Origin: an uncultured Litoreibacter sp.
GTDB taxonomy: Bacteria > Pseudomonadota > Alphaproteobacteria > Rhodobacterales > Rhodobacteraceae
Assembly: GCA_947501685.1 (NCBI GenBank)
Contig: CANMWQ010000006.1
Span: forward strand, 124,001 to 188,000
Direction of reading: 5' to 3'
Length of the DNA: 64,000 nucleotides
This document shows, piece after piece, positions 1 to 64,000 of this stretch. A model generated the notes under the pieces. It was not told the DNA's origin. It did no database searches and saw nothing but the letters and a program-made list of their open reading frames with translations. The position numbers and the translations under genes were made by a program. Every line of letters starts with the position of its first letter. The stretch's first letter is position 1.

Positions 1-27
1 CAGCCAGTAAAGTTCGGGGGAATTCAT
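1..27 (-). CDS. Start of an unrecognised CDS (5' end only), possibly MAPEG-family membrane protein
   Basis: The minus strand has a strong GAGGAGG ribosome-binding site followed after six bases by ATG at 27 and nine open codons reading MNSPELYWL, then the window ends. The beginning resembles that of MAPEG-like inner-membrane proteins of this group, but nine residues are not enough to be sure. It is divergent from the HxlR regulator gene, an arrangement in which the regulator often controls its neighbour. Confidence 0.4.
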
Positions 28-129
28 GTCGTGCCTCCTCAAGGATTGATACGCGCAGCATAGGCTTGTAGAGGCTCTGCCGTAAGTAAGCACAAACCCG
101 ACCCATACTACCCTATTGGATACCGCCCT

Positions 130-516
130 ATGCGAAAGCAGCGCCACGACCCTGAACAACTTGAGCATTGCCCGATGGAGGCAACGCTGGACCTGATCGG
201 CGGCAAGTGGAAAGGCGCGATCCTGTTTCGGCTGAGCGAGCGGACCCTGCGCTTCAACGAATTGGGACGGCTGTTCTACAAAATTACGCCACGCAGCCTG
301 ACCAAGCAGCTGCGCGAGCTGGAAGCCGACGGGCTGGTGCATCGCGAAATCTATGCCGAGGTGCCGCCGAAGGTAGAATACAGTCTGACCGAAAAGGGCA
401 AGACACTGGCCCCCGTTCTGGCCGCGCTCAAGACATGGGGCGAGGTCGAGGTGCTGGCGCCTCTCAAGGCGCAAGCGCAGGCGAAGGCAAAGCGTGGCGA
501 CGGCTCGGCCGAATAG
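130..516 (+). CDS. HxlR-family winged-helix transcriptional regulator
   Basis: A 128-residue one-domain regulator. The N-terminal CPMEATLDLIGGKWKGAILF (about residues 15-34), with its conserved Cys and GGKW, is the family hallmark, followed by RFNELGR and TPRSLTKQLRELEADGL for the recognition helix and a wing ending in YSLTEKG. HxlR proteins bind DNA as dimers and often sense electrophiles, aldehydes or redox state through the N-terminal Cys; the ligand here is unknown. It is transcribed away from the truncated gene at the left edge, its likely target, and converges with the aquaporin gene at a shared terminator. Confidence 0.9.
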   Translation: MRKQRHDPEQLEHCPMEATLDLIGGKWKGAILFRLSERTLRFNELGRLFYKITPRSLTKQLRELEADGLVHREIYAEVPPKVEYSLTEKGKTLAPVLAALKTWGEVEVLAPLKAQAQAKAKRGDGSAE

Positions 517-536
517 CGGTCTCGCGCGCGCGCATG

Positions 537-570
537 AAAAAAGGGCGACCCCACAAGGTGTCGCCCTTTG
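537..570. terminator. Bidirectional rho-independent terminator between hxlR and aqpZ
   Basis: A 13-base stem (540-552 with 557-569, one mismatch) closes a four-base ACAA loop. On the minus strand the stem is followed by a run of T residues, so it should end the aquaporin transcript efficiently; on the plus strand the T run is shorter (CCCTTTGTTG) and it probably also ends the HxlR transcript. It sits exactly between the two convergent stop codons. Confidence 0.85.
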
Positions 571-590
571 TTGATTGCTACGGCGTGAGG

Positions 591-1316
591 TTACGCCTTG
601 GCGTCAACTTTCACATCCGTGTCCGGGGCCACTTCGGCGTCCAGCATGCCTGTTTTGAACAAGATACCCGCCGCAGCACCGCCGATCATGGGGGCCACGA
701 TGAAGAGCCAAAGCTGCGCCATCGCCGTACCACCCGAGAAGAGCGCCGGTCCAATGGAGCGCGCAGGGTTCACCGACACGCCGGTCACGTTGATGCCCAC
801 GATATGGATCACCACCAGCATCAGGCCAATGCCCAAACCCGCGATTGCGGTGGCCGCCCCTTGGCCGGTCGAGCCAAGGATCACGACGACAAAGAGGAAG
901 GTCGCCACAATCTCGAAGATAAAGGCGGAGATCAGGCCGTATTCGCCCAGATATCCCTCGCCCCAGCCATTGGAGCCGTAGCCGCCGTCATAGCCGCCGA
1001 TCTTGCCGCTCATGATGAGCACCAGCATCAATGCGCCAATGATGGCACCCGCCACTTGAGCGACCCAGTATTTGATCATCTCGCCGCTTTCCATGCGGCC
1101 CGCGAGCATCGCGCCCAGCGACACGGCGGGGTTGATGTGGCAGCCTGAAACGGCGCCGATCCCGTAAGCCATGCCGATCAGCGCAAGGCCAAAGGCAAGG
1201 CTGATGCCAACGAGGCCCGGACCCAGATCCGGGTTAACAGTGGCCAGAACGGCTGAGCCGCAGCCCAGAAAGACCAGTGTGAAAGTGCCGATAAACTCGG
1301 CGAGCATCTTATTCAT
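591..1316 (-). CDS. aqpZ: Aquaporin Z family water channel
   Basis: A 241-residue MIP-family channel of the inner membrane that lets water cross. Both half-helix signatures are present, HINPAVSLG (NPA at about 62-64) and SVNPARSIG (NPA at about 183-185). Phe42, His171 and Arg186 match selectivity-filter residues of water-specific AqpZ, while the filter Thr appears replaced by Val180. A Gly/Tyr-rich extracellular loop lies at about 108-127. The frame is open upstream, but ATG at 1316 is preceded by GGGAGGGG and begins the typical MNKMLAEFIGTF. Monocistronic, ending at the 537-570 terminator. Confidence 0.92.
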   Translation of the reverse strand: MNKMLAEFIGTFTLVFLGCGSAVLATVNPDLGPGLVGISLAFGLALIGMAYGIGAVSGCHINPAVSLGAMLAGRMESGEMIKYWVAQVAGAIIGALMLVLIMSGKIGGYDGGYGSNGWGEGYLGEYGLISAFIFEIVATFLFVVVILGSTGQGAATAIAGLGIGLMLVVIHIVGINVTGVSVNPARSIGPALFSGGTAMAQLWLFIVAPMIGGAAAGILFKTGMLDAEVAPDTDVKVDAKA

Positions 1317-1605
1317 TGGGTGTCCCCTCCCATTGAGATTACGTAATAAAGTTCTCGTGAGCGCACCATAGCGAGGGGGGATCAGCGCAATCATGGGGAA
1401 TAAACCGCGAGATATGACAGTAATCACGCCATCTTAAACCACGGCGCAAAGGGGAGCGCGCGTGGCCATGTACCCATTTGAGAGCGGCCAGGCTGCTCTC
1501 GTCGCCGGGGCTCGGGCGGCTCAAAAACAAATGCGCGACCGTGCGGCCTGACCCCTTGTGCGCGGGGGCAGCGCGGCTAGTTTAGGGACAAAGGAGACTC
1601 TCCGC

Positions 1606-3627
1606 ATGACCACCAATCCGCTTCTCGCCCCTTGGACCACCCGGTTCGAGCTGCCGCCTTTTGATGCTATTTCCGACGATGATTTCGAGCCCGCCTTTGC
1701 GCAGGCGCTCACGGAGGCGCGGGGGCAGTTGGCGGCCATCGCCGACAATCCGGAGCCTGCAACATTTGCCAATACAATCGACGCGCTGGCGCTGATGGGC
1801 GAGGGGATGGAGAAGGCGCTGTCGCCGTTTTACCTGCTGGCAGGCGTGGATTCGAACCCCAAACGCGAGGAATTGATGCGGGCGTTTTCGCCCAAGCTGG
1901 CCGCGTGGGGATCAGAGGTGATGATGAACCGGGCGCTGGCGGCACGCATCGAAACCCTCTGGGAGGCGCGTGACAGCCTTGGCCTGAGCGACGAACAGCA
2001 ACGCGTTTTGTTTTTGCAACGGCGCAGCTTTCAGCGGGCGGGCGCGGGCCTTGAGGGCGCGGAGTATGAGCGGCTGAAAGAGATCAAAAACCGCCTTGCG
2101 GTGATCGGCACCGAATTCACGCAAAACCTGCTCGCCGACGAGCGCGACTGGTTCATGGAGATCAGCGCGGATGATCTCGGCGGGCTGCCCGATTTCGTCG
2201 TGGCCTCCGCCAAGGCGGCAGCGGAGGAGAAAGGCGTTGCGGGCTATGTGATCACCCTGTCGCGGTCGCTGATCGTGCCCTTCCTGCAATATTCCGACCG
2301 GCGCGACCTGCGCGAGAAAGCCTATGAGGCCTGGACCGCACGCGGTGCTGGCGGTGGCGACACGGATAACCGCGCCATTGCGCTTGAGACCCTGCAACTG
2401 CGCCGCGAACGGGCGCAGCTTTTGGGCCATGAGACATTCGCCGACTATAAGCTGGTCACGGAGATGGCCAAGACGCCCGAAAATGTCCGCGACTTGTTGA
2501 TGCAGGTCTGGCAGCCTGCACGCGCGCAGGCGGAGCTGGACGGCGCAAAGCTGGAAGCGATGATGCATGAGGACGGCGTCAACGGGCGGCTGGAGCCGTG
2601 GGATTGGCGCTATTATTCAGAGAAACGCCGCGCGGTAGAGCATGACCTCGATGAGGCGGCGCTGAAGCCGTATCTGCAACTCGACACGATGATCGAGGCC
2701 GCGTTTGACTGCGCCAACCGGCTGTTTGGTCTCAGCTTCGCGCCGCTGGACGTGCCGTTGCACCACAAGGATGCAAGGGCGTGGGAAGTGACCCGCGACG
2801 GGCAGCATATTGCGGTGTTTATCGGGGATTATTTTGCGCGGTCCGGCAAACGCTCCGGCGCGTGGTGCTCGGCGCTGCGGGCACAACAAAAGCTGCGCGG
2901 CGACATCCGCCCGCATGTCATAAACGTGTGCAACTTCGCCAAAGGCGACCCGGCGCTCTTGTCCTATGATGACGCGCGCACGCTGTTTCACGAGTTCGGT
3001 CATGCGCTGCACCAGATGCTGTCGGATGTGACCTATGAGATGATCTCCGGCACCTCCGTGCCGCGCGATTTTGTGGAGCTGCCAAGCCAGCTGTATGAGC
3101 ATTGGCTGGAAGTGCCCGAGGTGCTGCAAAAACACGCGACGCATTACCAGACGGGGGAGGCGATGCCCGGCGATTTGCTGGAGAAAATGCTGAAAGCTGC
3201 AACCTATGGTCAGGGGTTTGCGACGGTGGAATATGTGGCCTCCGCCTTGGTGGATCTGGAGTTTCACAACGGACCGGTGCCGGATGATATCATGGCCCGG
3301 CAGCGCGAGATATTGGACGGGCTCGGCATGCCGCACGCCATCCGCATGCGCCACGCCACGCCGCATTTTGCGCATGTCTTTGCCGGAGACGGCTATTCCA
3401 GCGCCTATTATTCCTACATGTGGTCCGAGGTGATGGATGCCGACGCGTTTGAGGCCTTTGAGGAGGCAGGCGGCGCGTTTGATCCGGAGATGGCGGGCAA
3501 GCTGGAGCGCCATATCCTGTCTGCTGGCGGCTCGCAGGAGGCGGATGTGCTTTACACCGCGTTCCGGGGCAAGATGCCGGGCGTGGCGGCGCTGCTCAAA
3601 GGGCGGGGTCTCGACAAGGTGGCGTGA
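1606..3627 (+). CDS. dcp: M3-family zinc metallopeptidase (peptidyl-dipeptidase Dcp / oligopeptidase A type)
   Basis: A 673-residue thimet-type oligopeptidase that cleaves short peptides in the cytoplasm. The zinc motif is HEFGH (His462-Glu463-His466) with Glu491 in FVELPSQ as the third ligand. The N-terminal opening MTTNPLLAPW and the overall length fit Dcp/PrlC (about 680 residues). The frame is open back to 1558, but ATG at 1606 follows AAAGGAG and gives the family N-terminus. It stands alone and is followed by a hairpin-tail element at 3660-3716. Dcp versus PrlC cannot be separated firmly by eye. Confidence 0.9.
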   Translation: MTTNPLLAPWTTRFELPPFDAISDDDFEPAFAQALTEARGQLAAIADNPEPATFANTIDALALMGEGMEKALSPFYLLAGVDSNPKREELMRAFSPKLAAWGSEVMMNRALAARIETLWEARDSLGLSDEQQRVLFLQRRSFQRAGAGLEGAEYERLKEIKNRLAVIGTEFTQNLLADERDWFMEISADDLGGLPDFVVASAKAAAEEKGVAGYVITLSRSLIVPFLQYSDRRDLREKAYEAWTARGAGGGDTDNRAIALETLQLRRERAQLLGHETFADYKLVTEMAKTPENVRDLLMQVWQPARAQAELDGAKLEAMMHEDGVNGRLEPWDWRYYSEKRRAVEHDLDEAALKPYLQLDTMIEAAFDCANRLFGLSFAPLDVPLHHKDARAWEVTRDGQHIAVFIGDYFARSGKRSGAWCSALRAQQKLRGDIRPHVINVCNFAKGDPALLSYDDARTLFHEFGHALHQMLSDVTYEMISGTSVPRDFVELPSQLYEHWLEVPEVLQKHATHYQTGEAMPGDLLEKMLKAATYGQGFATVEYVASALVDLEFHNGPVPDDIMARQREILDGLGMPHAIRMRHATPHFAHVFAGDGYSSAYYSYMWSEVMDADAFEAFEEAGGAFDPEMAGKLERHILSAGGSQEADVLYTAFRGKMPGVAALLKGRGLDKVA

Positions 3628-3659
3628 CCCAAATGTGCCTGCGGCCCAGTTTTGTTTTG

Positions 3660-3716
3660 TGTGGGGGCTCTGCCCCCGGCTGCGCCTCCCCCGGAGTATT
3701 TTTGAAGCAATGATGG
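3660..3716 (+). repeat. Intergenic hairpin-plus-tail element, copy 1
   Basis: A GGGGG-CTCTG-CCCCC hairpin at 3663-3677 is followed by the tail CCGGAGTATTTTTGAAGCA and TGATGG (3691-3716). The same pair recurs at 11050, 16165 and 35260, with diverged forms at 6246 and 18977. Each lies just after the 3' end of a plus-strand gene, so a role in transcript termination or 3'-end protection is likely. Confidence 0.75.
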
Positions 3717-3770
3717 TTGCATTGCCCGCCCGTGAGTGGTCTGAGGGGGGTCGGACTTTGGGGAAAGTGC

Positions 3771-4598
3771 ATGATGGACGACCAACAGATCGACGCGCTG
3801 ATTGAAACGGTGCGTCAGGTGGCACGCGCGGAAATCGTGCCGCATTTTCGCAATCTGGAGCTGGGGCAGATCGACGCCAAATCGGCGCCGGATGATCTGG
3901 TGACCATTGCCGACCGCGCCGCGGAGCTGGCGATTTCCAAAGCCGTGCACAGCATCCTGCCGGAGGCCGCGATTGTGGGCGAGGAGGCGGTGTCCGCCGA
4001 CAAGACGGTGCTGTCCCGCGTCAAAGAACCCGGTCTGGTGGTGGTGATCGACCCGATTGACGGGACGTGGAACTATGCCAATGGGATCGCCACCTATGGG
4101 GTGATCCTGTCTGTGATCAAGGATGGCGAGACTATTTTTGGCCTGCTTTACGACCCCAGCTATGATGACTGGATCATGGCGCGTGCGGGCGAGGGGGCGT
4201 ATTTTTGCCGGGCGGATGGAACCAAGCGGCGCTTGCAATTGCCTGCCGTGCCCGATCAACTGTCCGATTGTTTTGGCTTTGTGGGGCTGTATTTGTTCAA
4301 CCCGGAACGCCAAGCGCAGATCGCGGCAACGCTGCCCTCGTTTCGGCGGACCATGACGTTGCGGTGCTCTTGCCATGAATACCGCCTACTGGCGCAAGGG
4401 TCTTCGCAGTTTTGTCTCAACGGGATGCTGAATGTCTGGGACCATGCGGCGGGGGTGTTGATTTACCAGGAGGCGGGCGGCGTGGCGCGGCTGTTGGATG
4501 GGCGGTCCTACAAGCCCGCGATGAAGAAGGGCCATTTGTTGACGGCGGCCTCGGAGCGTCTTTGGGAGCAGTTGTCGGACGTGTTCGGAACCGGGTGA
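3771..4598 (+). CDS. Inositol monophosphatase-family phosphatase
   Basis: A 275-residue member of the Mg2+-dependent IMPase/FBPase-like superfamily. Metal ligands are visible as GEEA (Glu71-Glu72), DPIDGTWNY (Asp94, Asp97) and WDHAAG (Asp224). The substrate may be inositol phosphate, a sugar phosphate or 3'-phosphoadenosine phosphate; sequence alone does not decide. ATG at 3771 (or 3774) is chosen because the upstream part of the frame runs into the repeat element. A second paralogue, closer to SuhB, lies at 15340-16134. Confidence 0.87.
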   Translation: MMDDQQIDALIETVRQVARAEIVPHFRNLELGQIDAKSAPDDLVTIADRAAELAISKAVHSILPEAAIVGEEAVSADKTVLSRVKEPGLVVVIDPIDGTWNYANGIATYGVILSVIKDGETIFGLLYDPSYDDWIMARAGEGAYFCRADGTKRRLQLPAVPDQLSDCFGFVGLYLFNPERQAQIAATLPSFRRTMTLRCSCHEYRLLAQGSSQFCLNGMLNVWDHAAGVLIYQEAGGVARLLDGRSYKPAMKKGHLLTAASERLWEQLSDVFGTG

Positions 4599-4608
4599 GC
4601 GCGCCTCT

Positions 4609-5112
4609 TTAGGGCCGTTGCTCGCCGGGTAGCATGCCCCAGAACGCCTCGCGTTTGATCCAGCCTTTTTGCCCACCTGCGGTGACCCGGCACCAGCCCG
4701 GCTCGCATTTGCCAAGGCGCGCGATGGCGCCGGCCTCGATATAGGCGTTGACCGGTGCGGCCTCGTCGGCAGTGGTGTGGATGGAAGCCATGTCGGTTTC
4801 GATCAGCACGGTGCGCACCCCGGACAGAAGCGAGTAATGCACCCAGCCGCCTGCGCCGTCGCGGTCCTCCACCCGGCGCCAATGGCCATGCTCGGCCACG
4901 ACCTGCAAGGGCATGTTGCGGCGGGTGAAAACCCAGTCGATGCGATGCGTGAGCGAGGGTCCACGGCGGACATTGCCTTCTGAGGCTTTGAGCGACACGA
5001 AGCGCGGCATTGGCAAATTGGTGACCGGGCCGCGCTCAGAGGCTGCCGCCGCCGCCGTGATCAACAGACCCACCAGCGCGCCCAGAAGCGCGCGCGAAAC
5101 ACCGATTTTCAT
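4609..5112 (-). CDS. Exported SH3-domain protein
   Basis: A 167-residue protein with a signal peptide (about residues 1-26, MKIGVSRALLGALVGLLITA) and two bacterial SH3-like repeats: the first around LKASEGNVRRGPS...GHWRRVEDRDGAGGWVH, the second around ASIHTTADEAAPV...GWCRVTAGGQKGWIKR. Such proteins usually sit in the periplasm and bind peptidoglycan or partner enzymes. ATG at 5112 starts the signal peptide; the extra upstream residues are not expected. It is divergent from the dehydrogenase gene at 5236 and converges with the IMPase gene ten bases away. Confidence 0.82.
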   Translation of the reverse strand: MKIGVSRALLGALVGLLITAAAAASERGPVTNLPMPRFVSLKASEGNVRRGPSLTHRIDWVFTRRNMPLQVVAEHGHWRRVEDRDGAGGWVHYSLLSGVRTVLIETDMASIHTTADEAAPVNAYIEAGAIARLGKCEPGWCRVTAGGQKGWIKREAFWGMLPGEQRP

Positions 5113-5235
5113 AGACCGCCTGCCTGACTGCATTTCAATGTGCATTTTTGCCATATGCGGGGCTTATTGAACTTGCCCCTTCTGGCGCGATCTTGTCATC
5201 ATAGAGCCAGGATTTCCAGCGCCCGGAGGCATGAG

Positions 5236-6222
5236 ATGGCAAGACAAAAGCTGAGTGTTGTTGTCACGCGACGGTTGCCGGACGTGGTCGAGACCCGGAT
5301 GAGCGAGCTGTTTGACACCAAGCTGCGGCTGACCGACGTGCCGATGACCCGCGAGGAGCTGGCCTCCGCGATGCGCGAGGCGGATGTGCTGGTGCCGACA
5401 TTGAGCGACAAGATCGACGCAGGCCTGCTGGGCCAGGCCGGGGACAGGCTGAAACTGATCGCCAATTACGGGGCGGGGGTGGATCATATTGACGTGGCCA
5501 CGGCGCGTCAGCGGGGCATTCTGGTCGCCAACACGCCGGGGGCTGTGACCGAGGACACGGCGGATATGACCATGGCGCTTTTGCTGGCGGTGACCCGCCG
5601 CATTCCCGAAGGGCTGGCGCGGCTGAAATCGGGAGAGTGGGACGGCTGGTCTCCGACGGCGCTGATGGGGGGCCGGATTGCCGGACGCCGCTTGGGCATT
5701 CTGGGCATGGGTCGGATCGGGCAGGCGGTGGCACGCCGGGCGCGGGTGTTTGGCATGCAAATTCACTACCACAACCGTACGCCCGTTCATCCCGGCATCG
5801 CGGACGAGTTGGAGGCCACCTACTGGGAGAGCCTTGATCAGATGCTGGCGCGGATGGATATCGTGTCGGTGAACTGCCCGCATACGCCCTCCACCTACCA
5901 TTTGCTGAATGCGCGTCGGCTGAAGCTTATGAAGCCCTCGGCGGTGATCGTGAACACGTCGCGCGGCGAGGTGATTGACGAGAACGCGCTGACCCGGATG
6001 CTGCGCGCGGGCGAGCTGGCCGGGGCCGGGCTTGACGTGTTTGAGAACGGCAATGACATCAACCCGCGGCTGCGCGATCTGGAGCAGGTGGTGGCGCTGC
6101 CGCATATGGGCTCCGCCACGCAGGAAGGGCGCATCGAGATGGGCGAGAAGGTGCTGCTGAACATCAAGACCTTTGATGACGGCCATCGCCCGCCCGATCA
6201 GGTCGTGCCGGGGATGCTCTAG
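5236..6222 (+). CDS. D-2-hydroxyacid dehydrogenase, glyoxylate/hydroxypyruvate reductase type
   Basis: A 328-residue NAD(P)-dependent dehydrogenase. The nucleotide site is GMGRIG (157-162); the catalytic Arg243 (NTSRGEV), Glu270 (DVFENG) and His290 (LPHMGSAT) are all present. The run IANYGAGVDHIDVATAR is typical of glyoxylate reductase/D-glycerate dehydrogenase enzymes, which reduce glyoxylate or hydroxypyruvate. ATG at 5236 has GGAGG six bases upstream. The exact substrate is an inference from family. It is followed by a long hairpin-rich spacer. Confidence 0.9.
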   Translation: MARQKLSVVVTRRLPDVVETRMSELFDTKLRLTDVPMTREELASAMREADVLVPTLSDKIDAGLLGQAGDRLKLIANYGAGVDHIDVATARQRGILVANTPGAVTEDTADMTMALLLAVTRRIPEGLARLKSGEWDGWSPTALMGGRIAGRRLGILGMGRIGQAVARRARVFGMQIHYHNRTPVHPGIADELEATYWESLDQMLARMDIVSVNCPHTPSTYHLLNARRLKLMKPSAVIVNTSRGEVIDENALTRMLRAGELAGAGLDVFENGNDINPRLRDLEQVVALPHMGSATQEGRIEMGEKVLLNIKTFDDGHRPPDQVVPGML

Positions 6223-6245
6223 GCTGGTTTGGTTTGGCTCGACGG

Positions 6246-6371
6246 GCTGACGCCCGCCGACCGGCTGGGGGCTCTGCGCCCAGACCCCCGCTTAATGGGG
6301 GCCAGCCCCCAAACACCTGACTATTGGGGGTCAGCCCCCAAACCCCCGGCATATTTCTGGCAAAAAGAAGG
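6246..6371 (+). repeat. Hairpin-rich intergenic element with diverged tail, copy 2
   Basis: Several G/C stem-loops stand in a row: GGGGGCTCTGCGCCCAGACCCCC-like at 6267-6288, then two related copies of TGGGGG(C/T)CAGCCCCCAAAC at about 6295-6313 and 6325-6343. A tail, CATATTTCTGGCAAAAAGAAG, follows and resembles the inverted arms at 25055-25152 more than the other tails. It lies between a plus-strand stop and a converging minus-strand gene. Confidence 0.65.
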
Positions 6372-6386
6372 TGGAATGCTGCGCGC

Positions 6387-7208
6387 CTAGCGGTCGATGC
6401 GCTCGGCGGAGAGGGCGATGGCTTGTTGGTAGACCGTCGCCGCGTTCCAGTCGTTCAGCACTCGGAAATTGGCGGTGCCCTGTTGATAGGGCTGACCCGG
6501 CTGCCAGCCTTTGGCGCGCAGGAAATTGGCGGTGGAGGCCAGCGCGTCGGCCTGATTGTAGAAATCCGCGCGCCCGTCGCCGGTGGCGTCCACGCCGTAT
6601 TTCAGCGCATTGCCGGGCAGGAATTGCGTGTGGCCCAGCTCCCCATGCGCGGCACCGCGTTGGCCGGGGGACAGGATGCCACGGTCCACCATGCTGAGTG
6701 CGGCCAGCGCGTGCGGGGTGAAGAAATCCGCGCGGCGGCAGTCATAGGCGACGGTCAGGATGCTGTCGATCACCGGGGTGTTGCCCATGTTGCGGCCAAA
6801 GCCGGTTTCCATGCCGTGGATGGCCAGCAAAATGCCGGCCGGGACGCCGTATTTTCGTTCAAGCGACTGGTAGAAGGCGGCGTTGGCGTTCTTGCGTTTG
6901 CGGGCGGAGGCGGCAAAACCGTCAAGCGAGCCCAGCCGGATTTTGATGAAGCGATCCAGCGAATATTTCACGCCTTTCTGGTTGCGATCCGCGTTGATCG
7001 TGCTTTGCGAATAGCTGGCCGAGGCCAAGGCTTGCAGCCCGCGTTGCCCGATCCCGACCGCGGCGGCCTCGGGGGCAAATTCCTGTTTCCAGGCAGTAAA
7101 CCCGCCTGCGGTGTTGCCGCATTGGGCGGCCACTGCGCTGGTGACACACAGGACGCTGATCCCGGCTGCAAAGAAAAAGGATTTAAAAACAGGCACGTAT
7201 ATCTCCAT
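6387..7208 (-). CDS. Lytic murein transglycosylase (MltB-like)
   Basis: A 273-residue exported enzyme that cleaves peptidoglycan between MurNAc and GlcNAc to give 1,6-anhydro ends. The catalytic Glu lies in AIHGMETGFGRNMG, and GELGHTQFLPGNALKYGVD plus DGRADFYNQADALAS are typical of the MltB branch. A hydrophobic signal sequence occupies about residues 8-30. I chose ATG at 7208; the longer reading starts with GTG at 7226, and neither has a strong ribosome-binding site. No C-terminal peptidoglycan-binding domain is present. Confidence 0.88.
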   Translation of the reverse strand: MEIYVPVFKSFFFAAGISVLCVTSAVAAQCGNTAGGFTAWKQEFAPEAAAVGIGQRGLQALASASYSQSTINADRNQKGVKYSLDRFIKIRLGSLDGFAASARKRKNANAAFYQSLERKYGVPAGILLAIHGMETGFGRNMGNTPVIDSILTVAYDCRRADFFTPHALAALSMVDRGILSPGQRGAAHGELGHTQFLPGNALKYGVDATGDGRADFYNQADALASTANFLRAKGWQPGQPYQQGTANFRVLNDWNAATVYQQAIALSAERIDR

Positions 7209-7415
7209 CGGGCGAAAGGTAGTCACGGGTTTAAGAGTATGCGAGTTGCGCAGGCAGGCAAAGGAAAAACCCGTCTTCGCGGTGCAAAACTGCCCGCGCT
7301 TCGTGTTGCATTTTGGAAAAATTTCGGCGTTGCGGCATGGAATTTTCTCTGAGGCGTCGTAAATCTGCCCGATTTGTCTGGCAATTTTGATTGAGTTAAA
7401 AGGGGCTCGATAGAT

Positions 7416-8423
7416 ATGGCAATCCGATTTGCCTCCATTTTAGTACCGATTTTTCTGGCCTTTATCGGGCTCGGTGCCGTCGCGGTGATGGAATATCAAA
7501 AGCATAAGATGGGCGCGAAATCCTTCGGCACGGAAGAGCTGGGGCCGATGGAGTATATCCGCGACCGCTATGCCGCGTTCAAAACCAAGCGCGCGGTGGA
7601 GGCGGCGGTGCGCGAGTTGTCCATCGCCAAAGCGCTCCCCGCCGCAGCTGAGGGCTGGACCCGTGCGGAGTATGAGGTGGCGCATGGCGTGGCGATCACC
7701 GGGGTCACGTTCGAGCCCAGCGCCATCGTGAAAGACACGGAGAAATCCATTCAGGACGCGTTCCGCTTCGTGCAGCGCAAAAACCGTGAGGGCGCTGTGG
7801 CCAGCTATCTCAATGGCACGCAGATCGTGTCGCTGAAAATCAGGCAGGTCAAAGCGCCGGACCCGACCACGCTGGAAGGCGGTCTTGCGGTGCGGATAGG
7901 GGCAGTTGCCGACGGCTTGAAAGAGCCGCAGAACGCATTTGCCGTCATCGAGGACACGCAATACGTGCTGCTGCCGCAGCTGTCGAAAAACTATTTCAGC
8001 CAGGACGTGCGCCCTGTCTCCTATCGCCGGATTGAAGGAAATTACGGCGGGCTGTTCGACATTTTCGTCTTCACCAATGCCGATGACGCGGCGGTGCGTG
8101 CGGTGCTTGAGGGGGTCGATTACGCCCTGCTTGAAGACTATTTGCGCGCCACTGTGATGGCGCAAAACCTCAGCAATCCTGCCGCTGCGCAACAGGCGGC
8201 GTCCGAGGCCGAGACCGCAGCTGACGAAGCTGACACCGCTGCCACGCAGCAGGCCGAAACCGCGCCTGAGGGTGCGGAGGGCTCAACCTCGCTGCTGGAA
8301 AAGCTGGGCGATCTCTTTGCCTCCAGAGGCTCCGATGACGCTGAGGAAGAGGAGCGCATACGCATGATCTGCACCACGCAAAGAGGCTTCAAACACTGCG
8401 CCTTCCCGAAAGAAGAGGAATAG
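7416..8423 (+). CDS. Unrecognised membrane-anchored protein
   Basis: A 335-residue protein I do not recognise. One N-terminal membrane helix (about 5-25, FASILVPIFLAFIGLGAVAVM) is followed by a soluble part of about 220 residues, then an Ala/Glu/Thr-rich stretch (about 250-290, EAETAADEADTAATQQAETA) that looks like a flexible linker, an acidic run DDAEEEER and a short tail with two Cys (MICTTQRGFKHC). The layout suggests a protein tethered to the inner membrane and facing the periplasm. It stands alone between a divergent transglycosylase gene and the GcvT/FAD dehydrogenase; function unknown. Confidence 0.75.
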   Translation: MAIRFASILVPIFLAFIGLGAVAVMEYQKHKMGAKSFGTEELGPMEYIRDRYAAFKTKRAVEAAVRELSIAKALPAAAEGWTRAEYEVAHGVAITGVTFEPSAIVKDTEKSIQDAFRFVQRKNREGAVASYLNGTQIVSLKIRQVKAPDPTTLEGGLAVRIGAVADGLKEPQNAFAVIEDTQYVLLPQLSKNYFSQDVRPVSYRRIEGNYGGLFDIFVFTNADDAAVRAVLEGVDYALLEDYLRATVMAQNLSNPAAAQQAASEAETAADEADTAATQQAETAPEGAEGSTSLLEKLGDLFASRGSDDAEEEERIRMICTTQRGFKHCAFPKEEE

Positions 8424-8534
8424 GGCGAAACCGGCCCGAAGGTCGCAAATGTCGCCAGAATGTCGGCATGCTCACGCCTGATGCGGCGAAAACCAGCAAT
8501 GAAAGTGCAGGTGTAGCGCAAAGGGTTTGGTGCC

Positions 8535-11021
8535 ATGAAAACGCATGTCAAAGCATTGGTCGTGGGCGGCGGGGCCGTGGGGACCTCGGTGGCGTATCAC
8601 CTGGGCAAAGCGGGATGGGACACCATGCTGTTGGAGCGCGACGAGCTGACCTCCGGCTCCACCTGGCACGCGGCGGGGCTCTTGCCCTATTTCAACATGA
8701 GCTATGCCACGACGCATATTCATGACTACTCCATCAAATTTTACAAAACGCTGGAGGAAGAGACCGGGCTGAATGCGGGTTTCTCCATCGTGGGCAATCT
8801 GCGCATGGCGCAGACCAAGGCGCGGATGGATGAATATGCGCTCTACGGCGCCACCGCCGAGACCGTCGGCGTGCCTTACGAATGGATGACGCCCGCGCAA
8901 ATTAAAGACCGCTGGCCGCTGATCCGCACGGAGGATCTGGAAGGCGCGATTTACCACCCCACGGATGGCTATATTAACCCTGCCGATGTCACGATGGCGA
9001 TGGCCAAGGGCGCCCGGCAACATGGGGTCACGATCGAGCGGAAGTGGCAGGTCGATGGCTATGAGTGGACCGGGTCAGAGTGGCGCGTGACCGTGACGAA
9101 GATGGTGGAGAAGGGCGGCAATCTGGTGGCTTCCGACGAGCAGACCGTCATCACTGCCCAGCATGTCGTCACTGCGACTGGCAATCACGCGCAGCGCACC
9201 GCCGAGCTGCTGAAGATCAAGATCCCCGCCATCCCGGTGGAGCATCAATTCATCGTCATGGACACCGACCCCGCGCTGGTCGAATGGCGCAAAACCAACC
9301 CCGAACACCCTGTCATCCGCGACGCCGATGCGCAAAGCTATGTGCGCGAGGAACGGGGCGGGTGGATCCTCGGTGTTTACGAGAAAAACGCGCCTGCGCG
9401 GTTTGAATACGGGGTGCCGGACAGTTTCCGGGCCGATCTGTTCCAGCTCGATCTGGAGCGGATTGAAGCGCAATATATGGCGATGATCCACCGGGTGCCG
9501 TCCTGCGAGGCCTCCGGGCTGAAGGATGATTTCAACGGCCCGATCTGCTACACGCCTGATGGAAATCCGCTGGTCGGCCCCGCGCCGGGCCTGCGCAACA
9601 TGTGGCTGGCCGAAGGGTTTTCTTTCGGGATCACCGCCGCCGGCGGCACGGGCTATTATCTGGCGCAAATGATGGTCGAGGGCGAGGCGGAGATCGACAT
9701 GGCCTCGCTCGATCCCAAACGCTACGGCTCATGGATGACCACCGAGTTTGCCGCGCGCAAGAACGAGGAATGCTACGACCACGTCTACATCCTGCACCAT
9801 CCCGACGAGGAACGCCCTGCGGCGCGGCCTTTGCGGACGTCTCCGGCCTATGACCGCCAAGCCGCGCGCGGCGCGCAGTTTGGCTGGGTCAATGGCTGGG
9901 AGCGCCCGAATTACTATGCTCCAGAAGGGTTCAGCGACCATGACAGCCGGTCTTTCCGGCGCGGCGGGTGGTGGCAATATGCCGTGGAAGAGGCGAAAGC
10001 GATCCGCGAGGGCGTGGGACTGATTGACGCCACGGCCTTCACCAAACATATCGTCAAGGGCCCCGGTGCTGGGGCATTTCTGGACTGGTTCACCACCAAC
10101 AAGCTGCCCCGCGTGGGCCGCATCAACCTGACCTACGCGCTGACGGATGCTGGCACGACGCGGACGGAATACACGATTGTGCGCTTGGCCGAGCAGGAAT
10201 TCTACCTCGTCTCCGCCGGGGCCTGGACCGCCTATGACGCGGATTATCTGCGCAAAAGCATCGAAGACAAAGAGGTCGAATTTGGCCGCATCGAATGTCA
10301 GGATGTCACCACCCAATGGGGCGTCTTTGCGATTGCCGGGCCAAAGTCGCGCGACGTTTTGGGGGCGGTGATCAAGGATGCAGACCCTGCCACGGCGCTT
10401 TCGAACAAGCGCTTCCCGTGGCTCTCTGCCAAGCAGATCGAGCTGGGCATGTGCCCGGTCAACGCCATCCGCGTCGCCTATACGGGCGAGCTGGGCTGGG
10501 AGCTGCACCACCCGATAGAGATGCAGAATTACCTGTTTGATCTGCTCGAAAAAGCAGGCGCGCCGCATGGTATGAAGCTGGTCGGCGCGCGGGCGCAAAA
10601 CTGGCTACGGCAGGAGAAAAGCTACCGCGCCTTTGGCACCGAACTGGGCCGCGACGCCACGCCCATGGAGGCCGACCTGCCGCGTTTCGTCGATCTGGAC
10701 AAGGAGTTTCGTGGCAAAGACGCCATGCAAGCCCTTGGGATCAGGTCAAAATGTGTGACCCTGCTGATTGACGGCCCGGATGACGCCGACCCGTGGGGCC
10801 GCGAGGCGCTTTATGCGGGCGATGTGAAAGTGGGGCGTCTGACCTCCGGCGGGTATTCCGTGGCCTTCGGCAAAAGCATCGGGATGGGCTATGTGACGCC
10901 CGAGCATGCAGCGGTCGGCACCAAGTTGAAGCTGCGCATGCATCGCCAGCTCTGGGACGCGGAGATCGTTGAGGACAGCCCCTATGATCCGAAGAATGCC
11001 ACCATCCGCGCAGATGGCTGA
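8535..11021 (+). CDS. FAD-dependent dehydrogenase with GcvT domains (dimethylglycine/sarcosine dehydrogenase-like)
   Basis: An 828-residue two-part enzyme: an N-terminal FAD/DAO domain (dinucleotide motif GGGAVG, residues 11-16) to about 440, then GcvT folate-binding and C-terminal barrel domains. His45 in TWHAAG corresponds to the histidine that carries covalent FAD in mammalian dimethylglycine dehydrogenase. By family it would oxidatively demethylate an N-methylated amino acid and pass the one-carbon unit to tetrahydrofolate. The exact amine is not readable; Roseobacters have many paralogues. It is single, followed by repeat copy 3, with another FAD oxidase nearby on the other strand. Confidence 0.88.
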   Translation: MKTHVKALVVGGGAVGTSVAYHLGKAGWDTMLLERDELTSGSTWHAAGLLPYFNMSYATTHIHDYSIKFYKTLEEETGLNAGFSIVGNLRMAQTKARMDEYALYGATAETVGVPYEWMTPAQIKDRWPLIRTEDLEGAIYHPTDGYINPADVTMAMAKGARQHGVTIERKWQVDGYEWTGSEWRVTVTKMVEKGGNLVASDEQTVITAQHVVTATGNHAQRTAELLKIKIPAIPVEHQFIVMDTDPALVEWRKTNPEHPVIRDADAQSYVREERGGWILGVYEKNAPARFEYGVPDSFRADLFQLDLERIEAQYMAMIHRVPSCEASGLKDDFNGPICYTPDGNPLVGPAPGLRNMWLAEGFSFGITAAGGTGYYLAQMMVEGEAEIDMASLDPKRYGSWMTTEFAARKNEECYDHVYILHHPDEERPAARPLRTSPAYDRQAARGAQFGWVNGWERPNYYAPEGFSDHDSRSFRRGGWWQYAVEEAKAIREGVGLIDATAFTKHIVKGPGAGAFLDWFTTNKLPRVGRINLTYALTDAGTTRTEYTIVRLAEQEFYLVSAGAWTAYDADYLRKSIEDKEVEFGRIECQDVTTQWGVFAIAGPKSRDVLGAVIKDADPATALSNKRFPWLSAKQIELGMCPVNAIRVAYTGELGWELHHPIEMQNYLFDLLEKAGAPHGMKLVGARAQNWLRQEKSYRAFGTELGRDATPMEADLPRFVDLDKEFRGKDAMQALGIRSKCVTLLIDGPDDADPWGREALYAGDVKVGRLTSGGYSVAFGKSIGMGYVTPEHAAVGTKLKLRMHRQLWDAEIVEDSPYDPKNATIRADG

Positions 11022-11049
11022 CCCAAATGGGTGCTGCGCACGCATGATA

Positions 11050-11106
11050 TTTGAATGAGGGGCGCTGCCCCTCAAACTCCCCGGAGTATTTTTGAAGCAG
11101 TGATAG
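11050..11106 (+). repeat. Intergenic hairpin-plus-tail element, copy 3
   Basis: A GAGGGG-CGCTG-CCCCTC-type stem-loop (11057-11073) is followed by CCCCGGAGTATTTTTGAAGCAGTGAT (11079-11104). It lies between the convergent stops of the dehydrogenase gene and a small membrane-protein gene. Confidence 0.75.
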
Positions 11107-11109
11107 GGG

Positions 11110-11499
11110 TTAGCGGCGGTTCTTGCGACGGGTGCGGCGCCAGATCTCATAGCGGCGGCGGGTGCGGATCATGGCGTTGGACAGCGGCGCGCGCAGCAGC
11201 GGCAGGTCCACGGCCAAGAGCAGCAAGCCCACAGGCAGCATCCAGAGGCCCAGAAAGGGCAGGATCGCAAGCAGCCCGCCTGCGATGAACAAAAGCGCGA
11301 TGGGCAGCCGTATGATCCACCAGCCACGGGCGCGAATTGTGGCCAGCGGGCGGTTGATCGCGGGGATCTGACGGCCAATCGCGTCGAATTGGCGCTCAAG
11401 ACGCAGCCGGGCGCGTTGGCGCGGGCTGAGGCGGCTGGGGGCGAGGTCGCTGTGGGCGGGTTTGCCCTTCAGCCTGCTATGCGGATCACTGACCATCAT
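11110..11499 (-). CDS. Small two-helix membrane protein
   Basis: A 129-residue protein with a basic N-terminal part (about 1-58), two adjacent membrane helices (about 60-80 and 83-102) joined by a short Pro/Gly turn, and a strongly basic tail ending RRRYEIWRRTRRKNRR. The helix hairpin with conserved Pro/Gly resembles small PGPGW-like membrane proteins, but I cannot name it. ATG at 11499 or 11496 may start it. Monocistronic. Confidence 0.7.
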   Translation of the reverse strand: MMVSDPHSRLKGKPAHSDLAPSRLSPRQRARLRLERQFDAIGRQIPAINRPLATIRARGWWIIRLPIALLFIAGGLLAILPFLGLWMLPVGLLLLAVDLPLLRAPLSNAMIRTRRRYEIWRRTRRKNRR

Positions 11500-11539
11500 G
11501 GCGTCTCAGATAGGCTGCCTTGCGCGTTAAATCAATGTC

Positions 11540-12610
11540 CTAGCCAAAACGGGACGGCGATAGGGCTTGGACTGTGGCCGGGTCCAGCGCGGGCGGGCGC
11601 TCCGCGATCAGGTCGGCCAAAAGCGCGCTGGCGGCGGGCGCGGTCTGGAAACCGTAGCCGCCTTGACCCGCACACCAGATGAAATCCTGCTCTCGCGCAT
11701 CGCGGCCCAGCACCAGCACGCGGTCGGGGGCAAAGCTGCGCAGGCCTGCCCATGTGACCTCCGGACGGGTGACAGGGGCGGTGACCAGCTCTTGGTAGCG
11801 GGCCAGCCCTTCAGCCAGCACCATGTCGTCGGCAAAGGCGTCGCAGGGGGGCATCGCATGTTCCTCGGACGGGGAGACCAGCCATTTCCCGGCGGAGGGT
11901 TTGGCATACCAGGCCTCCTGCACGCCGTCCACGAAGGGCCAGTCGGTGGTGTCGTGCTCCTGTGGGGCTGCCAGCTGCGCGAAGGAGCGGCGGTAGGGTT
12001 GGATGCCCAAGGGCGTCACGCCTGCCAGTTTTGCGACCTCGTCCGCCCATGCGCCCGCTGCATTGACCATCAGGCTTGTGTCGAAGCTTTCACCCCCTGC
12101 CTGCACGCGCCAGCCTTGCGCGGTTTTTGTGATCTGCTCCACCCGCGCGCCTTTTACGATCCGCGCGCCCTGCGCGGTGGCGCGCCGCACGAATCCTTGC
12201 ACCATCAGGTCGGTGTCGAGGTCGAATATCCCCTCCCGGTAGCCGACAAACCCGACCGTGTCGGGGTTCAGGATGGGGAATTTTTGTTGCGCCTCGGGGA
12301 TGGAGATCGCCTCCATGTTGAAGTCGCGATATTCGGCCATGAAGGCCTGCCGTTGATCAGCGCGGGCCAGCATCATCATGGCGCGCGGGGTCAGCAGGCC
12401 TGCCTCCTCCAGATAGGCGTTTGACGCATAGTTCAGCGCGCGGACGACCTCATTGCCATAATCGCGCAGAAACATCGCGGCCGAGCGCCCGGTGGCGTGG
12501 TAGCCAAGCTGATCCTCGGCCTCCAGCACCACCACATCGCCTAAGGGCGCGAGGGAGGCGGCGGCGGACAGGCCCGCGACGCCGCCGCCGATAATCAGGA
12601 TGTCGCTCAC
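11540..12610 (-). CDS. FAD-dependent amino-acid/amine oxidoreductase (DAO family)
   Basis: A 356-residue single-domain flavoenzyme with dinucleotide motif IIGGGVAGLSAA (residues 6-17), HATGRSAA near residue 38 and the C-terminal CAGQGGYGFQTAPA. It is the type that oxidises glycine, sarcosine or D-amino acids, or dehydrogenates hydroxyacids. Its ATG overlaps the stop of the upstream aldo/keto reductase gene by four bases, so the two are translated together; the coupling suggests a shared pathway. Substrate unknown. Confidence 0.87.
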   Translation of the reverse strand: MSDILIIGGGVAGLSAAASLAPLGDVVVLEAEDQLGYHATGRSAAMFLRDYGNEVVRALNYASNAYLEEAGLLTPRAMMMLARADQRQAFMAEYRDFNMEAISIPEAQQKFPILNPDTVGFVGYREGIFDLDTDLMVQGFVRRATAQGARIVKGARVEQITKTAQGWRVQAGGESFDTSLMVNAAGAWADEVAKLAGVTPLGIQPYRRSFAQLAAPQEHDTTDWPFVDGVQEAWYAKPSAGKWLVSPSEEHAMPPCDAFADDMVLAEGLARYQELVTAPVTRPEVTWAGLRSFAPDRVLVLGRDAREQDFIWCAGQGGYGFQTAPAASALLADLIAERPPALDPATVQALSPSRFG

Positions 12611-13539
12611 GCCTCCTCAAGCCGGTCCGTGGCAGGGGGTGGGGTGGGGGTGAGTGCGGTCATCTCCGCATAGAGCGCGTCGTTCATTTTGAAGCTCAAC
12701 GCGGCCAGCGAGGGCTGCAATTGCGCCACCGAACGGGCGGAAATGATCGGCGCGGCAACGCCCGGATTATGCGCGACCCATGCGACGGCCAGCGTCGCGG
12801 GGTGGGTGCCATGCGCTTCTGCCAGCTTGGGCAGTGCGGCGGCGGCGTCATGCATCCAGTCTACATCGTAGCGCTTGGTGTACATCTCCACCTCTTTCAG
12901 CCGGCCCCCTGCGCCTGCCGCGTATTTGCCCGTCAGCAGCCCGCCGCCCAGTGGCGAATAGGGCACCACGGCCACGTCGTGATCGGCGCAGGCGCGGATG
13001 ATCTCCACCTCCGCTTGGCGTTTCACAAGGTTATACATCGGTTGCAGCACGTCGATTTTGAGGTCGAATTTTGCGGCCACGTTGCAGGCTTTGACCACCT
13101 GCCAGGCGGCGAAATTGGACACGCCGATATAGCGAAACGCGCCACCGGCTTTCAGCCCGGCCAGCGCCTCGAAGGTCTCCTCCAGCGGGGTGTCATCATC
13201 CCAGCGGTGCAGATACATCAGATCGACGCTCTCCATCCCGAGCCTGTCCAGCGAGGTGGCGACACTGGCGCGGACATTGGCGGCCGTATGCGGCGCGTCA
13301 AAGGAGATTTTCGAGGCAAGGATCACGTCGTCCAGCTCATGGGCGGCGAACTCCCCCAGAAAGCGCTCCGACGCGCCGTCATTATAGGCGTAGGCCGTGT
13401 CAAAGAAGTTCAGCCCTGCCTCTCGGCAGGTGGCGTAAAGCGCCTCTGAAGCGGCGTGATCGGCGGTGGAGCCAAACTGCATGGTTCCAAAACAAAGGGG
13501 CGAGGCGGGGGTGCCGGAGCGGGTCATTAGCTGTGTCAT
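12607..13539 (-). CDS. Aldo/keto reductase
   Basis: A 310-residue NADPH-dependent TIM-barrel reductase. The catalytic tetrad is visible: Asp47 and Tyr52 (FFDTAYAYNDG), Lys77 (ILASKISF) and His111 (MYLHRWDD). The frame is open to 13692, but ATG at 13539 begins the family N-terminus and the upstream residues do not look like protein of this family. First gene of a two-gene operon with the FAD oxidase, divergent from the lipoprotein gene at 13677. Confidence 0.88.
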   Translation of the reverse strand: MTQLMTRSGTPASPLCFGTMQFGSTADHAASEALYATCREAGLNFFDTAYAYNDGASERFLGEFAAHELDDVILASKISFDAPHTAANVRASVATSLDRLGMESVDLMYLHRWDDDTPLEETFEALAGLKAGGAFRYIGVSNFAAWQVVKACNVAAKFDLKIDVLQPMYNLVKRQAEVEIIRACADHDVAVVPYSPLGGGLLTGKYAAGAGGRLKEVEMYTKRYDVDWMHDAAAALPKLAEAHGTHPATLAVAWVAHNPGVAAPIISARSVAQLQPSLAALSFKMNDALYAEMTALTPTPPPATDRLEEA

Positions 13540-13676
13540 GCATGCGATGGTGGCAGAGAAACGGCCGACCGGGAAGGCCAATCGCGCGGCTGTGATCGGA
13601 GATCTCCGCGCGCATGTCTCGACAAGGCGCTGGCTGCGCGCTAGGCGTGGGCGAAGCAAAAAAGGGACGTGAGGCG

Positions 13677-14300
13677 ATGAGTTTGAGAGCATTGGTGGCG
13701 CTGGTCTTGGTGGCGGGTTTGGCGGCCTGCGGCGGGCCGCGGTCAGACGGGGGCGCGGGGCTGAATGTGCAGGCCCAACAGGCAGAGCAAGCTGATGTGG
13801 TGGCGCTGACCCAGAAAATCATGGGGCTCGGCGCAAATGTCGACCCGGAGGAGGCCGCCCGCGCCGCCCGCATCGCCTATAGCTACACCGCGCAATTGCG
13901 CCGCGACTACCAGATCACCGACGGGCCCATTATTCACAACATCAAGGTCAATAACGGCACCAAGCCGCGCGGGCTGTGCTGGCACTGGGCCCAAGACATG
14001 GAGACCCGGCTGGGCCAGGAGAATTTCCAGACGCTGGACCTGCACCGCGCGATTGCGAATTTCGACAATTGGCGGCTGGAGCATTCCACCGTGATCGTCA
14101 GCGCTGCCGGGGCGGATATGTATGACGGGCTGGTGCTTGATCCGTGGCGCAAGGGCGGGGTGCTGGTCTGGGACGACGTGCGCGCCGACACGCGCTACAA
14201 CTGGACCCCGCGCGAGGAGGTCTTCGCCTATAAGCGCGCCCGCGGTGAGCTGACCACCCGCTATGTCACCGCCGCCGGGGCCACGATCCGCACGGAATAG
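13677..14300 (+). CDS. Unrecognised lipoprotein
   Basis: A 207-residue protein with a lipoprotein signal peptide (lipobox LAAC, Cys18 in ALVLVAGLAACGG), so probably anchored to a membrane facing the periplasm. The mature part contains CWHWAQDMETRLGQ and LEHSTVIVSA...LVLDPWRKGGVLVWDDVRAD; the Cys, the His of EHS and the Asp of LDPW are arranged as in papain-like or transglutaminase-type folds, which is only a guess. ATG at 13677 is preceded by GTGAGG and starts the signal peptide. Function unknown. Confidence 0.75.
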   Translation: MSLRALVALVLVAGLAACGGPRSDGGAGLNVQAQQAEQADVVALTQKIMGLGANVDPEEAARAARIAYSYTAQLRRDYQITDGPIIHNIKVNNGTKPRGLCWHWAQDMETRLGQENFQTLDLHRAIANFDNWRLEHSTVIVSAAGADMYDGLVLDPWRKGGVLVWDDVRADTRYNWTPREEVFAYKRARGELTTRYVTAAGATIRTE

Positions 14301-14303
14301 CCG

Positions 14304-15218
14304 CTAAAGGCGCGCGGTCTTCTGCTCTCGCCAAATGATGTAGAGACCTGCGCCGATGGTGATGGCGATGCCGAGCTGCGCCAGCCCGTTGGGCCATTCG
14401 CGAAAGGCGACATAGCCGATCAGCGTGGCCACGGGGATCTCGAGATATTGCATGGGTGCCAGCGTGGCGGAGGGGGCGAAGCGCAGGCTCCAGCTCATCA
14501 GCAGATGTGCGAAGGTGCCCAAGACGCCGATCAGCCCGAGCATCCACAGATCCGCGTCTGACGGGCTGACCAGCGTCAGCGCGCCCCATGCGAGGCCTCC
14601 GAAGGCCAGGTACAGCACACCCAGAATGGCGCAGGCCATCATGCCTGACACGGCCTGCATGGCGATCGGGTCCACATCCTTGGCGACTTGTCGTGTGACC
14701 AGCATGAAGAGCGAGAAAACCACGGCCACAAAGAGCGGCAAGAGCGCCAGCGCGCCCACTTCGGCAAAGCTGGGCTGGATCACCAGAAGCGTGCCGATGA
14801 AGCCCACGGTGCAGGCGATCAGGCGGCGGGGGCCGACCTCTTCATGCAGGATGTACTTGCCCAAGAGCAGCATGATGAAGGGCATGACAAAGGCGATGGC
14901 CACTGTGTCGGCCAGCGGCATGAAGCGCAGGGCGGTGAACATGGCCCCGATGCCCAGCATGTGAAACACAGTCCTGAGCAGGATCAGCTTGATCACCCGC
15001 GGGCTCATGGCGAAGCTGCGGGCGGTGAAGACCACCAGCGGGATCAGCAGCACGGCCTGCATCCCGAACCGCACGAGGATGAGCTGGCCCAGCGGGATCG
15101 TGTCGCCCACCGCCTTGGCCAGCGCGTCGCCCATCGGTGCCAGCACGCAAAAGCCCAGCATCAGCAAAATGCCAAGCGAGGGCCGGTCGGCCTGTCTTGC
15201 GGCGATGAAATCAGTCAT
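14304..15218 (-). CDS. DMT-family (EamA) membrane transporter
   Basis: A 304-residue inner-membrane protein with about ten membrane helices arranged as two EamA repeats (about residues 17-150 and 165-300). The repeat ends are marked by ADTVAIAFVMPF and PSATLAPMQYLEIPVATLIGY, typical of drug/metabolite exporters such as RhaT/YdcZ relatives. It probably exports a small metabolite; the substrate cannot be inferred. It converges with the lipoprotein gene with three bases between stops. Confidence 0.88.
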   Translation of the reverse strand: MTDFIAARQADRPSLGILLMLGFCVLAPMGDALAKAVGDTIPLGQLILVRFGMQAVLLIPLVVFTARSFAMSPRVIKLILLRTVFHMLGIGAMFTALRFMPLADTVAIAFVMPFIMLLLGKYILHEEVGPRRLIACTVGFIGTLLVIQPSFAEVGALALLPLFVAVVFSLFMLVTRQVAKDVDPIAMQAVSGMMACAILGVLYLAFGGLAWGALTLVSPSDADLWMLGLIGVLGTFAHLLMSWSLRFAPSATLAPMQYLEIPVATLIGYVAFREWPNGLAQLGIAITIGAGLYIIWREQKTARL

Positions 15219-15339
15219 GCCGCGACGCTAGGAGCGGCGCGCCGCAAAGTCACGCGGGAAAGCGGCGCGTGCGGGGGCTTGGCATGGCGGCCCGCTGGGG
15301 CTATGGGTCACGCTCACCTCAACTCGTGGAGCAGAGCCC

Positions 15340-16134
15340 ATGCAAGGCAGCGCAAATCTCAATATTATGGTCAAGGCCGCCTTTGCCGCCGGGCGCAGTC
15401 TGGCAAAGGATTTTCGCGAGGTGGAGAACCTGCAGGTCTCCATGAAAGGGGCGGGGGATTTTGTGTCGAAAGCCGACACCGCCGCCGAAGAGATCATCCG
15501 CGACATGCTGATGGAGGCGCGGCCCACCTATGGCTGGCTGGGCGAGGAAAGCGCCGAGGTCGAGGGCAAGGATCCGACGCGCCGCTGGATCGTCGACCCG
15601 CTCGACGGCACCACGAATTTTCTGCACGGCATGCCGCATTGGGCCGTGTCCATCGCGCTGGAACATAAAGGCGAGATCGTCTCGGCCGTGGTCTATGACC
15701 CCGCCAAGGATGAGATGTTTTACGCCGAGAAAGGCCAGGGCTGCTGGCTGAATGACAAGACCCGGCTGCGGGTCTCGGGCCGGTCGCGGATGATCGAGAG
15801 CGTCTTTGCCACCGGCGTGCCTTTCGCGGGGGGCAAGTATCTGCCTGCCACCTTGCAGGACCTCGCCGGGCTGATGCCCGAATGCGCGGGCGTGCGCCGC
15901 TGGGGCGCGGCCTCGCTGGATTTGGCCTATGTGGCCGCCGGGCGCTATGACGGCTATTGGGAACGCGGCCTGAACATCTGGGACATCGCGGGCGGCGTGT
16001 TGCTGATCAAAGAGGCGGGCGGCTTTATCGAACCCATCCGCGAGGGGCAAAACCTTTTGGAAAACGGCCACCTGATCTGCGCCAACCCCGAGATTTTCAA
16101 ACCCTTCGCCAAGGTGATCCGCGCGCGCGACTAA
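15340..16134 (+). CDS. suhB: Inositol-1-monophosphatase (SuhB type)
   Basis: A 264-residue IMPase with all metal ligands: Glu69-Glu70 (GEESAE), Asp86 and Asp89 (DPLDGTTNFLHG) and Asp215 (WDIAGG). The N-terminus MQGSANLNIMVKAAFAAG and the TNFLHG variant are those of bacterial SuhB, which dephosphorylates myo-inositol 1-phosphate and, in enterobacteria, also joins rRNA antitermination complexes. Paralogue of the protein at 3771-4598 but clearly a different branch. Followed by repeat copy 4. Confidence 0.9.
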   Translation: MQGSANLNIMVKAAFAAGRSLAKDFREVENLQVSMKGAGDFVSKADTAAEEIIRDMLMEARPTYGWLGEESAEVEGKDPTRRWIVDPLDGTTNFLHGMPHWAVSIALEHKGEIVSAVVYDPAKDEMFYAEKGQGCWLNDKTRLRVSGRSRMIESVFATGVPFAGGKYLPATLQDLAGLMPECAGVRRWGAASLDLAYVAAGRYDGYWERGLNIWDIAGGVLLIKEAGGFIEPIREGQNLLENGHLICANPEIFKPFAKVIRARD

Positions 16135-16164
16135 ATTGTGCTGCGCGCGCGATATTTTTGCGCT

Positions 16165-16226
16165 CTTTGGGGGCTTTGCCCCCAGCCGCGCGGGCAGACC
16201 CCCAGAGTATTTATGAAGCAGTGATG
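16165..16226 (+). repeat. Intergenic hairpin-plus-tail element, copy 4
   Basis: A GGGGG-CTTTG-CCCCC hairpin at 16169-16183, then the tail CCAGAGTATTTATGAAGCAGTGATGG at 16202-16227. It lies between convergent suhB and ygfZ stops; part of the tail overlaps the last codons of ygfZ on the other strand. Confidence 0.7.
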
Positions 16227-16960
16227 GTGGCTTGGCCCGCCTGCATGCAGCCTTTGGCGCGGTCAAAGCGCAGATAGGCGAGGCCTTGGGGGCCTGCGAC
16301 CGTGTGCAGCGTGCCGACGGGTTTGCCGTTCGCCATGATGGGTGTGCCGGGGATGGCCGTTCCGTCGATGGTGACGCGGGCCAGGCCTTTGCGCAGCTCG
16401 GTCTTGTGCTTCATGCGGGCGGTGACCTCCTGGCCGACATAGCAGCCCTTTTTGAAGTCAACGCCGTTGAGCTGTTCGAAATTCATCTCGAGAATGTAGC
16501 TGTCATCGGGTGTCAGCTCAGCGCCCGCTTCGGGGACCATATGGGCCACGCGCAGCGCGTCCCAGTCAGTGTGCTCCTCTGTGCCGCCCAGATCATAGGC
16601 GCGCCAGCCCAGCGCGGGGGCGCGCGGGTCGGGGAAGGCCTGTTGCGGGGCCGGGCCAAGCCCGCGGGAGACCTCCATTTCCACGGGCTCAATCGCCACA
16701 TCGGCGCGCAGCCGGTACATGGTGAGGCGTTTCAGCAGGGCGGGGGCCAGTGCGCCTGCTACGTCAATGAGGATCGCGTCATCGCCCGGCACCAGAAAGA
16801 AGTCAGCGAGGTATTTGCCCTGTGGCGACAGCAGGGCCGTATAGACCAGCCCGTTTTCCAGCTTGGCCACGTCATTGGTGACCAGCCCTTGCAGGAAATC
16901 CTCCCGGTCCGCGCCGGTGACGGCGAGGATTTGCCTGTTATCTATGCGCTCGCCCGGCAT
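16211..16960 (-). CDS. ygfZ: YgfZ/GcvT-like folate-binding protein
   Basis: A 249-residue protein of the YgfZ/IBA57 family, which uses tetrahydrofolate to help maturation or repair of certain iron-sulfur enzymes. The diagnostic KGCYVGQEVTAR motif is present, and the N-terminal VTGADREDFLQGLVTND is typical. The same frame stays open to 17698, but that stretch is antisense to the glycosyltransferase gene; ATG at 16960 gives the known N-terminus (ILAVTGADREDFLQ) at the expected length. Confidence 0.9.
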   Translation of the reverse strand: MPGERIDNRQILAVTGADREDFLQGLVTNDVAKLENGLVYTALLSPQGKYLADFFLVPGDDAILIDVAGALAPALLKRLTMYRLRADVAIEPVEMEVSRGLGPAPQQAFPDPRAPALGWRAYDLGGTEEHTDWDALRVAHMVPEAGAELTPDDSYILEMNFEQLNGVDFKKGCYVGQEVTARMKHKTELRKGLARVTIDGTAIPGTPIMANGKPVGTLHTVAGPQGLAYLRFDRAKGCMQAGQATITAS

Positions 16961-17026
16961 CTTCGCCCTCCCGCTTTGCTGTTGGGTATCATATAGGGGG
17001 CGGGTGACGCTTCCAACAGGGGCCTT

Positions 17027-17707
17027 ATGCCTGCTCATTTGTCGATTGTGATCCCGGTGCTCAATGCTGGCGACGCGCTGCCCGGCTTGCTGGACAGCCT
17101 GCTGCCGGGCGTGGCGCAAGGGGTGATCCGCGAGGTGATTGTCAGCGATGGCGGCAGCTCTGACGCGACGCTTCAAATGGCGCGCGATGCGGGCTGCGAG
17201 ATTGTGAAAGGCCCCGCCGGGCGCGGCGGGCAGTTGCGGCGCGGCGCGGATGTCGCGCGGGGGGACTGGCTGATGTTTTTGCATGCCGACACGCAGCTGC
17301 CACCCGGCTGGGTGGGGGCCGTTTGCACGCACCTTGACCCGGAAACGGCGGCGTATTTTCGGCTGGCCTTTCGCTCGGATGCGGTGATGGCGCGGGTGAC
17401 AGCGGGGTGGGCGAACCTGCGCAGCAGGCTTTTTGCGCTGCCTTACGGCGATCAGGGTCTGCTGATCTCTCGCGCGCTTTATGACGCGGTGGGCGGCTAT
17501 GCCGACATGCCGCTGATGGAGGATGTGGCGCTGGCGCGCCAGCTGCGGGGCCGGATGGTGATGCTGGCTGAAACCGTCACCACGGACGGGCGGCGCTATG
17601 AGCAGGGCGGCTGGGTCAGGCGGGGCGCGCGCAACCTGTGGACGCTGGCGCGCTATCTGGCAGGGGCCGAGCCTACAAAGCTTGCTCAAGCCTATCACAA
17701 AAGCTGA
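17027..17707 (+). CDS. Family 2 glycosyltransferase (TIGR04283-like)
   Basis: A 226-residue GT-A-fold enzyme without membrane helices. LSIVIPVLNAG, EVIVSDGGSSDAT and FLHADTQLPPGW hold the nucleotide-sugar and metal-binding residues; GDQGLLISRALYDAVGGYADMPLMEDV is characteristic of the short TIGR04283 group, some of which have been linked to arsenosugar synthesis. No other arsenosugar gene is adjacent, so the acceptor is open. It starts 66 bases from the divergent ygfZ start. Confidence 0.85.
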   Translation: MPAHLSIVIPVLNAGDALPGLLDSLLPGVAQGVIREVIVSDGGSSDATLQMARDAGCEIVKGPAGRGGQLRRGADVARGDWLMFLHADTQLPPGWVGAVCTHLDPETAAYFRLAFRSDAVMARVTAGWANLRSRLFALPYGDQGLLISRALYDAVGGYADMPLMEDVALARQLRGRMVMLAETVTTDGRRYEQGGWVRRGARNLWTLARYLAGAEPTKLAQAYHKS

Positions 17708-17776
17708 TCCGCTGGCGATTGACCGCCCTTCGCTTGCGTCTTACCTCTTGTGCACCCCAATAAAAGGACCTCGCGC

Positions 17777-18976
17777 ATGTCGCTTTCCCATGGCCGCCAC
17801 ACGCTTTCCATTCCTGGACCTTCCGTGATGCCCGACCGGGTGTTGCAGGCGATGCACCGGGCCGCACCCAACATCTATACCGGCCCGCTGATTGAGCTGG
17901 CCGACACGCTGGGAGCCGATCTGAAAGCCATCGCCAAGACCTCCGGCGATGTGGCGATGTATATTGGCAATGGTCATGCGGTGTGGGAGGCGGCGCTGGC
18001 CAATGTGCTGGCCCCCGGCGACCGGGTCTTGGTGCCAGCCACAGGGAATTTCTCGCATGGCTGGGCCGGGATGGCGCAGAAGATGGGGATCAAGACGACG
18101 ATGATCGAATATGGTCGCCGTTCCGCGCTTGATCCGGCGGATATCGCGGCCCAACTTGAGGCGGATACCGAGCATGCGATCAAGGCGGTGCTCTGCGTGC
18201 AGACCGACACGGCAACTTCGGTGAAATCGGACGTGGCGGCGTTGCGCAAAGCGATGGATGCCACCGGCCACCCGGCGCTGCTGATGGTTGACTGCATCGC
18301 CTGCCTTGGCTGCGACGAGATGCAGATGGACGCTTGGGGCGTCGATGTGGTGGTCGCAGGCTGCCAGAAAGGGCTGATGACGCCGCCGGGCATGGGGTTC
18401 GTGTTCTTCAATGCCAAAGCAGCCGAGGCGCGCGCGCGGATGGAGCGCGTCTCGAGCTATTGGGACTGGGTGCCGCGCGCCAACCCCACGGAGTTCTGGC
18501 AATATTGGTGCGGCACAGCGCCCACGCATCACCTTTACGGGCTGCGCGAGGCGCTTGATATGATCGTCCATGAGGAAGGGATTGAGGCCGTCTGGGCCCG
18601 GCACGCCACACTCGCCCGCGCCGTCTGGGCGGCGTTTGACGCATGGAGCGTGGGCGGGCCGATTGAGCTGAACGTGGCGGATGCGGGCATCCGGTCCAAT
18701 GCCGTGACCTCCGTGCGGATCGGGCCGGAGAACGGCACAAGGCTGCGCAACTGGCTGACCCAAGAGGCAGGCGTGACGCTGGGCATTGGGCTGGGCATGG
18801 CCACAAAGGAAGACCCCAAATCCGACGGGTTTTTCCGCGTCGGGCATATGGGCCATCTCAACGCGCATATGCTGATGGGCACGCTGGGCTCCATTCAGGC
18901 GGGGCTGGTGGCGCTGGATATTCCGCACGGGGCCGGTGGGCTGGATGCGGCGGCGAAAGTGTGTGCTGAGGGGTAG
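17777..18976 (+). CDS. Class V PLP aminotransferase (serine/alanine-glyoxylate type)
   Basis: A 399-residue fold-type I aminotransferase. Lys198 in VVAGCQKGLMTPPG is the PLP Schiff-base lysine, and DCIACLGCDEMQMDAW precedes it as in serine-glyoxylate and alanine-glyoxylate aminotransferases. Opening LSIPGPSVMPDRVLQAMHR and NIYTGPL are typical. It would move an amino group to glyoxylate or pyruvate, linking to serine-cycle or photorespiration-like flux. ATG at 17777 has an AAAGGA site and removes a nine-residue extension. Confidence 0.87.
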   Translation: MSLSHGRHTLSIPGPSVMPDRVLQAMHRAAPNIYTGPLIELADTLGADLKAIAKTSGDVAMYIGNGHAVWEAALANVLAPGDRVLVPATGNFSHGWAGMAQKMGIKTTMIEYGRRSALDPADIAAQLEADTEHAIKAVLCVQTDTATSVKSDVAALRKAMDATGHPALLMVDCIACLGCDEMQMDAWGVDVVVAGCQKGLMTPPGMGFVFFNAKAAEARARMERVSSYWDWVPRANPTEFWQYWCGTAPTHHLYGLREALDMIVHEEGIEAVWARHATLARAVWAAFDAWSVGGPIELNVADAGIRSNAVTSVRIGPENGTRLRNWLTQEAGVTLGIGLGMATKEDPKSDGFFRVGHMGHLNAHMLMGTLGSIQAGLVALDIPHGAGGLDAAAKVCAEG

Positions 18977-19182
18977 TTTGTTTCGACGGGCCTTGCGGCC
19001 CGCCGACAGGGTGGGGGCGCGTCCATTGTCCTTGGACAATGGCGCAGGAAAACAGGCCCCCAAACACCCGTTCATTGGGGGCTTCGCCCCGGTTTATTGG
19101 GGGCTCCGCCCCGTTTCGGCCTGAAACTGTCCTCGACAGTTTCCAAGACGGCATCAACCCCCCGGGATATTTTTGAACATGG
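18977..19182 (+). repeat. Compound hairpin-rich intergenic element, copy 5
   Basis: A row of short palindromes: a CGGGC...GCCCG stem near 18988-19003, CCATTGTCCTTGGACAATGG (19023-19042), two GGGG-CTTCG/CTCCG-CCCC loops (about 19077-19090 and 19101-19113), GAAACTGTCCTCGACAGTTTC (19122-19142), and finally a tail CCGGGATATTTTTGAACATGG (19161-19181). No open frame of note. It lies between the convergent aminotransferase and fadJ-like genes. Confidence 0.65.
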
Positions 19183-19213
19183 AAAGAGGGGGCTTGGCGC
19201 GCTTGGTCGCGGG

Positions 19214-21406
19214 CTAGGCCGCTTTGGCGGGGTCAAACCGCTCGTAGAAGCTTTCGCCCTCTTTGGCCATGGCCTCCAGCAGATCGGGGGCTTTGAAACG
19301 GTCGCCGAATTTGGCCGCCAGCGCGTTGGTGGTTTCTGCAGCCCAAGGCGTGCCGACCATGTCGAGCCAGGACAGCGGGCCACCTGACCAAGGCGCAAAG
19401 CCCCAGCCCAGGATCGCGCCCACATCGCCTTCGCGGATATCCATCAGAACGTCTTCCTCAATGGCGCGGACGGCTTCCAGAACTTGCGCAAAGAGCAGGC
19501 GGTTCTGGATCTCGCTAAGCTCGGGTTGCGTGTCGGAGACCGGGTATTTGCCCTCGAGCCCGTCCCATAGAAGCTGGCGTTTGCCCTTCTCGTCATAGGC
19601 GTAGAACCCGGCATTGGCTTTGCGGCCCAGACGGCCTTCGCCCTCCATCCAGAACAGGATCTCGTCCACCGCGTCGTCATAGTCTTTGCCCATCGCGGCT
19701 TTGGTGGCCTTGGCGATCTTCACGCCCAGATCAACGGAGGTTTCATCCACCAGCTGCAGCGGCCCAAGCGGCATGCCGACCAGTTTGGCGGCGTTTTCAA
19801 TCAGCGCAGGCTCCACGCCTTCGGTGACCATGCGCAGCCCCTCGTTGATATAGGGGATGATGCAGCGGTTGGCGTAGAAGAAGCGCGCATCGTTGACCAC
19901 GATCGGGGTCTTTTTGATTTGGCGCACGAAATCCAGTGCCTTGGCGGTGGCCCGGTCGCCTGTTTTGGCGCCTTTGATGATCTCCACCAGCAGCATCTTA
20001 TCCACCGGCGAGAAGAAATGGATGCCGATGAACTGCTCTTCATTGTTGGACGCTTTGGCGAGCTCCGTTATCGGCAAGGTGGAGGTGTTGGTGGCGAAAA
20101 TGCAGTCCTTGCCCACGGCGGCTTGCACTTTCTTGGTCACTTCCGCCTTGACGCCCACGTCCTCAAACACCGCCTCCACGATCAGGTCGCAGCCCTTGAG
20201 TGCCGCGTAATCCGTCGTCGCGTTGATCAGGCCAAGCACGGCCTCTTTCTTCTCTTCGGTGGCTTTTTTGCGGGCGATGCCCTTGTCCATATAGGCCTCT
20301 GTGTAGGCTTTGCCCTTGTCGGCGGCCTCCTGTTTGGCGTCGATCAGCACGACCTCGATGCCCGCCAGCGCGGAGACCAGCGCGATGCCCGCGCCCATCA
20401 TGCCGGCACCGATGATGCCGACCTTCTTGACCGATTGGTCCTCCACGCCCGCGGGGCGCACAGCGCCTTTTTCCAGCGCTTCCTTGTTGATGAAAAGCGA
20501 GCGGATCATGGCACCCGAGCTGGGGTTCAGCAGCACGTTGGTGAACCAGCGTGCCTCGATTTTCAGCGCCGTGTCAAAAGGCACCATCGCGCCTTCATAG
20601 ACGGCCGAGAGCAGCGCTTTGGCCGCCGGGTAGACGCCCATAGTCTTGCCATGCACCATCGCCGAGGCCCCCACAAAGGTCATGAAGCCCGCCGGGTGAT
20701 AGGGCGCGCCGCCGGGCATTTTGTAGCCCTTTTCGTCCCATGGTTTGACAAATTTCGGCTCCGACAGGACCCATTCCTTGGCTTTGGCCAGCAGCTCGTC
20801 TGCGGGGACGACCTCGTCCACCAGTCCGGCCGCCTTGGCCTTTTTGGGGTCGCTCAGCTTGCCTTCCAGCAAGAAGGGCGAGGCCGCCATCGCGCCCATC
20901 ATGCGCACCAGACGGGTGGTGCCGCCCATGCCGGGGAAGATGCCGACCATGATCTCGGGCAGGCCGATCTTGGCCTTGGGGTTGTCGGCCACGAAGATGC
21001 GGTGGCAGGCCAGCGGGATCTCGAACCCGATGCCAAGCCCGGTGCCTTGCATGGCGCAGGCAATCGGCTTGCCGCCCTTGTTCTTGTCATCCATGCCGCC
21101 GCGCTCGATCTTGCGCAGCATTTTGTGGGTCTCCATCAGCCCGTCCATCAGGCCTTTGGCGGGGTTGTCGCCTGCGGCCTCTTTCATCTTGGCGATGATG
21201 TTGAGGTCCATGCCGCCCGCGAACGACCCTTCCTTGCCGGAGGTGATGATCACGCCCTTGATCTTGTCGTCGGCCAGCGCTTTGTCGATCAGCGCGTCAA
21301 GGTCGTTAAACCCCTGCTGGTTCATCACGTTCATGGATTTGCCCACCGTGTCCCAGGTGATGGTGGCCACGCCGTCGCTATCGGTTTTCATGGTGAAATC
21401 GGTCAT
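19214..21406 (-). CDS. fadJ: FadJ/FadB-like bifunctional enoyl-CoA hydratase / 3-hydroxyacyl-CoA dehydrogenase
   Basis: A 730-residue fusion for two steps of beta-oxidation. Residues about 1-190 form an enoyl-CoA hydratase domain (oxyanion region FAGGMDLN), about 315-500 an NAD-binding 3-hydroxyacyl-CoA dehydrogenase domain (KKVGIIGAGMMGAGIA; catalytic His in GIHFFSPVDKM), and the rest the dehydrogenase C-terminal helices. Last gene of the minus-strand acyl-CoA operon; its ATG overlaps the upstream gene's stop by four bases. Confidence 0.92.
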   Translation of the reverse strand: MTDFTMKTDSDGVATITWDTVGKSMNVMNQQGFNDLDALIDKALADDKIKGVIITSGKEGSFAGGMDLNIIAKMKEAAGDNPAKGLMDGLMETHKMLRKIERGGMDDKNKGGKPIACAMQGTGLGIGFEIPLACHRIFVADNPKAKIGLPEIMVGIFPGMGGTTRLVRMMGAMAASPFLLEGKLSDPKKAKAAGLVDEVVPADELLAKAKEWVLSEPKFVKPWDEKGYKMPGGAPYHPAGFMTFVGASAMVHGKTMGVYPAAKALLSAVYEGAMVPFDTALKIEARWFTNVLLNPSSGAMIRSLFINKEALEKGAVRPAGVEDQSVKKVGIIGAGMMGAGIALVSALAGIEVVLIDAKQEAADKGKAYTEAYMDKGIARKKATEEKKEAVLGLINATTDYAALKGCDLIVEAVFEDVGVKAEVTKKVQAAVGKDCIFATNTSTLPITELAKASNNEEQFIGIHFFSPVDKMLLVEIIKGAKTGDRATAKALDFVRQIKKTPIVVNDARFFYANRCIIPYINEGLRMVTEGVEPALIENAAKLVGMPLGPLQLVDETSVDLGVKIAKATKAAMGKDYDDAVDEILFWMEGEGRLGRKANAGFYAYDEKGKRQLLWDGLEGKYPVSDTQPELSEIQNRLLFAQVLEAVRAIEEDVLMDIREGDVGAILGWGFAPWSGGPLSWLDMVGTPWAAETTNALAAKFGDRFKAPDLLEAMAKEGESFYERFDPAKAA

Positions 21407-22377
21407 TTGGATCGCATCCTTTTCTGTATCTCTTGCAGCGTGAGCAGCGAGCTGCTGGCTTCAGGCCGGTCATAGGGGAAGGTCTCGTTGGAAACGGTGT
21501 TGGTGACGGAGGACATCCGCCAGCGGGTGCCAACCCTCGTCAGGATGTAGCGGCAGTCAAATGGTCCGAGTTTTACCTCGTCATCGGTGCCAAGGGTGGC
21601 GGTGTGGTAGCCGCAGATTTGGGTGGGGCTGATGAACTCCGCGCGGGTGGCAACGCGGCTGAACCGGGTGATGCCAAGCTTTGCAATCTGCTCGGTCAGC
21701 ATGTCGAAAAAAGCTCTGATGCCGTCAGGCTCTTCAATCACCTGATCTACATGGTCGATATGGACAGAATGCGGGAAGGCGCACAGCGCGCACCAGCCCT
21801 CAAAGTCGTTCTCCATATTGGTCAGGGTCAGCCGGTCCAGATAGGTCTGGTAGATCGACATGGGCGAGGTGCTTTTGCGCCGGGCGTCGGCCTCCGGGCT
21901 GACCTCGCGCCATTGCGGCTTGCAATCCGTGCTGACCTTTGGGGAGACCACCGGCCAGCGGTCATTCTCCATCGAGGTGTCCATCGTGCTGACCCGCCAG
22001 CGCCCGTCCACGCGGGTCAGCACGGTGCGGTTCTCGTAATCCGGCACCACTTTTTCGGCGTTGCGCATGATATAGGTGACGTGGCGGCCCTCAATGTAGT
22101 TTTCGCTCAGAAACTCCGCTTCATGGGCGATACGAATAAAGTGGTTCACCCCCATGGAGCACATATATTGGCTGAAGCCTTTGACGCTGCCCAGCCAGTC
22201 TTCCATCGTCTCAATGATGAAGTGCTCGTTCAGGGTGCTCAGCTGCATCGGCAGTTGCACAAAGGTTCGAAGCACGTCCGGGTCAAATTGCAGCGTGGCG
22301 TTGGACAGGTCGTCGAGCACCTCCTGGTAGATCGCTTTCGCCGCCTCATTGGCGCTGATGGGGGGGTCACTGGTCAA
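21403..22377 (-). CDS. Protein with two tandem NTF2/SnoaL-like domains
   Basis: About 324 residues made of two similar halves of the NTF2-like fold. The first ends NRTVLTRVDGRWRVSTMDTS, the second CRYILTRVGTRWRMSSVTNT, and both contain matching ...LSxNYI/FISPTQI...GYHT/GRHVTY segments before that. No catalytic motif is evident. It sits inside the acyl-CoA operon, coupled by a four-base overlap to fadJ. I favour TTG at 22377, which overlaps the cupin stop slightly; ATG at 22416 would overlap the cupin gene by 50 bases. Function unknown. Confidence 0.7.
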   Translation of the reverse strand: MTSDPPISANEAAKAIYQEVLDDLSNATLQFDPDVLRTFVQLPMQLSTLNEHFIIETMEDWLGSVKGFSQYMCSMGVNHFIRIAHEAEFLSENYIEGRHVTYIMRNAEKVVPDYENRTVLTRVDGRWRVSTMDTSMENDRWPVVSPKVSTDCKPQWREVSPEADARRKSTSPMSIYQTYLDRLTLTNMENDFEGWCALCAFPHSVHIDHVDQVIEEPDGIRAFFDMLTEQIAKLGITRFSRVATRAEFISPTQICGYHTATLGTDDEVKLGPFDCRYILTRVGTRWRMSSVTNTVSNETFPYDRPEASSSLLTLQEIQKRMRSK

Positions 22378-22831
22378 GGGCGCTGCCGTCCTTTTTGGTG
22401 AACGCCAGCTTTCCATGCGCCATGGTGACTTTCATGTCTTCGTCGCTGTAATAGCCCGTTTCCGTCTCGGTACGGGTGCCGACCACCACAAAGGCGGCAG
22501 GCGCGTCGCTTTGGTTTTGAAGCATATGGCCGTTGGCGTCGCCCGCAGGGAAGGCGGCGCAGTCGCCTGTGTGCAACGGCGTTTCGCCGTGGTCATCAAC
22601 CAGGGTGCAAACGCCCTCGGTGATCACCAAAAACTCGTCCTGTTCCTCATGCCAATGGCGCAGTGACGACACGGCGCCGGGCTCAAGCCGCACCAGATTG
22701 ACCCCGAATTGAGACAGGCCGCTGACGTCGCCCAGCCGCACCTGGCTGCGCCCGTCCATCAGCGCGGCACGGTGGCCGGGATAGCCCGATCCGGTTTCGA
22801 CCGGCAGGGCGTCTATCTCAATCTTGGGCAT
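22367..22831 (-). CDS. Cupin-domain protein
   Basis: A 154-residue single-cupin protein. Metal ligands are likely in LRHWHEEQDEFLVITEG (His-x-His...Glu) and the second cupin motif PAGDANGHMLQN supplies another His. The closing part (YYSDEDMKV) resembles small cupins of proteobacteria of unknown role. It lies in the acyl-CoA operon between the thiolase and the double NTF2 protein, so it may act on or sense an acyl intermediate; that is inference. Confidence 0.8.
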   Translation of the reverse strand: MPKIEIDALPVETGSGYPGHRAALMDGRSQVRLGDVSGLSQFGVNLVRLEPGAVSSLRHWHEEQDEFLVITEGVCTLVDDHGETPLHTGDCAAFPAGDANGHMLQNQSDAPAAFVVVGTRTETETGYYSDEDMKVTMAHGKLAFTKKDGSALDQ

Positions 22832-22857
22832 ATCAATTTCCCTATGTTCTCCCTGCG

Positions 22858-24069
22858 TCAGACCCGCTCAATAATCGTCGCCGCCCCCATGCCGGAGGCC
22901 ACGCAAAGCGTCGCCATGCCAACTTCTTTGTCGGTCCGCTCCATCTCGTCGAGCAGCGTGCCGAGGATGATCGCGCCGGTGGCACCCAGCGGGTGGCCCA
23001 TGGCAATCGAGCCGCCATTGACGTTCACCTTATCTGCGTCCACGTCGAAGGCCTGCATGAAGCGCAGCACCACCGAGGCGAAGGCCTCGTTGACCTCAAA
23101 CAGGTCAATGTCGCTGATGCTCATGCCGCTTTGTTTCATGATGTGCTGGGTCACCGGCACGGGGCCGGTCAGCATGATCGTCGGATCCAGCCCGATCTTG
23201 GCAGTGGCGCGGAACTTGGCGCGGGGCTTGAGGCCAAACTGCTCGCCGAATTCCTTGGAGCCGATCAGCACCGCCGCCGAGCCGTCCACGATACCAGACG
23301 AGTTGCCCGCATGGTGGATGTGGTTGATCTTCTCGAGATGTGGGTATTTCATCAGCGCGACCTTGTCGAAGCCGGGCATCACCTCGCCCATCGCCTGAAA
23401 GGCCGGGTTCAGCGCGCCCATCGACTGCATGTCCGAGCCGGGGCGCATATATTCGTCATGGTCCAAAATCGGCAGGCCGTTCTGGTCCTTGATCGCGATG
23501 ATGGAGTTTTCGAACCGCTTGTCGTCCCAGGCCGCCTTGGCCCGCTGTTGCGAGGCCACGGCCAGCTGGTCCGCGTCGTCGCGGCTGAACCCGTATTCGG
23601 TGGCAATGATGTCGGCCGAGATGCCCTGCGGGACAAAATACGACTTCATCGCAATGCTTGGGTCCACCGCAATCGCGGCCCCGTCAGAGCCCATCGGCAC
23701 GCGACCCATCATCTCCACGCCGCCCGCGATATAGCCCTCGCCCGCGCCGCCGCTGATCTGGTTGGCGGCAAGGTTCACAGCCTCCAGCCCGCTGGCGCAG
23801 AACCGGTTGATGCTGAGGCCGGGAATGCGCTCGTCGAGATCCGAGGCCAGAACGGCGGTGCGGGCCAGACAGCCGCCTTGCTCCATCACTTGGGTGGCGT
23901 TGCCCCAGATCACGTCCTCGACCGCGTGGCCCTCAAGCCCGTTGCGGGTTTTCACGGCGTTCAGGATTTGCGCCGACAGGCGCGCGGCGGTGACCTCGTG
24001 CAAGCTGCCATCCTTGCGGCCCTTGCCGCGCGGGGAGCGCACAGCGTCGTAGATATAAGCTTCAGCCAT
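22858..24069 (-). CDS. Acetyl-CoA C-acyltransferase (thiolase)
   Basis: A 403-residue degradative thiolase. Catalytic residues are Cys91 (NRFCASGLE), His359 (SIAMGHPLGATGA) and Cys389 (LCVASGMGAA). Together with the FadJ-like and acyl-CoA dehydrogenase products it completes the beta-oxidation set in this operon. It overlaps the membrane-protein stop by eight bases. Family members accept straight-chain or branched 3-ketoacyl-CoA; chain length is not readable. Confidence 0.92.
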   Translation of the reverse strand: MAEAYIYDAVRSPRGKGRKDGSLHEVTAARLSAQILNAVKTRNGLEGHAVEDVIWGNATQVMEQGGCLARTAVLASDLDERIPGLSINRFCASGLEAVNLAANQISGGAGEGYIAGGVEMMGRVPMGSDGAAIAVDPSIAMKSYFVPQGISADIIATEYGFSRDDADQLAVASQQRAKAAWDDKRFENSIIAIKDQNGLPILDHDEYMRPGSDMQSMGALNPAFQAMGEVMPGFDKVALMKYPHLEKINHIHHAGNSSGIVDGSAAVLIGSKEFGEQFGLKPRAKFRATAKIGLDPTIMLTGPVPVTQHIMKQSGMSISDIDLFEVNEAFASVVLRFMQAFDVDADKVNVNGGSIAMGHPLGATGAIILGTLLDEMERTDKEVGMATLCVASGMGAATIIERV

Positions 24070-24400
24070 TGGGGAGTCCTTCCATCATATTGAGCACGCC
24101 CAGCCAGACCAAAACGCTGCAGATAAGCGCGCCGATCCCGAAGGGCATTTTGTAAGAGGCGAGGGGCGATATCACCGCGCCGAAAGCCGTTGTTCGCACT
24201 ACCAGTACCAAAGCGGCGGCAAGGCCGGGGATCACAATGCCGAGACCCCATGTGCCGCCCATCAAGAGCATACCAAAGGCGCACCATGCGGCAAACATCG
24301 CCACCGCGCTGCCAAATTTGTCGCCGCTGTCTTCCGCGTGGATCAGCGCCAGCGTCACGGCGCAGAGCGCCATGCCGGTTATGAAGGCCGCAAGGATCAC
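24062..24400 (-). CDS. Small integral membrane protein
   Basis: A 112-residue, almost wholly hydrophobic protein with about four membrane helices (about 2-20, 30-48, 50-70 and 86-105). No motif is recognised. It is coupled on both sides, overlapping the GST stop by four bases upstream and the thiolase start by eight bases downstream, so it is a real member of the acyl-CoA operon. Its role there is unknown. Confidence 0.72.
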   Translation of the reverse strand: MILAAFITGMALCAVTLALIHAEDSGDKFGSAVAMFAAWCAFGMLLMGGTWGLGIVIPGLAAALVLVVRTTAFGAVISPLASYKMPFGIGALICSVLVWLGVLNMMEGLPNG

Positions 24401-25020
24401 GCAGGCAAGGCCCGCTGCATCAGATCATACGGGTGCTTCCAGCCCGGCGTGTCGCTGATCCGGGTCAGCCAGGCGTCGATATTGGGCCAGGCCTTGCGGT
24501 CAAAGCCAAAGGGCTCGTCGTAAAACAGGTAGCCGCAATTCGAGATGTCGGCCACGGTCAGGCTGTCGCCCACAATCCAGTCGCGCCCGGCCAGATGGTC
24601 GTCCAGCACCTGATAGGCGGGCCGCAGGCGGCCTTGCAGAAAGCCAATCACCTCATTGGGGCGTTTGTCCACCGGCAGGAAATTCATCAAGAACCGCGTG
24701 ACGCCGGCCTGGCTCGACATTTTGTGGTTGTCCCACAAGACCCAGCGCAGCACCTCGTATTTGTCGGCAGGCGCGCCGCCCAGCTTGCCGGTCTGGTCCA
24801 CCACATATTGCTGGATCGCGCCCGATTGGGTCAGCGTCAGGTCGCCGTCAACCAGAACCGGGGCCTCGCCCATCGGGTTGATCGCGCGAAACGCGTCGCT
24901 GCGCGCCTCGCCTGCGAAAAAGTCGACAAAGACCGGCTCCCACTCCGCACCTGCCAGTTGCAGGGTCAATGCGGCCTTGTAGGCGTTGCCGCTTTCGCCA
25001 AAGCAATAGAGTTTCATCAT
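24397..25020 (-). CDS. Glutathione S-transferase family protein
   Basis: A 207-residue cytoplasmic GST. The N-terminal thioredoxin-like domain has MGEAPVLVDGDLTLTQSGAI with the cis-Pro and glutathione-binding Gln-Ser; the helical C-terminal domain has the structural Asp in GDSLTVADIS. ATG at 25020 (or 25017) is preceded by GAGAGG; the open frame to 25248 crosses an inverted repeat and is not coding. Within an acyl-CoA operon it may detoxify reactive enoyl-CoA-derived compounds, which is inference. Confidence 0.87.
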   Translation of the reverse strand: MMKLYCFGESGNAYKAALTLQLAGAEWEPVFVDFFAGEARSDAFRAINPMGEAPVLVDGDLTLTQSGAIQQYVVDQTGKLGGAPADKYEVLRWVLWDNHKMSSQAGVTRFLMNFLPVDKRPNEVIGFLQGRLRPAYQVLDDHLAGRDWIVGDSLTVADISNCGYLFYDEPFGFDRKAWPNIDAWLTRISDTPGWKHPYDLMQRALPA

Positions 25021-25054
25021 GTCACAGCGGACCTCTCGTGATCTGGGTTGGGAG

Positions 25055-25152
25055 TGCATATTTTGAGCAGAAAGAAGCCAAAACGGGCTCTCAAATAGGA
25101 GGCCGTTAAGGTTAACGCGCGCGTTTGGGCTTCTTTCTGCCTGAAATATGCA
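25055..25152. repeat. Long inverted repeat carrying the tail motif on both arms
   Basis: Two 25-base arms (25055-25079 and 25128-25152) match at 22 of 25 positions in inverted orientation and enclose 48 bases holding CGTTAAGGTTAACGCGC. The arm core GCAGAAAGAAGCC is related to the tail at 6350-6371. The element sits upstream of the GST gene within the minus-strand operon, where the RNA could fold into a long hairpin. A partial relative with the same CGTTAAGGTTAACGCGC is at 45313-45329. Confidence 0.8.
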
Positions 25153-25180
25153 TGGTGCATCGGGGCAAGGCAGGCGTGGC

Positions 25181-25399
25181 TCATGTTTTGCGCGCCTCAA
25201 GTTCGGAATTAAACAAACGCAGCCGGTGGATGAGGTTGTCCTCGTCAATCACCGAGTTGAAATTTTCAAACAGAAAGGACAGCGCCTCGCCTTCGTCCAA
25301 CCCGGCCTCGGCGCTGAATTTCTTCAACCTGCGCCAGCCATCCTCTGACAGGGCAAGGTTCACGCGTCGGGTCAGTTTCAGGCGTCTGGGCATGGGCAA
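25181..25399 (-). CDS. Small RHH-like basic protein
   Basis: A 72-residue protein beginning MPMPRRLKLTRRVNLALSED. A short basic beta-strand-like start followed by two helices (DGWRRLKKFSAEAGLDEGEALSFLFENF) has the look of a ribbon-helix-helix DNA-binding protein, but no toxin partner is adjacent. It lies between the acyl-CoA dehydrogenase and GST genes and is transcribed with them. Function unproven. Confidence 0.65.
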   Translation of the reverse strand: MPMPRRLKLTRRVNLALSEDGWRRLKKFSAEAGLDEGEALSFLFENFNSVIDEDNLIHRLRLFNSELEARKT

Positions 25400-25429
25400 T
25401 GGCTCCGACTGGGTGCTCCGAATGCGAGG

Positions 25430-25453
25430 GTAGGGTGGGCAAAACTGCCCACC
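25430..25453. repeat. REP-like GTAGGGTGGGC palindrome
   Basis: A perfect seven-base stem GTGGGCA/TGCCCAC (25435-25441 with 25446-25452) with an AAAC loop follows GGTAGG. Widely distributed palindromes of the form GTAGGGTGGG...CCCACC are known as mobile REP-type repeats. It sits in the spacer after the acyl-CoA dehydrogenase stop; a second copy is at 40056-40102. Confidence 0.65.
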
Positions 25454-25459
25454 GTTCCC

Positions 25460-27238
25460 TTAGAAATGCGCCGCGTCCAACGCCATCACCGTGTCGGCCC
25501 CGCTTTCGATGCGGGTCAGATGCATCGCGGTGGCGGGCAGTTGGCGCGCCATGTAATAGCGCCCGGTGGCCAGTTTGGTCTCGTAGAAGGCGGTGTCGGA
25601 CGCGCCGCCCGCCAAGGCGTCATTTGCCGCCTTCGCCATCCGCGCCCACATCAGGCCAAGGCAGACATGCCCCATCATATGCATAAAGTCATAGGAGCCC
25701 GATAGGGCGTTGTTGGGGTTTTTCATGCCGTTTTGCATGAAATACATGCCGGCTGCCTGCAGGTCCTTGGACGCGGCTTTCAGCGGTTCGATGAAGTCGC
25801 GGTCCAACGCCTCGTCACCGGCGTTTTCCTTGCAGAAGCTCTTCACCATCTCGAAAAAGGCCATCACATGTTTGCCGCCATCCTGCGCCAGTTTGCGGCC
25901 CACAAGGTCCAGCGCCTGCACGCCGTTGGCGCCTTCATAGATCATGGCAATCCGGGCGTCGCGGGCGAATTGCGACATGCCCCATTCCTCAATGTAGCCA
26001 TGCCCGCCGTAAACCTGCTGCGCGGCGGTGGCGTATTCAAAGCCCTTATCGGTCAGGAAGCCCTTGATCACCGGGGTCATCAGCGAGATCAGCCCGTCGG
26101 CCTCCGCGTCGTCATTTTTGTGGGCCCGGTCGATCAGTGACGCGCCCCAGAAGGTGAAGGCCCGCGCGCCTTCGACGAAGCTCTTCTGGTCCATCAGGTT
26201 GCGGCGAATGTCTGGGTGCACGATCAGCGGGTCGGCGGGTTTGTCGGGCGCTTCCACGCCGGTCACGGCGCGGCCCTGAAGGCGGTCATTGGCGTACCAG
26301 GCCGCGTTTTCATAGGCGACGGCGGCCTGCGCGTAGCCTTGCAGCCCCACGCCCAGACGCGCTTCGTTCATCATGGTGAACATGGCGCGCATGCCTTTAT
26401 GTTCGGTGCCCAGCAGGAAGCCCGTGGCCTCGTCGTAATTCATCACGCAGGTGGAGTTGCCATGGATGCCCATCTTTTCCTCGATGGCTCCGACCGACAC
26501 GCCGTTGCGCTCGCCCAGCGAGCCGTCTTCATTGACTATAAATTTCGGCACGATGAAGAGCGACACGCCCTTGATGCCCTCGGGGCCGCCTTCGATCTTG
26601 GCCAGCACCAGATGGATGATGTTGTCGGCCATGTCATGCTCGCCCGCCGAGATGAAAATCTTCTGGCCGGAAATCTTGTAGCTGCCGTCATCCTGCGGGA
26701 CCGCTTTGGTGCGCATCAGGCCCAGATCGGTGCCGCAGTGGGGCTCTGTCAGGTTCATGGTGCCGGTCCAGTCGCAGCTGACCATCTTGGGCAGGTAGGT
26801 CGCTTTTTGCGCGTCCGTGCCATGGGCGTGGATCGCCGAGTAGGCGCCATGCGTCAGGCCCTGATACATGTTGAAGGCCATATTGGCCGACACCATCATC
26901 TCGCCCACTGCGGTCGCCATCAGGTAGGGCAGGCCTTGGCCGCCATATTCGGGGTCGCAGTCAAGCGCGGTCCAGCCGCCCTCTTTCATTTGGTCAAAGG
27001 CCTCCTTGAAGCCCTTGGGGGTGCGGACCACGCCGTTTTCCAGCACGCAGCCTTCCTGGTCGCCGACGGCGTTCAGGGGCTGCAACACTTCGGAGGATAT
27101 CTTGCCTGCCTCTTCCAGAATGGCGGAGGAGAAATCCGCGTCCAGCTCGTCATAGCCGGGCACGTCCTGCTTGGTCACATCAAGGACCTCGTGCAGAACG
27201 AATTGCATGTCTTTCACTGGGGCGGTGTAGGTAGGCAT
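25460..27238 (-). CDS. Acyl-CoA dehydrogenase (FadE/DmdC-like)
   Basis: A 592-residue flavoenzyme for the first step of acyl-CoA oxidation. Order: N-terminal extension, ACAD_N, ACAD_M with [12 protein letters not shown]-like [14 protein letters not shown]-terminal helical domain with [12 protein letters not shown]...[17 protein letters not shown] (Glu in YEGANG is the expected catalytic base), and an extra C-terminal domain found in long ACADs. The same long architecture occurs in methylmercaptopropionyl-CoA dehydrogenase DmdC of Roseobacters, so a sulfur substrate is possible; the thiolase/FadJ neighbours favour ordinary acyl chains. Confidence 0.9.
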
Positions 27239-27257
27239 AGGTCCTCCGGTCGTGCTG

Positions 27258-27668
27258 TTATCCCGCGGCCGCGCGGGGTGGGGTGTCTTTGTCCAGCGAG
27301 GTCAGCATTTTCTCGACCCAGCCCAGCTGTGCTGTCAGGTCGGTGATGGCCTCGCCCAATTCGTCTCGTTGTCGGATCATGTCCGCCAGCCGAGCTTGTC
27401 CGATTTCAAATGTTTTGGCTAGCTGAGTCGCTTGCTGATCGTCGAGATGGTACATATCCAGAAGCTGGCGGATCTCTTCCAGCGAGAAGCCGAAGCGCTT
27501 GCCGCGCATGATCAGCTTCAACCGGGCCCGATCGCTTTTGTTGTACAGACGCCGCTGGCCTTCCCGTGTCGGGAAGATCAGCTCCTTGGCCTCGTAGAAG
27601 CGCAGGGCGCGGGGGGTGACCCCAAAAGCGTCGCACATTTCACGGATCGTCATAATTTCCTCGGTCAT
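27258..27668 (-). CDS. MerR-family regulator of the acyl-CoA operon
   Basis: A 136-residue MerR-type regulator: helix-turn-helix [20 protein letters not shown] at the N-terminus, the [33 protein letters not shown] second half and a coiled-coil dimerisation region to the end. The absence of clustered Cys or His argues against metal sensing; it resembles LiuR-like regulators of branched-chain and fatty acid breakdown. First gene of the operon, 19 bases before the acyl-CoA dehydrogenase. ATG at 27668 follows GAGGA. Palindromic operators lie upstream at 27728-27808. Confidence 0.88.
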
Positions 27669-27727
27669 GGTGTCGTCCTCACATTGCCGAAACAAAAACG
27701 TCTGCGGTGTCAGTGCGGTTGACTTGA

Positions 27728-27808
27728 GTGTAGCAGCTACATCCTACACCTCATGTTGACGTTTACGTAAACGTAACGTGACGTCAGCCCGCGCTTGACG
27801 TGATGTCA
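27728..27808 (-). promoter_or_regulatory. Operator/promoter region of the merR-acyl-CoA operon
   Basis: This region contains a perfect 16-base palindrome ACGTTTACGTAAACGT (27759-27774), a perfect TGACGTCA (27779-27786), an imperfect TGACGTGATGTCA (27796-27808) and GTGTAG/CTACAC arms (27728-27749). On the minus strand TTTACG (27766-27771) and TAGGAT (27741-27746) are 19 bases apart, the long spacer typical of MerR-controlled promoters. The ACGT-rich palindromes resemble sites described for LiuR-type MerR regulators. Binding is inferred, not shown. Confidence 0.65.
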
Positions 27809-27938
27809 GCAAAGCCCGGCCAGCTCTGCACGACATCATCTGTCGCGACCAAAGCGCTTTGAGGTCATGTACATAAGGGGAAGAGGTGCGGCGTCGTATC
27901 ATATATGACGTTTTGGCACAGAAAAGTTGCCCTAGGGT

Positions 27939-28316
27939 TCAGTTTGCCGTGAGGTCAGCGTGAACACGGTCCCGAAGCTCCTGAAGCTCGGCAATTGCCT
28001 CTTCGATCTGACGGTTTCGTGATTGCAATTCTTGCAATTGGGCGTCCGCCAGCTCGATCCAGGCGGTCATTTGCGCCTGATTCTGATGGTCTGTGTTATA
28101 GAGATCCAGCCATTGGCGGATGTCTTCGAGCGAGAATCCAAACCGGCGGCCGCGCATGATCAGCTCCATCCGGGCAATCTCGCGGGCATGGTAGAACCGC
28201 GCGCGCCCGTCGCGTTCGGGCTCAAGCAGCTCTATATACTCATAATAACGCAATGTCCGGGGGGTGACGTCAAACTTGGCGCACATTTCTTTGAAGGTGA
28301 GGCGGGTCTCGGACAT
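27939..28316 (-). CDS. Second MerR-family regulator
   Basis: A 125-residue MerR-like protein closely related to its neighbour at 27258: LTFKEMCAKFDVTPRTLRYYE, then ARFYHAREIARMELIMRGRRFGFSLEDIRQWLD and a Gln/Glu-rich coiled coil. ATG at 28316 gives the family start; the seven-residue extension MKALLLP is optional. It is transcribed in the same direction as the operon but separated from it by about 270 bases, so it probably has its own promoter, with an ACGT-type site at 28388-28401. Confidence 0.86.
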   Translation of the reverse strand: MSETRLTFKEMCAKFDVTPRTLRYYEYIELLEPERDGRARFYHAREIARMELIMRGRRFGFSLEDIRQWLDLYNTDHQNQAQMTAWIELADAQLQELQSRNRQIEEAIAELQELRDRVHADLTAN

Positions 28317-28387
28317 GGGCAGCAGCAGGGCTTTCATTTAAGATGGCGCAGATAATGCCGTGTCAAAACAGGTTTGCATAGTGGAAG

Positions 28388-28401
28388 TTTACGTGGCGTC
28401 A
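28388..28401. promoter_or_regulatory. Candidate MerR operator upstream of the second merR gene
   Basis: TTTACGTGGCGTCA is an imperfect relative of the ACGT palindromes at 27759-27808, 72 bases before the second merR start. Similar half-sites upstream of both regulators suggest shared or cross regulation; this is inference from motif likeness only. Confidence 0.4.
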
Positions 28402-28523
28402 CATGCAAGGTGGTCACAAGCGTGAAATCGGCCCTGAAACTGGCCACGAACCGGCTGTCGCAAGTTCGGGCTTGCGGGAGGGCGCCCCGGCGGCGTTAGA
28501 TACCGGCGCTGACCCTGCCAAAG

Positions 28524-28982
28524 TTGACCGATCCCATGCCTCCAGCCGACCCCGCCAAAATCGCCCGCCAATTCATCGAGGCGATCCCGTTTTCAAAGGC
28601 CCTGTCCATGTCGCTCGACGAGATCGGCGACGGGCGGGCGGTGATCTCCATGCCCTATGACGCGCAGCTGGTGGGCGATCCGGCGACAGGGGTGATCCAT
28701 GGCGGCGCAGTTTCTGCGCTGATGGACACCTGCGGCGGGGCGGCGGTGATGAGCCATCCCGACATGCCCATCGCCACGGCGACAATAGATTTGCGCATTG
28801 ATTATATGCGCGCGGCCAGCCCCGGCCAACGCATCCGCACGGAGGCGTCTTGTTATCACGTCACCCGCTCCGTGGCCTTCGTGCGCGCCACCGCCTGGGA
28901 TGAGGATGCGACCCGGCCTGTCGCCGCCGCCACCGGGGCCTTCACCTTTCAAAGGGCGAAACCCAAAGGGGGCACGCCATGA
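28524..28982 (+). CDS. PaaI-family acyl-CoA thioesterase, first of a pair
   Basis: A 152-residue hotdog-fold thioesterase. VIHGGAVSALMDTCGG (about 56-71) is the PaaI-type active-site stretch, and DLRIDYMRAASPG follows as expected. It should hydrolyse a CoA thioester of an aromatic or medium-chain acid. TTG at 28524 or ATG at 28536 may start it; neither has a strong ribosome-binding site. Its stop overlaps the start of a second thioesterase by four bases. Confidence 0.85.
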   Translation: MTDPMPPADPAKIARQFIEAIPFSKALSMSLDEIGDGRAVISMPYDAQLVGDPATGVIHGGAVSALMDTCGGAAVMSHPDMPIATATIDLRIDYMRAASPGQRIRTEASCYHVTRSVAFVRATAWDEDATRPVAAATGAFTFQRAKPKGGTP

Positions 28983-29494
28983 AGCGCCATGAGCCGGTTC
29001 AGGTCGTCAAAACCCGCCGCGACGCGCTTTTGGCCCGTCTCATCGGCACGGTGCCCTATATCGGCTTTCTGGGCGTCACCATCGACCGGCGCGGCGACGA
29101 GCTGACAGCCGTGCTGCCGTTCAATCCCAAGCTGGTCGGCAACCCCGCGCTGCAAGCGCTGCATGGCGGGGCGACGGCTTCCTTTTTGGAAGTCACCTCC
29201 ATTGTCGAGCTCAGCTGGGCCTCCCTCTGGGCCGATCTGGAGGCGGGCGTGATCGATCCTGAAACCGACGCTTTGCCGCCCTTGCCCAAGACCATCGACT
29301 TCACCGTGGATTACCTGCGCTCCGGCCTGCCGCGCGACGCTTACGCGCGCGCACGGATCAACCGCTCCGGGCGGCGCTACGCCTCTGTCCATGTCGAGGC
29401 GTGGCAGGACAATCGCTCGCGGCTCTTTGCGCAGGCGACGGGCCATTTCCTGATGCCGCCCAAAGACGATAGCGGCAACGATAGCAGTGACTGA
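28979..29494 (+). CDS. PaaI-family acyl-CoA thioesterase, second of a pair
   Basis: A 171-residue hotdog thioesterase with ALHGGATASFLEVTSIVELS at the active site and TIDFTVDYLRSGLPRDAYARA after it. It differs clearly from the upstream copy (His-Gly-Gly-Ala kept; Asp of the helix replaced by Glu in FLEV), so the two may prefer different acyl groups or form a heteromer. ATG overlaps the previous stop by four bases; the next gene, a MATE pump, overlaps its end by eight. Confidence 0.85.
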   Translation: MKRHEPVQVVKTRRDALLARLIGTVPYIGFLGVTIDRRGDELTAVLPFNPKLVGNPALQALHGGATASFLEVTSIVELSWASLWADLEAGVIDPETDALPPLPKTIDFTVDYLRSGLPRDAYARARINRSGRRYASVHVEAWQDNRSRLFAQATGHFLMPPKDDSGNDSSD

Positions 29495-30827
29495 CGCGCC
29501 CGCACCGCCGCAACCCATCACCCACGCCCGCGTGTTCAAAATCGCCATGCCCATCGTGCTGTCCAACGCCACGGTGCCCATTTTGGGCGCGGTGGATGTG
29601 GGCGTCGTGGGCCAAATGGGGGAGGCCGCGCCCATCGGCGCCGTCGCCATGGGCGCAATCATCCTGACCACGCTCTATTGGGTCTTTGGCTTTTTGCGCA
29701 TGGGCACGGTCGGCATGGTGGGGCAAGCCGAAGGCGCGGGCGACCGCAAGGAAGTCTCAGCCCTTCTGACCCGCGCGCTGCTCATCGCAGGCGCGGGCGG
29801 GGTGCTGCTGATCGTGCTCCAACCGCTGCTCTTTCTCGGAGCCTTCGCGCTGTCTCCCGCCACGCCAGAGGTCGAAAGCCTCGCGCGGGACTACCTCTTT
29901 ATCCGCATCTGGTCCGCGCCGTTTGCCATCGCTGTCTATGCGCTGACAGGCTGGCTCGTCGCGATGGAGCGCACCACTGGCGTTTTCTGGGTCCAGCTGG
30001 TGATGAACGGGGTCAATGTCATTCTCGACCTGTGGTTCGTGCTCGGCCTTGGCTGGGGCGTCGAAGGCGTGGCCATCGCCACCGTCATCGCTGAGATTAC
30101 CGGGGCGGCCCTTGGCCTTTACCTCTGCCGCGCCGCCTTCGCCAACCCCGCTTGGCGCGACTGGGCCCGCGTGTTCGAGCGCGCCCGGCTGATCAAGATG
30201 ATGCTGGTCAATGTCGACATCCTGATCCGGTCCCTGCTCTTGATGATCATCTTCTCCTCCTTCGTCTTCCTCGGTGCGCGCTACGGGGACGTCACGCTGG
30301 CGGCCAATGAGGTGCTGATCCAGTTCATGTATATCACCGCCTACGCGATGGACGGCTTCGCCTTTGCCGCCGAAACCCTGATCGCGCGCGCTTACGGGCG
30401 CGGTCAGCCGGAGCGTGTCCGCCGCTCCGCCATCGTCACCTCAACCGGAGGCCTCACGGTCTGCGTCACCATGGCGCTGTTCTTTGCGCTGGCAGGCCCG
30501 TGGCTGATCGACGTCATGGCCAAAGCCCCCGACGTGCAGCAGGAAGCCCGGCGCTATTTGTGGTGGATGGTCGCCGCACCACTGGTGGGCTGTGCGGCAT
30601 GGATGCTCGACGGCATTTTCATCGGGGCCACGCGCGGCCGGGACATGCGCAACATGATGCTGCTGTCCTTCCTTATCTACTGGGCCGCCGTCCTGACCCT
30701 GCTGCCGCTCTTGGGCAATCACGGCCTCTGGGCCGCGCTGCTCATTTCCTTCATCGCCCGCGGCGTCACTCTGGGCGCGAAATACCCAAGCCTTGAGCGC
30801 TCCGCGGCCAGTCTGTCCCCCTCTTAG
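29487..30827 (+). CDS. MATE-family efflux transporter (DinF-like)
   Basis: A 446-residue inner-membrane exporter with about twelve helices in two MATE repeats (about 15-220 and 235-430). AMPIVLSNATVPILGAVDVGVVG and GLGWGVEGVAIATVIAE are typical; the second half holds AYAMDGFAFAAETLIARAYG. MATE pumps expel organic cations or drugs using Na+ or H+. The GTG start at 29487 overlaps the upstream thioesterase by eight bases, so the three genes form one operon. Confidence 0.9.
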   Translation: MTDAPAPPQPITHARVFKIAMPIVLSNATVPILGAVDVGVVGQMGEAAPIGAVAMGAIILTTLYWVFGFLRMGTVGMVGQAEGAGDRKEVSALLTRALLIAGAGGVLLIVLQPLLFLGAFALSPATPEVESLARDYLFIRIWSAPFAIAVYALTGWLVAMERTTGVFWVQLVMNGVNVILDLWFVLGLGWGVEGVAIATVIAEITGAALGLYLCRAAFANPAWRDWARVFERARLIKMMLVNVDILIRSLLLMIIFSSFVFLGARYGDVTLAANEVLIQFMYITAYAMDGFAFAAETLIARAYGRGQPERVRRSAIVTSTGGLTVCVTMALFFALAGPWLIDVMAKAPDVQQEARRYLWWMVAAPLVGCAAWMLDGIFIGATRGRDMRNMMLLSFLIYWAAVLTLLPLLGNHGLWAALLISFIARGVTLGAKYPSLERSAASLSPS

Positions 30828-30849
30828 GGCCTGCTCATAAGAAACCACA

Positions 30850-30876
30850 CAAAAAAAGCGCACTCAAAGGTGCGCG
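30850..30876 (-). terminator. Rho-independent terminator of the VPLPA-CTERM gene
   Basis: A perfect six-base stem GCGCAC/GTGCGC (30858-30863 and 30870-30875) is followed on the minus strand by seven T residues. It lies about 80 bases after the VPLPA gene stop and just past the convergent MATE gene stop. Another short palindrome, GGGTGC-GGC-GCACCC, lies at about 30916-30930. Confidence 0.8.
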
Positions 30877-30955
30877 GCGGGTTTGCTCAGGGCAGGTATG
30901 CTCGGGGCAGGGAGGGGGTGCGGCGCACCCGAGGGGGCGCGCCGCGGTAAAGCGA

Positions 30956-31414
30956 TTAGGCTTTGTTTTTGTTCTGACGACGACGGAACAGGCCGAAGGC
31001 GCCGAAGCCAGCGGCCAGCAAAGGCAGGGTCGCAGGAACAGGAACAGCCGAAACGTCAAGATCGTCTGGGAATGTCTGTGTCACGGAGGTTTCGTCACCA
31101 TCAACGATAGAGATCGCTGTGCCCGTGCCCGTTGCGTTGCCTGTGGTAGAGCCGGTTACGGATACGCCGGAAGACGACGCTGTCGCGGTCACAAAGACGG
31201 AAGAGCTGGTGCTGGTGCTGGAGCTCGAAGAAGAGCTCGAGGTCACTGTCGACGTAGACCCGAAATAGGCTTGGGTCAGCGGCGAGGACTGGTTCCAGTT
31301 GCCGCCGTTCCAGGCGTCAAGAATGGATGCGGAGGCAGGCATTGCGACAGCGGATGCTGCAACAAACATAAGCGTGCCAGCCAGATTGCGGTTGGTTTTT
31401 ATCGATTTAGTCAT
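30956..31414 (-). CDS. Exported Ser-rich protein with VPLPA-CTERM sorting signal
   Basis: A 152-residue exported protein: signal peptide (about 1-31, ending ASAVAMPASAS), a low-complexity Ser/Thr region (about 54-72, mostly Ser), and a C-terminal sorting signal AVPVPATLPLLAAGFGAFGLFRRRQNK, meaning VPxPA, one membrane helix and a basic end. Such tails are recognised by an exosortase, which cleaves and may transfer the protein to the surface or matrix. No exosortase gene is in the window. ATG at 31414 follows AAGGGGAA; the longer frame has no merit. Confidence 0.85.
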   Translation of the reverse strand: MTKSIKTNRNLAGTLMFVAASAVAMPASASILDAWNGGNWNQSSPLTQAYFGSTSTVTSSSSSSSSTSTSSSVFVTATASSSGVSVTGSTTGNATGTGTAISIVDGDETSVTQTFPDDLDVSAVPVPATLPLLAAGFGAFGLFRRRQNKNKA

Positions 31415-31828
31415 TGGGTATTCCCCTTGTGGCTTTCCTATAGGGGCTTCGCAAACTGCCCGATATAGTAATACGGTTACACTCATTATCGAAAACGCCT
31501 CCGGCGCAATCGGCAGCAAGGACAGAGTTTCTGTCAGCACCCTCGCCACATCGGCAACTTATCGCCGCCCGACTCGCTGAATCAAGGAATTTGTGTGGTT
31601 AACGCGGGGGAAATCGGGCCCGATTGCGTCACAGTTGCGTCAACAGCGCAGTTTTCGAGAACAGTTCCTTTGAATTTTGCCCTTTGTTTCATGGTTTTGC
31701 GCAGTGGGCTGGAAATCCCACGCTGAGTCGTTGTGACTCGGTTAATGGTTTTCACAAGGTCAAGCCCTCGTTTGGCAACCCAGCCAGGCCGACCAGTCAG
31801 GCCCACCAGTCACGCCCACCCGTCAGGT
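31415..31828. other. Gene-free spacer with a short tandem repeat
   Basis: About 410 bases between the VPLPA gene and arsC. Near the VPLPA start the minus strand has AT-rich promoter-like sequence around 31455-31490. A 74-codon open frame at 31582-31806 has no ribosome-binding site and no recognisable product. At about 31787-31825 three degenerate 13-base units of the form CC(G/C)ACC(A/C)GTCA(G/C)G stand in tandem just past the arsC stop. I see no RNA gene. Confidence 0.5.
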
Positions 31829-32158
31829 CTAAAGGATCGCCAGCACCGCCTCAGGCGGTCTGCCAAGTGCGGCCTTACCATTGGCAAACACAACGGGGCG
31901 CTCAATCAAGATCGGGTGGGCGGCCATGGCCGCGATCAGCGTGGCCTCTTGGGTGTCTTTACTCAGCCCCAGCTCTTTGAAGACGGCCTCGCCCCGGCGC
32001 ATCAACGCAATGGCTGGAATGTCCAGCAGCCGCAGCGCCTCCGTGACCTCGGCAGCATCAGGCGGGTCCTTTAAATAGAGCCGCACCTCCGGCTCCTCCA
32101 ACAAAGCCAGCGTCTGCCGTGATTTGGAGCAGCGCGGGTTGTGCCAGATCACAGCCAT
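31829..32158 (-). CDS. arsC: ArsC-family arsenate reductase-like protein
   Basis: A 109-residue thioredoxin-fold protein of the glutaredoxin-dependent ArsC family. The catalytic Cys is in [12 protein letters not shown], and the later Arg in [18 protein letters not shown] fits the substrate site of ArsC. Enzymes of this family reduce arsenate to arsenite, but relatives (Spx, YffB) have other roles. No ars operon genes are adjacent; instead it overlaps pyrD by ten bases, so arsenic detoxification is uncertain. Confidence 0.85.
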
Positions 32159-33207
32159 GCGTCGCGTCCGCTGCCGACAGCTTCTCCCACGCTGGCGAAG
32201 CCGTCCGCTTCCAGCATCGCGTCCAGCTCTTGGGCGATCCGGGCGGCAAGGCCGGGGCCTTCATAGACCATTGCCGTATAGATCTGCACCGCACGCGCGC
32301 CCGCCTTGATCTTGGCATAGGCCTGCGCCGCCGAGCCCACGCCCCCTACGCCGATCAGCGGCAGCTGGCCGCCTGTCAGATGCGACAGCTGCGCCAGAAT
32401 GCGGGTGGAGCGCTCAAAGAGCGGCTGCCCCGACAGCCCGCCCGCCTGATCTTTGCCTGCACTGCTCAGCCCGTCGCGGCTCAGCGTGGTGTTGGTGGCG
32501 ATGATGCCGTCGATCCGGATTTGCAAGGCGACCTCCACGATCTCAGCCAGCTCATTGGCGGTCAGGTCGGGGGCGATCTTGAGAAATATCTTGGTGCCGC
32601 GCGCGTGCCGGTCTCGGGTGCTCATGACGCGGTCCAGCAGATCATACAATGCCGCCTTGCCTTGCAGGTCGCGCAGTTTCTCGGTGTTGGGCGAGGAGAC
32701 ATTCACCGTCGCGAAATCCACCGCCGCGCCAGCGCGTTCCAGCACGGCCACGAAATCGGCGGCGCGGTCGGCGCTGTCTTTGTTGGCCCCGAGGTTCAGC
32801 CCCACAGGCACCGAGACGCGGGCCGCGTCCAGCCGCTCGGCAATGGCCTGCATCCCGTCATTGTTGAAGCCAAAGCGGTTGATCGCGGCGCGGTCCTGCG
32901 TCAGTCGAAACAGGCGCGGTTTGGGGTTGCCGGGCTGGGCGCGCGGGGTGGCGGCGCCGACCTCCAGAAACCCAAAGCCCAGCTTGGCCAGCGGGGCAAT
33001 TACTTCGGCGTTCTTGTCGTACCCTGCGGCCAGCCCCACGGGGTTCGGCATCTCGATGCCCGCCACAGAGCAGCGCAGCCGGGGCGAGGTCACAGGCCCG
33101 CGCCCGCCGCCAAGCCCCAGTTTCAGCGCCATCAGCGACGCGGTATGCGCGGCCTCGGGCGGCAGCTTGCGCAGCATGGGCAGGCCTATGCGGTCAGCGA
33201 GGCTCAT
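32149..33207 (-). CDS. pyrD: Dihydroorotate dehydrogenase (quinone)
   Basis: A 352-residue class 2 PyrD, the membrane-associated FMN enzyme of pyrimidine synthesis that passes electrons to ubiquinone. [13 protein letters not shown], the catalytic Ser in [24 protein letters not shown] and [19 protein letters not shown] (phosphate/FMN site) are present; the N-terminal helix region binds quinone. It sits between DUF952 and arsC genes with overlaps of four and ten bases. Confidence 0.93.
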
Positions 33208-33542
33208 GTCCAGATCGAGACGAATTTTTTGGTCGCCGCGTCCAAAGTGATCGGGCGTTGCCAGACGACGTCATCGACATGTAGCTTGCGGTAAAGATGC
33301 GGAAACAGCGCGCCGCCGCGCGAGGGCTCCCATTTCAAAGCGTCGCCCAGCGTGTCGGCCTCGACGGCCAGCAGGGTCAGATCGGCCTCGCCTGCGAAAT
33401 GCTTGTTGAGTGTTTCTTCGACCTGAAGCCCGGTCGAAAAATGCACATAGCCGTCTGCGACATCAATCGGCGCGCCTTGGGTTGCTTTGTTCTTGAGCAG
33501 CTCCGCCAGCTCGGCAGGCCTGAAAATCTTGTAAATCAACAT
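33204..33542 (-). CDS. DUF952-domain protein
   Basis: A 112-residue small protein starting [17 protein letters not shown] with [20 protein letters not shown] and [19 protein letters not shown], the conserved core of DUF952. The family has an ADP-ribosyltransferase-like fold, with no assigned activity that I know of. ATG at 33542 is chosen because the upstream frame does not match the family. First gene of the DUF952-pyrD-arsC operon, divergent from the nucleotidase. Confidence 0.85.
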
Positions 33543-33654
33543 GCGCCTTAATGGCCCCGCACCCTCCCTTGGGTCAAGCGGGTTTGCCCTTTGACTCTCG
33601 GGGCTGTGATCGCCAATCTGGGGGCAATCACAACATATCCTAGGGGGATCAATC

Positions 33655-35226
33655 ATGCGCACTCTCTTCACTTCCGCGGCGGCGCTGGCGCTGTCAACGG
33701 GCGTTGCGGCGGCGGATTATAGCCTGACCATCCTGCACACCAATGACTTCCATGCGCGGTTCGAGCCGATCAGCAAATATGACAGCGGTTGCTCTGCGGA
33801 GGACAACACAGCCGGCGAATGTTTCGGCGGCTGGGCGCGGCTGGTCAATGCGGTCAAGGACGCGCGGGCGCGGACGAACAATTCCATTCTGGTCGATGGC
33901 GGTGACCAATTCCAAGGCACGCTGTTCTACACCTATTATAAGGGCACGGTCGCGGCCGAGATGATGAACGGGCTGGGCTATGACGGCATGACCGTCGGCA
34001 ACCACGAGTTCGACGACGGCCCGGAGGTCCTCGCGGGCTTCATGGATAGCGTCAACTTCCCCGTGCTGATGTCCAATGCAGATGTCTCCGGCGAGGCGGC
34101 TTTGGCGGGTAAGCTGGCCAAATCCACCGTGATCGAGCGCGGCGGCGAGAAGATCGGCCTTATCGGCCTGACGCCGCAAGACACGCCTGATCTGGCGTCA
34201 CCGGGCAAGAACATCATCTTCACCGAGCCCGCCTCTGCCGTGCAGGGCGAGGTCGACAAGCTGACCGCCGAGGGCGTCAACAAGATCATCGTGCTCAGCC
34301 ATTCGGGCTTTGTGGTCGACAAGGAGGTCGCGGCCAACACCACGGGCGTGGATGTGATCGTGGGCGGGCATTCGAACACGCTCTTGTCCAACACCCAGGA
34401 GCGCGCGGTTGATGTCTACCCCGTCATGGTCGGCGACACGGCCATCGTGCAGGCCTATGCCTATGGCAAATTTCTGGGCGAGCTGAATGTCACGTTCGAC
34501 GACGCGGGCAAGATCACCGAGGCCAAGGGCGAGCCGCTTTTGATTGATGCCGCGGTCGCTGAGGATGACGCTATTGTGGCCCGCATCGGCCAGCTGGCAG
34601 GGCCGCTCGATGAGATCCGCAACAAGGTGGTGGCCTCTGCGGCGGGGGCTTTGGAAGGCGACCGCGCGGTCTGCCGGGTCGAGGAATGCGCGATGGGCAA
34701 CCTGATTGCCGACGCCATGCTGGCCCGGGTAAAGGATCAGGGGATTGATATCGCGATCATGAACTCCGGCGGCATCCGCGCCTCCATTGATGCGGGCGAG
34801 GTGACGATGGGCGAGGTGCTGACCGTGCTGCCCTTCCAGAACACGCTGTCGACATTTCAGGTGTCGGGCCAGACCATCATCGAGGCGCTGGAAAATGGCG
34901 TGAGCCAGGTCGAAGAGGTGAAAGGCCGCTTCCCGCAGGTCGCGGGTCTGAAATACACATGGGACGCCTCCGTGGCACCGGGTGAGGGCCGCATTCAGGA
35001 GGTGATGGTTCAAGACGGCGACAGCTTCGTGCCGATTGACCCCGCCAAAACCTATGGCGTTGCGTCCAATAATTTCGTGCGCAACGGCGGCGACGGGTTC
35101 AAAATGTTCACCACTGCCGAGAATGCCTATGATTTCGGGCCGGATGTGGCGGATGTTGTGGCCGAATATATGGCTGCGAATGGTGACAATGCCGTGTCCG
35201 TTGAGGGGCGTATCACCAGGCAATAA
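33655..35226 (+). CDS. Periplasmic 5'-nucleotidase/UDP-sugar hydrolase family protein
   Basis: A 523-residue exported metallophosphoesterase. Signal peptide residues 1-20; metal residues Asp31 and His33 (LHTNDFHARFEP), VDGGDQFQG, GNHEFDDG and HSGFVVD/GGHSNTLL; a C-terminal UshA-type substrate domain with NSGGIRASI, VLPFQNTLS and NNFVRNGGDGF. It would release phosphate and nucleosides from external nucleotides. A strong AGGGGGA site precedes ATG. Followed by repeat copy 6. Confidence 0.9.
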   Translation: MRTLFTSAAALALSTGVAAADYSLTILHTNDFHARFEPISKYDSGCSAEDNTAGECFGGWARLVNAVKDARARTNNSILVDGGDQFQGTLFYTYYKGTVAAEMMNGLGYDGMTVGNHEFDDGPEVLAGFMDSVNFPVLMSNADVSGEAALAGKLAKSTVIERGGEKIGLIGLTPQDTPDLASPGKNIIFTEPASAVQGEVDKLTAEGVNKIIVLSHSGFVVDKEVAANTTGVDVIVGGHSNTLLSNTQERAVDVYPVMVGDTAIVQAYAYGKFLGELNVTFDDAGKITEAKGEPLLIDAAVAEDDAIVARIGQLAGPLDEIRNKVVASAAGALEGDRAVCRVEECAMGNLIADAMLARVKDQGIDIAIMNSGGIRASIDAGEVTMGEVLTVLPFQNTLSTFQVSGQTIIEALENGVSQVEEVKGRFPQVAGLKYTWDASVAPGEGRIQEVMVQDGDSFVPIDPAKTYGVASNNFVRNGGDGFKMFTTAENAYDFGPDVADVVAEYMAANGDNAVSVEGRITRQ

Positions 35227-35254
35227 GGGGTTCGTCGCGGCGGTGCCGCGCCGA

Positions 35255-35312
35255 TCCGCTGGGGAGGCTCTGCCTCCCCAGACCCCTCCGGAGTATTTTT
35301 GAAGCAATGATG
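35255..35312 (+). repeat. Intergenic hairpin-plus-tail element, copy 6
   Basis: A perfect nine-base stem TGGGGAGGC/GCCTCCCCA with a TCT loop (35260-35280), then the tail CCGGAGTATTTTTGAAGCA and TGATGG (35288-35313). It lies between two plus-strand genes, the nucleotidase and the SRAP gene, whose ATG is only about ten bases past the tail. Confidence 0.75.
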
Positions 35313-35323
35313 GGGAAAGAGCC

Positions 35324-36016
35324 ATGTGTGGACGCTTTGCTCTGACATTGCCGCATGAGGCGATGGGCCAGATGTTTGGCGCGACGCTGGCAAATGATCT
35401 GCCGCCTTTGCCAAATTACAATATTTGTCCGACCAATCAGATTTGTGCCGTGACGTCGGATGCGGGTCTGCGGCATGTGACCTCCATGCGCTGGGGGTTC
35501 ATTCCGCATTGGTATGCCAAGCCGAATGGGGGCCCGCTTTTGATCAATGCGCGGGGCGAGACCATTGCCGAAAAGCCCGCCTTCAAGACCGCCGTGCGCG
35601 ACCGCCGCTGCCTGATCCCCGCCAGCGGGTTTTACGAATGGTCCAAGGATGCGGATGACACGCGCCTGCCGTGGTATATCCGCCACGCCGACGGCGCGCC
35701 GATTGTTTTTGCAGGCGTCTGGCAGCGCTGGGAGCGTGAGGGCGAGGCCCATACCGCCTGCGCCATTGTCACCACCGGCGCGGGGCAGGGGATGTCCGCC
35801 ATCCACCACCGCGAGCCGGTCACCCTGTCTGAGGGCGATTACGCCAAATGGCTGGGCGAGGACGGTAAGGGGGCGGCGCTTTTGATGGGCCCCGCACCCG
35901 AGGAGCAGCTGGAGTTCTTCCGCGTGGACGCGCGGGTCAACTCCAACCGCGCCTCCGGGCCGGAGTTGATTGAGCCGCTGGGTGAGCCGCCGGATGACGC
36001 CACAAAAGCGGGCTGA
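35324..36016 (+). CDS. SRAP-family DNA-protein crosslink protein (YedK/HMCES)
   Basis: A 230-residue SOS response-associated peptidase-like protein, which shields abasic sites in single-stranded DNA by a covalent link through Cys2. MCGRFALTL (Cys2), NICPTNQI, LINARGETI, the Glu in ASGFYEW and the His in AIHHREPV are the conserved residues, and VNSNRASGPELIEP closes the family core. Monocistronic, 62 bases before the acyl-CoA synthetase gene. Confidence 0.9.
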   Translation: MCGRFALTLPHEAMGQMFGATLANDLPPLPNYNICPTNQICAVTSDAGLRHVTSMRWGFIPHWYAKPNGGPLLINARGETIAEKPAFKTAVRDRRCLIPASGFYEWSKDADDTRLPWYIRHADGAPIVFAGVWQRWEREGEAHTACAIVTTGAGQGMSAIHHREPVTLSEGDYAKWLGEDGKGAALLMGPAPEEQLEFFRVDARVNSNRASGPELIEPLGEPPDDATKAG

Positions 36017-36078
36017 GACTTGCGCTTGGCGGCTGCCTGCGGCAGGTCAGGGACAAAGTGTTCAAAGGAGCTGCCCCC

Positions 36079-37605
36079 ATGTCGACCTACGCCGCGCTGA
36101 TTGCTGATCATGACCCTATGCATTTTGCCATTGGCGCGCCCGGCAGGCCGTGGATGAGCTATGGCGCGCTGCGCGATCAGGCGGGCTATGTGGCCTCGGC
36201 ACTGCACGGGTTTGGCATTGGGCGCGGCGACCGGGTGGCCATTGTGTTGCCGAACGGGCCTGAAATGGCCTCCGCCTTCGTTTGTGTGGCGCAGGCGGCG
36301 GTCACGGCCCCGCTGAACCCCGGCTATAAGCAAGATGAATACGCCTTCTACCTTGACGATCTGAAGGCCCGCGCCCTGATCGTGATGGAGGGCTATGACG
36401 GCCCCGCGCTGGCGGCCGCCCTTGGTTTGGGCATCTCCGTGATCCGTGTTGTCGTGGGGCCGGAGCATCCGGCAGGCGGGTTCGTGTTGACCCAGGACGG
36501 CGACGCGTTGCAGGGCGCGGACATAGCCGCCCCCACGTCCGGTGACGTGGCGTTGATCCTGCACACATCGGGCACCACCTCGCGCCCCAAGATCGTGCCG
36601 CTTTTGCAGTCTAACGTGGTGGCCTCCGCTCGGCATATCGAGGCCTCGCTGGCGCTAAGCGCGGAAGATCGCTGTATGAATGTTATGCCGCTGTTTCACA
36701 TCCACGGGTTGATCGCCGCGGTCTCCGCCACGCTGGCCTCGGGCGGTCAGGTCTGGTGCGCGCCGGGCTTTGACGCGCTGAAATTCTTCACATGGATGGG
36801 GGAGGCCGCGCCGACATGGTACACCGCCGTGCCCACCATGCACCAAGCCATCCTGTCCCGCGCGCCGCGCAACGCAGACACCATCGCCGCCCATCCTTTG
36901 CGCTTCCTGCGGTCGTCCTCGGCCTCCCTGCCACCGCAAGTGTTCAAGGCGTTGGAAGAGGCGTTCAGCGCCCCCGTCATCGAAGGCTATGGCATGACCG
37001 AGGCCGCGCATCAGATGGCCTCCAACCCGCTGCCGCCCCGCGCCCAAAAGCCCGGCTCCGTCGGGGTTGAGGCAGGCCCGCAGGTGCGCATCGCCCATGA
37101 GACCGAGCCCCGCCTGATCGACGGTGTGGGGGAGATCGTGATCTCCGGCCCCAACGTCACGCCGGGCTACGAGAACAACGACAAAGCCAATGCCGAAAAC
37201 TTCTTTGAGGCGGGCGGCCAGCGCTGGTTCCGCACCGGCGACCAAGGCCAGTTCGACGCGGAGAGCTACCTGTCCCTCACAGGCCGCCTCAAGGAAATCA
37301 TCAACCGCGGCGGGGAGAAAATCAGCCCGCTGGAAATCGACGAAATGCTGATGGACCACCCCGACGTGGCACAGGTGGTCAGCTTCGCGGTGCCGCACCC
37401 AAAGCTGGGCGAGGAGGTCGGCGCGGCCATCGTGCTGAAAGAGGGCAAGACCACCGAGGCCGAGCTGAAAGCCTTCGCCAAAACCCGCGTCGCTGAGTTC
37501 AAAATCCCGCGCCATATCATCATCATGGACGAGATCCCCAAAGGCGCCACCGGCAAGATGCAACGCATCGGCATGGCCGAGAAACTGGGCCTCGTGAAGC
37601 TGTGA
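36079..37605 (+). CDS. Acyl-CoA synthetase, oxalate-CoA ligase-like
   Basis: A 508-residue AMP-binding enzyme. HTSGTTSRPKIVPLLQ (from residue 162), EGYGMTEAAHQM, WFRTGDQGQFD, GRLKEIINRGGEKISPLEID and KGATGKMQRIGM mark the adenylation and C-terminal domains. The wording NVMPLFHIHGLIA and YTAVPTMHQAIL is that of plant AAE3/yeast Pcs60 oxalyl-CoA synthetases, so oxalate or a similar small diacid is the best guess. ATG at 36079 follows AAAGGAG. It overlaps the reductase gene by four bases. Confidence 0.87.
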   Translation: MSTYAALIADHDPMHFAIGAPGRPWMSYGALRDQAGYVASALHGFGIGRGDRVAIVLPNGPEMASAFVCVAQAAVTAPLNPGYKQDEYAFYLDDLKARALIVMEGYDGPALAAALGLGISVIRVVVGPEHPAGGFVLTQDGDALQGADIAAPTSGDVALILHTSGTTSRPKIVPLLQSNVVASARHIEASLALSAEDRCMNVMPLFHIHGLIAAVSATLASGGQVWCAPGFDALKFFTWMGEAAPTWYTAVPTMHQAILSRAPRNADTIAAHPLRFLRSSSASLPPQVFKALEEAFSAPVIEGYGMTEAAHQMASNPLPPRAQKPGSVGVEAGPQVRIAHETEPRLIDGVGEIVISGPNVTPGYENNDKANAENFFEAGGQRWFRTGDQGQFDAESYLSLTGRLKEIINRGGEKISPLEIDEMLMDHPDVAQVVSFAVPHPKLGEEVGAAIVLKEGKTTEAELKAFAKTRVAEFKIPRHIIIMDEIPKGATGKMQRIGMAEKLGLVKL

Positions 37606-38576
37606 AAATCTGCGTCTTCGGGGCAGGGGCCATTGGCGGCTATCTCGGGGCCAAACTCGCCCAGACCGACGCGGAGGTCTCCTTGATCGCCCGCGGCCCG
37701 CATCTGGAGGCCATGCAGGATAACGGCCTGACCCTCATCGAGGAAAACGGCTACGTCAATGTCGACGTCATCGCGTCGGACACCGCTTCCTTCCTCGGCC
37801 CGCAGGACTACGTCTTCATCACGCTCAAGGCCCATTCCGTCCCGCCCGTCCTGGACAAGATCGCGCCGCTCATCGGCCCCGACACCACCGTGGTCTCCGC
37901 CGTCAACGGCGTCCCGTGGTGGTATTTCTACGGGCTGGACGGCCCGCTCAAAAACACCCGCCTTGCCTCCGTCGATCCGGGCGACGCGCAATGGAGCACC
38001 TTCACGCCCGAAAAGACCCTCGGCTGCGTCGTCTACCCTGCCGCAGAGGTCGTCCAACCCGGCGTCATCCGCCACATCGAGGGCAATCGCTTCACCCTCG
38101 GAGAGCCCTCCGGCGAGACATCCGACCGCGCGCGCGCCCTCTCCAAAAAGCTGATCGAGGCCGGTTTGAAAGCGCCTGTCCGTCCCAAAATCCGCGACGA
38201 GATCTGGGTCAAGCTCTGGGACAATCTCAGCTTCAACCCGATCTCCGCCCTGACCCACGCGACGCTGGATGAGCTCTGCACCGACCCCGGCACCCGCGCG
38301 CTCGCCCGCGCCATGATGGTTGAGGCGCAAGCCATCGCCGAAGCCTTGGGCGTCACCTTCCCCATCACCGTCGACAAACGCATAAACGGAGCCGCCGCCG
38401 TCGGCCCCCACCGCACCAGCATGTGGCAAGACTTGGATGCGGGCAGGCCGATGGAAATCGAAGCGCTTGTGGGCGCGGTATCGGAGTTGGGGAGGCTGGT
38501 CGGCAAGCCGACGCCGATGATTGATGCGGTGCTGGCGTTGATCAGGTTGCGGGCTGCGACGGCTGGAGTTGGCTAG
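37602..38576 (+). CDS. PanE/ApbA-family ketopantoate reductase-like protein
   Basis: A 324-residue NADPH-dependent reductase: FGAGAIGGYLGAKLA nucleotide motif at the start, Lys in FITLKAHSV, GCVVYPAAEV and the catalytic-domain Lys in EIWVKLWDNLSFNPISAL, with Asn nearby as in PanE. True PanE makes pantoate, but many paralogues reduce other 2-keto acids. The GTG start overlaps the acyl-CoA synthetase stop by four bases, suggesting a shared role rather than pantothenate synthesis. Its end borders an AT-rich island. Confidence 0.83.
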   Translation: MKICVFGAGAIGGYLGAKLAQTDAEVSLIARGPHLEAMQDNGLTLIEENGYVNVDVIASDTASFLGPQDYVFITLKAHSVPPVLDKIAPLIGPDTTVVSAVNGVPWWYFYGLDGPLKNTRLASVDPGDAQWSTFTPEKTLGCVVYPAAEVVQPGVIRHIEGNRFTLGEPSGETSDRARALSKKLIEAGLKAPVRPKIRDEIWVKLWDNLSFNPISALTHATLDELCTDPGTRALARAMMVEAQAIAEALGVTFPITVDKRINGAAAVGPHRTSMWQDLDAGRPMEIEALVGAVSELGRLVGKPTPMIDAVLALIRLRAATAGVG

Positions 38577-38678
38577 GTTGAACTTTGATATACAAGCAAC
38601 TAGATTTACCGAACAGGCATTGGGTCGCTGAAATTATTTGAAGCCCGTAGTTATTAGAAATTTTGTTAGGTAGGTATT

Positions 38679-39563
38679 TTGCAACAAATCGGTTTGTATG
38701 TTCATCGCTTAAGGATATTGGAAGATTTCGATAGGATTGAACTTGGTTCTCAAGCTGGACAGTTTGATCTTGCTGAGTTTGTTCACAATTTTACTGCTCA
38801 CCACACAAACGAGTTTATTGAGGGCGGTGAACGGCGGTCTAAGTTAGCAGACGTCTTGGAAAGTGATGAGTTTATATCTGGCGTTATCCGATACGGTACA
38901 ACAGGAATTGCATCTGACATTGTTAGTTCGGAGACGGACGAAATTTTACTCCGCCGTGAAAGAGAGGACGTCGAGTACATTCCTCTATATTTCTGTTTTT
39001 ATACGCCCGATGGTGAGGATACCTGGTATATCGTTACTCAGTCTTTCGGTGGGAGATCCTGTTCGTCATCGTTCAATTTGGCATTCAGAGATTTTGTTAG
39101 CAATCAGATTAACCAGTCAGTTATGATCCAAAAGGTTATGCCTATTGACGGGATCGACGTGGCTGGTCAGGCAGTGCAGAAGCTTACGCTTGTTCGTAGG
39201 CACGTAAATTCCAGTGAGTTTGAGGAGCAGATTGGTGATTTGGCAAGGGAGTTGAAAGTCTCAATGTCTATCTCGGTCGATGGTAGGGGCGCATTGGGCG
39301 TTTTTGACACCATTCGAGATCGCATCAGCGGGCGAGAAGATGTCGCCATGATATATGATGGAATCGAATTCGAAGAAGCCCAAGCTACTGTTCGTATCGG
39401 GTCGTCATATCGACAAGTTGGCATCGTTGGGCCCAGTAACAACGCGGGGGTCGTAGATATATCAGATCAGGTGGAAAGAGACGCTGACGAAATTCCGGTA
39501 TTCGCTTCAATAGATGAAATCTCTAAAACAAATTTGCGCCGATTACTTGATCGAGTATCGTGA
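38679..39563 (+). CDS. Unrecognised soluble protein of an AT-rich two-gene island
   Basis: A 294-residue protein with no signal peptide or membrane helix that I can see and no motif I recognise. Notable parts are an N-terminal EFVHNFTAHHTNEF, a region FYTPDGEDTWYIVTQSFGGRS, and an acidic stretch near VDISDQVERDADEIP. A TTG start at 38679 follows TTAGGTAGG. Sampled lines here are about 37-45% G+C against about 68% in the neighbouring reductase gene, and codons are AT-rich, so it is probably acquired. The gene for a membrane protein starts three bases after its stop. Function unknown; a defence role is a hypothesis. Confidence 0.7.
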   Translation: MQQIGLYVHRLRILEDFDRIELGSQAGQFDLAEFVHNFTAHHTNEFIEGGERRSKLADVLESDEFISGVIRYGTTGIASDIVSSETDEILLRREREDVEYIPLYFCFYTPDGEDTWYIVTQSFGGRSCSSSFNLAFRDFVSNQINQSVMIQKVMPIDGIDVAGQAVQKLTLVRRHVNSSEFEEQIGDLARELKVSMSISVDGRGALGVFDTIRDRISGREDVAMIYDGIEFEEAQATVRIGSSYRQVGIVGPSNNAGVVDISDQVERDADEIPVFASIDEISKTNLRRLLDRVS

Positions 39564-39566
39564 CCA

Positions 39567-40028
39567 ATGAGTAAAATAAAAAAGAGCGAAACAGGCCCAG
39601 TATTTTGGGCTAGCATATTGGTGCCGTTAGCGGCTGCAGTATTGGCGCTCAGGTTCGACATGCACGTGTCAGATGAAGCGCTAAGTTTGATAGTCTCTGT
39701 CTTTTCGATAGTGTCAGCGCTCCTGTTTGGTGCGCTATTTTCGATTTTCTCAGTAGCTTCTTCAATAGATCGAATTAAGTTGTCACGAGAATTCAGAAAT
39801 CTGGCTTCTTTCAAGAGGCAGCTACGTCGCATAAACCGGACGGTCATATATCTCGTCGCTCTGTCTGCGGTTTCGGTTTGCGTTACCTTAGTATTTTTCT
39901 TGGTAACATTAGGCGAGCAATTCGAAACGTTTACCTTGGTGTTTCTAATTGTGCATTTCTTCGCGGTATTCTTTCCGTTGATTTTGCAGATCTATGCTGT
40001 GTTGGAATTGGCCTACAGAAAGATTTAG
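39567..40028 (+). CDS. Unrecognised four-helix membrane protein of the AT-rich island
   Basis: A 153-residue integral membrane protein with four predicted helices: about 12-30 (VFWASILVPLAAAVLALRF), 38-62, 89-112 (TVIYLVALSAVSVCVTLVFF) and 121-146. A basic loop (IDRIKLSREFRNLASFKRQLRRINR) between helices 2 and 3 should face the cytoplasm. The start is three bases after the previous stop, so the two genes are one transcript. Small multi-helix proteins of this kind act as membrane effectors in several defence and toxin systems, which makes the pair a candidate; no direct evidence. Confidence 0.7.
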   Translation: MSKIKKSETGPVFWASILVPLAAAVLALRFDMHVSDEALSLIVSVFSIVSALLFGALFSIFSVASSIDRIKLSREFRNLASFKRQLRRINRTVIYLVALSAVSVCVTLVFFLVTLGEQFETFTLVFLIVHFFAVFFPLILQIYAVLELAYRKI

Positions 40029-40055
40029 AAGTTACGTGGCGAAGCTTAGCAAGCC

Positions 40056-40102
40056 GTAGGGTGGGTGGTTCCAAAGGCGGCACGCCTATGGATGCACCCA
40101 CC
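40056..40102. repeat. REP-like nested palindrome at the island's right edge
   Basis: GTAGGGTGGGTG is matched by CACCCACC: an eight-base stem (40060-40067 with 40095-40102) encloses inner arms TCCA/TGGA and AGGCG/CGCCT around a GCA loop. It belongs with the shorter GTAGGGTGGGC palindrome at 25430. It lies 28 bases after the AT-rich membrane gene, where base composition returns to normal. Confidence 0.65.
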
Positions 40103-40109
40103 AAACCCC

Positions 40110-40538
40110 TCACCAAAACCACCACCACCTGCGCCGTCTGACCTGCCGGTCAGCCTCAACCTCCCGCACCACCTCCATCTCCTCCACCAACTCCCCGCCC
40201 GGCACCGGGTCCAACCCCGCTTTTGCCAGCACCTCCCGCTCGATCCGGCGGTCCAGCTGAACCCGCTGCACATGTTCCGCCGCCTCCGCATTGGTCAGGT
40301 GCAGCTCTTTGCCCAGCGTGAAGCTCACCGGGCGGTGGCCGTGATCGGTGATGTCTTCGGCGTCATGCAATTTGTGCAGCCGCCGCAGCTCCGCCATCGA
40401 CACCACCGCCGCGACCGCCTTACCGTGCCGCGTCAGGATGCAGCTGGAGCGGGGGTCTTGCATGTGGTGAACGATGGAGGGCAGCATGTCGCGGGCTTGC
40501 GTCGTCGTGACGCGATTTCTTTTAGAATTTGGTAACAT
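40110..40538 (-). CDS. Phd/YefM-family antitoxin-like protein, no adjacent toxin
   Basis: A 142-residue protein whose first half (VTTTQARDMLPSIVHHMQDP...CILTRHGKAVAAVVSMAELRRL) is the Phd/YefM DNA-binding fold. The second half is longer than usual (typical antitoxins are 75-95 residues) and ends in a strange basic-aromatic tail, RQVRRRRWWWFW, encoded by CACC-repeat-like DNA that may be a changed 3' end. No Doc/YoeB/RelE toxin is next to it. ATG at 40538 is used; the frame upstream overlaps the enolase gene. Confidence 0.7.
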   Translation of the reverse strand: MLPNSKRNRVTTTQARDMLPSIVHHMQDPRSSCILTRHGKAVAAVVSMAELRRLHKLHDAEDITDHGHRPVSFTLGKELHLTNAEAAEHVQRVQLDRRIEREVLAKAGLDPVPGGELVEEMEVVREVEADRQVRRRRWWWFW

Positions 40539-40612
40539 TTGGGCCTCGAAAATTTTGGGACATTTTGGGGAATGCGCCAAAATGTTTTGTCCCAAAATGA
40601 CCCAAAACCCTC

Positions 40613-41722
40613 TTAACTCACCGCGCGATGCTCGAACGGCGTTAACTTTTCCCACAAAAATTCCACGCCCGTTCCCGGCACATTAGGAGCCACCGCCATG
40701 TGATCCTCCACCATCAGCGGACGGGTCGTGTAGCGGTCAATCGGGAAGCTGTGCACCTCCAGCCAGCCGGGGTTTTTCTGGGCCGACACAAGGCTGACAT
40801 GCAGCTCCTGCATCCCGTGCGAGCAGATGGGAACGCCTGTGTTTTCAAACACTTGCGCGGCTTGCAGCCAGCCCGTTATGCCCCCACAATTGGACGCGTC
40901 AGGCTGGATGAAACTCAAGCGCGCCTGATCACGCGCATATTCGAACTCATGCACCGTGTGCAGGTTCTCCCCCATTGCCAAAGGCATATCCGTGGCCTCC
41001 GCAATCCGCGCAAAGCCTTGATAATCATCAGGAATTATCGGCTCTTCAAACCAGAAAATATCATAGGGCGCGAAGGCTTTCGCCGCCGCAATCGCCTGAT
41101 CCACGGACATGGAGTAATTGGCATCCACCATAAACCTATGATTTGGACCGATTAATTCCCGCACGGCCGCCACGCGTTCGACGTCTTGCGCCAGCTCCGG
41201 CTGGCCCACTTTGATCTTCACCGCATTGAAGCCCGCGTCCAAATACCCCTGCACAGAGGCCAATAACTTGGTTAACGGGAACCCCAGATCAATCCCCCCA
41301 CAATAGGCATGACACTGATCAGACACCCCTCCAACCATGCTAAGTAACGGTTTTTGCAGAGTTTTTCCGCGCATATCCCATAGCGCAATGTCCACCGCCG
41401 AGATCGCAAAAGAGGCCACACCTCCCCGCGCCACGTAATGCACATGCCACTGCATGGCATCGTATAATTCTTCAACGTTTTCAGCAGGTTGCCCGATCAG
41501 AAACGGCGCCAGATCATCCCGGATCATAGCCAGAATCGCCGAGCCCCCTTTGCCCCCGGTATAGGTATAGCCCGTCCCCGAGGATCCGTCTTCCAGCGTA
41601 ACAGTCGCCGTAACCAATTGAAAATGCGTATGATTTCCGTGTTTTGCGTCCACCAGAACCTCGTCCAACGGCACGTTGAACAGCCGCGCTTTGATCGACG
41701 TGATCCTCACAGATGCGCGCAT
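40613..41722 (-). CDS. Enolase-superfamily dehydratase/racemase (mandelate racemase-like)
   Basis: A 369-residue TIM-barrel enzyme with complete machinery: Lys169 and Lys171 (VKIKVG), metal ligands Asp200, Glu226 and Glu252, and His302 (CSHGMQ). It would abstract a proton next to a carboxylate, either dehydrating a sugar acid or racemising/isomerising one. Last catabolic gene of the minus-strand sugar-acid operon. ATG at 41722 overlaps the dehydrogenase stop by 16 bases; GTG at 41710, overlapping it by four, is equally plausible. Confidence 0.88.
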
Positions 41723-42663
41723 TCGGGCACCGGCGTCAGCACGCTACCGTCTTGTTTCCATTGTAAAAGATTGTCCACCGTCAGCTTGCCCATCGCCGCC
41801 CGCGTCTCAACAGTGGCGGAGCCCACATGCGGCAGCAGAACGACATTATCCATCTCTTTCAATGCGTTAGGGATATGTGGTTCCTTCTCAAACACATCCA
41901 AACCCGCCGAGCCCAGCTTGCCCGATTGCAATGCCTCGATCAAAGCGGCCTCATCCACCACCGATCCACGCGCCACATTGATGAGCATGCCGTCTGGCCC
42001 CAAGGCCTCAAGCACTTGTTTATTCACAAGTTTTTCAGTGGCAGGCCCGCCGGGCGTGATGCAGACCAGCACGTCAGAGCGCTTCGCCATCGCCACCAGA
42101 TCATCGCAATATTCGTAAGGCAGGTCCTTCTTGGACCGCGTGTGATACAGAATTTCGGAGCCAAAAACGCCCAGTCTCTCCGCAATCTCCTGCCCAATGC
42201 GCCCCATCCCCAGCACGCCAACCACCCTGCCATCAGGACTGCGCGACAGAGGCGCGTTGCCCGAACTTTCCCACTCTCCAGACCGCGCATGGTGCTCATC
42301 AGCCAGTAAATTTCGGAAACCCGCCAGCATCAGCATCAACACCGTGTTGGCGACTTCGGCGTTCAAAACATTCGGCGTGTGGGACACTTTTATGCCCCGT
42401 GCAACGCAGGCATCCGTGTCGATCGCGTCATAACCGACCCCATAGGCGGAGGCGACTTTCAGGTTCGGGCAGGCCTCCATGATCCGGGACGGAACGCCGT
42501 CATGGCCGTTGGTCGCGAGCGCCTCAATTTTGGCCCCATGCTCCACTGCCCATGCGTCGAAGTCATTGATATCGTTCAATTTATGCAGGGTGAATTCGGC
42601 ACCCATTCGCTCCAACATCACGTCTGTGGCACCGCCAATCAGCAGCAGCTCAGGCTTGTTCAT
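41707..42663 (-). CDS. D-2-hydroxyacid dehydrogenase
   Basis: A 318-residue NAD(P)-dependent enzyme: [17 protein letters not shown], nucleotide motif [13 protein letters not shown], catalytic Arg in [11 protein letters not shown], Glu in LDVFEKEP and His in LLPHVGSAT. It is a glyoxylate/hydroxypyruvate reductase type, possibly reducing a 2-keto acid freed by the sugar-acid pathway. The frame stays open upstream to 43005 antisense to nothing useful; ATG at 42663 overlaps the FAH stop by four bases. Confidence 0.9.
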
Positions 42664-43505
42664 GCGTCCGCTCCGACGTTTTGGCGTTGGGTGCCGAGGC
42701 CTTCGATGGTCAGCTCCATCACGTCGCCTTTCTTCAAGAACACGGGCTCGGGTTTCATCCCGCCGCCCACGCCCGGAGGCGTCCCGGTGGAGATCACATC
42801 GCCCGGGTGCAGCGTCATCAACTGGCTCAGATGGGAGATGATTTCCGCCACCCCAAAAATCATGGTTGCCGTCGTGCCGGTCTGCATCCGCTTGCCATTT
42901 ACGTCGAGGGACATGGACAGGTTCTGGACGTCCTTGATCTCGTCGGCCGTGACCAGCCAGGGCCCGGTCGGCCCGAACGTGTCGCAGCTTTTGCCCTTGG
43001 TCCATTGCCCGGTCAGCTGGGTCTGAAAATCCCGTTCGCTGACGTCATTCACGATGCAATAGCCCGCCACATAGTCCAGCGCCTCGGCTTCCGAGACGTA
43101 TTTGCAGGGCTTACCGATCACCACGCCCAGCTCGACCTCCCAATCGGTCTTCGTGGAGCCGCGCGGGATCATAACGTCGTCATCAGGCCCCACAATCGCG
43201 GAGTTTGCTTTGAAGAACAGGATCGGGTGCGCGGGGTAGTCGAGCCCCATCTCGTCGGCATGGTCCGAATAGTTCAGCCCGATGCACAGAAACTTGCCGA
43301 TATCGCCCACACAAGGCCCCATCCGCGGGCTGCCGTTAACCACGGGCAGGGTGCTTGGGTCGATTGCCTTCAGCGCGTCAAGCTTCTGCGACAGCGCCGC
43401 ACCATTGATGTCTGAGACATGCGCACTGAGGTCGCGCAGCGTGCCGTCCGCGTCGATCATGCCTGGCTTTTCTGCGCCTACATCCCCGTAACGTACTAAT
43501 TTCAT
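42660..43505 (-). CDS. FAH-family hydrolase (2,4-diketo-3-deoxy sugar acid hydrolase-like)
   Basis: A 281-residue fumarylacetoacetate-hydrolase-fold enzyme. FLCIGLNYSDHADEMG, the metal-binding Glu pair in DWEVELGVVIG, NDVSERDFQ and SCDTFGPTGPWLVT are diagnostic for this branch, which includes 2,4-diketo-3-deoxy-L-fuconate hydrolase and ureidoglycolate-lyase-like proteins. It would split a diketo acid to pyruvate and a hydroxyacid. ATG at 43505 follows AGGAG. The SDR at 45383 would make its substrate. Confidence 0.88.
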   Translation of the reverse strand: MKLVRYGDVGAEKPGMIDADGTLRDLSAHVSDINGAALSQKLDALKAIDPSTLPVVNGSPRMGPCVGDIGKFLCIGLNYSDHADEMGLDYPAHPILFFKANSAIVGPDDDVMIPRGSTKTDWEVELGVVIGKPCKYVSEAEALDYVAGYCIVNDVSERDFQTQLTGQWTKGKSCDTFGPTGPWLVTADEIKDVQNLSMSLDVNGKRMQTGTTATMIFGVAEIISHLSQLMTLHPGDVISTGTPPGVGGGMKPEPVFLKKGDVMELTIEGLGTQRQNVGADA

Positions 43506-43515
43506 GTAATAACTC

Positions 43516-45309
43516 CTAGTGGTTGTCGCGCGGCATGTAGCGATGCGCAATGTCTTGGTATTTGGTAGCACCCTTCAGCGTCATCCCTTCGGAGAAGGGC
43601 CGCACGAGGGAGCGGAAAATCTCTTGCCAAGGGGTCTGGCTGTCGGGCACCTCTATGGTGCCGTTAACCAATTTCTCGGCGCGGGCCTTGAGCTCAGCGT
43701 CGTCCACCAACATGTCGGCGGTGCACTTTCCAAGGTCGATCCGCACCCGGTCGCCGCTCTGCACAAGGGCCAAGCCACCCCCATCGGCCGCCTCCGGCGA
43801 GGCGTTCAGAATGGACGGAGACCCCGAAGTACCGGACTGCCGCCCGTCACCCACACAGGGCAGGGCATGAATGCCTTGTTTCAACAAATAGGCCGGCGGG
43901 CGCATGTTCACGACCTCCGCTCCGCCCGGGTAGCCAATCGGCCCCGCGCCGCGCATGATCAGGATGCAGTGCGCGTCGATCTCAAGGCTTTCATCGTCGA
44001 TCCGGTGGTGAAAATCTTCCGGCCCGTCAAACACAATCGCGCGACCCTCGAAGGCATTTGGGTCCTTCGGGTTCGAGAGGTAGCGGTTGCGGAATTCTTC
44101 CGAGATGACGCTGGTTTTCATGATCGCGCTGTCAAAGAGATTGCCGCTAAGGTTAATGAACCCGGCATCATTCAGCATCGGCGCGTCGGTGGAATAGATC
44201 ACATCCGGATTGCCCGTCAGCAGCCCTTCGCAGTTTTCGCGCATGGTCTTGCCATTGGCGGTGATCACATCCGGGTGCGGCAACAAATCGGCCTTGATCA
44301 GCTCGCCGATCACCGCAGGCACGCCGCCTGCGCGGTGGTAATCCTCGCCCAGATATTTCCCTGCCGGTTGCAAGTTGACCAAGAGCGGAACCTTATGGCC
44401 CAGCGCCTGCCAGTCATCATTGTCGAGGGCCACGTCCAGATGTTTTGCGACCCCATTCAGATGAATAGGCGCGTTGGTCGACCCACCGATGGCAGAGTTG
44501 ATAACAATAGCATTTTCAAAGGCTTCGCGGGTCATGATGTCTGAAGGTTTGAGGTCTTCATGCACCATCTCAACGATGCGTTTGCCGGTGAAGTAGCTCA
44601 TCTGCCCGCGCTCGCGATAAGGCGCAGGGATCGCGGCGGAGCCCGGCAATTGCATGCCCAACGCCTCGGCCAGCGAGTTCATCGTGGTGGCGGTGCCCAT
44701 CGTGTTGCAATAGCCCACGGACGGGGTGGAGGAGGCGACCAGCTCCATGAACCCGTCATCATCAATCTCCCCCGCGGCCTGCATTTCGCGGGCTTTCCAG
44801 ATGATCGTTCCAGAGCCCGTGCGCTCGCCATTGAACCAGCCGTTCAGCATCGGGCCAACGCTCAGCGCAATCGCGGGAATGTTAACCGTGGCTGCCGCCA
44901 TCAAAAGCGCGGGCGTGGTCTTGTCGCAGCCGATATTCAGCACCACCCCGTCCAGCGGATAGCCAAAAAGCGTCTCCACCAAGGACAGATAGGCCAGGTT
45001 GCGGTCCAGCATCGCGGTAGGGCGCTTGCCGGTTTCCTGAATGGGATGCACAGGCACTTCGATCACGGTGCCACCTGCGGCAATCACCCCGTCGCGGACA
45101 CGTTTGGTCAGCTCGATATGGTGCCGATTGCAGGGGGACAGGTCGCTGCCAGTTTGCGCAATCCCGATGATCGGTTTGCCTGATTGCAGCTCCTCGCGGG
45201 TCAGCCCGTAATTCAGGTAACGCTCCAGATACAGCGCGGTCATTTCCTGATTGTCAGGGTTGTTGAACCATTTTTGCGATCTCAGCTTCGGCTTCTCGGT
45301 CATCTTCAC
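43516..45309 (-). CDS. IlvD/Edd-family sugar acid dehydratase (L-arabinonate dehydratase-like)
   Basis: A 597-residue iron-sulfur dehydratase. Cys60 (SDLSPC), Cys128 (NIGCDKTTP) and Cys201 (GYCNTMGTA) lie almost exactly where rhizobial L-arabinonate dehydratase has its [2Fe-2S] ligands, and the 597-residue length and lack of IlvD-specific features favour a sugar-acid rather than branched-chain substrate. It removes water from an aldonate to give a 2-keto-3-deoxy acid. The SDR gene lies upstream, separated by a spacer with hairpin and CGTTAAGGTTAACGCGC. Confidence 0.9.
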
Positions 45310-45312
45310 GCC

Positions 45313-45343
45313 CCGTTAAGGTTAACGCGCCTCGCTTCGAGGC
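45313..45343 (-). repeat. CGTTAAGGTTAACGCGC motif with a short hairpin inside the sugar-acid operon
   Basis: CGTTAAGGTTAACGCGC (45314-45330) is the same 17-base stretch found in the loop of the inverted repeat at 25103-25119. A perfect GCCTCG/CGAGGC stem with a CTT loop follows (45329-45343), then AT-rich sequence with AAAATACTCAAATA. It lies between the SDR stop and the dehydratase start, so it may be an RNA processing or attenuation point. Confidence 0.55.
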
Positions 45344-45382
45344 ACCCTGTTTCCATTTGGTTAAAAATACTCAAATACCAGC

Positions 45383-46126
45383 TCAGCCAGACCAGCCGCC
45401 GTCGATCACATGGGGTTGTCCGGTGGTAAAGGCGCTCTCGTCGCTGGCCAGATAGACCACGAGGGCGGCGATTTCTTCGGCGGTCGCAACCCGGCCCATG
45501 GGCTGGCGGGCGACAAAGGCCTCCATCCCGGCCTCATAGCTGCCAAGCTGTTCGCCCAAGGCCTTTACGCGGTCGTGCCAGCTGGGGCTTTCGACAGTGC
45601 CGGGGCAGATGCAATTACAGCGGATGCCCTCCTTGATATACTCGATCGCCACCGATTTGGTCATGCCGATGACGGCGGCTTTGGTGGTGCCGTAGATGAA
45701 CCGATTGGGCGCGCCAATGATTGAAGACAGGGCCGAGGACATATTGATGATCGAGCCCGTGCGGCGCTCGCGCATGCCCGGCAGGCAGGCCTGCATGACC
45801 CAGAACATGGAGCGGACATTGAGGTCGAACCCGAACTCCCATTCGTCATCTGTGGCGTCCAAAATCGAGCCATGATGGACAAAGCCCGCGCAGTTGAACA
45901 CGACGTCCGGATTGGCCCGCGCGACGCCTTCCTGCACCGAGGTGCGGTCGCGCACGTCGAGCAGATAGGTCTCGATATTGGGGTGGCTGAGATCGGCCAG
46001 CGTGGCCTCGTTGATATCGGTCGCAAACACCTGCGCGCCTTCATTGGCCATCGCGAGAGCGCTGGCCCGTCCGATCCCCTGACCGGCGGCTGTGACCAGC
46101 GCGCGTTTTCCGCTAAGTCTTTCCAT
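45383..46126 (-). CDS. SDR-family dehydrogenase (2-keto-3-deoxy-L-fuconate dehydrogenase / DHRS6-like)
   Basis: A 247-residue short-chain dehydrogenase: TAAGQGIGRASA cofactor motif, NCAGFVHHGSILD, Ser130/131, Tyr145 and Lys149 (YGTTK), and PGTVESPSW. The wording ATDINEATL, NVRSMFWVMQA and TGQPHVIDGGW is close to human DHRS6 and to bacterial 2-keto-3-deoxy-L-fuconate dehydrogenase, which oxidises position 4 before the FAH enzyme acts. First gene of the minus-strand operon, with GGGAG upstream of its ATG, divergent from the 46304 gene. Confidence 0.88.
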   Translation of the reverse strand: MERLSGKRALVTAAGQGIGRASALAMANEGAQVFATDINEATLADLSHPNIETYLLDVRDRTSVQEGVARANPDVVFNCAGFVHHGSILDATDDEWEFGFDLNVRSMFWVMQACLPGMRERRTGSIINMSSALSSIIGAPNRFIYGTTKAAVIGMTKSVAIEYIKEGIRCNCICPGTVESPSWHDRVKALGEQLGSYEAGMEAFVARQPMGRVATAEEIAALVVYLASDESAFTTGQPHVIDGGWSG

Positions 46127-46257
46127 ATATTGTATTTTCTCCCATGGCGCGGCGGCGCCAACGCGAGGTTTTGCGTTGAGCCTGAGCGTAGCTCCCCGGA
46201 AAACCTAAGGTCAAACCGGATGGACGGCAATGCTTTTAAACCCGCGCAGGGTGATCT

Positions 46258-46275
46258 AACGTTTCCGCAAACGAT
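46258..46275. promoter_or_regulatory. Candidate operator between divergent catabolic genes
   Basis: CGTTT-CCGC-AAACG (46260-46273) is a short perfect inverted repeat about 30 bases before the start of the 46304 gene, in the 177-base spacer that must hold promoters for both directions. It looks like an operator for a LacI- or GntR-type regulator; only the GntR gene at 48191 is nearby. Low certainty. Confidence 0.4.
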
Positions 46276-46303
46276 GTGACTGCTTACTTCAGGGAGCCCC
46301 GAA

Positions 46304-47188
46304 ATGCCAAACCTCACTATTGCTCTGCTCGGAACCGGGCTTATGGGGGGACCCATGGCGCGTAATCTGCTGAAAGCGGGCTTCGCGGTGCAGGTCTGGA
46401 ACCGCACCCTCCAGAAGGCGCAACCGCTGGCCAAGCACGGTGCTATCGTTTGTGAGACTGTGCCGCAGGCTGTGGTAGGGGCGGACGTCGTCATTACGAT
46501 GCTCAGCGACGGGGTCGCAGTGGGGCAATTGGTCGAAGACGCGGCGGTGACAGATGCGCTCGCCAAAGGATCTGTGTGGATCGACATGTCATCTGCGAAA
46601 CCCGAAGAGGCGCGGGCGCAGAGCGCTCATCTGGGTGGGCTAGGCATCGGACATCTTGATGCCCCGGTGTCTGGTGGCACCAAAGGGGCAGAGGCGGGAA
46701 GCCTTGCCATTATGGTGGGCGGAGAAATGAGTATTTTTGACCAAATGGAGACTGTATTCGCCCCAATGGGCCGGGCCGTCCATGTGGGGCCGTCCGGGTC
46801 AGGGCAACTGTCTAAACTGGCCAATCAGGGCATTGTCGCGGTGACCATTGCCGCTGTGGCAGAGGCGATGTTGCTTTTGGAAAAAGGCGGCGCGGACCCG
46901 GCGGCGGTGCGCGATGCGTTGAAGGGCGGCTTTGCCGACAGCACCATTTTGCAGCAACATGGGCAACGTATGACGGAGCGCAATTTTGAGCCGGGGGGGC
47001 TGTCGAAATTTCAGCTGAAGGATTTGGACAATCTGCTGCATGAGAGCGGCGGGTTGGGGTTGGACTTGCCCGTGTCGCAGGCGGTGCGGGACCGGTTCGA
47101 TCACTTTGTGCATCAGATGAATGGGGCGGACAGGGATCATTCGGCGCTGTTTGTTGAGCTGTGTCACCGCAACGGGGTGGCACTATGA
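46304..47188 (+). CDS. 3-hydroxyisobutyrate-dehydrogenase-family oxidoreductase (threonate dehydrogenase-like)
   Basis: A 294-residue beta-hydroxyacid dehydrogenase: LLGTGLMGGPMARNL cofactor motif, DAPVSGGTKGAEAGSL, and the catalytic Lys in GQLSKLANQG. Members oxidise 3-hydroxyisobutyrate, tartronate semialdehyde or, as LtnD, L-threonate at C2. Its direct coupling (four-base overlap) to a D-erythronate-dehydrogenase-like gene favours a four-carbon sugar acid. The OtnK kinase usually found with LtnD is not here. Confidence 0.87.
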   Translation: MPNLTIALLGTGLMGGPMARNLLKAGFAVQVWNRTLQKAQPLAKHGAIVCETVPQAVVGADVVITMLSDGVAVGQLVEDAAVTDALAKGSVWIDMSSAKPEEARAQSAHLGGLGIGHLDAPVSGGTKGAEAGSLAIMVGGEMSIFDQMETVFAPMGRAVHVGPSGSGQLSKLANQGIVAVTIAAVAEAMLLLEKGGADPAAVRDALKGGFADSTILQQHGQRMTERNFEPGGLSKFQLKDLDNLLHESGGLGLDLPVSQAVRDRFDHFVHQMNGADRDHSALFVELCHRNGVAL

Positions 47189-48159
47189 GCCGGGTTTTGA
47201 TCTTGGGCGGTGGCGGCATGGTGGGCCAGAAGCTGGCGCAGCGGTTGCAGGATGAGGGCCTGAACGGTGCGGCCTGCACAATCACATTGCATGATATGGC
47301 CTTCCCGCCAGACGGGGCCGCGGCGGCGCATCAGGTGCAGGGCAATCTTGCGGAGGCCGGCGCAATGGAGGCACTGGCGGCGCAGAAATTTGATGTGATC
47401 TTCCATCTGGCCTCGATTGTGTCTGGGCAAGCGGAGACGGATTTCGATCTGGGGTGGCAGGTCAATATGCAGCCCACATGGGCCTTGCTGGAGGCGCTAC
47501 GGGCGGAGCAGGGCAAAGATCCTGCCTACCGGCCCCGGCTGGTCTTTACCTCGTCGATTGCGGTGTTTGGCGGGCCCTATCCGGACAAGATTTCCGACAC
47601 GTTCCTGTCGGCGCCGCAGACCAGCTATGGGGCGCAGAAATCCATTTGTGAGACGATGATTTCTGACTTCTCGCGCAAAGGGTTCATTGATGGAATCTCA
47701 ATCCGCCTGCCGACGATTTGCGTGCGGCCGGGCAAACCCAATCTGGCGGCCTCCTCGTTTTTTTCGGGGATAATCCGCGAGCCTTTGAACGGGATGGAGG
47801 CGATCTTGCCGGTGCCTGACACGGTGCGGCATTGGCATGCGAGCCCGCGTGCGGCGGCGGGGTTCTTGACCCATGCGACGGGGCTCGACTTGGCGCGTCT
47901 TGAGGGGCGCCGAGCGCTGAACTTGCCGGGGGTGAGTTGCACTGTGGCTGAGCAGATTGAGGCCCTCAGGGAGGTTGCGGGCAGTGATATCGTTGCGCGG
48001 ATCAAGCCGCAGCCGGATGCGGCGATCATGAAGATCGTGGACGGCTGGCCGCGGAATTTTGAGCCGCAACGGGCGTTGGAATTGGGGTTCCAGGCGGAGA
48101 GCAGTTTCAAGGAGATCATCGAGATTTATATCGAGGATGATCTCAAACAGCCGGCGTAA
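47185..48159 (+). CDS. NAD-dependent epimerase-like dehydrogenase (DenD, D-erythronate dehydrogenase-like)
   Basis: A 324-residue extended SDR: ILGGGGMVGQKLAQRL cofactor site, HLASIVSGQAE, LVFTSSIAVFGG and the Tyr-Lys pair in TSYGAQKSICE. The fold and wording, including SIRLPTICVRPGKPN, are those of DenD, which oxidises D-erythronate to 2-keto-erythronate. The frame opens at 47161, but ATG at 47185 overlaps the previous stop by four bases and starts the cofactor strand. Confidence 0.87.
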   Translation: MSRVLILGGGGMVGQKLAQRLQDEGLNGAACTITLHDMAFPPDGAAAAHQVQGNLAEAGAMEALAAQKFDVIFHLASIVSGQAETDFDLGWQVNMQPTWALLEALRAEQGKDPAYRPRLVFTSSIAVFGGPYPDKISDTFLSAPQTSYGAQKSICETMISDFSRKGFIDGISIRLPTICVRPGKPNLAASSFFSGIIREPLNGMEAILPVPDTVRHWHASPRAAAGFLTHATGLDLARLEGRRALNLPGVSCTVAEQIEALREVAGSDIVARIKPQPDAAIMKIVDGWPRNFEPQRALELGFQAESSFKEIIEIYIEDDLKQPA

Positions 48160-48190
48160 AGCCTCTGCGGTGACCCGTTTAAAAACGGCC

Positions 48191-48874
48191 TCAGGTTTCA
48201 GGGACGGGGCGCAGCTCGCCGCTGGCACCTCCGTCGCGCAGGTTGCGCTTCATGTGGTCGTAGAGTGCAAGCTTGCAGCGCGCCACGTCACGGGTCAGGG
48301 CGGCGTCGAGAATTTCGAGATGCTCGGGCACATTTTCAGAGTGATAGCCATATTGCGGCTGCATGATCTTTTGCTGGCGGAACTGGTCATAGGTGCGCCG
48401 GTAACCCAGTCGCAAAAACGGTGAGTCGCAGGCGGAGAGCAGCGCGTCGTGAAATTCGCGTTCGGCAAGCGACCAGAGGCGCAGCGCCTCGCCTTGCAGG
48501 TTCGGCCCGGTGATCTGGGCCTCGATATGGGACAGTTTTGTATGGGAGGCGGACAGCTCGGCCTCCCATTGCAGGCCGCCTTTTTCGATTGAGGCAGTGG
48601 CGCCCTCCTGTTCCAACATGATGCGGAACTTGGTCAGGTAATGCAGCCGTTCGGGGTCCAGTGGTCGGGCGCGAAAGCCGCGTTGCTCTTCAAACAGCAC
48701 CAGACCTTCGGAGGCCAGACGGAACAAGACCTCGCGCACTGTATTGGCGGAGCATGCATATTTTTCGCGCAAATGCTCGGAGCGCAGCTTCGCCCCTTGC
48801 GGGATCTGGGCGGTGACCAGCTGCATATGAAGGTCTTCATAGATTTGGGGGGTGGTGCTTCTGTTTTGCTGCAT
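48191..48874 (-). CDS. GntR-family regulator with FCD domain
   Basis: A 227-residue FadR-type regulator: winged helix (about 10-70, KLRSEHLREKYACSANTVRE then LASEGLVLFEEQRGFRA) and a helical FCD ligand-binding domain with LAEREFHDALLSACDSPFL and HSENVPEHLEILDAALTRD, whose Asp/His residues usually bind a metal and a carboxylic acid. It is divergent from the TRAP operon and probably its repressor, released by a sugar acid. ATG at 48874 is preferred to 48913; neither has a strong ribosome-binding site. Confidence 0.88.
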   Translation of the reverse strand: MQQNRSTTPQIYEDLHMQLVTAQIPQGAKLRSEHLREKYACSANTVREVLFRLASEGLVLFEEQRGFRARPLDPERLHYLTKFRIMLEQEGATASIEKGGLQWEAELSASHTKLSHIEAQITGPNLQGEALRLWSLAEREFHDALLSACDSPFLRLGYRRTYDQFRQQKIMQPQYGYHSENVPEHLEILDAALTRDVARCKLALYDHMKRNLRDGGASGELRPVPET

Positions 48875-48936
48875 TGCGGCGTCGTCCCGAAAAAATTTGA
48901 ATGCCACTGCCATAGACCAGAATTGCGAAATTTTAC

Positions 48937-48954
48937 AATAATTTCAAAATTATT
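48937..48954. promoter_or_regulatory. Candidate GntR operator, AATAATTT palindrome
   Basis: AATAATTT-CA-AAATTATT is a perfect eight-base inverted repeat in the AT-rich spacer between the divergent gntR and dctP genes. Its place, 115 bases before dctP and 62 before gntR, suits an operator or promoter control site for both. Not tested. Confidence 0.5.
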
Positions 48955-49069
48955 AGGAATAAGGTTTTTTGTTGTCGGACCGAAATTCCCTCGCTAGGCT
49001 CCATTTTACGCGGCGTGAACTGTGTCGAGAAACAAGACGCGTCAGACGTATTTAACTGGGAGGAAACCA

Positions 49070-50092
49070 ATGAGTTTCGTGAAAACCGCTGCGACAGCTG
49101 TCGCGGCAGCAGCTATTGCTGCAACCGGCGCATTTGCTGATGGCCATGCCAGCACCAACCTGCGCATTCAAACGCACTACACGCCAGAGAACAACTCCGG
49201 CAAACTTATCCAGAAATTTGTCGACAATGTTCAGACCATGTCCAATGGCGAGATCACCGTCGAGATGTTCTGGTCGTCCTCGGTCGTGAAATCCGTTGAG
49301 GGTTTTGACGCGGCAGCGACAGGCATTCTGGATTGTGAAATGCATGGCGGTGGCTACCAAACAGGTAAGAACCCTGCGTTCCAATTCGTGGGCGACATCA
49401 TGGGCGGCTACGACACGCCTTACCAACAGCTGAGCTGGCTATATTACGCGGGCGGGCTTGACGCCGCGCAGGAGCTTTACAACCAATATGACATGCAGCT
49501 TGTTGGCTGGTGGATCTACGGCCAGGAGAGCTTTGCCTCCACACGCCCCATCGCGTCGACCGAAGACCTGAAGGGCTGGAAATTCCGTTCGCCTCCGGGC
49601 ATGGAAACGATGATCTTTGAGCGTCTCGGCGCGTCCCCCATCGTGATGGATTTCACCGAGATCTTCACCGCGCTGGAAACAGGTATCATCGACGGCGCTG
49701 ACGCGTCCGGTCTGGCCAATAACAAAGGTCTGGGTCTCTACGATCTGGCGAAACACGCCAACTACCCTGGCTTCCACTCGATGCCATCTGACCACCTTGC
49801 CTGTAACAAAGGTGTTTGGGACGGCATGCCAGAGCATCACCGTCGCATCCTGTCGGTGGGCATGGAAAGCCTCGCGCTGCAAACCGCTCTGCAGACAGAG
49901 ATTGCCAACACCGAAGCGCTGGCAACTCTGAAAGCCGATGGCGTGACCATCCACACATGGTCGCCAGAAGAGCTGAAGAAATTCCGCAACGCCGCACAAG
50001 GCGCGTGGGACGACTTTGCGACCACTCCTGAGGCGAAGGCACTTGTGGCCAGCCACCGGTCGTATCTGCAGCAGCTTGGTCTGGTTGACTAA
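49070..50092 (+). CDS. dctP: TRAP transporter solute-binding protein (DctP)
   Basis: A 340-residue periplasmic binding protein with signal peptide (about 1-23, ending GAFADG). LRIQTHYTPENNSGKLIQKF begins the mature domain; the Arg in GWKFRSPPGMET is the residue that usually clamps a substrate carboxylate, and FTEIFTALETGIIDGADAS is the family hinge region. The frame is open from 49022, but ATG at 49070 has a GGGAGGAAA site and starts the signal peptide. Strong terminator follows at 50118. Confidence 0.92.
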   Translation: MSFVKTAATAVAAAAIAATGAFADGHASTNLRIQTHYTPENNSGKLIQKFVDNVQTMSNGEITVEMFWSSSVVKSVEGFDAAATGILDCEMHGGGYQTGKNPAFQFVGDIMGGYDTPYQQLSWLYYAGGLDAAQELYNQYDMQLVGWWIYGQESFASTRPIASTEDLKGWKFRSPPGMETMIFERLGASPIVMDFTEIFTALETGIIDGADASGLANNKGLGLYDLAKHANYPGFHSMPSDHLACNKGVWDGMPEHHRRILSVGMESLALQTALQTEIANTEALATLKADGVTIHTWSPEELKKFRNAAQGAWDDFATTPEAKALVASHRSYLQQLGLVD

Positions 50093-50117
50093 ACTGCCGC
50101 GCGATTGCGCATAAGAT

Positions 50118-50155
50118 GCCGTCTCGCCAGCCTTTTGGGTGGCGGGACGGTTTTT
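50118..50155 (+). terminator. Rho-independent terminator between dctP and dctQ
   Basis: An eleven-base stem (50119-50129 with 50140-50150, one G-U pair) with extra GCC/GGG pairing near a TTTT loop is followed by five T residues. It lies 26 bases after the dctP stop and before dctQ, so most transcripts should end here and only read-through reach the permeases and catabolic genes. This suits the high demand for binding protein. Confidence 0.8.
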
Positions 50156-50198
50156 CACCGATACCGGTGAACTGGACAAAACACCGGGGCGGGGACCG

Positions 50199-51038
50199 AT
50201 GGAAAGACATGTAAGAGCCAGCGAAGTCATAGCGCCAACGCTGTTCATCATCTGCGCCGCCTGGCTGGCGTGGCACGCACCTGCCTTCATTCTGGACTGG
50301 TCTGGTGACACTGGCAGCGCGTCCGACAACCTGCGCGGCCTGCATTTGCGCAATGACGTCACACCGAATATGGGCGGCCCTTTTGGAGGTGTCGCCGACT
50401 GGATCGACTATCTGGCCTTGATTGGGTTGCCTGTTTTTCTGGTGATCGGCATTCGCACCGTGCGGCAAGCGGCGATGGAGTATGAAAGCTGGCGCGCCAT
50501 TGATCGCGCCGCCGTGTTTATTGGCCGCGTTACCATGGTGCTGATCGTGCTGTTGACCAGCGTGATGCTCTACGAGGTTCTGCTGCGCTACGTGTTCGAG
50601 GCCCCGACGCTTTGGGCTAACGAGCTGTCGCTTTGGCTGGCCGGGTTCGTCTTTCTCTGCGCCGGGCTTTATGCCATGCAGCAACGCTCCCACATCCGCA
50701 TTTACCTGATCTACGACATGTTCCCGCGCTGGTTGCAGCGGGTCTGCGACGTGATCTCCACCTCGCTGATCGTCGCTTTCGCCGCCTTCCTGATCTATGG
50801 CGGTTATGGCGAGGCGTTCCAGAAATTTGGCCGCTGGGAGACCTTTGGCACCGCCTTTGATCCGCCCATCCCCGCGACACTCAAGCCGATGGTGCTGCTG
50901 ATCGTGGCGCTGGTGGCTGCGCAGGCGGTGATCAACCTGTTCTCTGACTGGAACAACGAGCCGGTGATCCACAGCGCCGCTGACGACATTGACGACGACG
51001 AAATTGAGCGGCTGAAAAAAGCCGTGGGGGCCGACTAA
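50199..51038 (+). CDS. dctQ: TRAP transporter small permease (DctQ), extended
   Basis: A 279-residue membrane protein, longer than most DctQ proteins (about 160-200). The C-terminal two thirds hold the usual four helices with NELSLWLAGFVFLCAGLYAM and HIRIYLIYDMFP; the N-terminal extension adds two helices (about 13-31 and 66-84) with a periplasmic loop between. The frame is open from GTG 50139 inside the terminator stem, so ATG at 50199 is chosen. Confidence 0.85.
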   Translation: MERHVRASEVIAPTLFIICAAWLAWHAPAFILDWSGDTGSASDNLRGLHLRNDVTPNMGGPFGGVADWIDYLALIGLPVFLVIGIRTVRQAAMEYESWRAIDRAAVFIGRVTMVLIVLLTSVMLYEVLLRYVFEAPTLWANELSLWLAGFVFLCAGLYAMQQRSHIRIYLIYDMFPRWLQRVCDVISTSLIVAFAAFLIYGGYGEAFQKFGRWETFGTAFDPPIPATLKPMVLLIVALVAAQAVINLFSDWNNEPVIHSAADDIDDDEIERLKKAVGAD

Positions 51039-51039
51039 C

Positions 51040-52665
51040 ATGGATATCGGAACGATCTCACTGGTCCTGCTGCTGGGCCTTCTGGTGCTGCTTGCCATCG
51101 GCATGCCGCTGGGCTTTGCCTCCGCCATCCTGGCTGTGCTGGTCCTTGTGATGAAGTTTGAGCCGCAGCTGCTTTGGGCGCCCTGGACCTTCGGGGACGG
51201 CATCCTGACAGGGAGGCCGGGGAGCGGACCCCTCAATATCTTATCGCAGAAAATATACGGGCTTTTAACGGACTATGTCCTCATATCGATCCCGCTGTTC
51301 ATCTTCATGGCGGCGCTGCTGGAACGCTCTGGCATCGCCAAGGACATGTATTCGTCGCTTAATATCTGGCTGAACCGTACGCGGGGCGGCATCGCGGTGG
51401 TGACGTCGATTATGGCGGTGATCATGGCGGCGATGTCGGGCATTATCGGTGGCGAGGTGGTTCTGCTGGGCCTGATCGCGCTGCCGCAGATGCTGCGGCT
51501 GGGCTATAACCAGAACCTCGCTATCGGGACGATTTGCGCGTCCGGCTCGCTGGGGACGATGATCCCGCCCTCAATCGTGCTGATCATTTACGGGCTGGTG
51601 ACGGAAACCTCGATCAAGGCGCTGTTCACCGCGTCCTTCCTGCCGGGCTTTATGCTGGCCTCCTTCTTCATCATCTACATCCTTGTGCGCACCCGCCTGC
51701 GCCCCGAGGACGCACCCCTTCCCGACGCCGTTCCGGGAGAGCCCGAGGGCCTTGAGAAATGGATGCTCTTTGGCGGCTTCTTGTCGGTGGTGGTCGTGGG
51801 CGCGTGGAGCTTTTTTGCAGCGCGTGTTTTGTTCTTTGAGTTCTCCGGCCAGAACGCGTCGAACACGGGCGACCCGATCCGGTTTGGGACCATGGATTAC
51901 CTGCCGTGGTTTCTTGGCACCATCGCCGTGGCGCTGTTGCTGATGTTCTTTGTCTTCGGATTGGAGCGGACCAAGAAGGGCTGGGATATGGGCAAGGGGC
52001 TGGTGCCGCCGATCATCATTATCGGCGTGGTGCTGGGCTCCATCTATATGGGCATCACCGGCATCACGGAGGCCGCTGGGATGGGTGCGTTTGCCGTGCT
52101 CGTCATGGCTGCACTCAGGGGTGAGGCGTCTTGGGATCTTCTGTGGGACTCGCTGATGCGGACGCTGAAATCCACCGGCACGATCATCTGGGTGACCATC
52201 GGTGCGGCGGCGCTGGCAGGCGCTTACACCATCGCGGGCGGGCCGGTCTTTGTGGCCGATCTGGTCGTGGGGCTCGACGTGCCGACCATGGGTGTCATTC
52301 TGGTGATGATGGTGATCCTGCTGTTCATGGGTGCCTTCATGGATTGGGTTGGGATTGTGCTGTTGATCATCCCAGTCTTCCTGCCAATTGTCCTGCGCCT
52401 GCCCATCGAGGAGATCGGGGTCTTTGGCCAGCTTGAGGCCAAACATGTGGCGATCTGGTTCGGGGTTGTGTTCTGTATGAACATGCAGGTCAGCTTCCTG
52501 TCGCCGCCCTTTGGCCCTGCGGCCTTTTACCTGAAATCGGTGGCCCCGCCGCATATCTCGCTGACGGATATCTTCAAAGGCTTCCTGCCCTTTATCGCGA
52601 TCCAGCTCTGCGCGCTGTCGGTGCTGCTGATCTGGCCTCCGATTGTCGCGCTTCTTTTGCCGTAA
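51040..52665 (+). CDS. dctM: TRAP transporter large permease (DctM)
   Basis: A 541-residue permease with about twelve or more helices; it moves the substrate by Na+ symport. IGMPLGFASAILAVLV, SGIIGGEVVLLGLIALPQM, GSLGTMIPPSIVLIIYGLVTE and FMGAFMDWVGIVLLIIPVF are the expected motifs. It is longer than the 430-residue standard because of an extra loop-and-helix segment in the middle (about 225-320). It starts one base after the dctQ stop. Confidence 0.92.
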   Translation: MDIGTISLVLLLGLLVLLAIGMPLGFASAILAVLVLVMKFEPQLLWAPWTFGDGILTGRPGSGPLNILSQKIYGLLTDYVLISIPLFIFMAALLERSGIAKDMYSSLNIWLNRTRGGIAVVTSIMAVIMAAMSGIIGGEVVLLGLIALPQMLRLGYNQNLAIGTICASGSLGTMIPPSIVLIIYGLVTETSIKALFTASFLPGFMLASFFIIYILVRTRLRPEDAPLPDAVPGEPEGLEKWMLFGGFLSVVVVGAWSFFAARVLFFEFSGQNASNTGDPIRFGTMDYLPWFLGTIAVALLLMFFVFGLERTKKGWDMGKGLVPPIIIIGVVLGSIYMGITGITEAAGMGAFAVLVMAALRGEASWDLLWDSLMRTLKSTGTIIWVTIGAAALAGAYTIAGGPVFVADLVVGLDVPTMGVILVMMVILLFMGAFMDWVGIVLLIIPVFLPIVLRLPIEEIGVFGQLEAKHVAIWFGVVFCMNMQVSFLSPPFGPAAFYLKSVAPPHISLTDIFKGFLPFIAIQLCALSVLLIWPPIVALLLP

Positions 52666-52713
52666 CAGGGTGCCCGGATGCATCGCTCTCTTTGATTTTG
52701 GTGGAGGCTTGAG

Positions 52714-54219
52714 ATGAAAGACTACATCCGCCTTGATCCCGACGACAATGTCGTCACGGCCACGCGGGCGCTGGAGGTGGGGGTTGAGGTCGCAGATGGC
52801 AAGACCACCACGGCTCTGATTCCGTCGGGCCATAAGGTGGCTATTCGTGCGATCCCCAAGGGCGACCAGATCCGCAAATATGCGCAGATGATTGGGGTGG
52901 CCTCGGACCACATCGCTCCGGGGGAGCATGTGCATGTGCATAATTGCGACTTCGTGGCGACGGATCAGGACTATGAGTTTGGCACTGATATGCGGCCCGT
53001 GGCGGCTGCGTTAGGTGACACATTCATGGGCTACCGGCGCGAGAATGGCGGCGTGGGAACGCGCAACTACATTGCGATTGTGACTTCGGTGAATTGCTCG
53101 GCCACAGCGGCGCGGCGGATTGCGGATCATTTTACGGAGGAGCGGTTGGCCGACTATCCGAATGTCGACGGGGTCTGCGCCTTTGTGCATGGCACAGGCT
53201 GCGGCATGGCCGATAGCGGCGACGGGTTCGAGGCGTTGCAGCGCGTGATGTGGGGCTACGCCAAACACCCCAACCATGCGGGCGTGTTGATGGTGGGTCT
53301 GGGCTGCGAGATGAACCAGATCGACTGGCTGGTGGAGGCTTACGGGCTGAAGATGTCCGAGACGTTTCAGGTGATGAACATTCAGGGCGTGGCCGGGCTA
53401 CAGAAAACCATCGAGATGGGGATTGCCAAAGTCGAGGCGATGCTACCGATTGCCAATGAGGCCCGCCGCGAGGCCTGTCCTGTGTCGGAGCTGAAGGTCG
53501 CGCTGCAATGTGGCGGCTCGGACGCGTGGTCTGGGGTGACGGCCAATCCCGCACTTGGATATGCGTGTGATTTGCTGGCAGCACAAGGCGGCACCGGGGT
53601 GCTGGCGGAGACGCCTGAGATTTACGGCGCGGAGCATTTGCTGACGCGCCGCGCGGTGTCGCCCGCCGTCGGGGAACGGCTGATCGGACTGATTGACTGG
53701 TGGAAGGATTACACGGAACGCAACCGTGGCTCGATGGATAACAACCCCAGCCCCGGCAATAAGAAGGGCGGGCTCACCACGATTTTGGAGAAGTCGCTGG
53801 GGGCCGCAGCCAAGGGGGGGACGTCTCCGCTGACGGGCGTTTACAAATATGCCGAGCCGGTGACGGCCAAAGGGTTCACCTTCATGGACTCGCCCGGATA
53901 CGATCCCGCCAGCGTCACGGGGCAGATCGCAGGGGGCTGTCAGGTGGTGGTGTTCACCACGGGGCGTGGCTCCGCCTTTGGATCGAAACCCGCGCCGACG
54001 ATCAAGGTCGCCACCAACACCGAGATGTATGCGCGCATGACCGATGACATGGATGTTAATGCGGGCGACATGCTGTCAGGGGGCGTGACCTTGGAACAAA
54101 AAGGCCGCGAAATTTATGAACTGATCCTTGCCGTGGCGTCGGGGGAGGTGTCGAAGTCCGAAGCGCAGGGCTTGGGGGATTATGAGTTCGTGCCATGGCA
54201 GATCGGGGCCGTGATGTGA
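52714..54219 (+). CDS. UxaA-family altronate/galactarate dehydratase
   Basis: A 501-residue two-part enzyme: N-terminal SAF domain (about 1-95, with VTATRALEVGVEV and HVHNCDFV) and a C-terminal dehydratase domain with GYRRENGGVGTRNYIAI, HGTGCGMA, GLGCEMNQ and QCGGSDAWSG. It removes water from an acid sugar such as D-altronate, galactarate or a related uronate product. First gene of the tight catabolic operon and likely the entry dehydratase. Cys residues in the C-terminal domain would hold a metal or iron site. Confidence 0.9.
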   Translation: MKDYIRLDPDDNVVTATRALEVGVEVADGKTTTALIPSGHKVAIRAIPKGDQIRKYAQMIGVASDHIAPGEHVHVHNCDFVATDQDYEFGTDMRPVAAALGDTFMGYRRENGGVGTRNYIAIVTSVNCSATAARRIADHFTEERLADYPNVDGVCAFVHGTGCGMADSGDGFEALQRVMWGYAKHPNHAGVLMVGLGCEMNQIDWLVEAYGLKMSETFQVMNIQGVAGLQKTIEMGIAKVEAMLPIANEARREACPVSELKVALQCGGSDAWSGVTANPALGYACDLLAAQGGTGVLAETPEIYGAEHLLTRRAVSPAVGERLIGLIDWWKDYTERNRGSMDNNPSPGNKKGGLTTILEKSLGAAAKGGTSPLTGVYKYAEPVTAKGFTFMDSPGYDPASVTGQIAGGCQVVVFTTGRGSAFGSKPAPTIKVATNTEMYARMTDDMDVNAGDMLSGGVTLEQKGREIYELILAVASGEVSKSEAQGLGDYEFVPWQIGAVM

Positions 54220-55214
54220 GACTGCTGGTCGCGGGCATCGGGCTGATAGGTGCCCGGCATCTGCGCCATGCGTTGGAGATGCCGGAGATTGACGTGGTGG
54301 GCTGCATTGACCCTGCCCTGACGCAAAGCGAGGTCCCACATTTCACGACGATCGCGGATGTGGATGTGGAGGCCGACGGCATCGTCATTGCCACGCCCTC
54401 GCATCTGCATGCCGAACACGCCGAGGCCGCCGCCGCGCGGGGCTGGCATATGTTGATCGAGAAACCTGTGGCCCATTCTGTCGCCGCTGCGGACCGGATT
54501 GTGGATGCGGCCGCGCGGGCAGGGGTTCAGGTTTTGGTGGGGCATCACCGTCGTCATCATGCGCATGTTTCGGCGTTGAAAAAGATGTTGGACAATGGGG
54601 CGGTGGGCGCGCCGGTCTTGGCCTCGTTGATCTGGGCGATGAAGAAGCCGGACGCGTATTTTGCGCAGAATTGGCGGGCGGGGGCGGATGGGTCTCCGGT
54701 GATGATCAACCTTGTCCATGAGGTGGATCTGCTGCGTTTTTTGTTCGGGGATGTGGTCAGCGTGGCCGGGGTCGGCTCGAACGCGCAACGCGGGGCGGCG
54801 CGGGTCGAAAGCGGGGCGGTGGTGCTCGGCTTTGAAGGCGGCATGGCCGCGACGATTGCCTTTGCGGACACGACGCCCAGCCCTTGGGGGTTCGAGGCCG
54901 GGACCGGGGAGAACCCGAACATCGCGACGACGGGCGAGGATTATTTGCGGATCGCGGGCACGCAAGGTGCTGTGAGTTTTCCATCCATGACGCTGTGGAG
55001 CGGGGCGGCGGATTGGTCGCAGGCGCCTGACAGCAAGGTGCAGGATGTGGTGCGCAACGTGCCATTGACCGCGCAACTGGCTCATTTCGTGGATGTGGCC
55101 GCCGGTCGCGCGGCGCCGTTGGTGGACGCTGTCGAGGGGCGCAGGTCGCTGGACGTGACCTTGCAGATCGAGGCGGCCGTGGCGCCGCGGATGAAGGCCT
55201 CGGCATGCGCTTGA
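54216..55214 (+). CDS. Gfo/Idh/MocA-family oxidoreductase, copy 1
   Basis: A 332-residue NAD(P)-dependent enzyme: AGIGLIGARHLRHA cofactor motif, TPSHLHAEHAEAAAARG, catalytic Lys in LIEKPVAHS, and the substrate-site His in NLVHEVDLLRFL. The family oxidises or isomerises inositols, sugars or aminosugars through a 3-keto stage. The GTG start at 54216 overlaps the UxaA stop by four bases. Substrate unknown. Confidence 0.88.
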   Translation: MRLLVAGIGLIGARHLRHALEMPEIDVVGCIDPALTQSEVPHFTTIADVDVEADGIVIATPSHLHAEHAEAAAARGWHMLIEKPVAHSVAAADRIVDAAARAGVQVLVGHHRRHHAHVSALKKMLDNGAVGAPVLASLIWAMKKPDAYFAQNWRAGADGSPVMINLVHEVDLLRFLFGDVVSVAGVGSNAQRGAARVESGAVVLGFEGGMAATIAFADTTPSPWGFEAGTGENPNIATTGEDYLRIAGTQGAVSFPSMTLWSGAADWSQAPDSKVQDVVRNVPLTAQLAHFVDVAAGRAAPLVDAVEGRRSLDVTLQIEAAVAPRMKASACA

Positions 55215-56023
55215 AGGCGGGATTGATCGGGGCGCATATCTCGCGCACCAGATTGCCAGCGGCGTTGCAGATCATGTGCGACGCGCATGATATGACGCTG
55301 GAGTTCGAGCTCATTGATACGGCTGTGCTAAAGGCATTTGACTTTGACGCCACGGTGCATGGGCTGACCAATCGCGGCTGGACCGGGGTGACGGTGACGC
55401 ATCCCTATAAGACGAATGCCGCGCGCTATGCGGAGGATGGGATGCACCCGGATGTGGCGCATCTGGGGGCGTGTAACACGCTGGTCTTTGGCGAATATCT
55501 GATTGGCTACAACACCGATTTCACCGGGTTTTTGGCGGCCTTCGAGGGTGTACAGGATCGCGGCCCGGTGGTGATGGCGGGGGCAGGGGGCGTGGCGCGG
55601 TCTATCGGGGCGGCGCTGGTCAAGCTGGGGGTTAGCGATCTGGCGATCTACGACCCTGACACGCTGCGGGCAAAGGACCTCGCTTTCAGCATCGGCCCAC
55701 CCGCCCGCGCGATCCCTTCTCATGCTTTCGCGGACACCGTGGCCTCTGCCTCTGGGGTGGTCAATGCCAGCCCGTTGGGGATGGCGGAATATCCGGGCTC
55801 TGCGTTTGATGCAGGCCTGTTGGGCGGACAGGTCTGGGCCTTCGACGCGGTCTACACCCCCACGGACACGCTCTTTTTGCAGGACTGCGCCCGCGCCGGG
55901 CTGCATTGCGTGACCGGGTTTGACCTGTTTCGCCATATGGCGGTGCGCAGCTTTGCGGCCTATACTGGGGCCCTGCCTGATCTTGACGTGGTCTGGCCAA
56001 GACTGGAGGCGCTCAGACCATGA
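55205..56023 (+). CDS. AroE-like shikimate/quinate dehydrogenase paralogue
   Basis: A 272-residue dehydrogenase of the shikimate family. Catalytic Lys69 (VTHPYKTN) and Asp105 (NTDFTGF) and the NAD(P) site VVMAGAGGVARSIG are present. Two shikimate-binding signatures differ: the usual Ser-x-Ser near the N-terminus reads HISRTRLP, and the C-terminal GxxMLxxQ reads GFDLFRHM. It thus probably acts on another cyclic polyol acid, not in aromatic amino acid synthesis. It overlaps the previous gene by ten bases. Confidence 0.85.
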   Translation: MRLKAGLIGAHISRTRLPAALQIMCDAHDMTLEFELIDTAVLKAFDFDATVHGLTNRGWTGVTVTHPYKTNAARYAEDGMHPDVAHLGACNTLVFGEYLIGYNTDFTGFLAAFEGVQDRGPVVMAGAGGVARSIGAALVKLGVSDLAIYDPDTLRAKDLAFSIGPPARAIPSHAFADTVASASGVVNASPLGMAEYPGSAFDAGLLGGQVWAFDAVYTPTDTLFLQDCARAGLHCVTGFDLFRHMAVRSFAAYTGALPDLDVVWPRLEALRP

Positions 56024-56910
56024 GCCTTGAAGCCATCACCCCCGCGCAAAAGGCGTTCTATGAGGAGAACGGCTATCTGGTGTTGGAACACCGGATCCCC
56101 GAAGACATTCTCCACAACATCCGCGCTGAGATTGCGAAATTTCATGAGCAGGCGCGCGGGCTGACGGCCTCCACCGAGCAGATTGATCTGGAGGACAGCC
56201 ATAGCAGCGACGCCCCGAGGGTGCGCCGTATCAAGCTGCCGCATACTCATAACGCGGTGATGCGGGAGCTGATGTATTCCGACCATATTCTGGCCCCCGT
56301 CCGTGACCTGATCGGGCCTGCCCTGCGGCTGCACACCTCAAAACTGAACATGAAGATGGGCGGTTACGGCGCGGCGGTGGAGTGGCATCAGGATTTTGCC
56401 TTTTACCCGCATACCAATGACGACGTGCTGGCCGTTGCCGTGATCATCGACGATATGGGGCCGGAAAACGGCCCGCTGATGGTCTTCCCCGGCTCGCATA
56501 AGCATCCGATCAATGACCATCATGTGGACGGGGTGTTTGCAGGCGCAATGGATCTGGCGGCCTGCGGCTATGACATGAAGGACGCGGTGCAGTTGACGGG
56601 GCCTGCGGGGAGTATCTCGATCCATCATGGGCGGATTGTGCATGGCTCGGCCTTGAATGTCAGCGACCGCGACCGGCGGTTGCTGTTTTACGAAATGATG
56701 GCGGCAGATGCGTTTCCGATCATGGGCTCGATGACCAAGTGGAATGGCATCGCGGATTATGACGCACGGCTTCTTTGCGGGGAGCCGGTGCTGGAGCCTC
56801 GGGTGCAGTCATTGGGCGCACGTATCCCTGCGCCGTTACCGACCGAAGAATTCACCATTTACGAGGTGCAAAAGCAGCTCAAGAACCGCAGTTTCGAGGT
56901 GGCCGAATGA
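56020..56910 (+). CDS. PhyH-family Fe(II)/2-oxoglutarate dioxygenase
   Basis: A 296-residue oxygenase. The iron triad is His123, Asp125 (EWHQDFAF) and His208 (GRIVHGS); LMVFPGSHKHP is typical of phytanoyl-CoA hydroxylase-like enzymes. It would hydroxylate a C-H bond, often next to a methyl or amino group, possibly demethylating the substrate. Four-base overlap with its neighbours on both sides puts it in the same operon. Confidence 0.88.
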   Translation: MSLEAITPAQKAFYEENGYLVLEHRIPEDILHNIRAEIAKFHEQARGLTASTEQIDLEDSHSSDAPRVRRIKLPHTHNAVMRELMYSDHILAPVRDLIGPALRLHTSKLNMKMGGYGAAVEWHQDFAFYPHTNDDVLAVAVIIDDMGPENGPLMVFPGSHKHPINDHHVDGVFAGAMDLAACGYDMKDAVQLTGPAGSISIHHGRIVHGSALNVSDRDRRLLFYEMMAADAFPIMGSMTKWNGIADYDARLLCGEPVLEPRVQSLGARIPAPLPTEEFTIYEVQKQLKNRSFEVAE

Positions 56911-58004
56911 AGGTTGGCGTTGTCGGTGCCGGGTTGATGGGGTCGGCGGCTGCAAGGCATTTGGCCAAAGCCGGCCTCGACGTGACGCTGATTGGTCCTG
57001 GGGAACCTGAGAACAAGCGCACGCATCAAGGTACGTTTGGTTCGCATTATGACGAGGGGCGGATCACGCGGCACAATGCGTTGAAGCCGTTCTGGGTGGA
57101 GGTCTCCAAAGCCTCGATTGCGCGCTATAGCGAGATCGAGGCCGAGAGCGGAATATCCTTTTTCACTGAAACCGGCGCGATGATGGTCGGCTCTGACGCG
57201 TGGATGGCGCAGGTGTATGCGGCGGCTGCTCAGCATGGGGTGGAAAGCCATGCGTTGGATGCAGGCGGGCTGGCGCAGACCTTCCCGTTTTTTAGCTTTG
57301 CTCCGGATCACTCCGGCGCTTACGAGCGCCGCCGCGCGGGCCATGTCAGCCCAAGGCGGCTGGTGGCCGCGCAACAGGCGGCGGCCCTGAGGTACGGGGG
57401 CAGGCGGGTTGTGACCGAGGTACAAAATGTGACGGACGGCAGGGTGCAAAGCTCAGACGGGACGCTTAAATTTGACCATGTGCTTGTCGCCGCAGGCGGC
57501 TGGACGGACGCGATTTTGGGCCGCGCGCCGCATTTGGATGTCTACGCCCGCACGGTTGCGTTTTTCGAGTTGAGCGAGGCGGAGGCCGCGCGGTTGAAAT
57601 CCATGCCTTCGCTTGTGTACGAAGCGCTGGAGGACCCCTATCTTTTGCCGCCGATCCGCTATCCTGATGGCAAGATATATATCAAGCTTGGCGGCGATCC
57701 CGAAGATGTTCGCCTTGACGGGCCGGGCGCGGTGGGCGACTGGTTCCGGGCCGGTGGCAACGCGCAGGTGCGCGACCGGCTGGAGGAGATGATCCGCACG
57801 CTGATGCCCTCGCTCAAGATCGACAGCGTCAGCATGGATGCGTGCGTGACCAGCTGGACCGCCGACCGCCTGCCTGAGATCAGGGCGCTGGGCGACCGGC
57901 TTGCCGTATGCACCGGCGGCAATGGCGCGGGCGCGAAATGCAGTGATGAATTGGGCCGCCGGGGGGCGGCTTTGATACTAGAGAAAATTGGAGAGACGGT
58001 ATGA
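56907..58004 (+). CDS. FAD-dependent amine oxidase (monomeric sarcosine oxidase/SolA-like)
   Basis: A 365-residue flavoenzyme: VVGAGLMGSAAARHLAKAG nucleotide motif at the start, AAGGWTDAILG in the middle and VCTGGNGAGAKCSDELG at the C-terminus, where the Cys takes the place of the flavin-linking Cys of monomeric sarcosine oxidase. It would oxidise a secondary amine or a glycine-type nitrogen. The frame is open back to 56775; ATG at 56907 overlaps the dioxygenase stop by four bases. Confidence 0.86.
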   Translation: MKVGVVGAGLMGSAAARHLAKAGLDVTLIGPGEPENKRTHQGTFGSHYDEGRITRHNALKPFWVEVSKASIARYSEIEAESGISFFTETGAMMVGSDAWMAQVYAAAAQHGVESHALDAGGLAQTFPFFSFAPDHSGAYERRRAGHVSPRRLVAAQQAAALRYGGRRVVTEVQNVTDGRVQSSDGTLKFDHVLVAAGGWTDAILGRAPHLDVYARTVAFFELSEAEAARLKSMPSLVYEALEDPYLLPPIRYPDGKIYIKLGGDPEDVRLDGPGAVGDWFRAGGNAQVRDRLEEMIRTLMPSLKIDSVSMDACVTSWTADRLPEIRALGDRLAVCTGGNGAGAKCSDELGRRGAALILEKIGETV

Positions 58005-58882
58005 GTGACATTGGATTTATTGGCCTCGGCCTGATGGGCGACGCTATGGTGCAATGCCTGCAAAAATGCGGCCATGCGCTGACAGTGGTGGCCAACACGT
58101 CGCGCACCAATGTTGAGGCCGCCGTGGCCCGTGGTGCGACGGAGGTCGGTACCGCCCGCGAGGTCGCTGCGGCGTCGGATATCGTGATGCTCTGCATGGG
58201 CACCTCGGCGCAGGTTGAAAGCCGGATGAACGGCCCCGAAGGTGTGATCGCGGGCTTGCGTCCTGGTGCCGTGGTGATCGACTTCGGCACCTCGCTGCCT
58301 GCCTCTACACGTGCGTTGGGCGAGGCTGTGGCTGCTGCCGGTGGGACGTATCTCGACGGGCCTTTGGGGCGCACCCCGGCGCATGCGCTGGACGGCAATC
58401 TGAACATCATGTGCTCGGGCGACAAGGCGGCGTTTGAAAAGATCAAGCCTGTGCTTGCGGACCTTGGCGAGAACGTGTTCCATCTTGGCGCGCTGGGCTC
58501 TGGGCATACGATCAAATTGATCAACAATTTCATGGGCATGACCGTCGCCAATGCCATGGCGGAGGCCTTTGCCATGGCCGATGTGCAAGGCGTTGACCGC
58601 AAGGCGCTTTATGACGTCATGTCAGCGGGGCCGCTACATTCCGGCATGATGGATTTCGTCAAAGGCTACGGCGTGGATGGCGACCCGGCGCAGCTGGCAT
58701 TTGCGATTAAAAACGCGGCCAAGGACGTGGGCTATTACGCGCAAATGGCCAAGGACGCGGATGTTGCGACGATCATGTCGCGCTCGACTTTGGAAGCATT
58801 GGAATCCGCTCGGGACGATGGGCGCGGCGACGACATGGTCAGCCAAATGGTCGACTTCTACGCCGACCGTTTCAAGGGGTAG
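58001..58882 (+). CDS. 3-hydroxyisobutyrate-dehydrogenase-family oxidoreductase
   Basis: A 293-residue beta-hydroxyacid dehydrogenase: FIGLGLMGDAMVQCL, YLDGPLGRTPAHALDG (in place of the usual DAPVSGG) and catalytic Lys in GSGHTIKLINNFM. The PLGRTP variant is found in glyoxylate-succinic semialdehyde and tartronate semialdehyde reductase relatives. Four-base overlap with the flavoenzyme gene. Paralogue of the 46304 gene, different branch. Confidence 0.87.
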   Translation: MSDIGFIGLGLMGDAMVQCLQKCGHALTVVANTSRTNVEAAVARGATEVGTAREVAAASDIVMLCMGTSAQVESRMNGPEGVIAGLRPGAVVIDFGTSLPASTRALGEAVAAAGGTYLDGPLGRTPAHALDGNLNIMCSGDKAAFEKIKPVLADLGENVFHLGALGSGHTIKLINNFMGMTVANAMAEAFAMADVQGVDRKALYDVMSAGPLHSGMMDFVKGYGVDGDPAQLAFAIKNAAKDVGYYAQMAKDADVATIMSRSTLEALESARDDGRGDDMVSQMVDFYADRFKG

Positions 58883-58891
58883 GATCTCCTG

Positions 58892-59917
58892 ATGCTAAAG
58901 GTCGCATTGATCGGCGCGGGCATGGTGGCAGACACCCATGCGCTGGCGTGCCGTGACAGCGATCTCGTGGAGCTGATCGGTGTCTGCGCCCGCTCGGAAG
59001 AGTCGGCGCAGCGCTATGCGGGCGCTTTAGCGCGCGATCACGGGATGCAGGTGCGCGCCTTTGCCGATGTGGCTGAGGTTGCGGCATCTGAGGCCGATTT
59101 TGTCATTCTTGCGACCCCGCCCGACGCGCGTCTTAAGATCGTGGAGATGCTGGCTCAAGCGGGCAAGCCGATCCTGATGGAAAAACCGGTGGAGCGCAGC
59201 CTGAGTGCTGCGCGCAGCGTCGTGCAAATCTGCGAAGGACGGGTGCCGTTGGGCGTCCTGTTTCAGCACCGCGCGGCGCAGGCATCACAGATCATGCGTG
59301 AGAAACTGCCCGAGCTCGGTGCGCTTCATACGGTTGAAATCACCGCCCCCTGGTGGCGCGACCAAGCATATTATGACGAGCCCGGACGGGGCACTTACGC
59401 GCGTGACGGTGGCGGGGTGCTGATGACGCAGGCGATCCATGTCTTGGACCTGGCGCTGTCCTTCACCGGCCCCGTGCGCAGCGTGCAAGCCTTTGCGCGC
59501 ACCTCACTGGCGCACCGGATGGAGGCGGAGGATTTTGTCTCCGCCGGGTTGGAATTTGCAAACGGGGCTGTTGGCTCGCTGGTTGCCAGCACCGCAAGCT
59601 TTCCGGGCAGTTCTGAAAGTATCAAATTGCATGGCGCAAACGCGTCTGCGGAGGTCAGCCGGGGAGAATTGGTCTGGCACAGCCGCGATGGCCGTTCGCA
59701 GACATTTGGGGCCGCAGCCAAGACCGGGTCAGGAGCCAACCCAATGGCGTTCAGCCACGCGTTGCATCAAGGGATCATTGACGATTTCGCCGACGCCATT
59801 CACCAAGATCGCCCGCCTTTGATCACCGGGCAGGAGGCTTTGAACGTCCATGCTTTGATCGATGCGCTAACGAGGTCCTCGCGCGAGAAAAAGCAGATCG
59901 CGTTGGCAGATGTCTAA
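58892..59917 (+). CDS. Gfo/Idh/MocA-family oxidoreductase, copy 2
   Basis: A 341-residue enzyme: LIGAGMVADTHALAC cofactor motif, LATPPDARLKIVEML, catalytic Lys in LMEKPVERS and the site His in MTQAIHVLDLALS. A long inserted segment (ITAPWWRDQAYYDEPGRG) is typical of members acting on inositol- or glucuronate-like substrates. It starts nine bases after the previous stop, the largest gap in this operon, and overlaps the next gene by eight bases. Confidence 0.87.
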   Translation: MLKVALIGAGMVADTHALACRDSDLVELIGVCARSEESAQRYAGALARDHGMQVRAFADVAEVAASEADFVILATPPDARLKIVEMLAQAGKPILMEKPVERSLSAARSVVQICEGRVPLGVLFQHRAAQASQIMREKLPELGALHTVEITAPWWRDQAYYDEPGRGTYARDGGGVLMTQAIHVLDLALSFTGPVRSVQAFARTSLAHRMEAEDFVSAGLEFANGAVGSLVASTASFPGSSESIKLHGANASAEVSRGELVWHSRDGRSQTFGAAAKTGSGANPMAFSHALHQGIIDDFADAIHQDRPPLITGQEALNVHALIDALTRSSREKKQIALADV

Positions 59918-60920
59918 GCCGCTGCGCATCGGCATTGTGGGCATTGATCACCGCCATATCTATGGCATGGCCGCCCAGATGCAGGCGGTCGGCGCGGAGC
60001 TGGTTTGCTGGTGGACAGAAGGCACGCCGGAGACGCTTGAAGGCTTTGAAAAACGCTTCCCCAATCTGCCTCGGATGGGGTGTGCGCAGGACGTGATCTC
60101 TCGAAAGGATATCGACCTGATCTTGTTGTCGGGCATACCCTCCGAGCGCGCGGATTTCGCCATTGCCGCGATGCAGGCGGGCAAGGATGTGATGAGCGAT
60201 AAGCCCGGCTGCACCACGCTGCACCAGCTGAACCGCGTTAAGGATTGCGTGGCGCAAACAGGCCGCATCTGGTCGATAGATTTCTCCGAACGGTTCGAGG
60301 TTCCTGCCGTCACCCGAGCCGCAGAGCTGGTCGCTGACGGGGCAATCGGGCGGGTGATCCAGACGATTGGCATCGGCCCGCACCGGCTGAACCTGAACAC
60401 CCGGCCAGATTGGTTTTTTGACCCAGTAAAGTTTGGCGGGATTCTGACTGATATCGCCTCGCATCAAATCGACCAGTTCCTGTTCTTTACCGGTTCTCAG
60501 GATGCTGAAGTGACCGATGCAAGCACCGGGAATTACGGCCACCCTGAGACGCCCGGCTTGCAGGATTTTGGGCAGATTGTACTGAAATCCGACAATGCGG
60601 AGGGCTATATCCGTGTTGATTGGTTCACCCCCGATGCGCTGCCTACATGGGGCGACGGGCGGCTGATGCTGCTGGGGACCGAAGGCACGATTGAGCTGCG
60701 CAAATATGTTGATGTTGGCGGAGCGCCGGGTGGGGATCATTTGTTTTTGGTCAATGGCACGCGGTCGGAGCGAATGGACTGCAAGGATGCGGGCCTTCCC
60801 TATTTTGCGCGTCTCGCGGGCGATATTGCGCACCGAACAGAGACTGCAATGCCGCAGGAACATGTCTTTAAAACCATGGAGTTGGCGCTCAAAGCTCAAG
60901 CGATGGCGGAAAACATATGA
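59910..60920 (+). CDS. Gfo/Idh/MocA-family oxidoreductase, copy 3 (divergent)
   Basis: A 336-residue member with GIVGIDHRHIYGMAAQM at the cofactor end instead of a plain GxGxxG, and catalytic Lys in MSDKPGCTTLHQ where the usual Glu-Lys-Pro reads Asp-Lys-Pro. The site His is in DIASHQIDQFLFFTG. The Trp-rich N-terminal part and unusual cofactor loop suggest altered nucleotide preference. Overlaps both neighbours (eight and four bases). Confidence 0.85.
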   Translation: MSKPLRIGIVGIDHRHIYGMAAQMQAVGAELVCWWTEGTPETLEGFEKRFPNLPRMGCAQDVISRKDIDLILLSGIPSERADFAIAAMQAGKDVMSDKPGCTTLHQLNRVKDCVAQTGRIWSIDFSERFEVPAVTRAAELVADGAIGRVIQTIGIGPHRLNLNTRPDWFFDPVKFGGILTDIASHQIDQFLFFTGSQDAEVTDASTGNYGHPETPGLQDFGQIVLKSDNAEGYIRVDWFTPDALPTWGDGRLMLLGTEGTIELRKYVDVGGAPGGDHLFLVNGTRSERMDCKDAGLPYFARLAGDIAHRTETAMPQEHVFKTMELALKAQAMAENI

Positions 60921-61975
60921 TCCGCGTTGCGATCCTTGGTGGGGGCATTGGGGCGGAGCATCTGGCAGGCTACCGCGCGTTGCCGGACCTGTTCGAGGTC
61001 GCTCTGATTTGCGATCTGGACCTGTCCCGCGCGCAGTCAATTGCGGAGGGCCTCAAGGTCAGCAACGACGCGGAAGCGGCGATCAATGCTCCCGATTTTG
61101 ATCTGATCGATATCTGCCTGCCTCCGCATTTGCATGTGCCAATGAGCCTCAAGGCGCTGGCGGCGGGCAAACATGTGATCTGTGAAAAACCTCTGGCCAC
61201 CAGCTTGGCGGATATGGACCTGTTGGAACGGGCTGAGGCGGCATCGGCGGGGACGCTGTTCCCGGTCTTTCAGTACCGCTTTGGCCGGGCGATGGACCAG
61301 CTGCAAGCACTGGACGCGGCGGGTTTGCTGGGGCAGCCGCAAATGGCCAGTCTGGAGACGCATTGGGCGCGCGATACGGCCTATTATGCGGTGCCATGGC
61401 GCGGCACGTGGCAGGGGGAGTGTGGTGGTGCGGTGGTGGGTCATGCGATCCATGCGCATGACCTTTTGAGCCACCTCTTTGGAGGCATTGAAGCGGTTAA
61501 CGCGCAGCTGGCCACGCGCGTCAATCCGATTGAGACCGAGGATTCAGCGGCGCTAAGTTTCACGCTGCAAAACGGCGCATTGGCGACCAGCTCGGTCACG
61601 CTGGGGGCCAGTGATGACACCACGCGTATCCGGCTGATCTATGAGCATCTGACCGCAACCAGCGGCCCGCGCCCCTATGCTCCGATGGATCAGGAGTGGA
61701 GGTTTCAGGCGCGCGATATGAGCGCTCAGTTTGAGGTGGATCAGATCACTGCCGCCGTGCCGCAGGCGCGGGCGGGATTTCCGGGATTTCTGGCGCAGGT
61801 TGCTGCGGCAATCGACGGCCAGGAGAACAATGCAGTGCGCCTAAGTGACGCCCGCGCCTCGATCGAGTTGATCACGGCGATCTATGCCTCCGCGCGGGCA
61901 AACGGGGCGGCTGTGGCTTGCCCAATCGCGCCGGAGCACGCACTTTATCAGGGCTGGTTGCCGGAAGGAGATTAA
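60917..61975 (+). CDS. Gfo/Idh/MocA-family oxidoreductase, copy 4
   Basis: A 352-residue enzyme: ILGGGIGAEHLAGYRAL cofactor motif, ICLPPHLHVPMSLKAL, catalytic Lys in ICEKPLATS and the site His in VVGHAIHAHDLLSHLF. FRYRFG-like QYRFGRAMDQL follows the catalytic region as in many sugar dehydrogenases. The stop is two bases before the kinase start. Substrate unknown. Confidence 0.87.
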   Translation: MIRVAILGGGIGAEHLAGYRALPDLFEVALICDLDLSRAQSIAEGLKVSNDAEAAINAPDFDLIDICLPPHLHVPMSLKALAAGKHVICEKPLATSLADMDLLERAEAASAGTLFPVFQYRFGRAMDQLQALDAAGLLGQPQMASLETHWARDTAYYAVPWRGTWQGECGGAVVGHAIHAHDLLSHLFGGIEAVNAQLATRVNPIETEDSAALSFTLQNGALATSSVTLGASDDTTRIRLIYEHLTATSGPRPYAPMDQEWRFQARDMSAQFEVDQITAAVPQARAGFPGFLAQVAAAIDGQENNAVRLSDARASIELITAIYASARANGAAVACPIAPEHALYQGWLPEGD

Positions 61976-61977
61976 CC

Positions 61978-62883
61978 ATGGGACGTGTCGCAGTCTTGGG
62001 CGTGTTTGTCGCCGATCTGGCCTTTCGTGCCGACCGCATGCCGGTGATGGGAGAGACCCTGTTGGGGCGCTCTTTCGCAATGAACCCGGGCGGAAAAGGC
62101 TCGAACCAAGCGGTGGCAGCGGCGCGGATGGGCGCAGAGGTCGACATGATCACTCGGCTGGGCCAGGACGATTTCGCGCAGATGGCCTTTGCCCTTTGGC
62201 AGGAGGCCGGGATCACGCCGCATGTGACGCAGGACCCCGACAGCTACACTGGCGCTGCTCATATTTTTATCGACGCGAGTAGCGGTGATAATGCGATCAT
62301 AATTGCGCCCGGCGCCGCGGCTGAAATCACACCTGAGGATTTGGAGAACAACCGCGCCGTGATTAAGAGCGCCCGCGTGTTCATGACGCAGCTTGAACAG
62401 CCGCTTGATGCCGCGATGCATGGATTACAGATCGCGCGGGACGCCGGTGTGACGACGATTTTGAACCCGGCACCGGCCGCTGAATTACCGTGGGAGATGC
62501 TGGCATTGTGCGACTACGTCACCCCGAATGAAACCGAAACGCACAGCCTGTGCGGTGTCGAAGTGACGGATGCGGCCAGCGCCCAGACGGCTTGCGATGC
62601 GCTGAAAAATCTGGGCGTCGCGCGCCCGCTGATCACGATGGGCGCGCAGGGGGCCTATTTGGACGGAGTCGGTTTGGTGCCTGCCGTGACGGCCGGGGAC
62701 GTCGTCGAAACGACTGGGGCCGGGGACGCGTTCAATGGCGGGTTTGCGTCCTGTCTGGCGCGAGGCATGTCCCCTGAGGAGGCCGTGCGCATGGCCTGCG
62801 CTGTTGCGGGTCTCTCGGTCACACGCGCGGGGGCGGCCCCTTCGATGCCGATGCGGGACGAGGTCTTGGCACTGCTGGGCTAA
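61978..62883 (+). CDS. rbsK: Ribokinase-family sugar kinase
   Basis: A 301-residue PfkB-family kinase: NPGGKGSNQAVAAARMGA near residue 35 binds the sugar, PNETE and the catalytic Asp in TTGAGDAFNGGFAS bind ATP. It phosphorylates ribose or a related sugar, which may be the carbohydrate released by the upstream enzymes. ATG at 61978 has a strong GGAAGGAG site, so the frame back to 61918 is not used. Last gene of the operon. Confidence 0.9.
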   Translation: MGRVAVLGVFVADLAFRADRMPVMGETLLGRSFAMNPGGKGSNQAVAAARMGAEVDMITRLGQDDFAQMAFALWQEAGITPHVTQDPDSYTGAAHIFIDASSGDNAIIIAPGAAAEITPEDLENNRAVIKSARVFMTQLEQPLDAAMHGLQIARDAGVTTILNPAPAAELPWEMLALCDYVTPNETETHSLCGVEVTDAASAQTACDALKNLGVARPLITMGAQGAYLDGVGLVPAVTAGDVVETTGAGDAFNGGFASCLARGMSPEEAVRMACAVAGLSVTRAGAAPSMPMRDEVLALLG

Positions 62884-62928
62884 TACCTGACCGGGATTAT
62901 TGGGAGTCACGCCACGGTGTGGACTGGC

Positions 62929-63123
62929 TTAAGTGGCCGCTCTACGGGCCGCATCAAGAGCGGCGCGCAGCGTGTCTCTGTCGCCAAGATGGTTGGCCAA
63001 AAGCAGGATAAGCCGCGCGTTCAGCGCGTCGCTTTGAGCTTTGTCCAAGCCTTCATGGGCGGCGAGAAGCTCGTCGTAGAACCCATCCGGGTCGGGAATG
63101 TTGGGTGTCAGAACGAGGCTCAT
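62929..63123 (-). CDS. DUF2783-family small protein
   Basis: A 64-residue protein: PDPDGFYDELLAAHEGLDK and DALNARLILLLANHLGD are the DUF2783 core. The family occurs beside flavin-dependent aromatic monooxygenases, and here its ATG overlaps the monooxygenase stop by four bases. Its role is not known; a partner or stabiliser of the oxygenase is likely. Confidence 0.82.
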   Translation of the reverse strand: MSLVLTPNIPDPDGFYDELLAAHEGLDKAQSDALNARLILLLANHLGDRDTLRAALDAARRAAT

Positions 63124-64000
63124 CTGGCGGCCTTTCCAAGCGCGTTTTGCATCGCAATAGTGACGGCATTCGCGTGGTAATCAGGCCAGCGGGCAATGAT
63201 GTGCTGATCGGGGCGGATCAGGTAGAGGGCGCGCGGGGCGTCGCCCAAATATCGCTCCGCCAATGCGGGTGAGGGGGCGGCGATGTGAACCACTGGCAAC
63301 GCGTCTTGTGGCGGCGTGTCAAAGCCTAAGGCCAAGAGCATGAAGCCATCGCTCAGATGGTCGAGCAGGAACGCGTTCTCAACCGGGGCATCGGTGCAGG
63401 CGGCGCCGGGGCGGGTGCGGGCCGGGCCGTTCAGCGCGTCGGGGCCAAAATGTGGGAAGTCGTCATAGACGCAAGGCACAGAGAGCCTGCCGGAGTTGAC
63501 CAAGGGGCGTGCGAAGGCGTGCTGGCCTGCAAGATCGAGCACCGCGTTGCGGAAAATTTGGCTGATCTCGGTTTTTGGGGTCATGAAATCCGTGGCCCGC
63601 GAAGAGTTCAGGATGTTTTCATCCGCGCCAAACGCGCGTTCCGTGGCGTAGCTGTCCAGAAGGCTTTGATCGGCCTTTCCCTTGCAGACCAGATCCAGCT
63701 TCCAGCCCAGATTGTCGGCGTCTTGGACGCCTGAATTGGCCCCGCGTGCGCCGAAGGGGGAGACCTGATGCGCGGCGTCGCCGGCAAACAGGACGGGACC
63801 GTGGCGAAAGGTCTTCATGCGGCGGCATTGAAACGTGTAGATGGAGGTCCATTCCAGCTCGTAGTCCGGCACTTTGCCGGTTTGGCTGGACAGCATGGCA
63901 TCAACACGGGCGCGGATGCGGTCGGGGTCAAGCTCGGCGTCGCGGTCTATGTCCCAGCCCAGTTGGAAGTCGATGCGCCAGATGTCGTCGGGTTGTTTGT
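63120..64000 (-). CDS. FAD-dependent aromatic monooxygenase, 3' part
   Basis: The window holds the C-terminal 290 or so residues; the frame stays open to the right edge, with PDDIWRIDFQLGWDIDRDAE upstream of the first internal Met at 63896. FAGDAAHQVSPFGARGANSG is the second FAD-binding motif of class A hydroxylases, and the C-terminal thioredoxin-like domain ends in IRPDQHIIARWP. Related enzymes hydroxylate phenols or 3-hydroxyphenylpropionate. Coupled to DUF2783. The N-terminal half is outside the window. Confidence 0.88.
   Translation of the reverse strand, partial: KQPDDIWRIDFQLGWDIDRDAELDPDRIRARVDAMLSSQTGKVPDYELEWTSIYTFQCRRMKTFRHGPVLFAGDAAHQVSPFGARGANSGVQDADNLGWKLDLVCKGKADQSLLDSYATERAFGADENILNSSRATDFMTPKTEISQIFRNAVLDLAGQHAFARPLVNSGRLSVPCVYDDFPHFGPDALNGPARTRPGAACTDAPVENAFLLDHLSDGFMLLALGFDTPPQDALPVVHIAAPSPALAERYLGDAPRALYLIRPDQHIIARWPDYHANAVTIAMQNALGKAAR

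Follow-up and report, generated by a model that had tools for sequence, protein, structure and literature searches.

A putative sugar-acid catabolic island with a conserved AroE-like, Gfo/Idh and dehydratase core in an uncultured Litoreibacter sp.

Layout and regulation of the island

The window (the whole 64,000-nucleotide stretch of DNA analyzed here) carries the following features between about 40.6 and 62.9 kb. Fractions give the number of the 46 loci with an AroE-like gene of the Met245 clade at which each partner was found.

40613..41722, minus strand: enolase-superfamily protein near 3,6-anhydro-L-galactonate cycloisomerase (PDB 5xd7, E 1.1e-163), occasional member
41707..42663, minus strand: D-2-hydroxyacid dehydrogenase, glyoxylate/hydroxypyruvate reductase-like (Pfam; NCBIfam 205 bits, cut-off 455), 6/46
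42660..43460, minus strand: FAH-family hydrolase, nearest 2,4-didehydro-3-deoxy-L-rhamnonate hydrolase (Pfam; NCBIfam), 8/46
43516..45303, minus strand: IlvD/Edd sugar-acid dehydratase (Pfam), 13/46 at an identity of at least 60%
45383..46126, minus strand: SDR dehydrogenase, candidate 2-keto-3-deoxyacid 4-dehydrogenase (Pfam/NCBIfam), 17/46
46304..47188, plus strand: HIB0, beta-hydroxyacid dehydrogenase near tartronate semialdehyde reductase (NCBIfam 250 bits, cut-off 341), 21/46
47185..48159, plus strand: DenD, D-erythronate dehydrogenase family (NF043036, 369 bits, above the cut-off of 325), 15/46
48191..48913, minus strand: GntR/FCD regulator, divergent from the TRAP operon (Pfam GntR and FCD), 26/46
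48919-48934 and 48938-48953, no strand: two operator-like palindromes, consensus AAAATTTCRAAATTTT
49070..50092, plus strand: DctP, TRAP substrate-binding protein (Pfam), 34/46
50199..51038, plus strand (start 50139 or 50199): DctQ, TRAP small permease (Pfam), 36/46
51040..52665, plus strand: DctM, TRAP large permease (Pfam), 36/46
52714..54219, plus strand: UxaA/GarD-superfamily sugar-acid dehydratase, own subfamily by identity (Pfam; conserved Cys), 33/46
54195..55214, plus strand (possible start GTG 54216): Gfo1, Gfo/Idh/MocA oxidoreductase (Pfam), 32/46
55205..56023, plus strand: AroE-like dehydrogenase of the Met245 clade (alignment and tree)
56020..56910, plus strand: PhyH1, Fe(II)/2-oxoglutarate oxygenase family, accessory (Pfam PhyH), 18/46
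56907..58004, plus strand: Sox, monomeric-sarcosine-oxidase-like flavoenzyme, accessory (Pfam DAO; PDB 1l9c, E 9e-16), 5/46
58001..58882, plus strand: HIB, beta-hydroxyacid dehydrogenase, the commonest partner (Pfam), 37/46
58892..59917, plus strand: Gfo2, Gfo/Idh/MocA oxidoreductase (Pfam), 12/46
59910..60920, plus strand: Gfo3, Gfo/Idh/MocA oxidoreductase (Pfam; nearest PDB entry 3u3x, named only "Oxidoreductase"), 12/46
60917..61975, plus strand: Gfo4, Gfo/Idh/MocA oxidoreductase (Pfam), 5/46
61978..62883, plus strand: ribokinase-family kinase, lineage specific (TIGR02152), 1/46 (L057)

The ten reading frames from UxaA to the kinase (52714 to 62883) are intact on the plus strand with zero internal stops, and the named family of each product is backed by Pfam (UxaA/GarD domains, four Gfo/Idh/MocA proteins, Shikimate_dh_N, PhyH, DAO, NAD_binding_2/11, and PfkB). 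Neighbors overlap by 10 bases (Gfo1/AroE), 8 bases (Gfo2/Gfo3), or 4 bases (AroE/PhyH, PhyH/Sox, Sox/HIB, and Gfo3/Gfo4) or are separated by 9 bases (HIB/Gfo2) or 2 bases (Gfo4/kinase, with the kinase ATG at 61978); the UxaA/Gfo1 overlap is 25 bases counted from the first ATG and 4 bases (GTGA) if Gfo1 starts at GTG 54216. These lengths agree with the overlaps of 4 to 10 bases and gaps of 2 and 9 bases in the initial annotation, and the tightly coupled ten-gene operon that it described is real and intact. The bounds that it gave were too narrow, however. DctP-DctQ-DctM (49070 to 52665) lie on the same strand immediately 5' of UxaA, and the gaps range from 1 to about 106 bases according to the starts chosen; the codirectional run therefore begins at the TRAP genes and comprises 13 genes. 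We lean toward reading the island of about 40.6 to 62.9 kb as one unit, of which the ten-gene operon is a part.

An operator-like palindrome occurs in the GntR/DctP gap at 24 of 26 loci, or 19 of 21 when the five loci from which the consensus was drawn are excluded, and in 9 of 10 loci that had no role in drawing it; matches outside these gaps numbered 5 in 832,585 bases. Judged from sequence, the TRAP operon is probably controlled by the divergent GntR regulator through this predicted operator. Neither the SDR/HIB0 gap nor the gap after the kinase contains a palindrome of this type, and the lack of one in the former leaves it unproven that the left arm is under the same control. A regulon search of the same genome, allowing up to 2 mismatches, returned four places besides the pair in the window (C7:84083, C1:393875 with an overlapping site, C1:440650, and C5:193650). 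The two that were inspected both lie beside genes that look like housekeeping genes by eye, so we claim no wider regulon.

Conservation of the gene set

Around the AroE-like relatives, the same partners recur: HIB at 37, DctM at 36, UxaA at 33, and Gfo1 at 32 of the 46 loci. With identical thresholds, the 54 control loci gave a count of 0, which indicates coupling beyond chance. The identity thresholds were chosen after the loci were seen, and the zero count depends on them, since the control loci hold weaker relatives of some families (IlvD at 48% in L130, FAH at 41% in L111, and UxuB at 39 to 40% in L115 and L126). Loci whose AroE match was shorter than 180 residues (among them L056, L137 to L139, and L142 to L144) lie outside the counts. 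The left arm (FAH, IlvD, SDR, HIB0, and DenD) is often present in relatives too; in the 33 stretches of at least 18 kb, IlvD was found 12 times, FAH 7 times, and DenD 14 times. Distant relatives (about 40%) of the enolase-superfamily protein sit within the operon at L041, L065, and L085. Twenty further UxaA loci without the AroE-like gene carry HIB (13), SDR (12), DenD (12), FAH (11), DctM (11), and the D-2-hydroxyacid dehydrogenase (9), with few partners kept at L157 and L161. Three Rhodospirillales loci of the AroE clade (L074, L075, and L081) have zero partners, and at two gammaproteobacterial loci, Gfo1, AroE, and HIB are present but UxaA and TRAP are absent.

Other genes come and go between loci, including KdgK (11 of 46), UxaC and UxuB (4 of 46 each), Otn genes, RLP/OiaK-like genes, and SDR5, which on our own reading would be gluconate 5-dehydrogenase-like; L038 holds both KdgK and Eda (KDPG aldolase), the latter over its cut-off. 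With parts varying this widely (PhyH1 at 18, the flavoenzyme and Gfo4 at 5 each, and the kinase at 1 of 46 loci), the existence of one linear pathway is not demonstrated. The kinase, which the initial annotation had placed in the operon, is thus not a conserved member. That annotation had also asked whether the genes are separately conserved elsewhere with different partners; this is partly so for PhyH, whose relatives occur in other settings, for UxaA, whose distribution is broader than that of the AroE-like gene, and for the kinase, but the core is unaffected. Its central claim of a catabolic operon without an assigned pathway stands, with the AroE-like, Gfo/Idh, and dehydratase genes conserved together.

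UxaA of the window's subfamily (at least 65% identity) was found in 73 of 248 sampled genomes of the family. The kinase for C4 acids (Otn) was present in 51 of these 73, compared with 17 of 60 genomes with another UxaA and 18 of 115 without UxaA. Otn genes lie inside the same island in some relatives; in this genome, the OtnI-OtnC-OtnK set is on another contig, and the island in the window is without it. The genome-level association of UxaA with Otn may reflect a general sugar-acid lifestyle.

Enzyme families and the AroE-like signature

The SAF, second, and C-terminal domains of UxaA all score above their Pfam cut-offs, and Cys128, Cys163, Cys198, and Cys266 are present in all 80 aligned rows, including E. 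coli UxaA and GarD. Given this conservation, they would correspond to the four conserved, proposed iron-binding cysteines described for the UxaA/GarD superfamily in the available portion of PMC6336799. The protein scores 385 bits on the galactarate dehydratase GarD model TIGR03248 (cut-off 730.85), is 36% identical to E. coli UxaA (D-altronate dehydratase), and is roughly equidistant (52 to 60%) from several sister groups; by identity, it is a separate subfamily of these dehydratases. One 57% sister, in Marivivens, adjoins RbsD/FucU, amidohydrolase, aldo/keto reductase, SDR, and FAH genes, which we read as the layout of an L-fuconate-type route.

The AroE-like protein scores 114.9 bits on the biosynthetic shikimate dehydrogenase model TIGR00507 (cut-off 200.2), and a canonical aroE elsewhere in the genome scores 237.7 bits. 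The tree has 102 rows (identical copies were removed before counting, leaving 102, from which L141, the window's own copy, was subtracted and to which the query was added). Throughout the clade of 47 rows, a conserved Asn is replaced by Thr, Ser, Ala, Gly, or Val and a conserved Gln by Met (Thr63 and Met245 in the window); both are kept in all 55 rows outside it, and the replacement is one change on the tree. We take Asn and Gln to be pocket contacts of quinate/shikimate dehydrogenase, and Lys69 and Asp105, kept in 102 of 102 rows, to be its catalytic pair. The enzyme probably acts on a carboxylate other than shikimate or quinate, reducing or oxidizing one of its hydroxyl or keto groups, and a residue signature is now available for this subfamily, of which a Thalassococcus member is automatically named shikimate dehydrogenase. 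At the PD1222 and Rhizobium leguminosarum loci, a UxaA relative (57%) is accompanied by different AroE-like proteins, which are 19 to 23% identical and do not carry the Met signature. One Gln-type cousin sits beside TRAP and DapA-family genes; protocatechuate genes adjoin a Gln-type cousin.

FAH, HIB, HIB0, and UxaA all miss NCBIfam equivalog cut-offs. FAH scores 409 bits on NF053535 (2,4-didehydro-3-deoxy-L-rhamnonate hydrolase; cut-off 500), and HIB scores 164 bits on TIGR01505 (tartronate semialdehyde reductase; cut-off 340.75) and 137.5 bits on NF043037 (L-threonate dehydrogenase; cut-off 350). The kinase reaches 307 bits on ribokinase TIGR02152, just above the cut-off of 299.65, and 279 bits on NF008353, below its cut-off of 341. 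The best PDB match of IlvD is galactonate dehydratase 7m3k (E 8e-296); the nearest to DctP is 4pe3, with no ligand named, followed by lactate- and ketoacid-binding proteins.

The flavoenzyme scores 94 bits on TIGR01377 (monomeric sarcosine oxidase; cut-off 479.65) and 115 bits on NF008425 (N-methyltryptophan oxidase; cut-off 257), and PhyH1 scores 75 bits on the ectoine hydroxylase model TIGR02408 (cut-off 336.5). An earlier idea that the substrate bears a methyl or amino group rests on these two proteins. PhyH relatives elsewhere occur in phosphonate-transporter neighborhoods, where they are presumably hypophosphite-oxygenase-like, and at a Pantoea natural-product-like locus; neither setting names a substrate.

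Candidate pathways and known systems

We propose, with a probability of roughly 0.6, that the island serves to import a modified aldonic or uronic acid by TRAP, process it oxidatively, dehydrate it to 2-keto-3-deoxy acids, and cleave these. Judging by family, DctPQM would import the acid, and a front end would unmask it, with PhyH hydroxylating, Gfo1 to Gfo4, the AroE-like enzyme, and HIB moving hydrides, and the flavoenzyme taking part in some lineages. UxaA and IlvD would then dehydrate hexonates to 2-keto-3-deoxy acids, as superfamily chemistry and the conserved cysteines suggest. In this genome, oxidation at C4 by the SDR or DenD may be followed by hydrolysis of the 2,4-diketo acid by FAH to pyruvate and a hydroxy acid, the C3 or C4 product being taken by hydroxyacid dehydrogenases and Otn enzymes elsewhere in the genome; relatives could exit instead through KdgK (and, in L038, KDPG aldolase). 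We further speculate, as an unlikely extension, that the AroE-fold enzyme was recruited from quinate/shikimate catabolism and works on a sugar acid in ring form (ulosonate or uronate), as part of an O2-dependent route where an acid with an ether or deoxy modification is opened by PhyH. A C7 acid may then be the starting point of the chain, and FAH cleavage to pyruvate and a C4 acid would account for DenD and Otn traveling with the island.

The mosaic of modules over the 46 loci, with its variable SDR5, KdgK, UxaC/UxuB, Otn, and RLP/OiaK-like genes, would also suit a generalist hub, in which several aldonic acids (C4 to C6) enter by TRAP import and follow independent short routes with common exits and no single substrate. 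The overlapping, coupled genes, the one recurrent operator-like site, and the tendency of UxaA, HIB, AroE, and Gfo1 to remain together make this rather doubtful. An Ashwell-type hexuronate (glucuronate/galacturonate) pathway with accessory oxidoreductases would explain UxaC, UxuB, and KdgK in relatives and UxuA on a Thalassococcus plasmid. It is improbable here, as UxaC and UxaB are absent among the annotated genes of 40.6 to 62.9 kb and UxaA is distant from the E. coli enzyme; to our knowledge, that pathway does not involve PhyH, AroE, or FAH.

Equally improbable is a nonphosphorylative 6-deoxyhexonate (L-fuconate/L-rhamnonate) route: the nearest relative of FAH, the sister UxaA in an L-fucose-like cluster, and an amidohydrolase near FAH, DenD, and UxaA at L152 point toward it, but mutarotase, sugar dehydrogenase, and lactonase are absent among the island's annotated genes in the window, the distances of UxaA to several sister groups are about equal, and IlvD is closest to galactonate dehydratase. 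The cyclitol, quinate-like, or mycosporine breakdown proposed by the initial annotation is very unlikely, and no finding pointed to mycosporine-like compounds. Gfo/Idh enzymes can act on inositols, and the AroE-like protein is nearest in the PDB to the C. glutamicum quinate/shikimate dehydrogenase (3jyo). Against this, two conserved site residues are replaced in its clade, protocatechuate genes are absent from the window's island, and the partners that recur are enzymes of sugar-acid metabolism (FAH, IlvD, SDR, DenD, KdgK, and UxaC/UxuB, with Otn in some relatives). Gfo1 to Gfo4, only 24 to 33% identical to each other, score 94, 91, 52, and 83 bits, respectively, on the inositol 2-dehydrogenase IolG model TIGR04380, far below the cut-off of 355, and the inositol reading was rejected.

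Among open-licence PMC full texts, no description of this gene set was found. Since the window-type UxaA occurs in 73 of the 248 family genomes, a carbon route not yet described may be widespread in a major marine bacterial group, and the GntR regulator with its predicted operator makes inducer screens straightforward. The nearest described systems each share part of the set. Route III of Herbaspirillum huttiense, a nonphosphorylative sugar-acid pathway yielding glycolate or lactate plus pyruvate, has in common a UxaA/GarD dehydratase, an NAD-dependent dehydrogenase, and an FAH-family hydrolase, whereas its UxaA/GarD enzyme belongs to another subfamily by identity, and AroE-like, PhyH, and multiple Gfo/Idh genes are not named in the available portion of the report (PMC6336799). 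In the L-glucose/L-gluconate pathway of Paracoccus laeviglucosivorans 43P, the first enzyme, LgdA, prefers scyllo-inositol, and a D-idonate dehydratase is placed in the UxaA/GarD superfamily by PMC6336799; lgdA and the lgn genes are located in two distinct clusters, and the accessible text of PMC12632266 does not name AroE-like, PhyH, FAH, or TRAP genes. The D-erythronate/L-threonate pathway (DenD/LtnD-OtnI-OtnK-OtnC), as far as PMC10580937 was available, shares DenD, which passes its cut-off here, and Otn genes in relatives' islands or on another contig, whereas most island genes are without counterpart there. Finally, the C. glutamicum quinate/shikimate dehydrogenase belongs to the same family as the AroE-like protein by sequence, and the Lys/Asp and Ser/Thr pairs align, but every one of the 47 clade rows has other residues at the aligned Asn and Gln positions.

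Organization of the gene run in the window

The ten open reading frames that the initial annotation proposed as a catabolic operon (UxaA, Gfo1, AroE-like, PhyH1, Sox, HIB, Gfo2 to Gfo4, and a kinase; 52714 to 62883) were confirmed in position, with open frames and a single direction. Pfam backed the gene families named for them, and the junctions, with overlaps of -4 to -10 and gaps of 9 and 2, matched the earlier figures. For the first junction (UxaA/Gfo1), the overlap is -4 with GTG 54216 as the Gfo1 start and -25 with the first ATG. The four Gfo proteins share 24 to 33% pairwise identity. Three TRAP transporter genes (DctP, DctQ, and DctM; Pfam) lie upstream on the same strand, spaced 1 to about 106 bases apart according to the starts chosen, and the run therefore comprises 13 genes beginning at 49070. 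The features before it are as follows.

48191-48913, opposite direction to the TRAP run: GntR/FCD gene (Pfam)
48919-48934: operator-like palindrome, at most three mismatches
48938-48953: operator-like palindrome, at most three mismatches

The source assembly spans 3.3 Mb in 16 contigs. Among the best 80 of 199 relatives kept from a genome-contig scan, the nearest was a locus of another uncultured Litoreibacter (L057; AroE 80% identical), which has the gene order of the window, kinase included, with an enolase-superfamily gene and PhyH2 in addition. The enolase-superfamily gene of the window (40613-41722) is very near 3,6-anhydro-L-galactonate cycloisomerase, which acts on a red-algal galactan sugar, and a link to agar or carrageenan sugars is possible.

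A distinct AroE-like clade and its neighborhoods

In a protein search of 248 family genomes, 20, including the source genome, carried an AroE-like copy at ≥44% identity. Among the 30 loci kept, the Met signature was found in those 20 (the source genome's own copy being the query), and Asn and Gln in ten weaker matches (34 to 42%). Across 102 different rows including the query, window position 245 is Met in 47 and Gln in 55, a split that the tree accounts for by a single change (SH-aLRT 99). Position 63 splits identically, with Asn in 55/55 Gln rows and Thr (30), Ser (12), Ala (3), Gly (1), or Val (1) in Met rows, while Lys69, Asp105, Asn91, Thr65, and Asn103 are invariant in 102/102. In our alignment, positions 63 and 245 match the putative substrate-contacting Asn and Gln of the Corynebacterium glutamicum enzyme. 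A canonical aroE is present elsewhere in the source genome, as is a third, weaker AroE-like gene. A second AroE/UxaA pairing occurs in L174 and L196, where UxaA relatives adjoin other AroE-like proteins together with DapA-family and aldehyde dehydrogenase genes; these AroE-like proteins show 19 to 23% identity, have Ile at position 63, and retain the Gln.

Partners were counted at the same thresholds in 46 Met-clade loci (window excluded) and 54 Gln-clade loci; 33 of the 46 Met-clade stretches are ≥18 kb, so the counts are lower bounds. The commonest enzymes in the Met-clade loci were HIB (37), UxaA (33), Gfo1 (32), and HIB0 (21), accompanied by DctQ (36), DctM (36), DctP (34), GntR (26), and a DMT transporter (22). 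PhyH2 occurred in 19 and PhyH1 in 18 (either in 26, both in 11), and the left arm was represented by SDR (17), DenD (15), IlvD (13), and FAH (8). Rarer were Gfo2 and Gfo3 (12 each), KdgK (11), Sox and Gfo4 (5 each), UxaC and UxuB (4 each), and the kinase (1). Each of these partners was found in 0/54 Gln-clade loci at those thresholds, although weaker family relatives do exist there (IlvD, 48%; FAH, 41%; UxuB, 39 to 40%; DctM and GntR, 27 to 38%). Five annotated Gln-type cousins were inspected: three adjoin TctABC and, in our reading, a two-domain or TIM-barrel dehydroshikimate-dehydratase-like protein, one of these with pca genes; one adjoins an amidohydrolase; and one has TRAP and DapA-family genes alongside, itself a sugar-acid-like setting.

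Against a single catabolic island, three Rhodospirillales loci (L074, L075, and L081) have the Met-type gene without any partner, and two gammaproteobacterial loci (L069 and L072) retain Gfo1, AroE, and HIB without UxaA. The neighborhood of the Met-type gene is common to the three Rhodospirillales loci. On a Pantoea dispersa plasmid (L172, 11065-12951), distant PhyH1 and PhyH2 relatives (34% and 38%) are adjacent to each other and adjoin a B12-binding radical-SAM protein and an O-methyltransferase.

A broader UxaA island and its putative operator

The UxaA subfamily (≥65% identity) occurs in 73/248 family genomes, 55 of them without a Met-type AroE. In 20 loci fetched from these 55, mostly the most similar, we found HIB (13), SDR (12), DenD (12), FAH (11), DctM (11), DMT (11), IlvD (10), GntR (10), PhyH2 (10), Gfo1 (9), KdgK (8), PhyH1 (5), and Sox (2); some, e.g., L157 and L161, retain few partners. 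The AroE-like gene is therefore itself an optional part of a larger island. Among 80 UxaA rows, identity to the window protein was 73 to 96% within its own group, 52 to 60% for sister groups, and 36 to 37% for Escherichia coli UxaA and GarD. One sister lies in an L-fucose-like cluster of Marivivens, and others adjoin relatives of UxuB, UxaC, and SDR5. Four cysteines are invariant in 80/80 rows; the parts of PMC6336799 consulted describe four conserved, proposed iron-binding cysteines in the UxaA/GarD superfamily, whose members include altronate, galactarate, idonate, and arabinonate dehydratases. In L159 (2993-6418), a RuBisCO-like protein and an OiaK-like kinase (apionate-type, under cut-off) are encoded between the TRAP genes and UxaA.

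The palindrome AAAATTTCRAAATTTT, derived from five seed loci and scored with ≤3 mismatches, was present in the GntR|DctP gap of 24/26 loci (absent from L038 and L087), or 19/21 without the seeds. Outside the gap there were 5 matches in 832,585 bases, and the Gln-clade loci gave 9 in 999,432 bases. The 20 UxaA loci are independent of the motif derivation; of the 10 having that gap, 9 contained the palindrome (absent from L164), and the 20 loci together, 390,878 bases, had 4 matches outside it. The 64-kb window held no sites at ≤3 mismatches beyond the two listed, and 2/100 whole-window shuffles equaled that number. Outside the window, four places in the source genome match with ≤2 mismatches, and the genes near the two inspected had no evident link. 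Another sub-branch (L041, L049, and L054) has a different palindrome upstream of DctP, approximately TTTGGTATACCAAA. Its GntR is of a different type as well (c13 for L049 and L054; for the genome of L041, seen in L217), and this pairing suggests that regulator and operator changed together.

C4-acid genes and a proposed route

DenD of the window scores over the D-erythronate dehydrogenase cut-off. The source genome has one DUF1537 kinase, above the 3-oxo-tetronate kinase cut-off, adjoining genes that resemble the OtnC- and OtnI-like proteins of L169 (71% and 59% identity, respectively). The three make up an OtnI-OtnC-OtnK-like trio on a different contig from the window (L208, 5144-7793); no dehydrogenase gene was called alongside, and DenD of the window could supply this step. 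Over-cut-off 3-oxo-tetronate kinases were found in 51/73 genomes with this UxaA versus 17/60 with other UxaA matches only (Fisher P = 2.1e-6) and 18/115 with none (no match at E 1e-60), as well as in 17/20 genomes with a Met-type AroE. The kinase lies ≤25 kb from UxaA in nine genomes (coordinates compared by hand); it is in or near the island in eight of these, fetched whole or in part, and in L169, and it directly adjoins the left arm in G106. This co-occurrence is an association, and a shared lifestyle could also account for it.

The steps of PhyH, the Gfo proteins, the AroE-like protein, and the flavoenzyme would form the front end of the route, a placement made solely because their presence varies while the exits persist. 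Most enzymes score below equivalog cut-offs. No paper describing the gene set was found among open-licence PMC texts; within those texts, neither the gene combination nor the AroE subfamily appears to have been described, whereas sugar-acid gene clusters are known as a kind. Route III, as outlined in the consulted parts of PMC6336799, proceeds by aldonate dehydration, NAD-dependent oxidation, and FAH cleavage, and the left arm of the window contains candidates for these enzymes; relatives additionally carry KdgK and, in L038, also KDPG aldolase.
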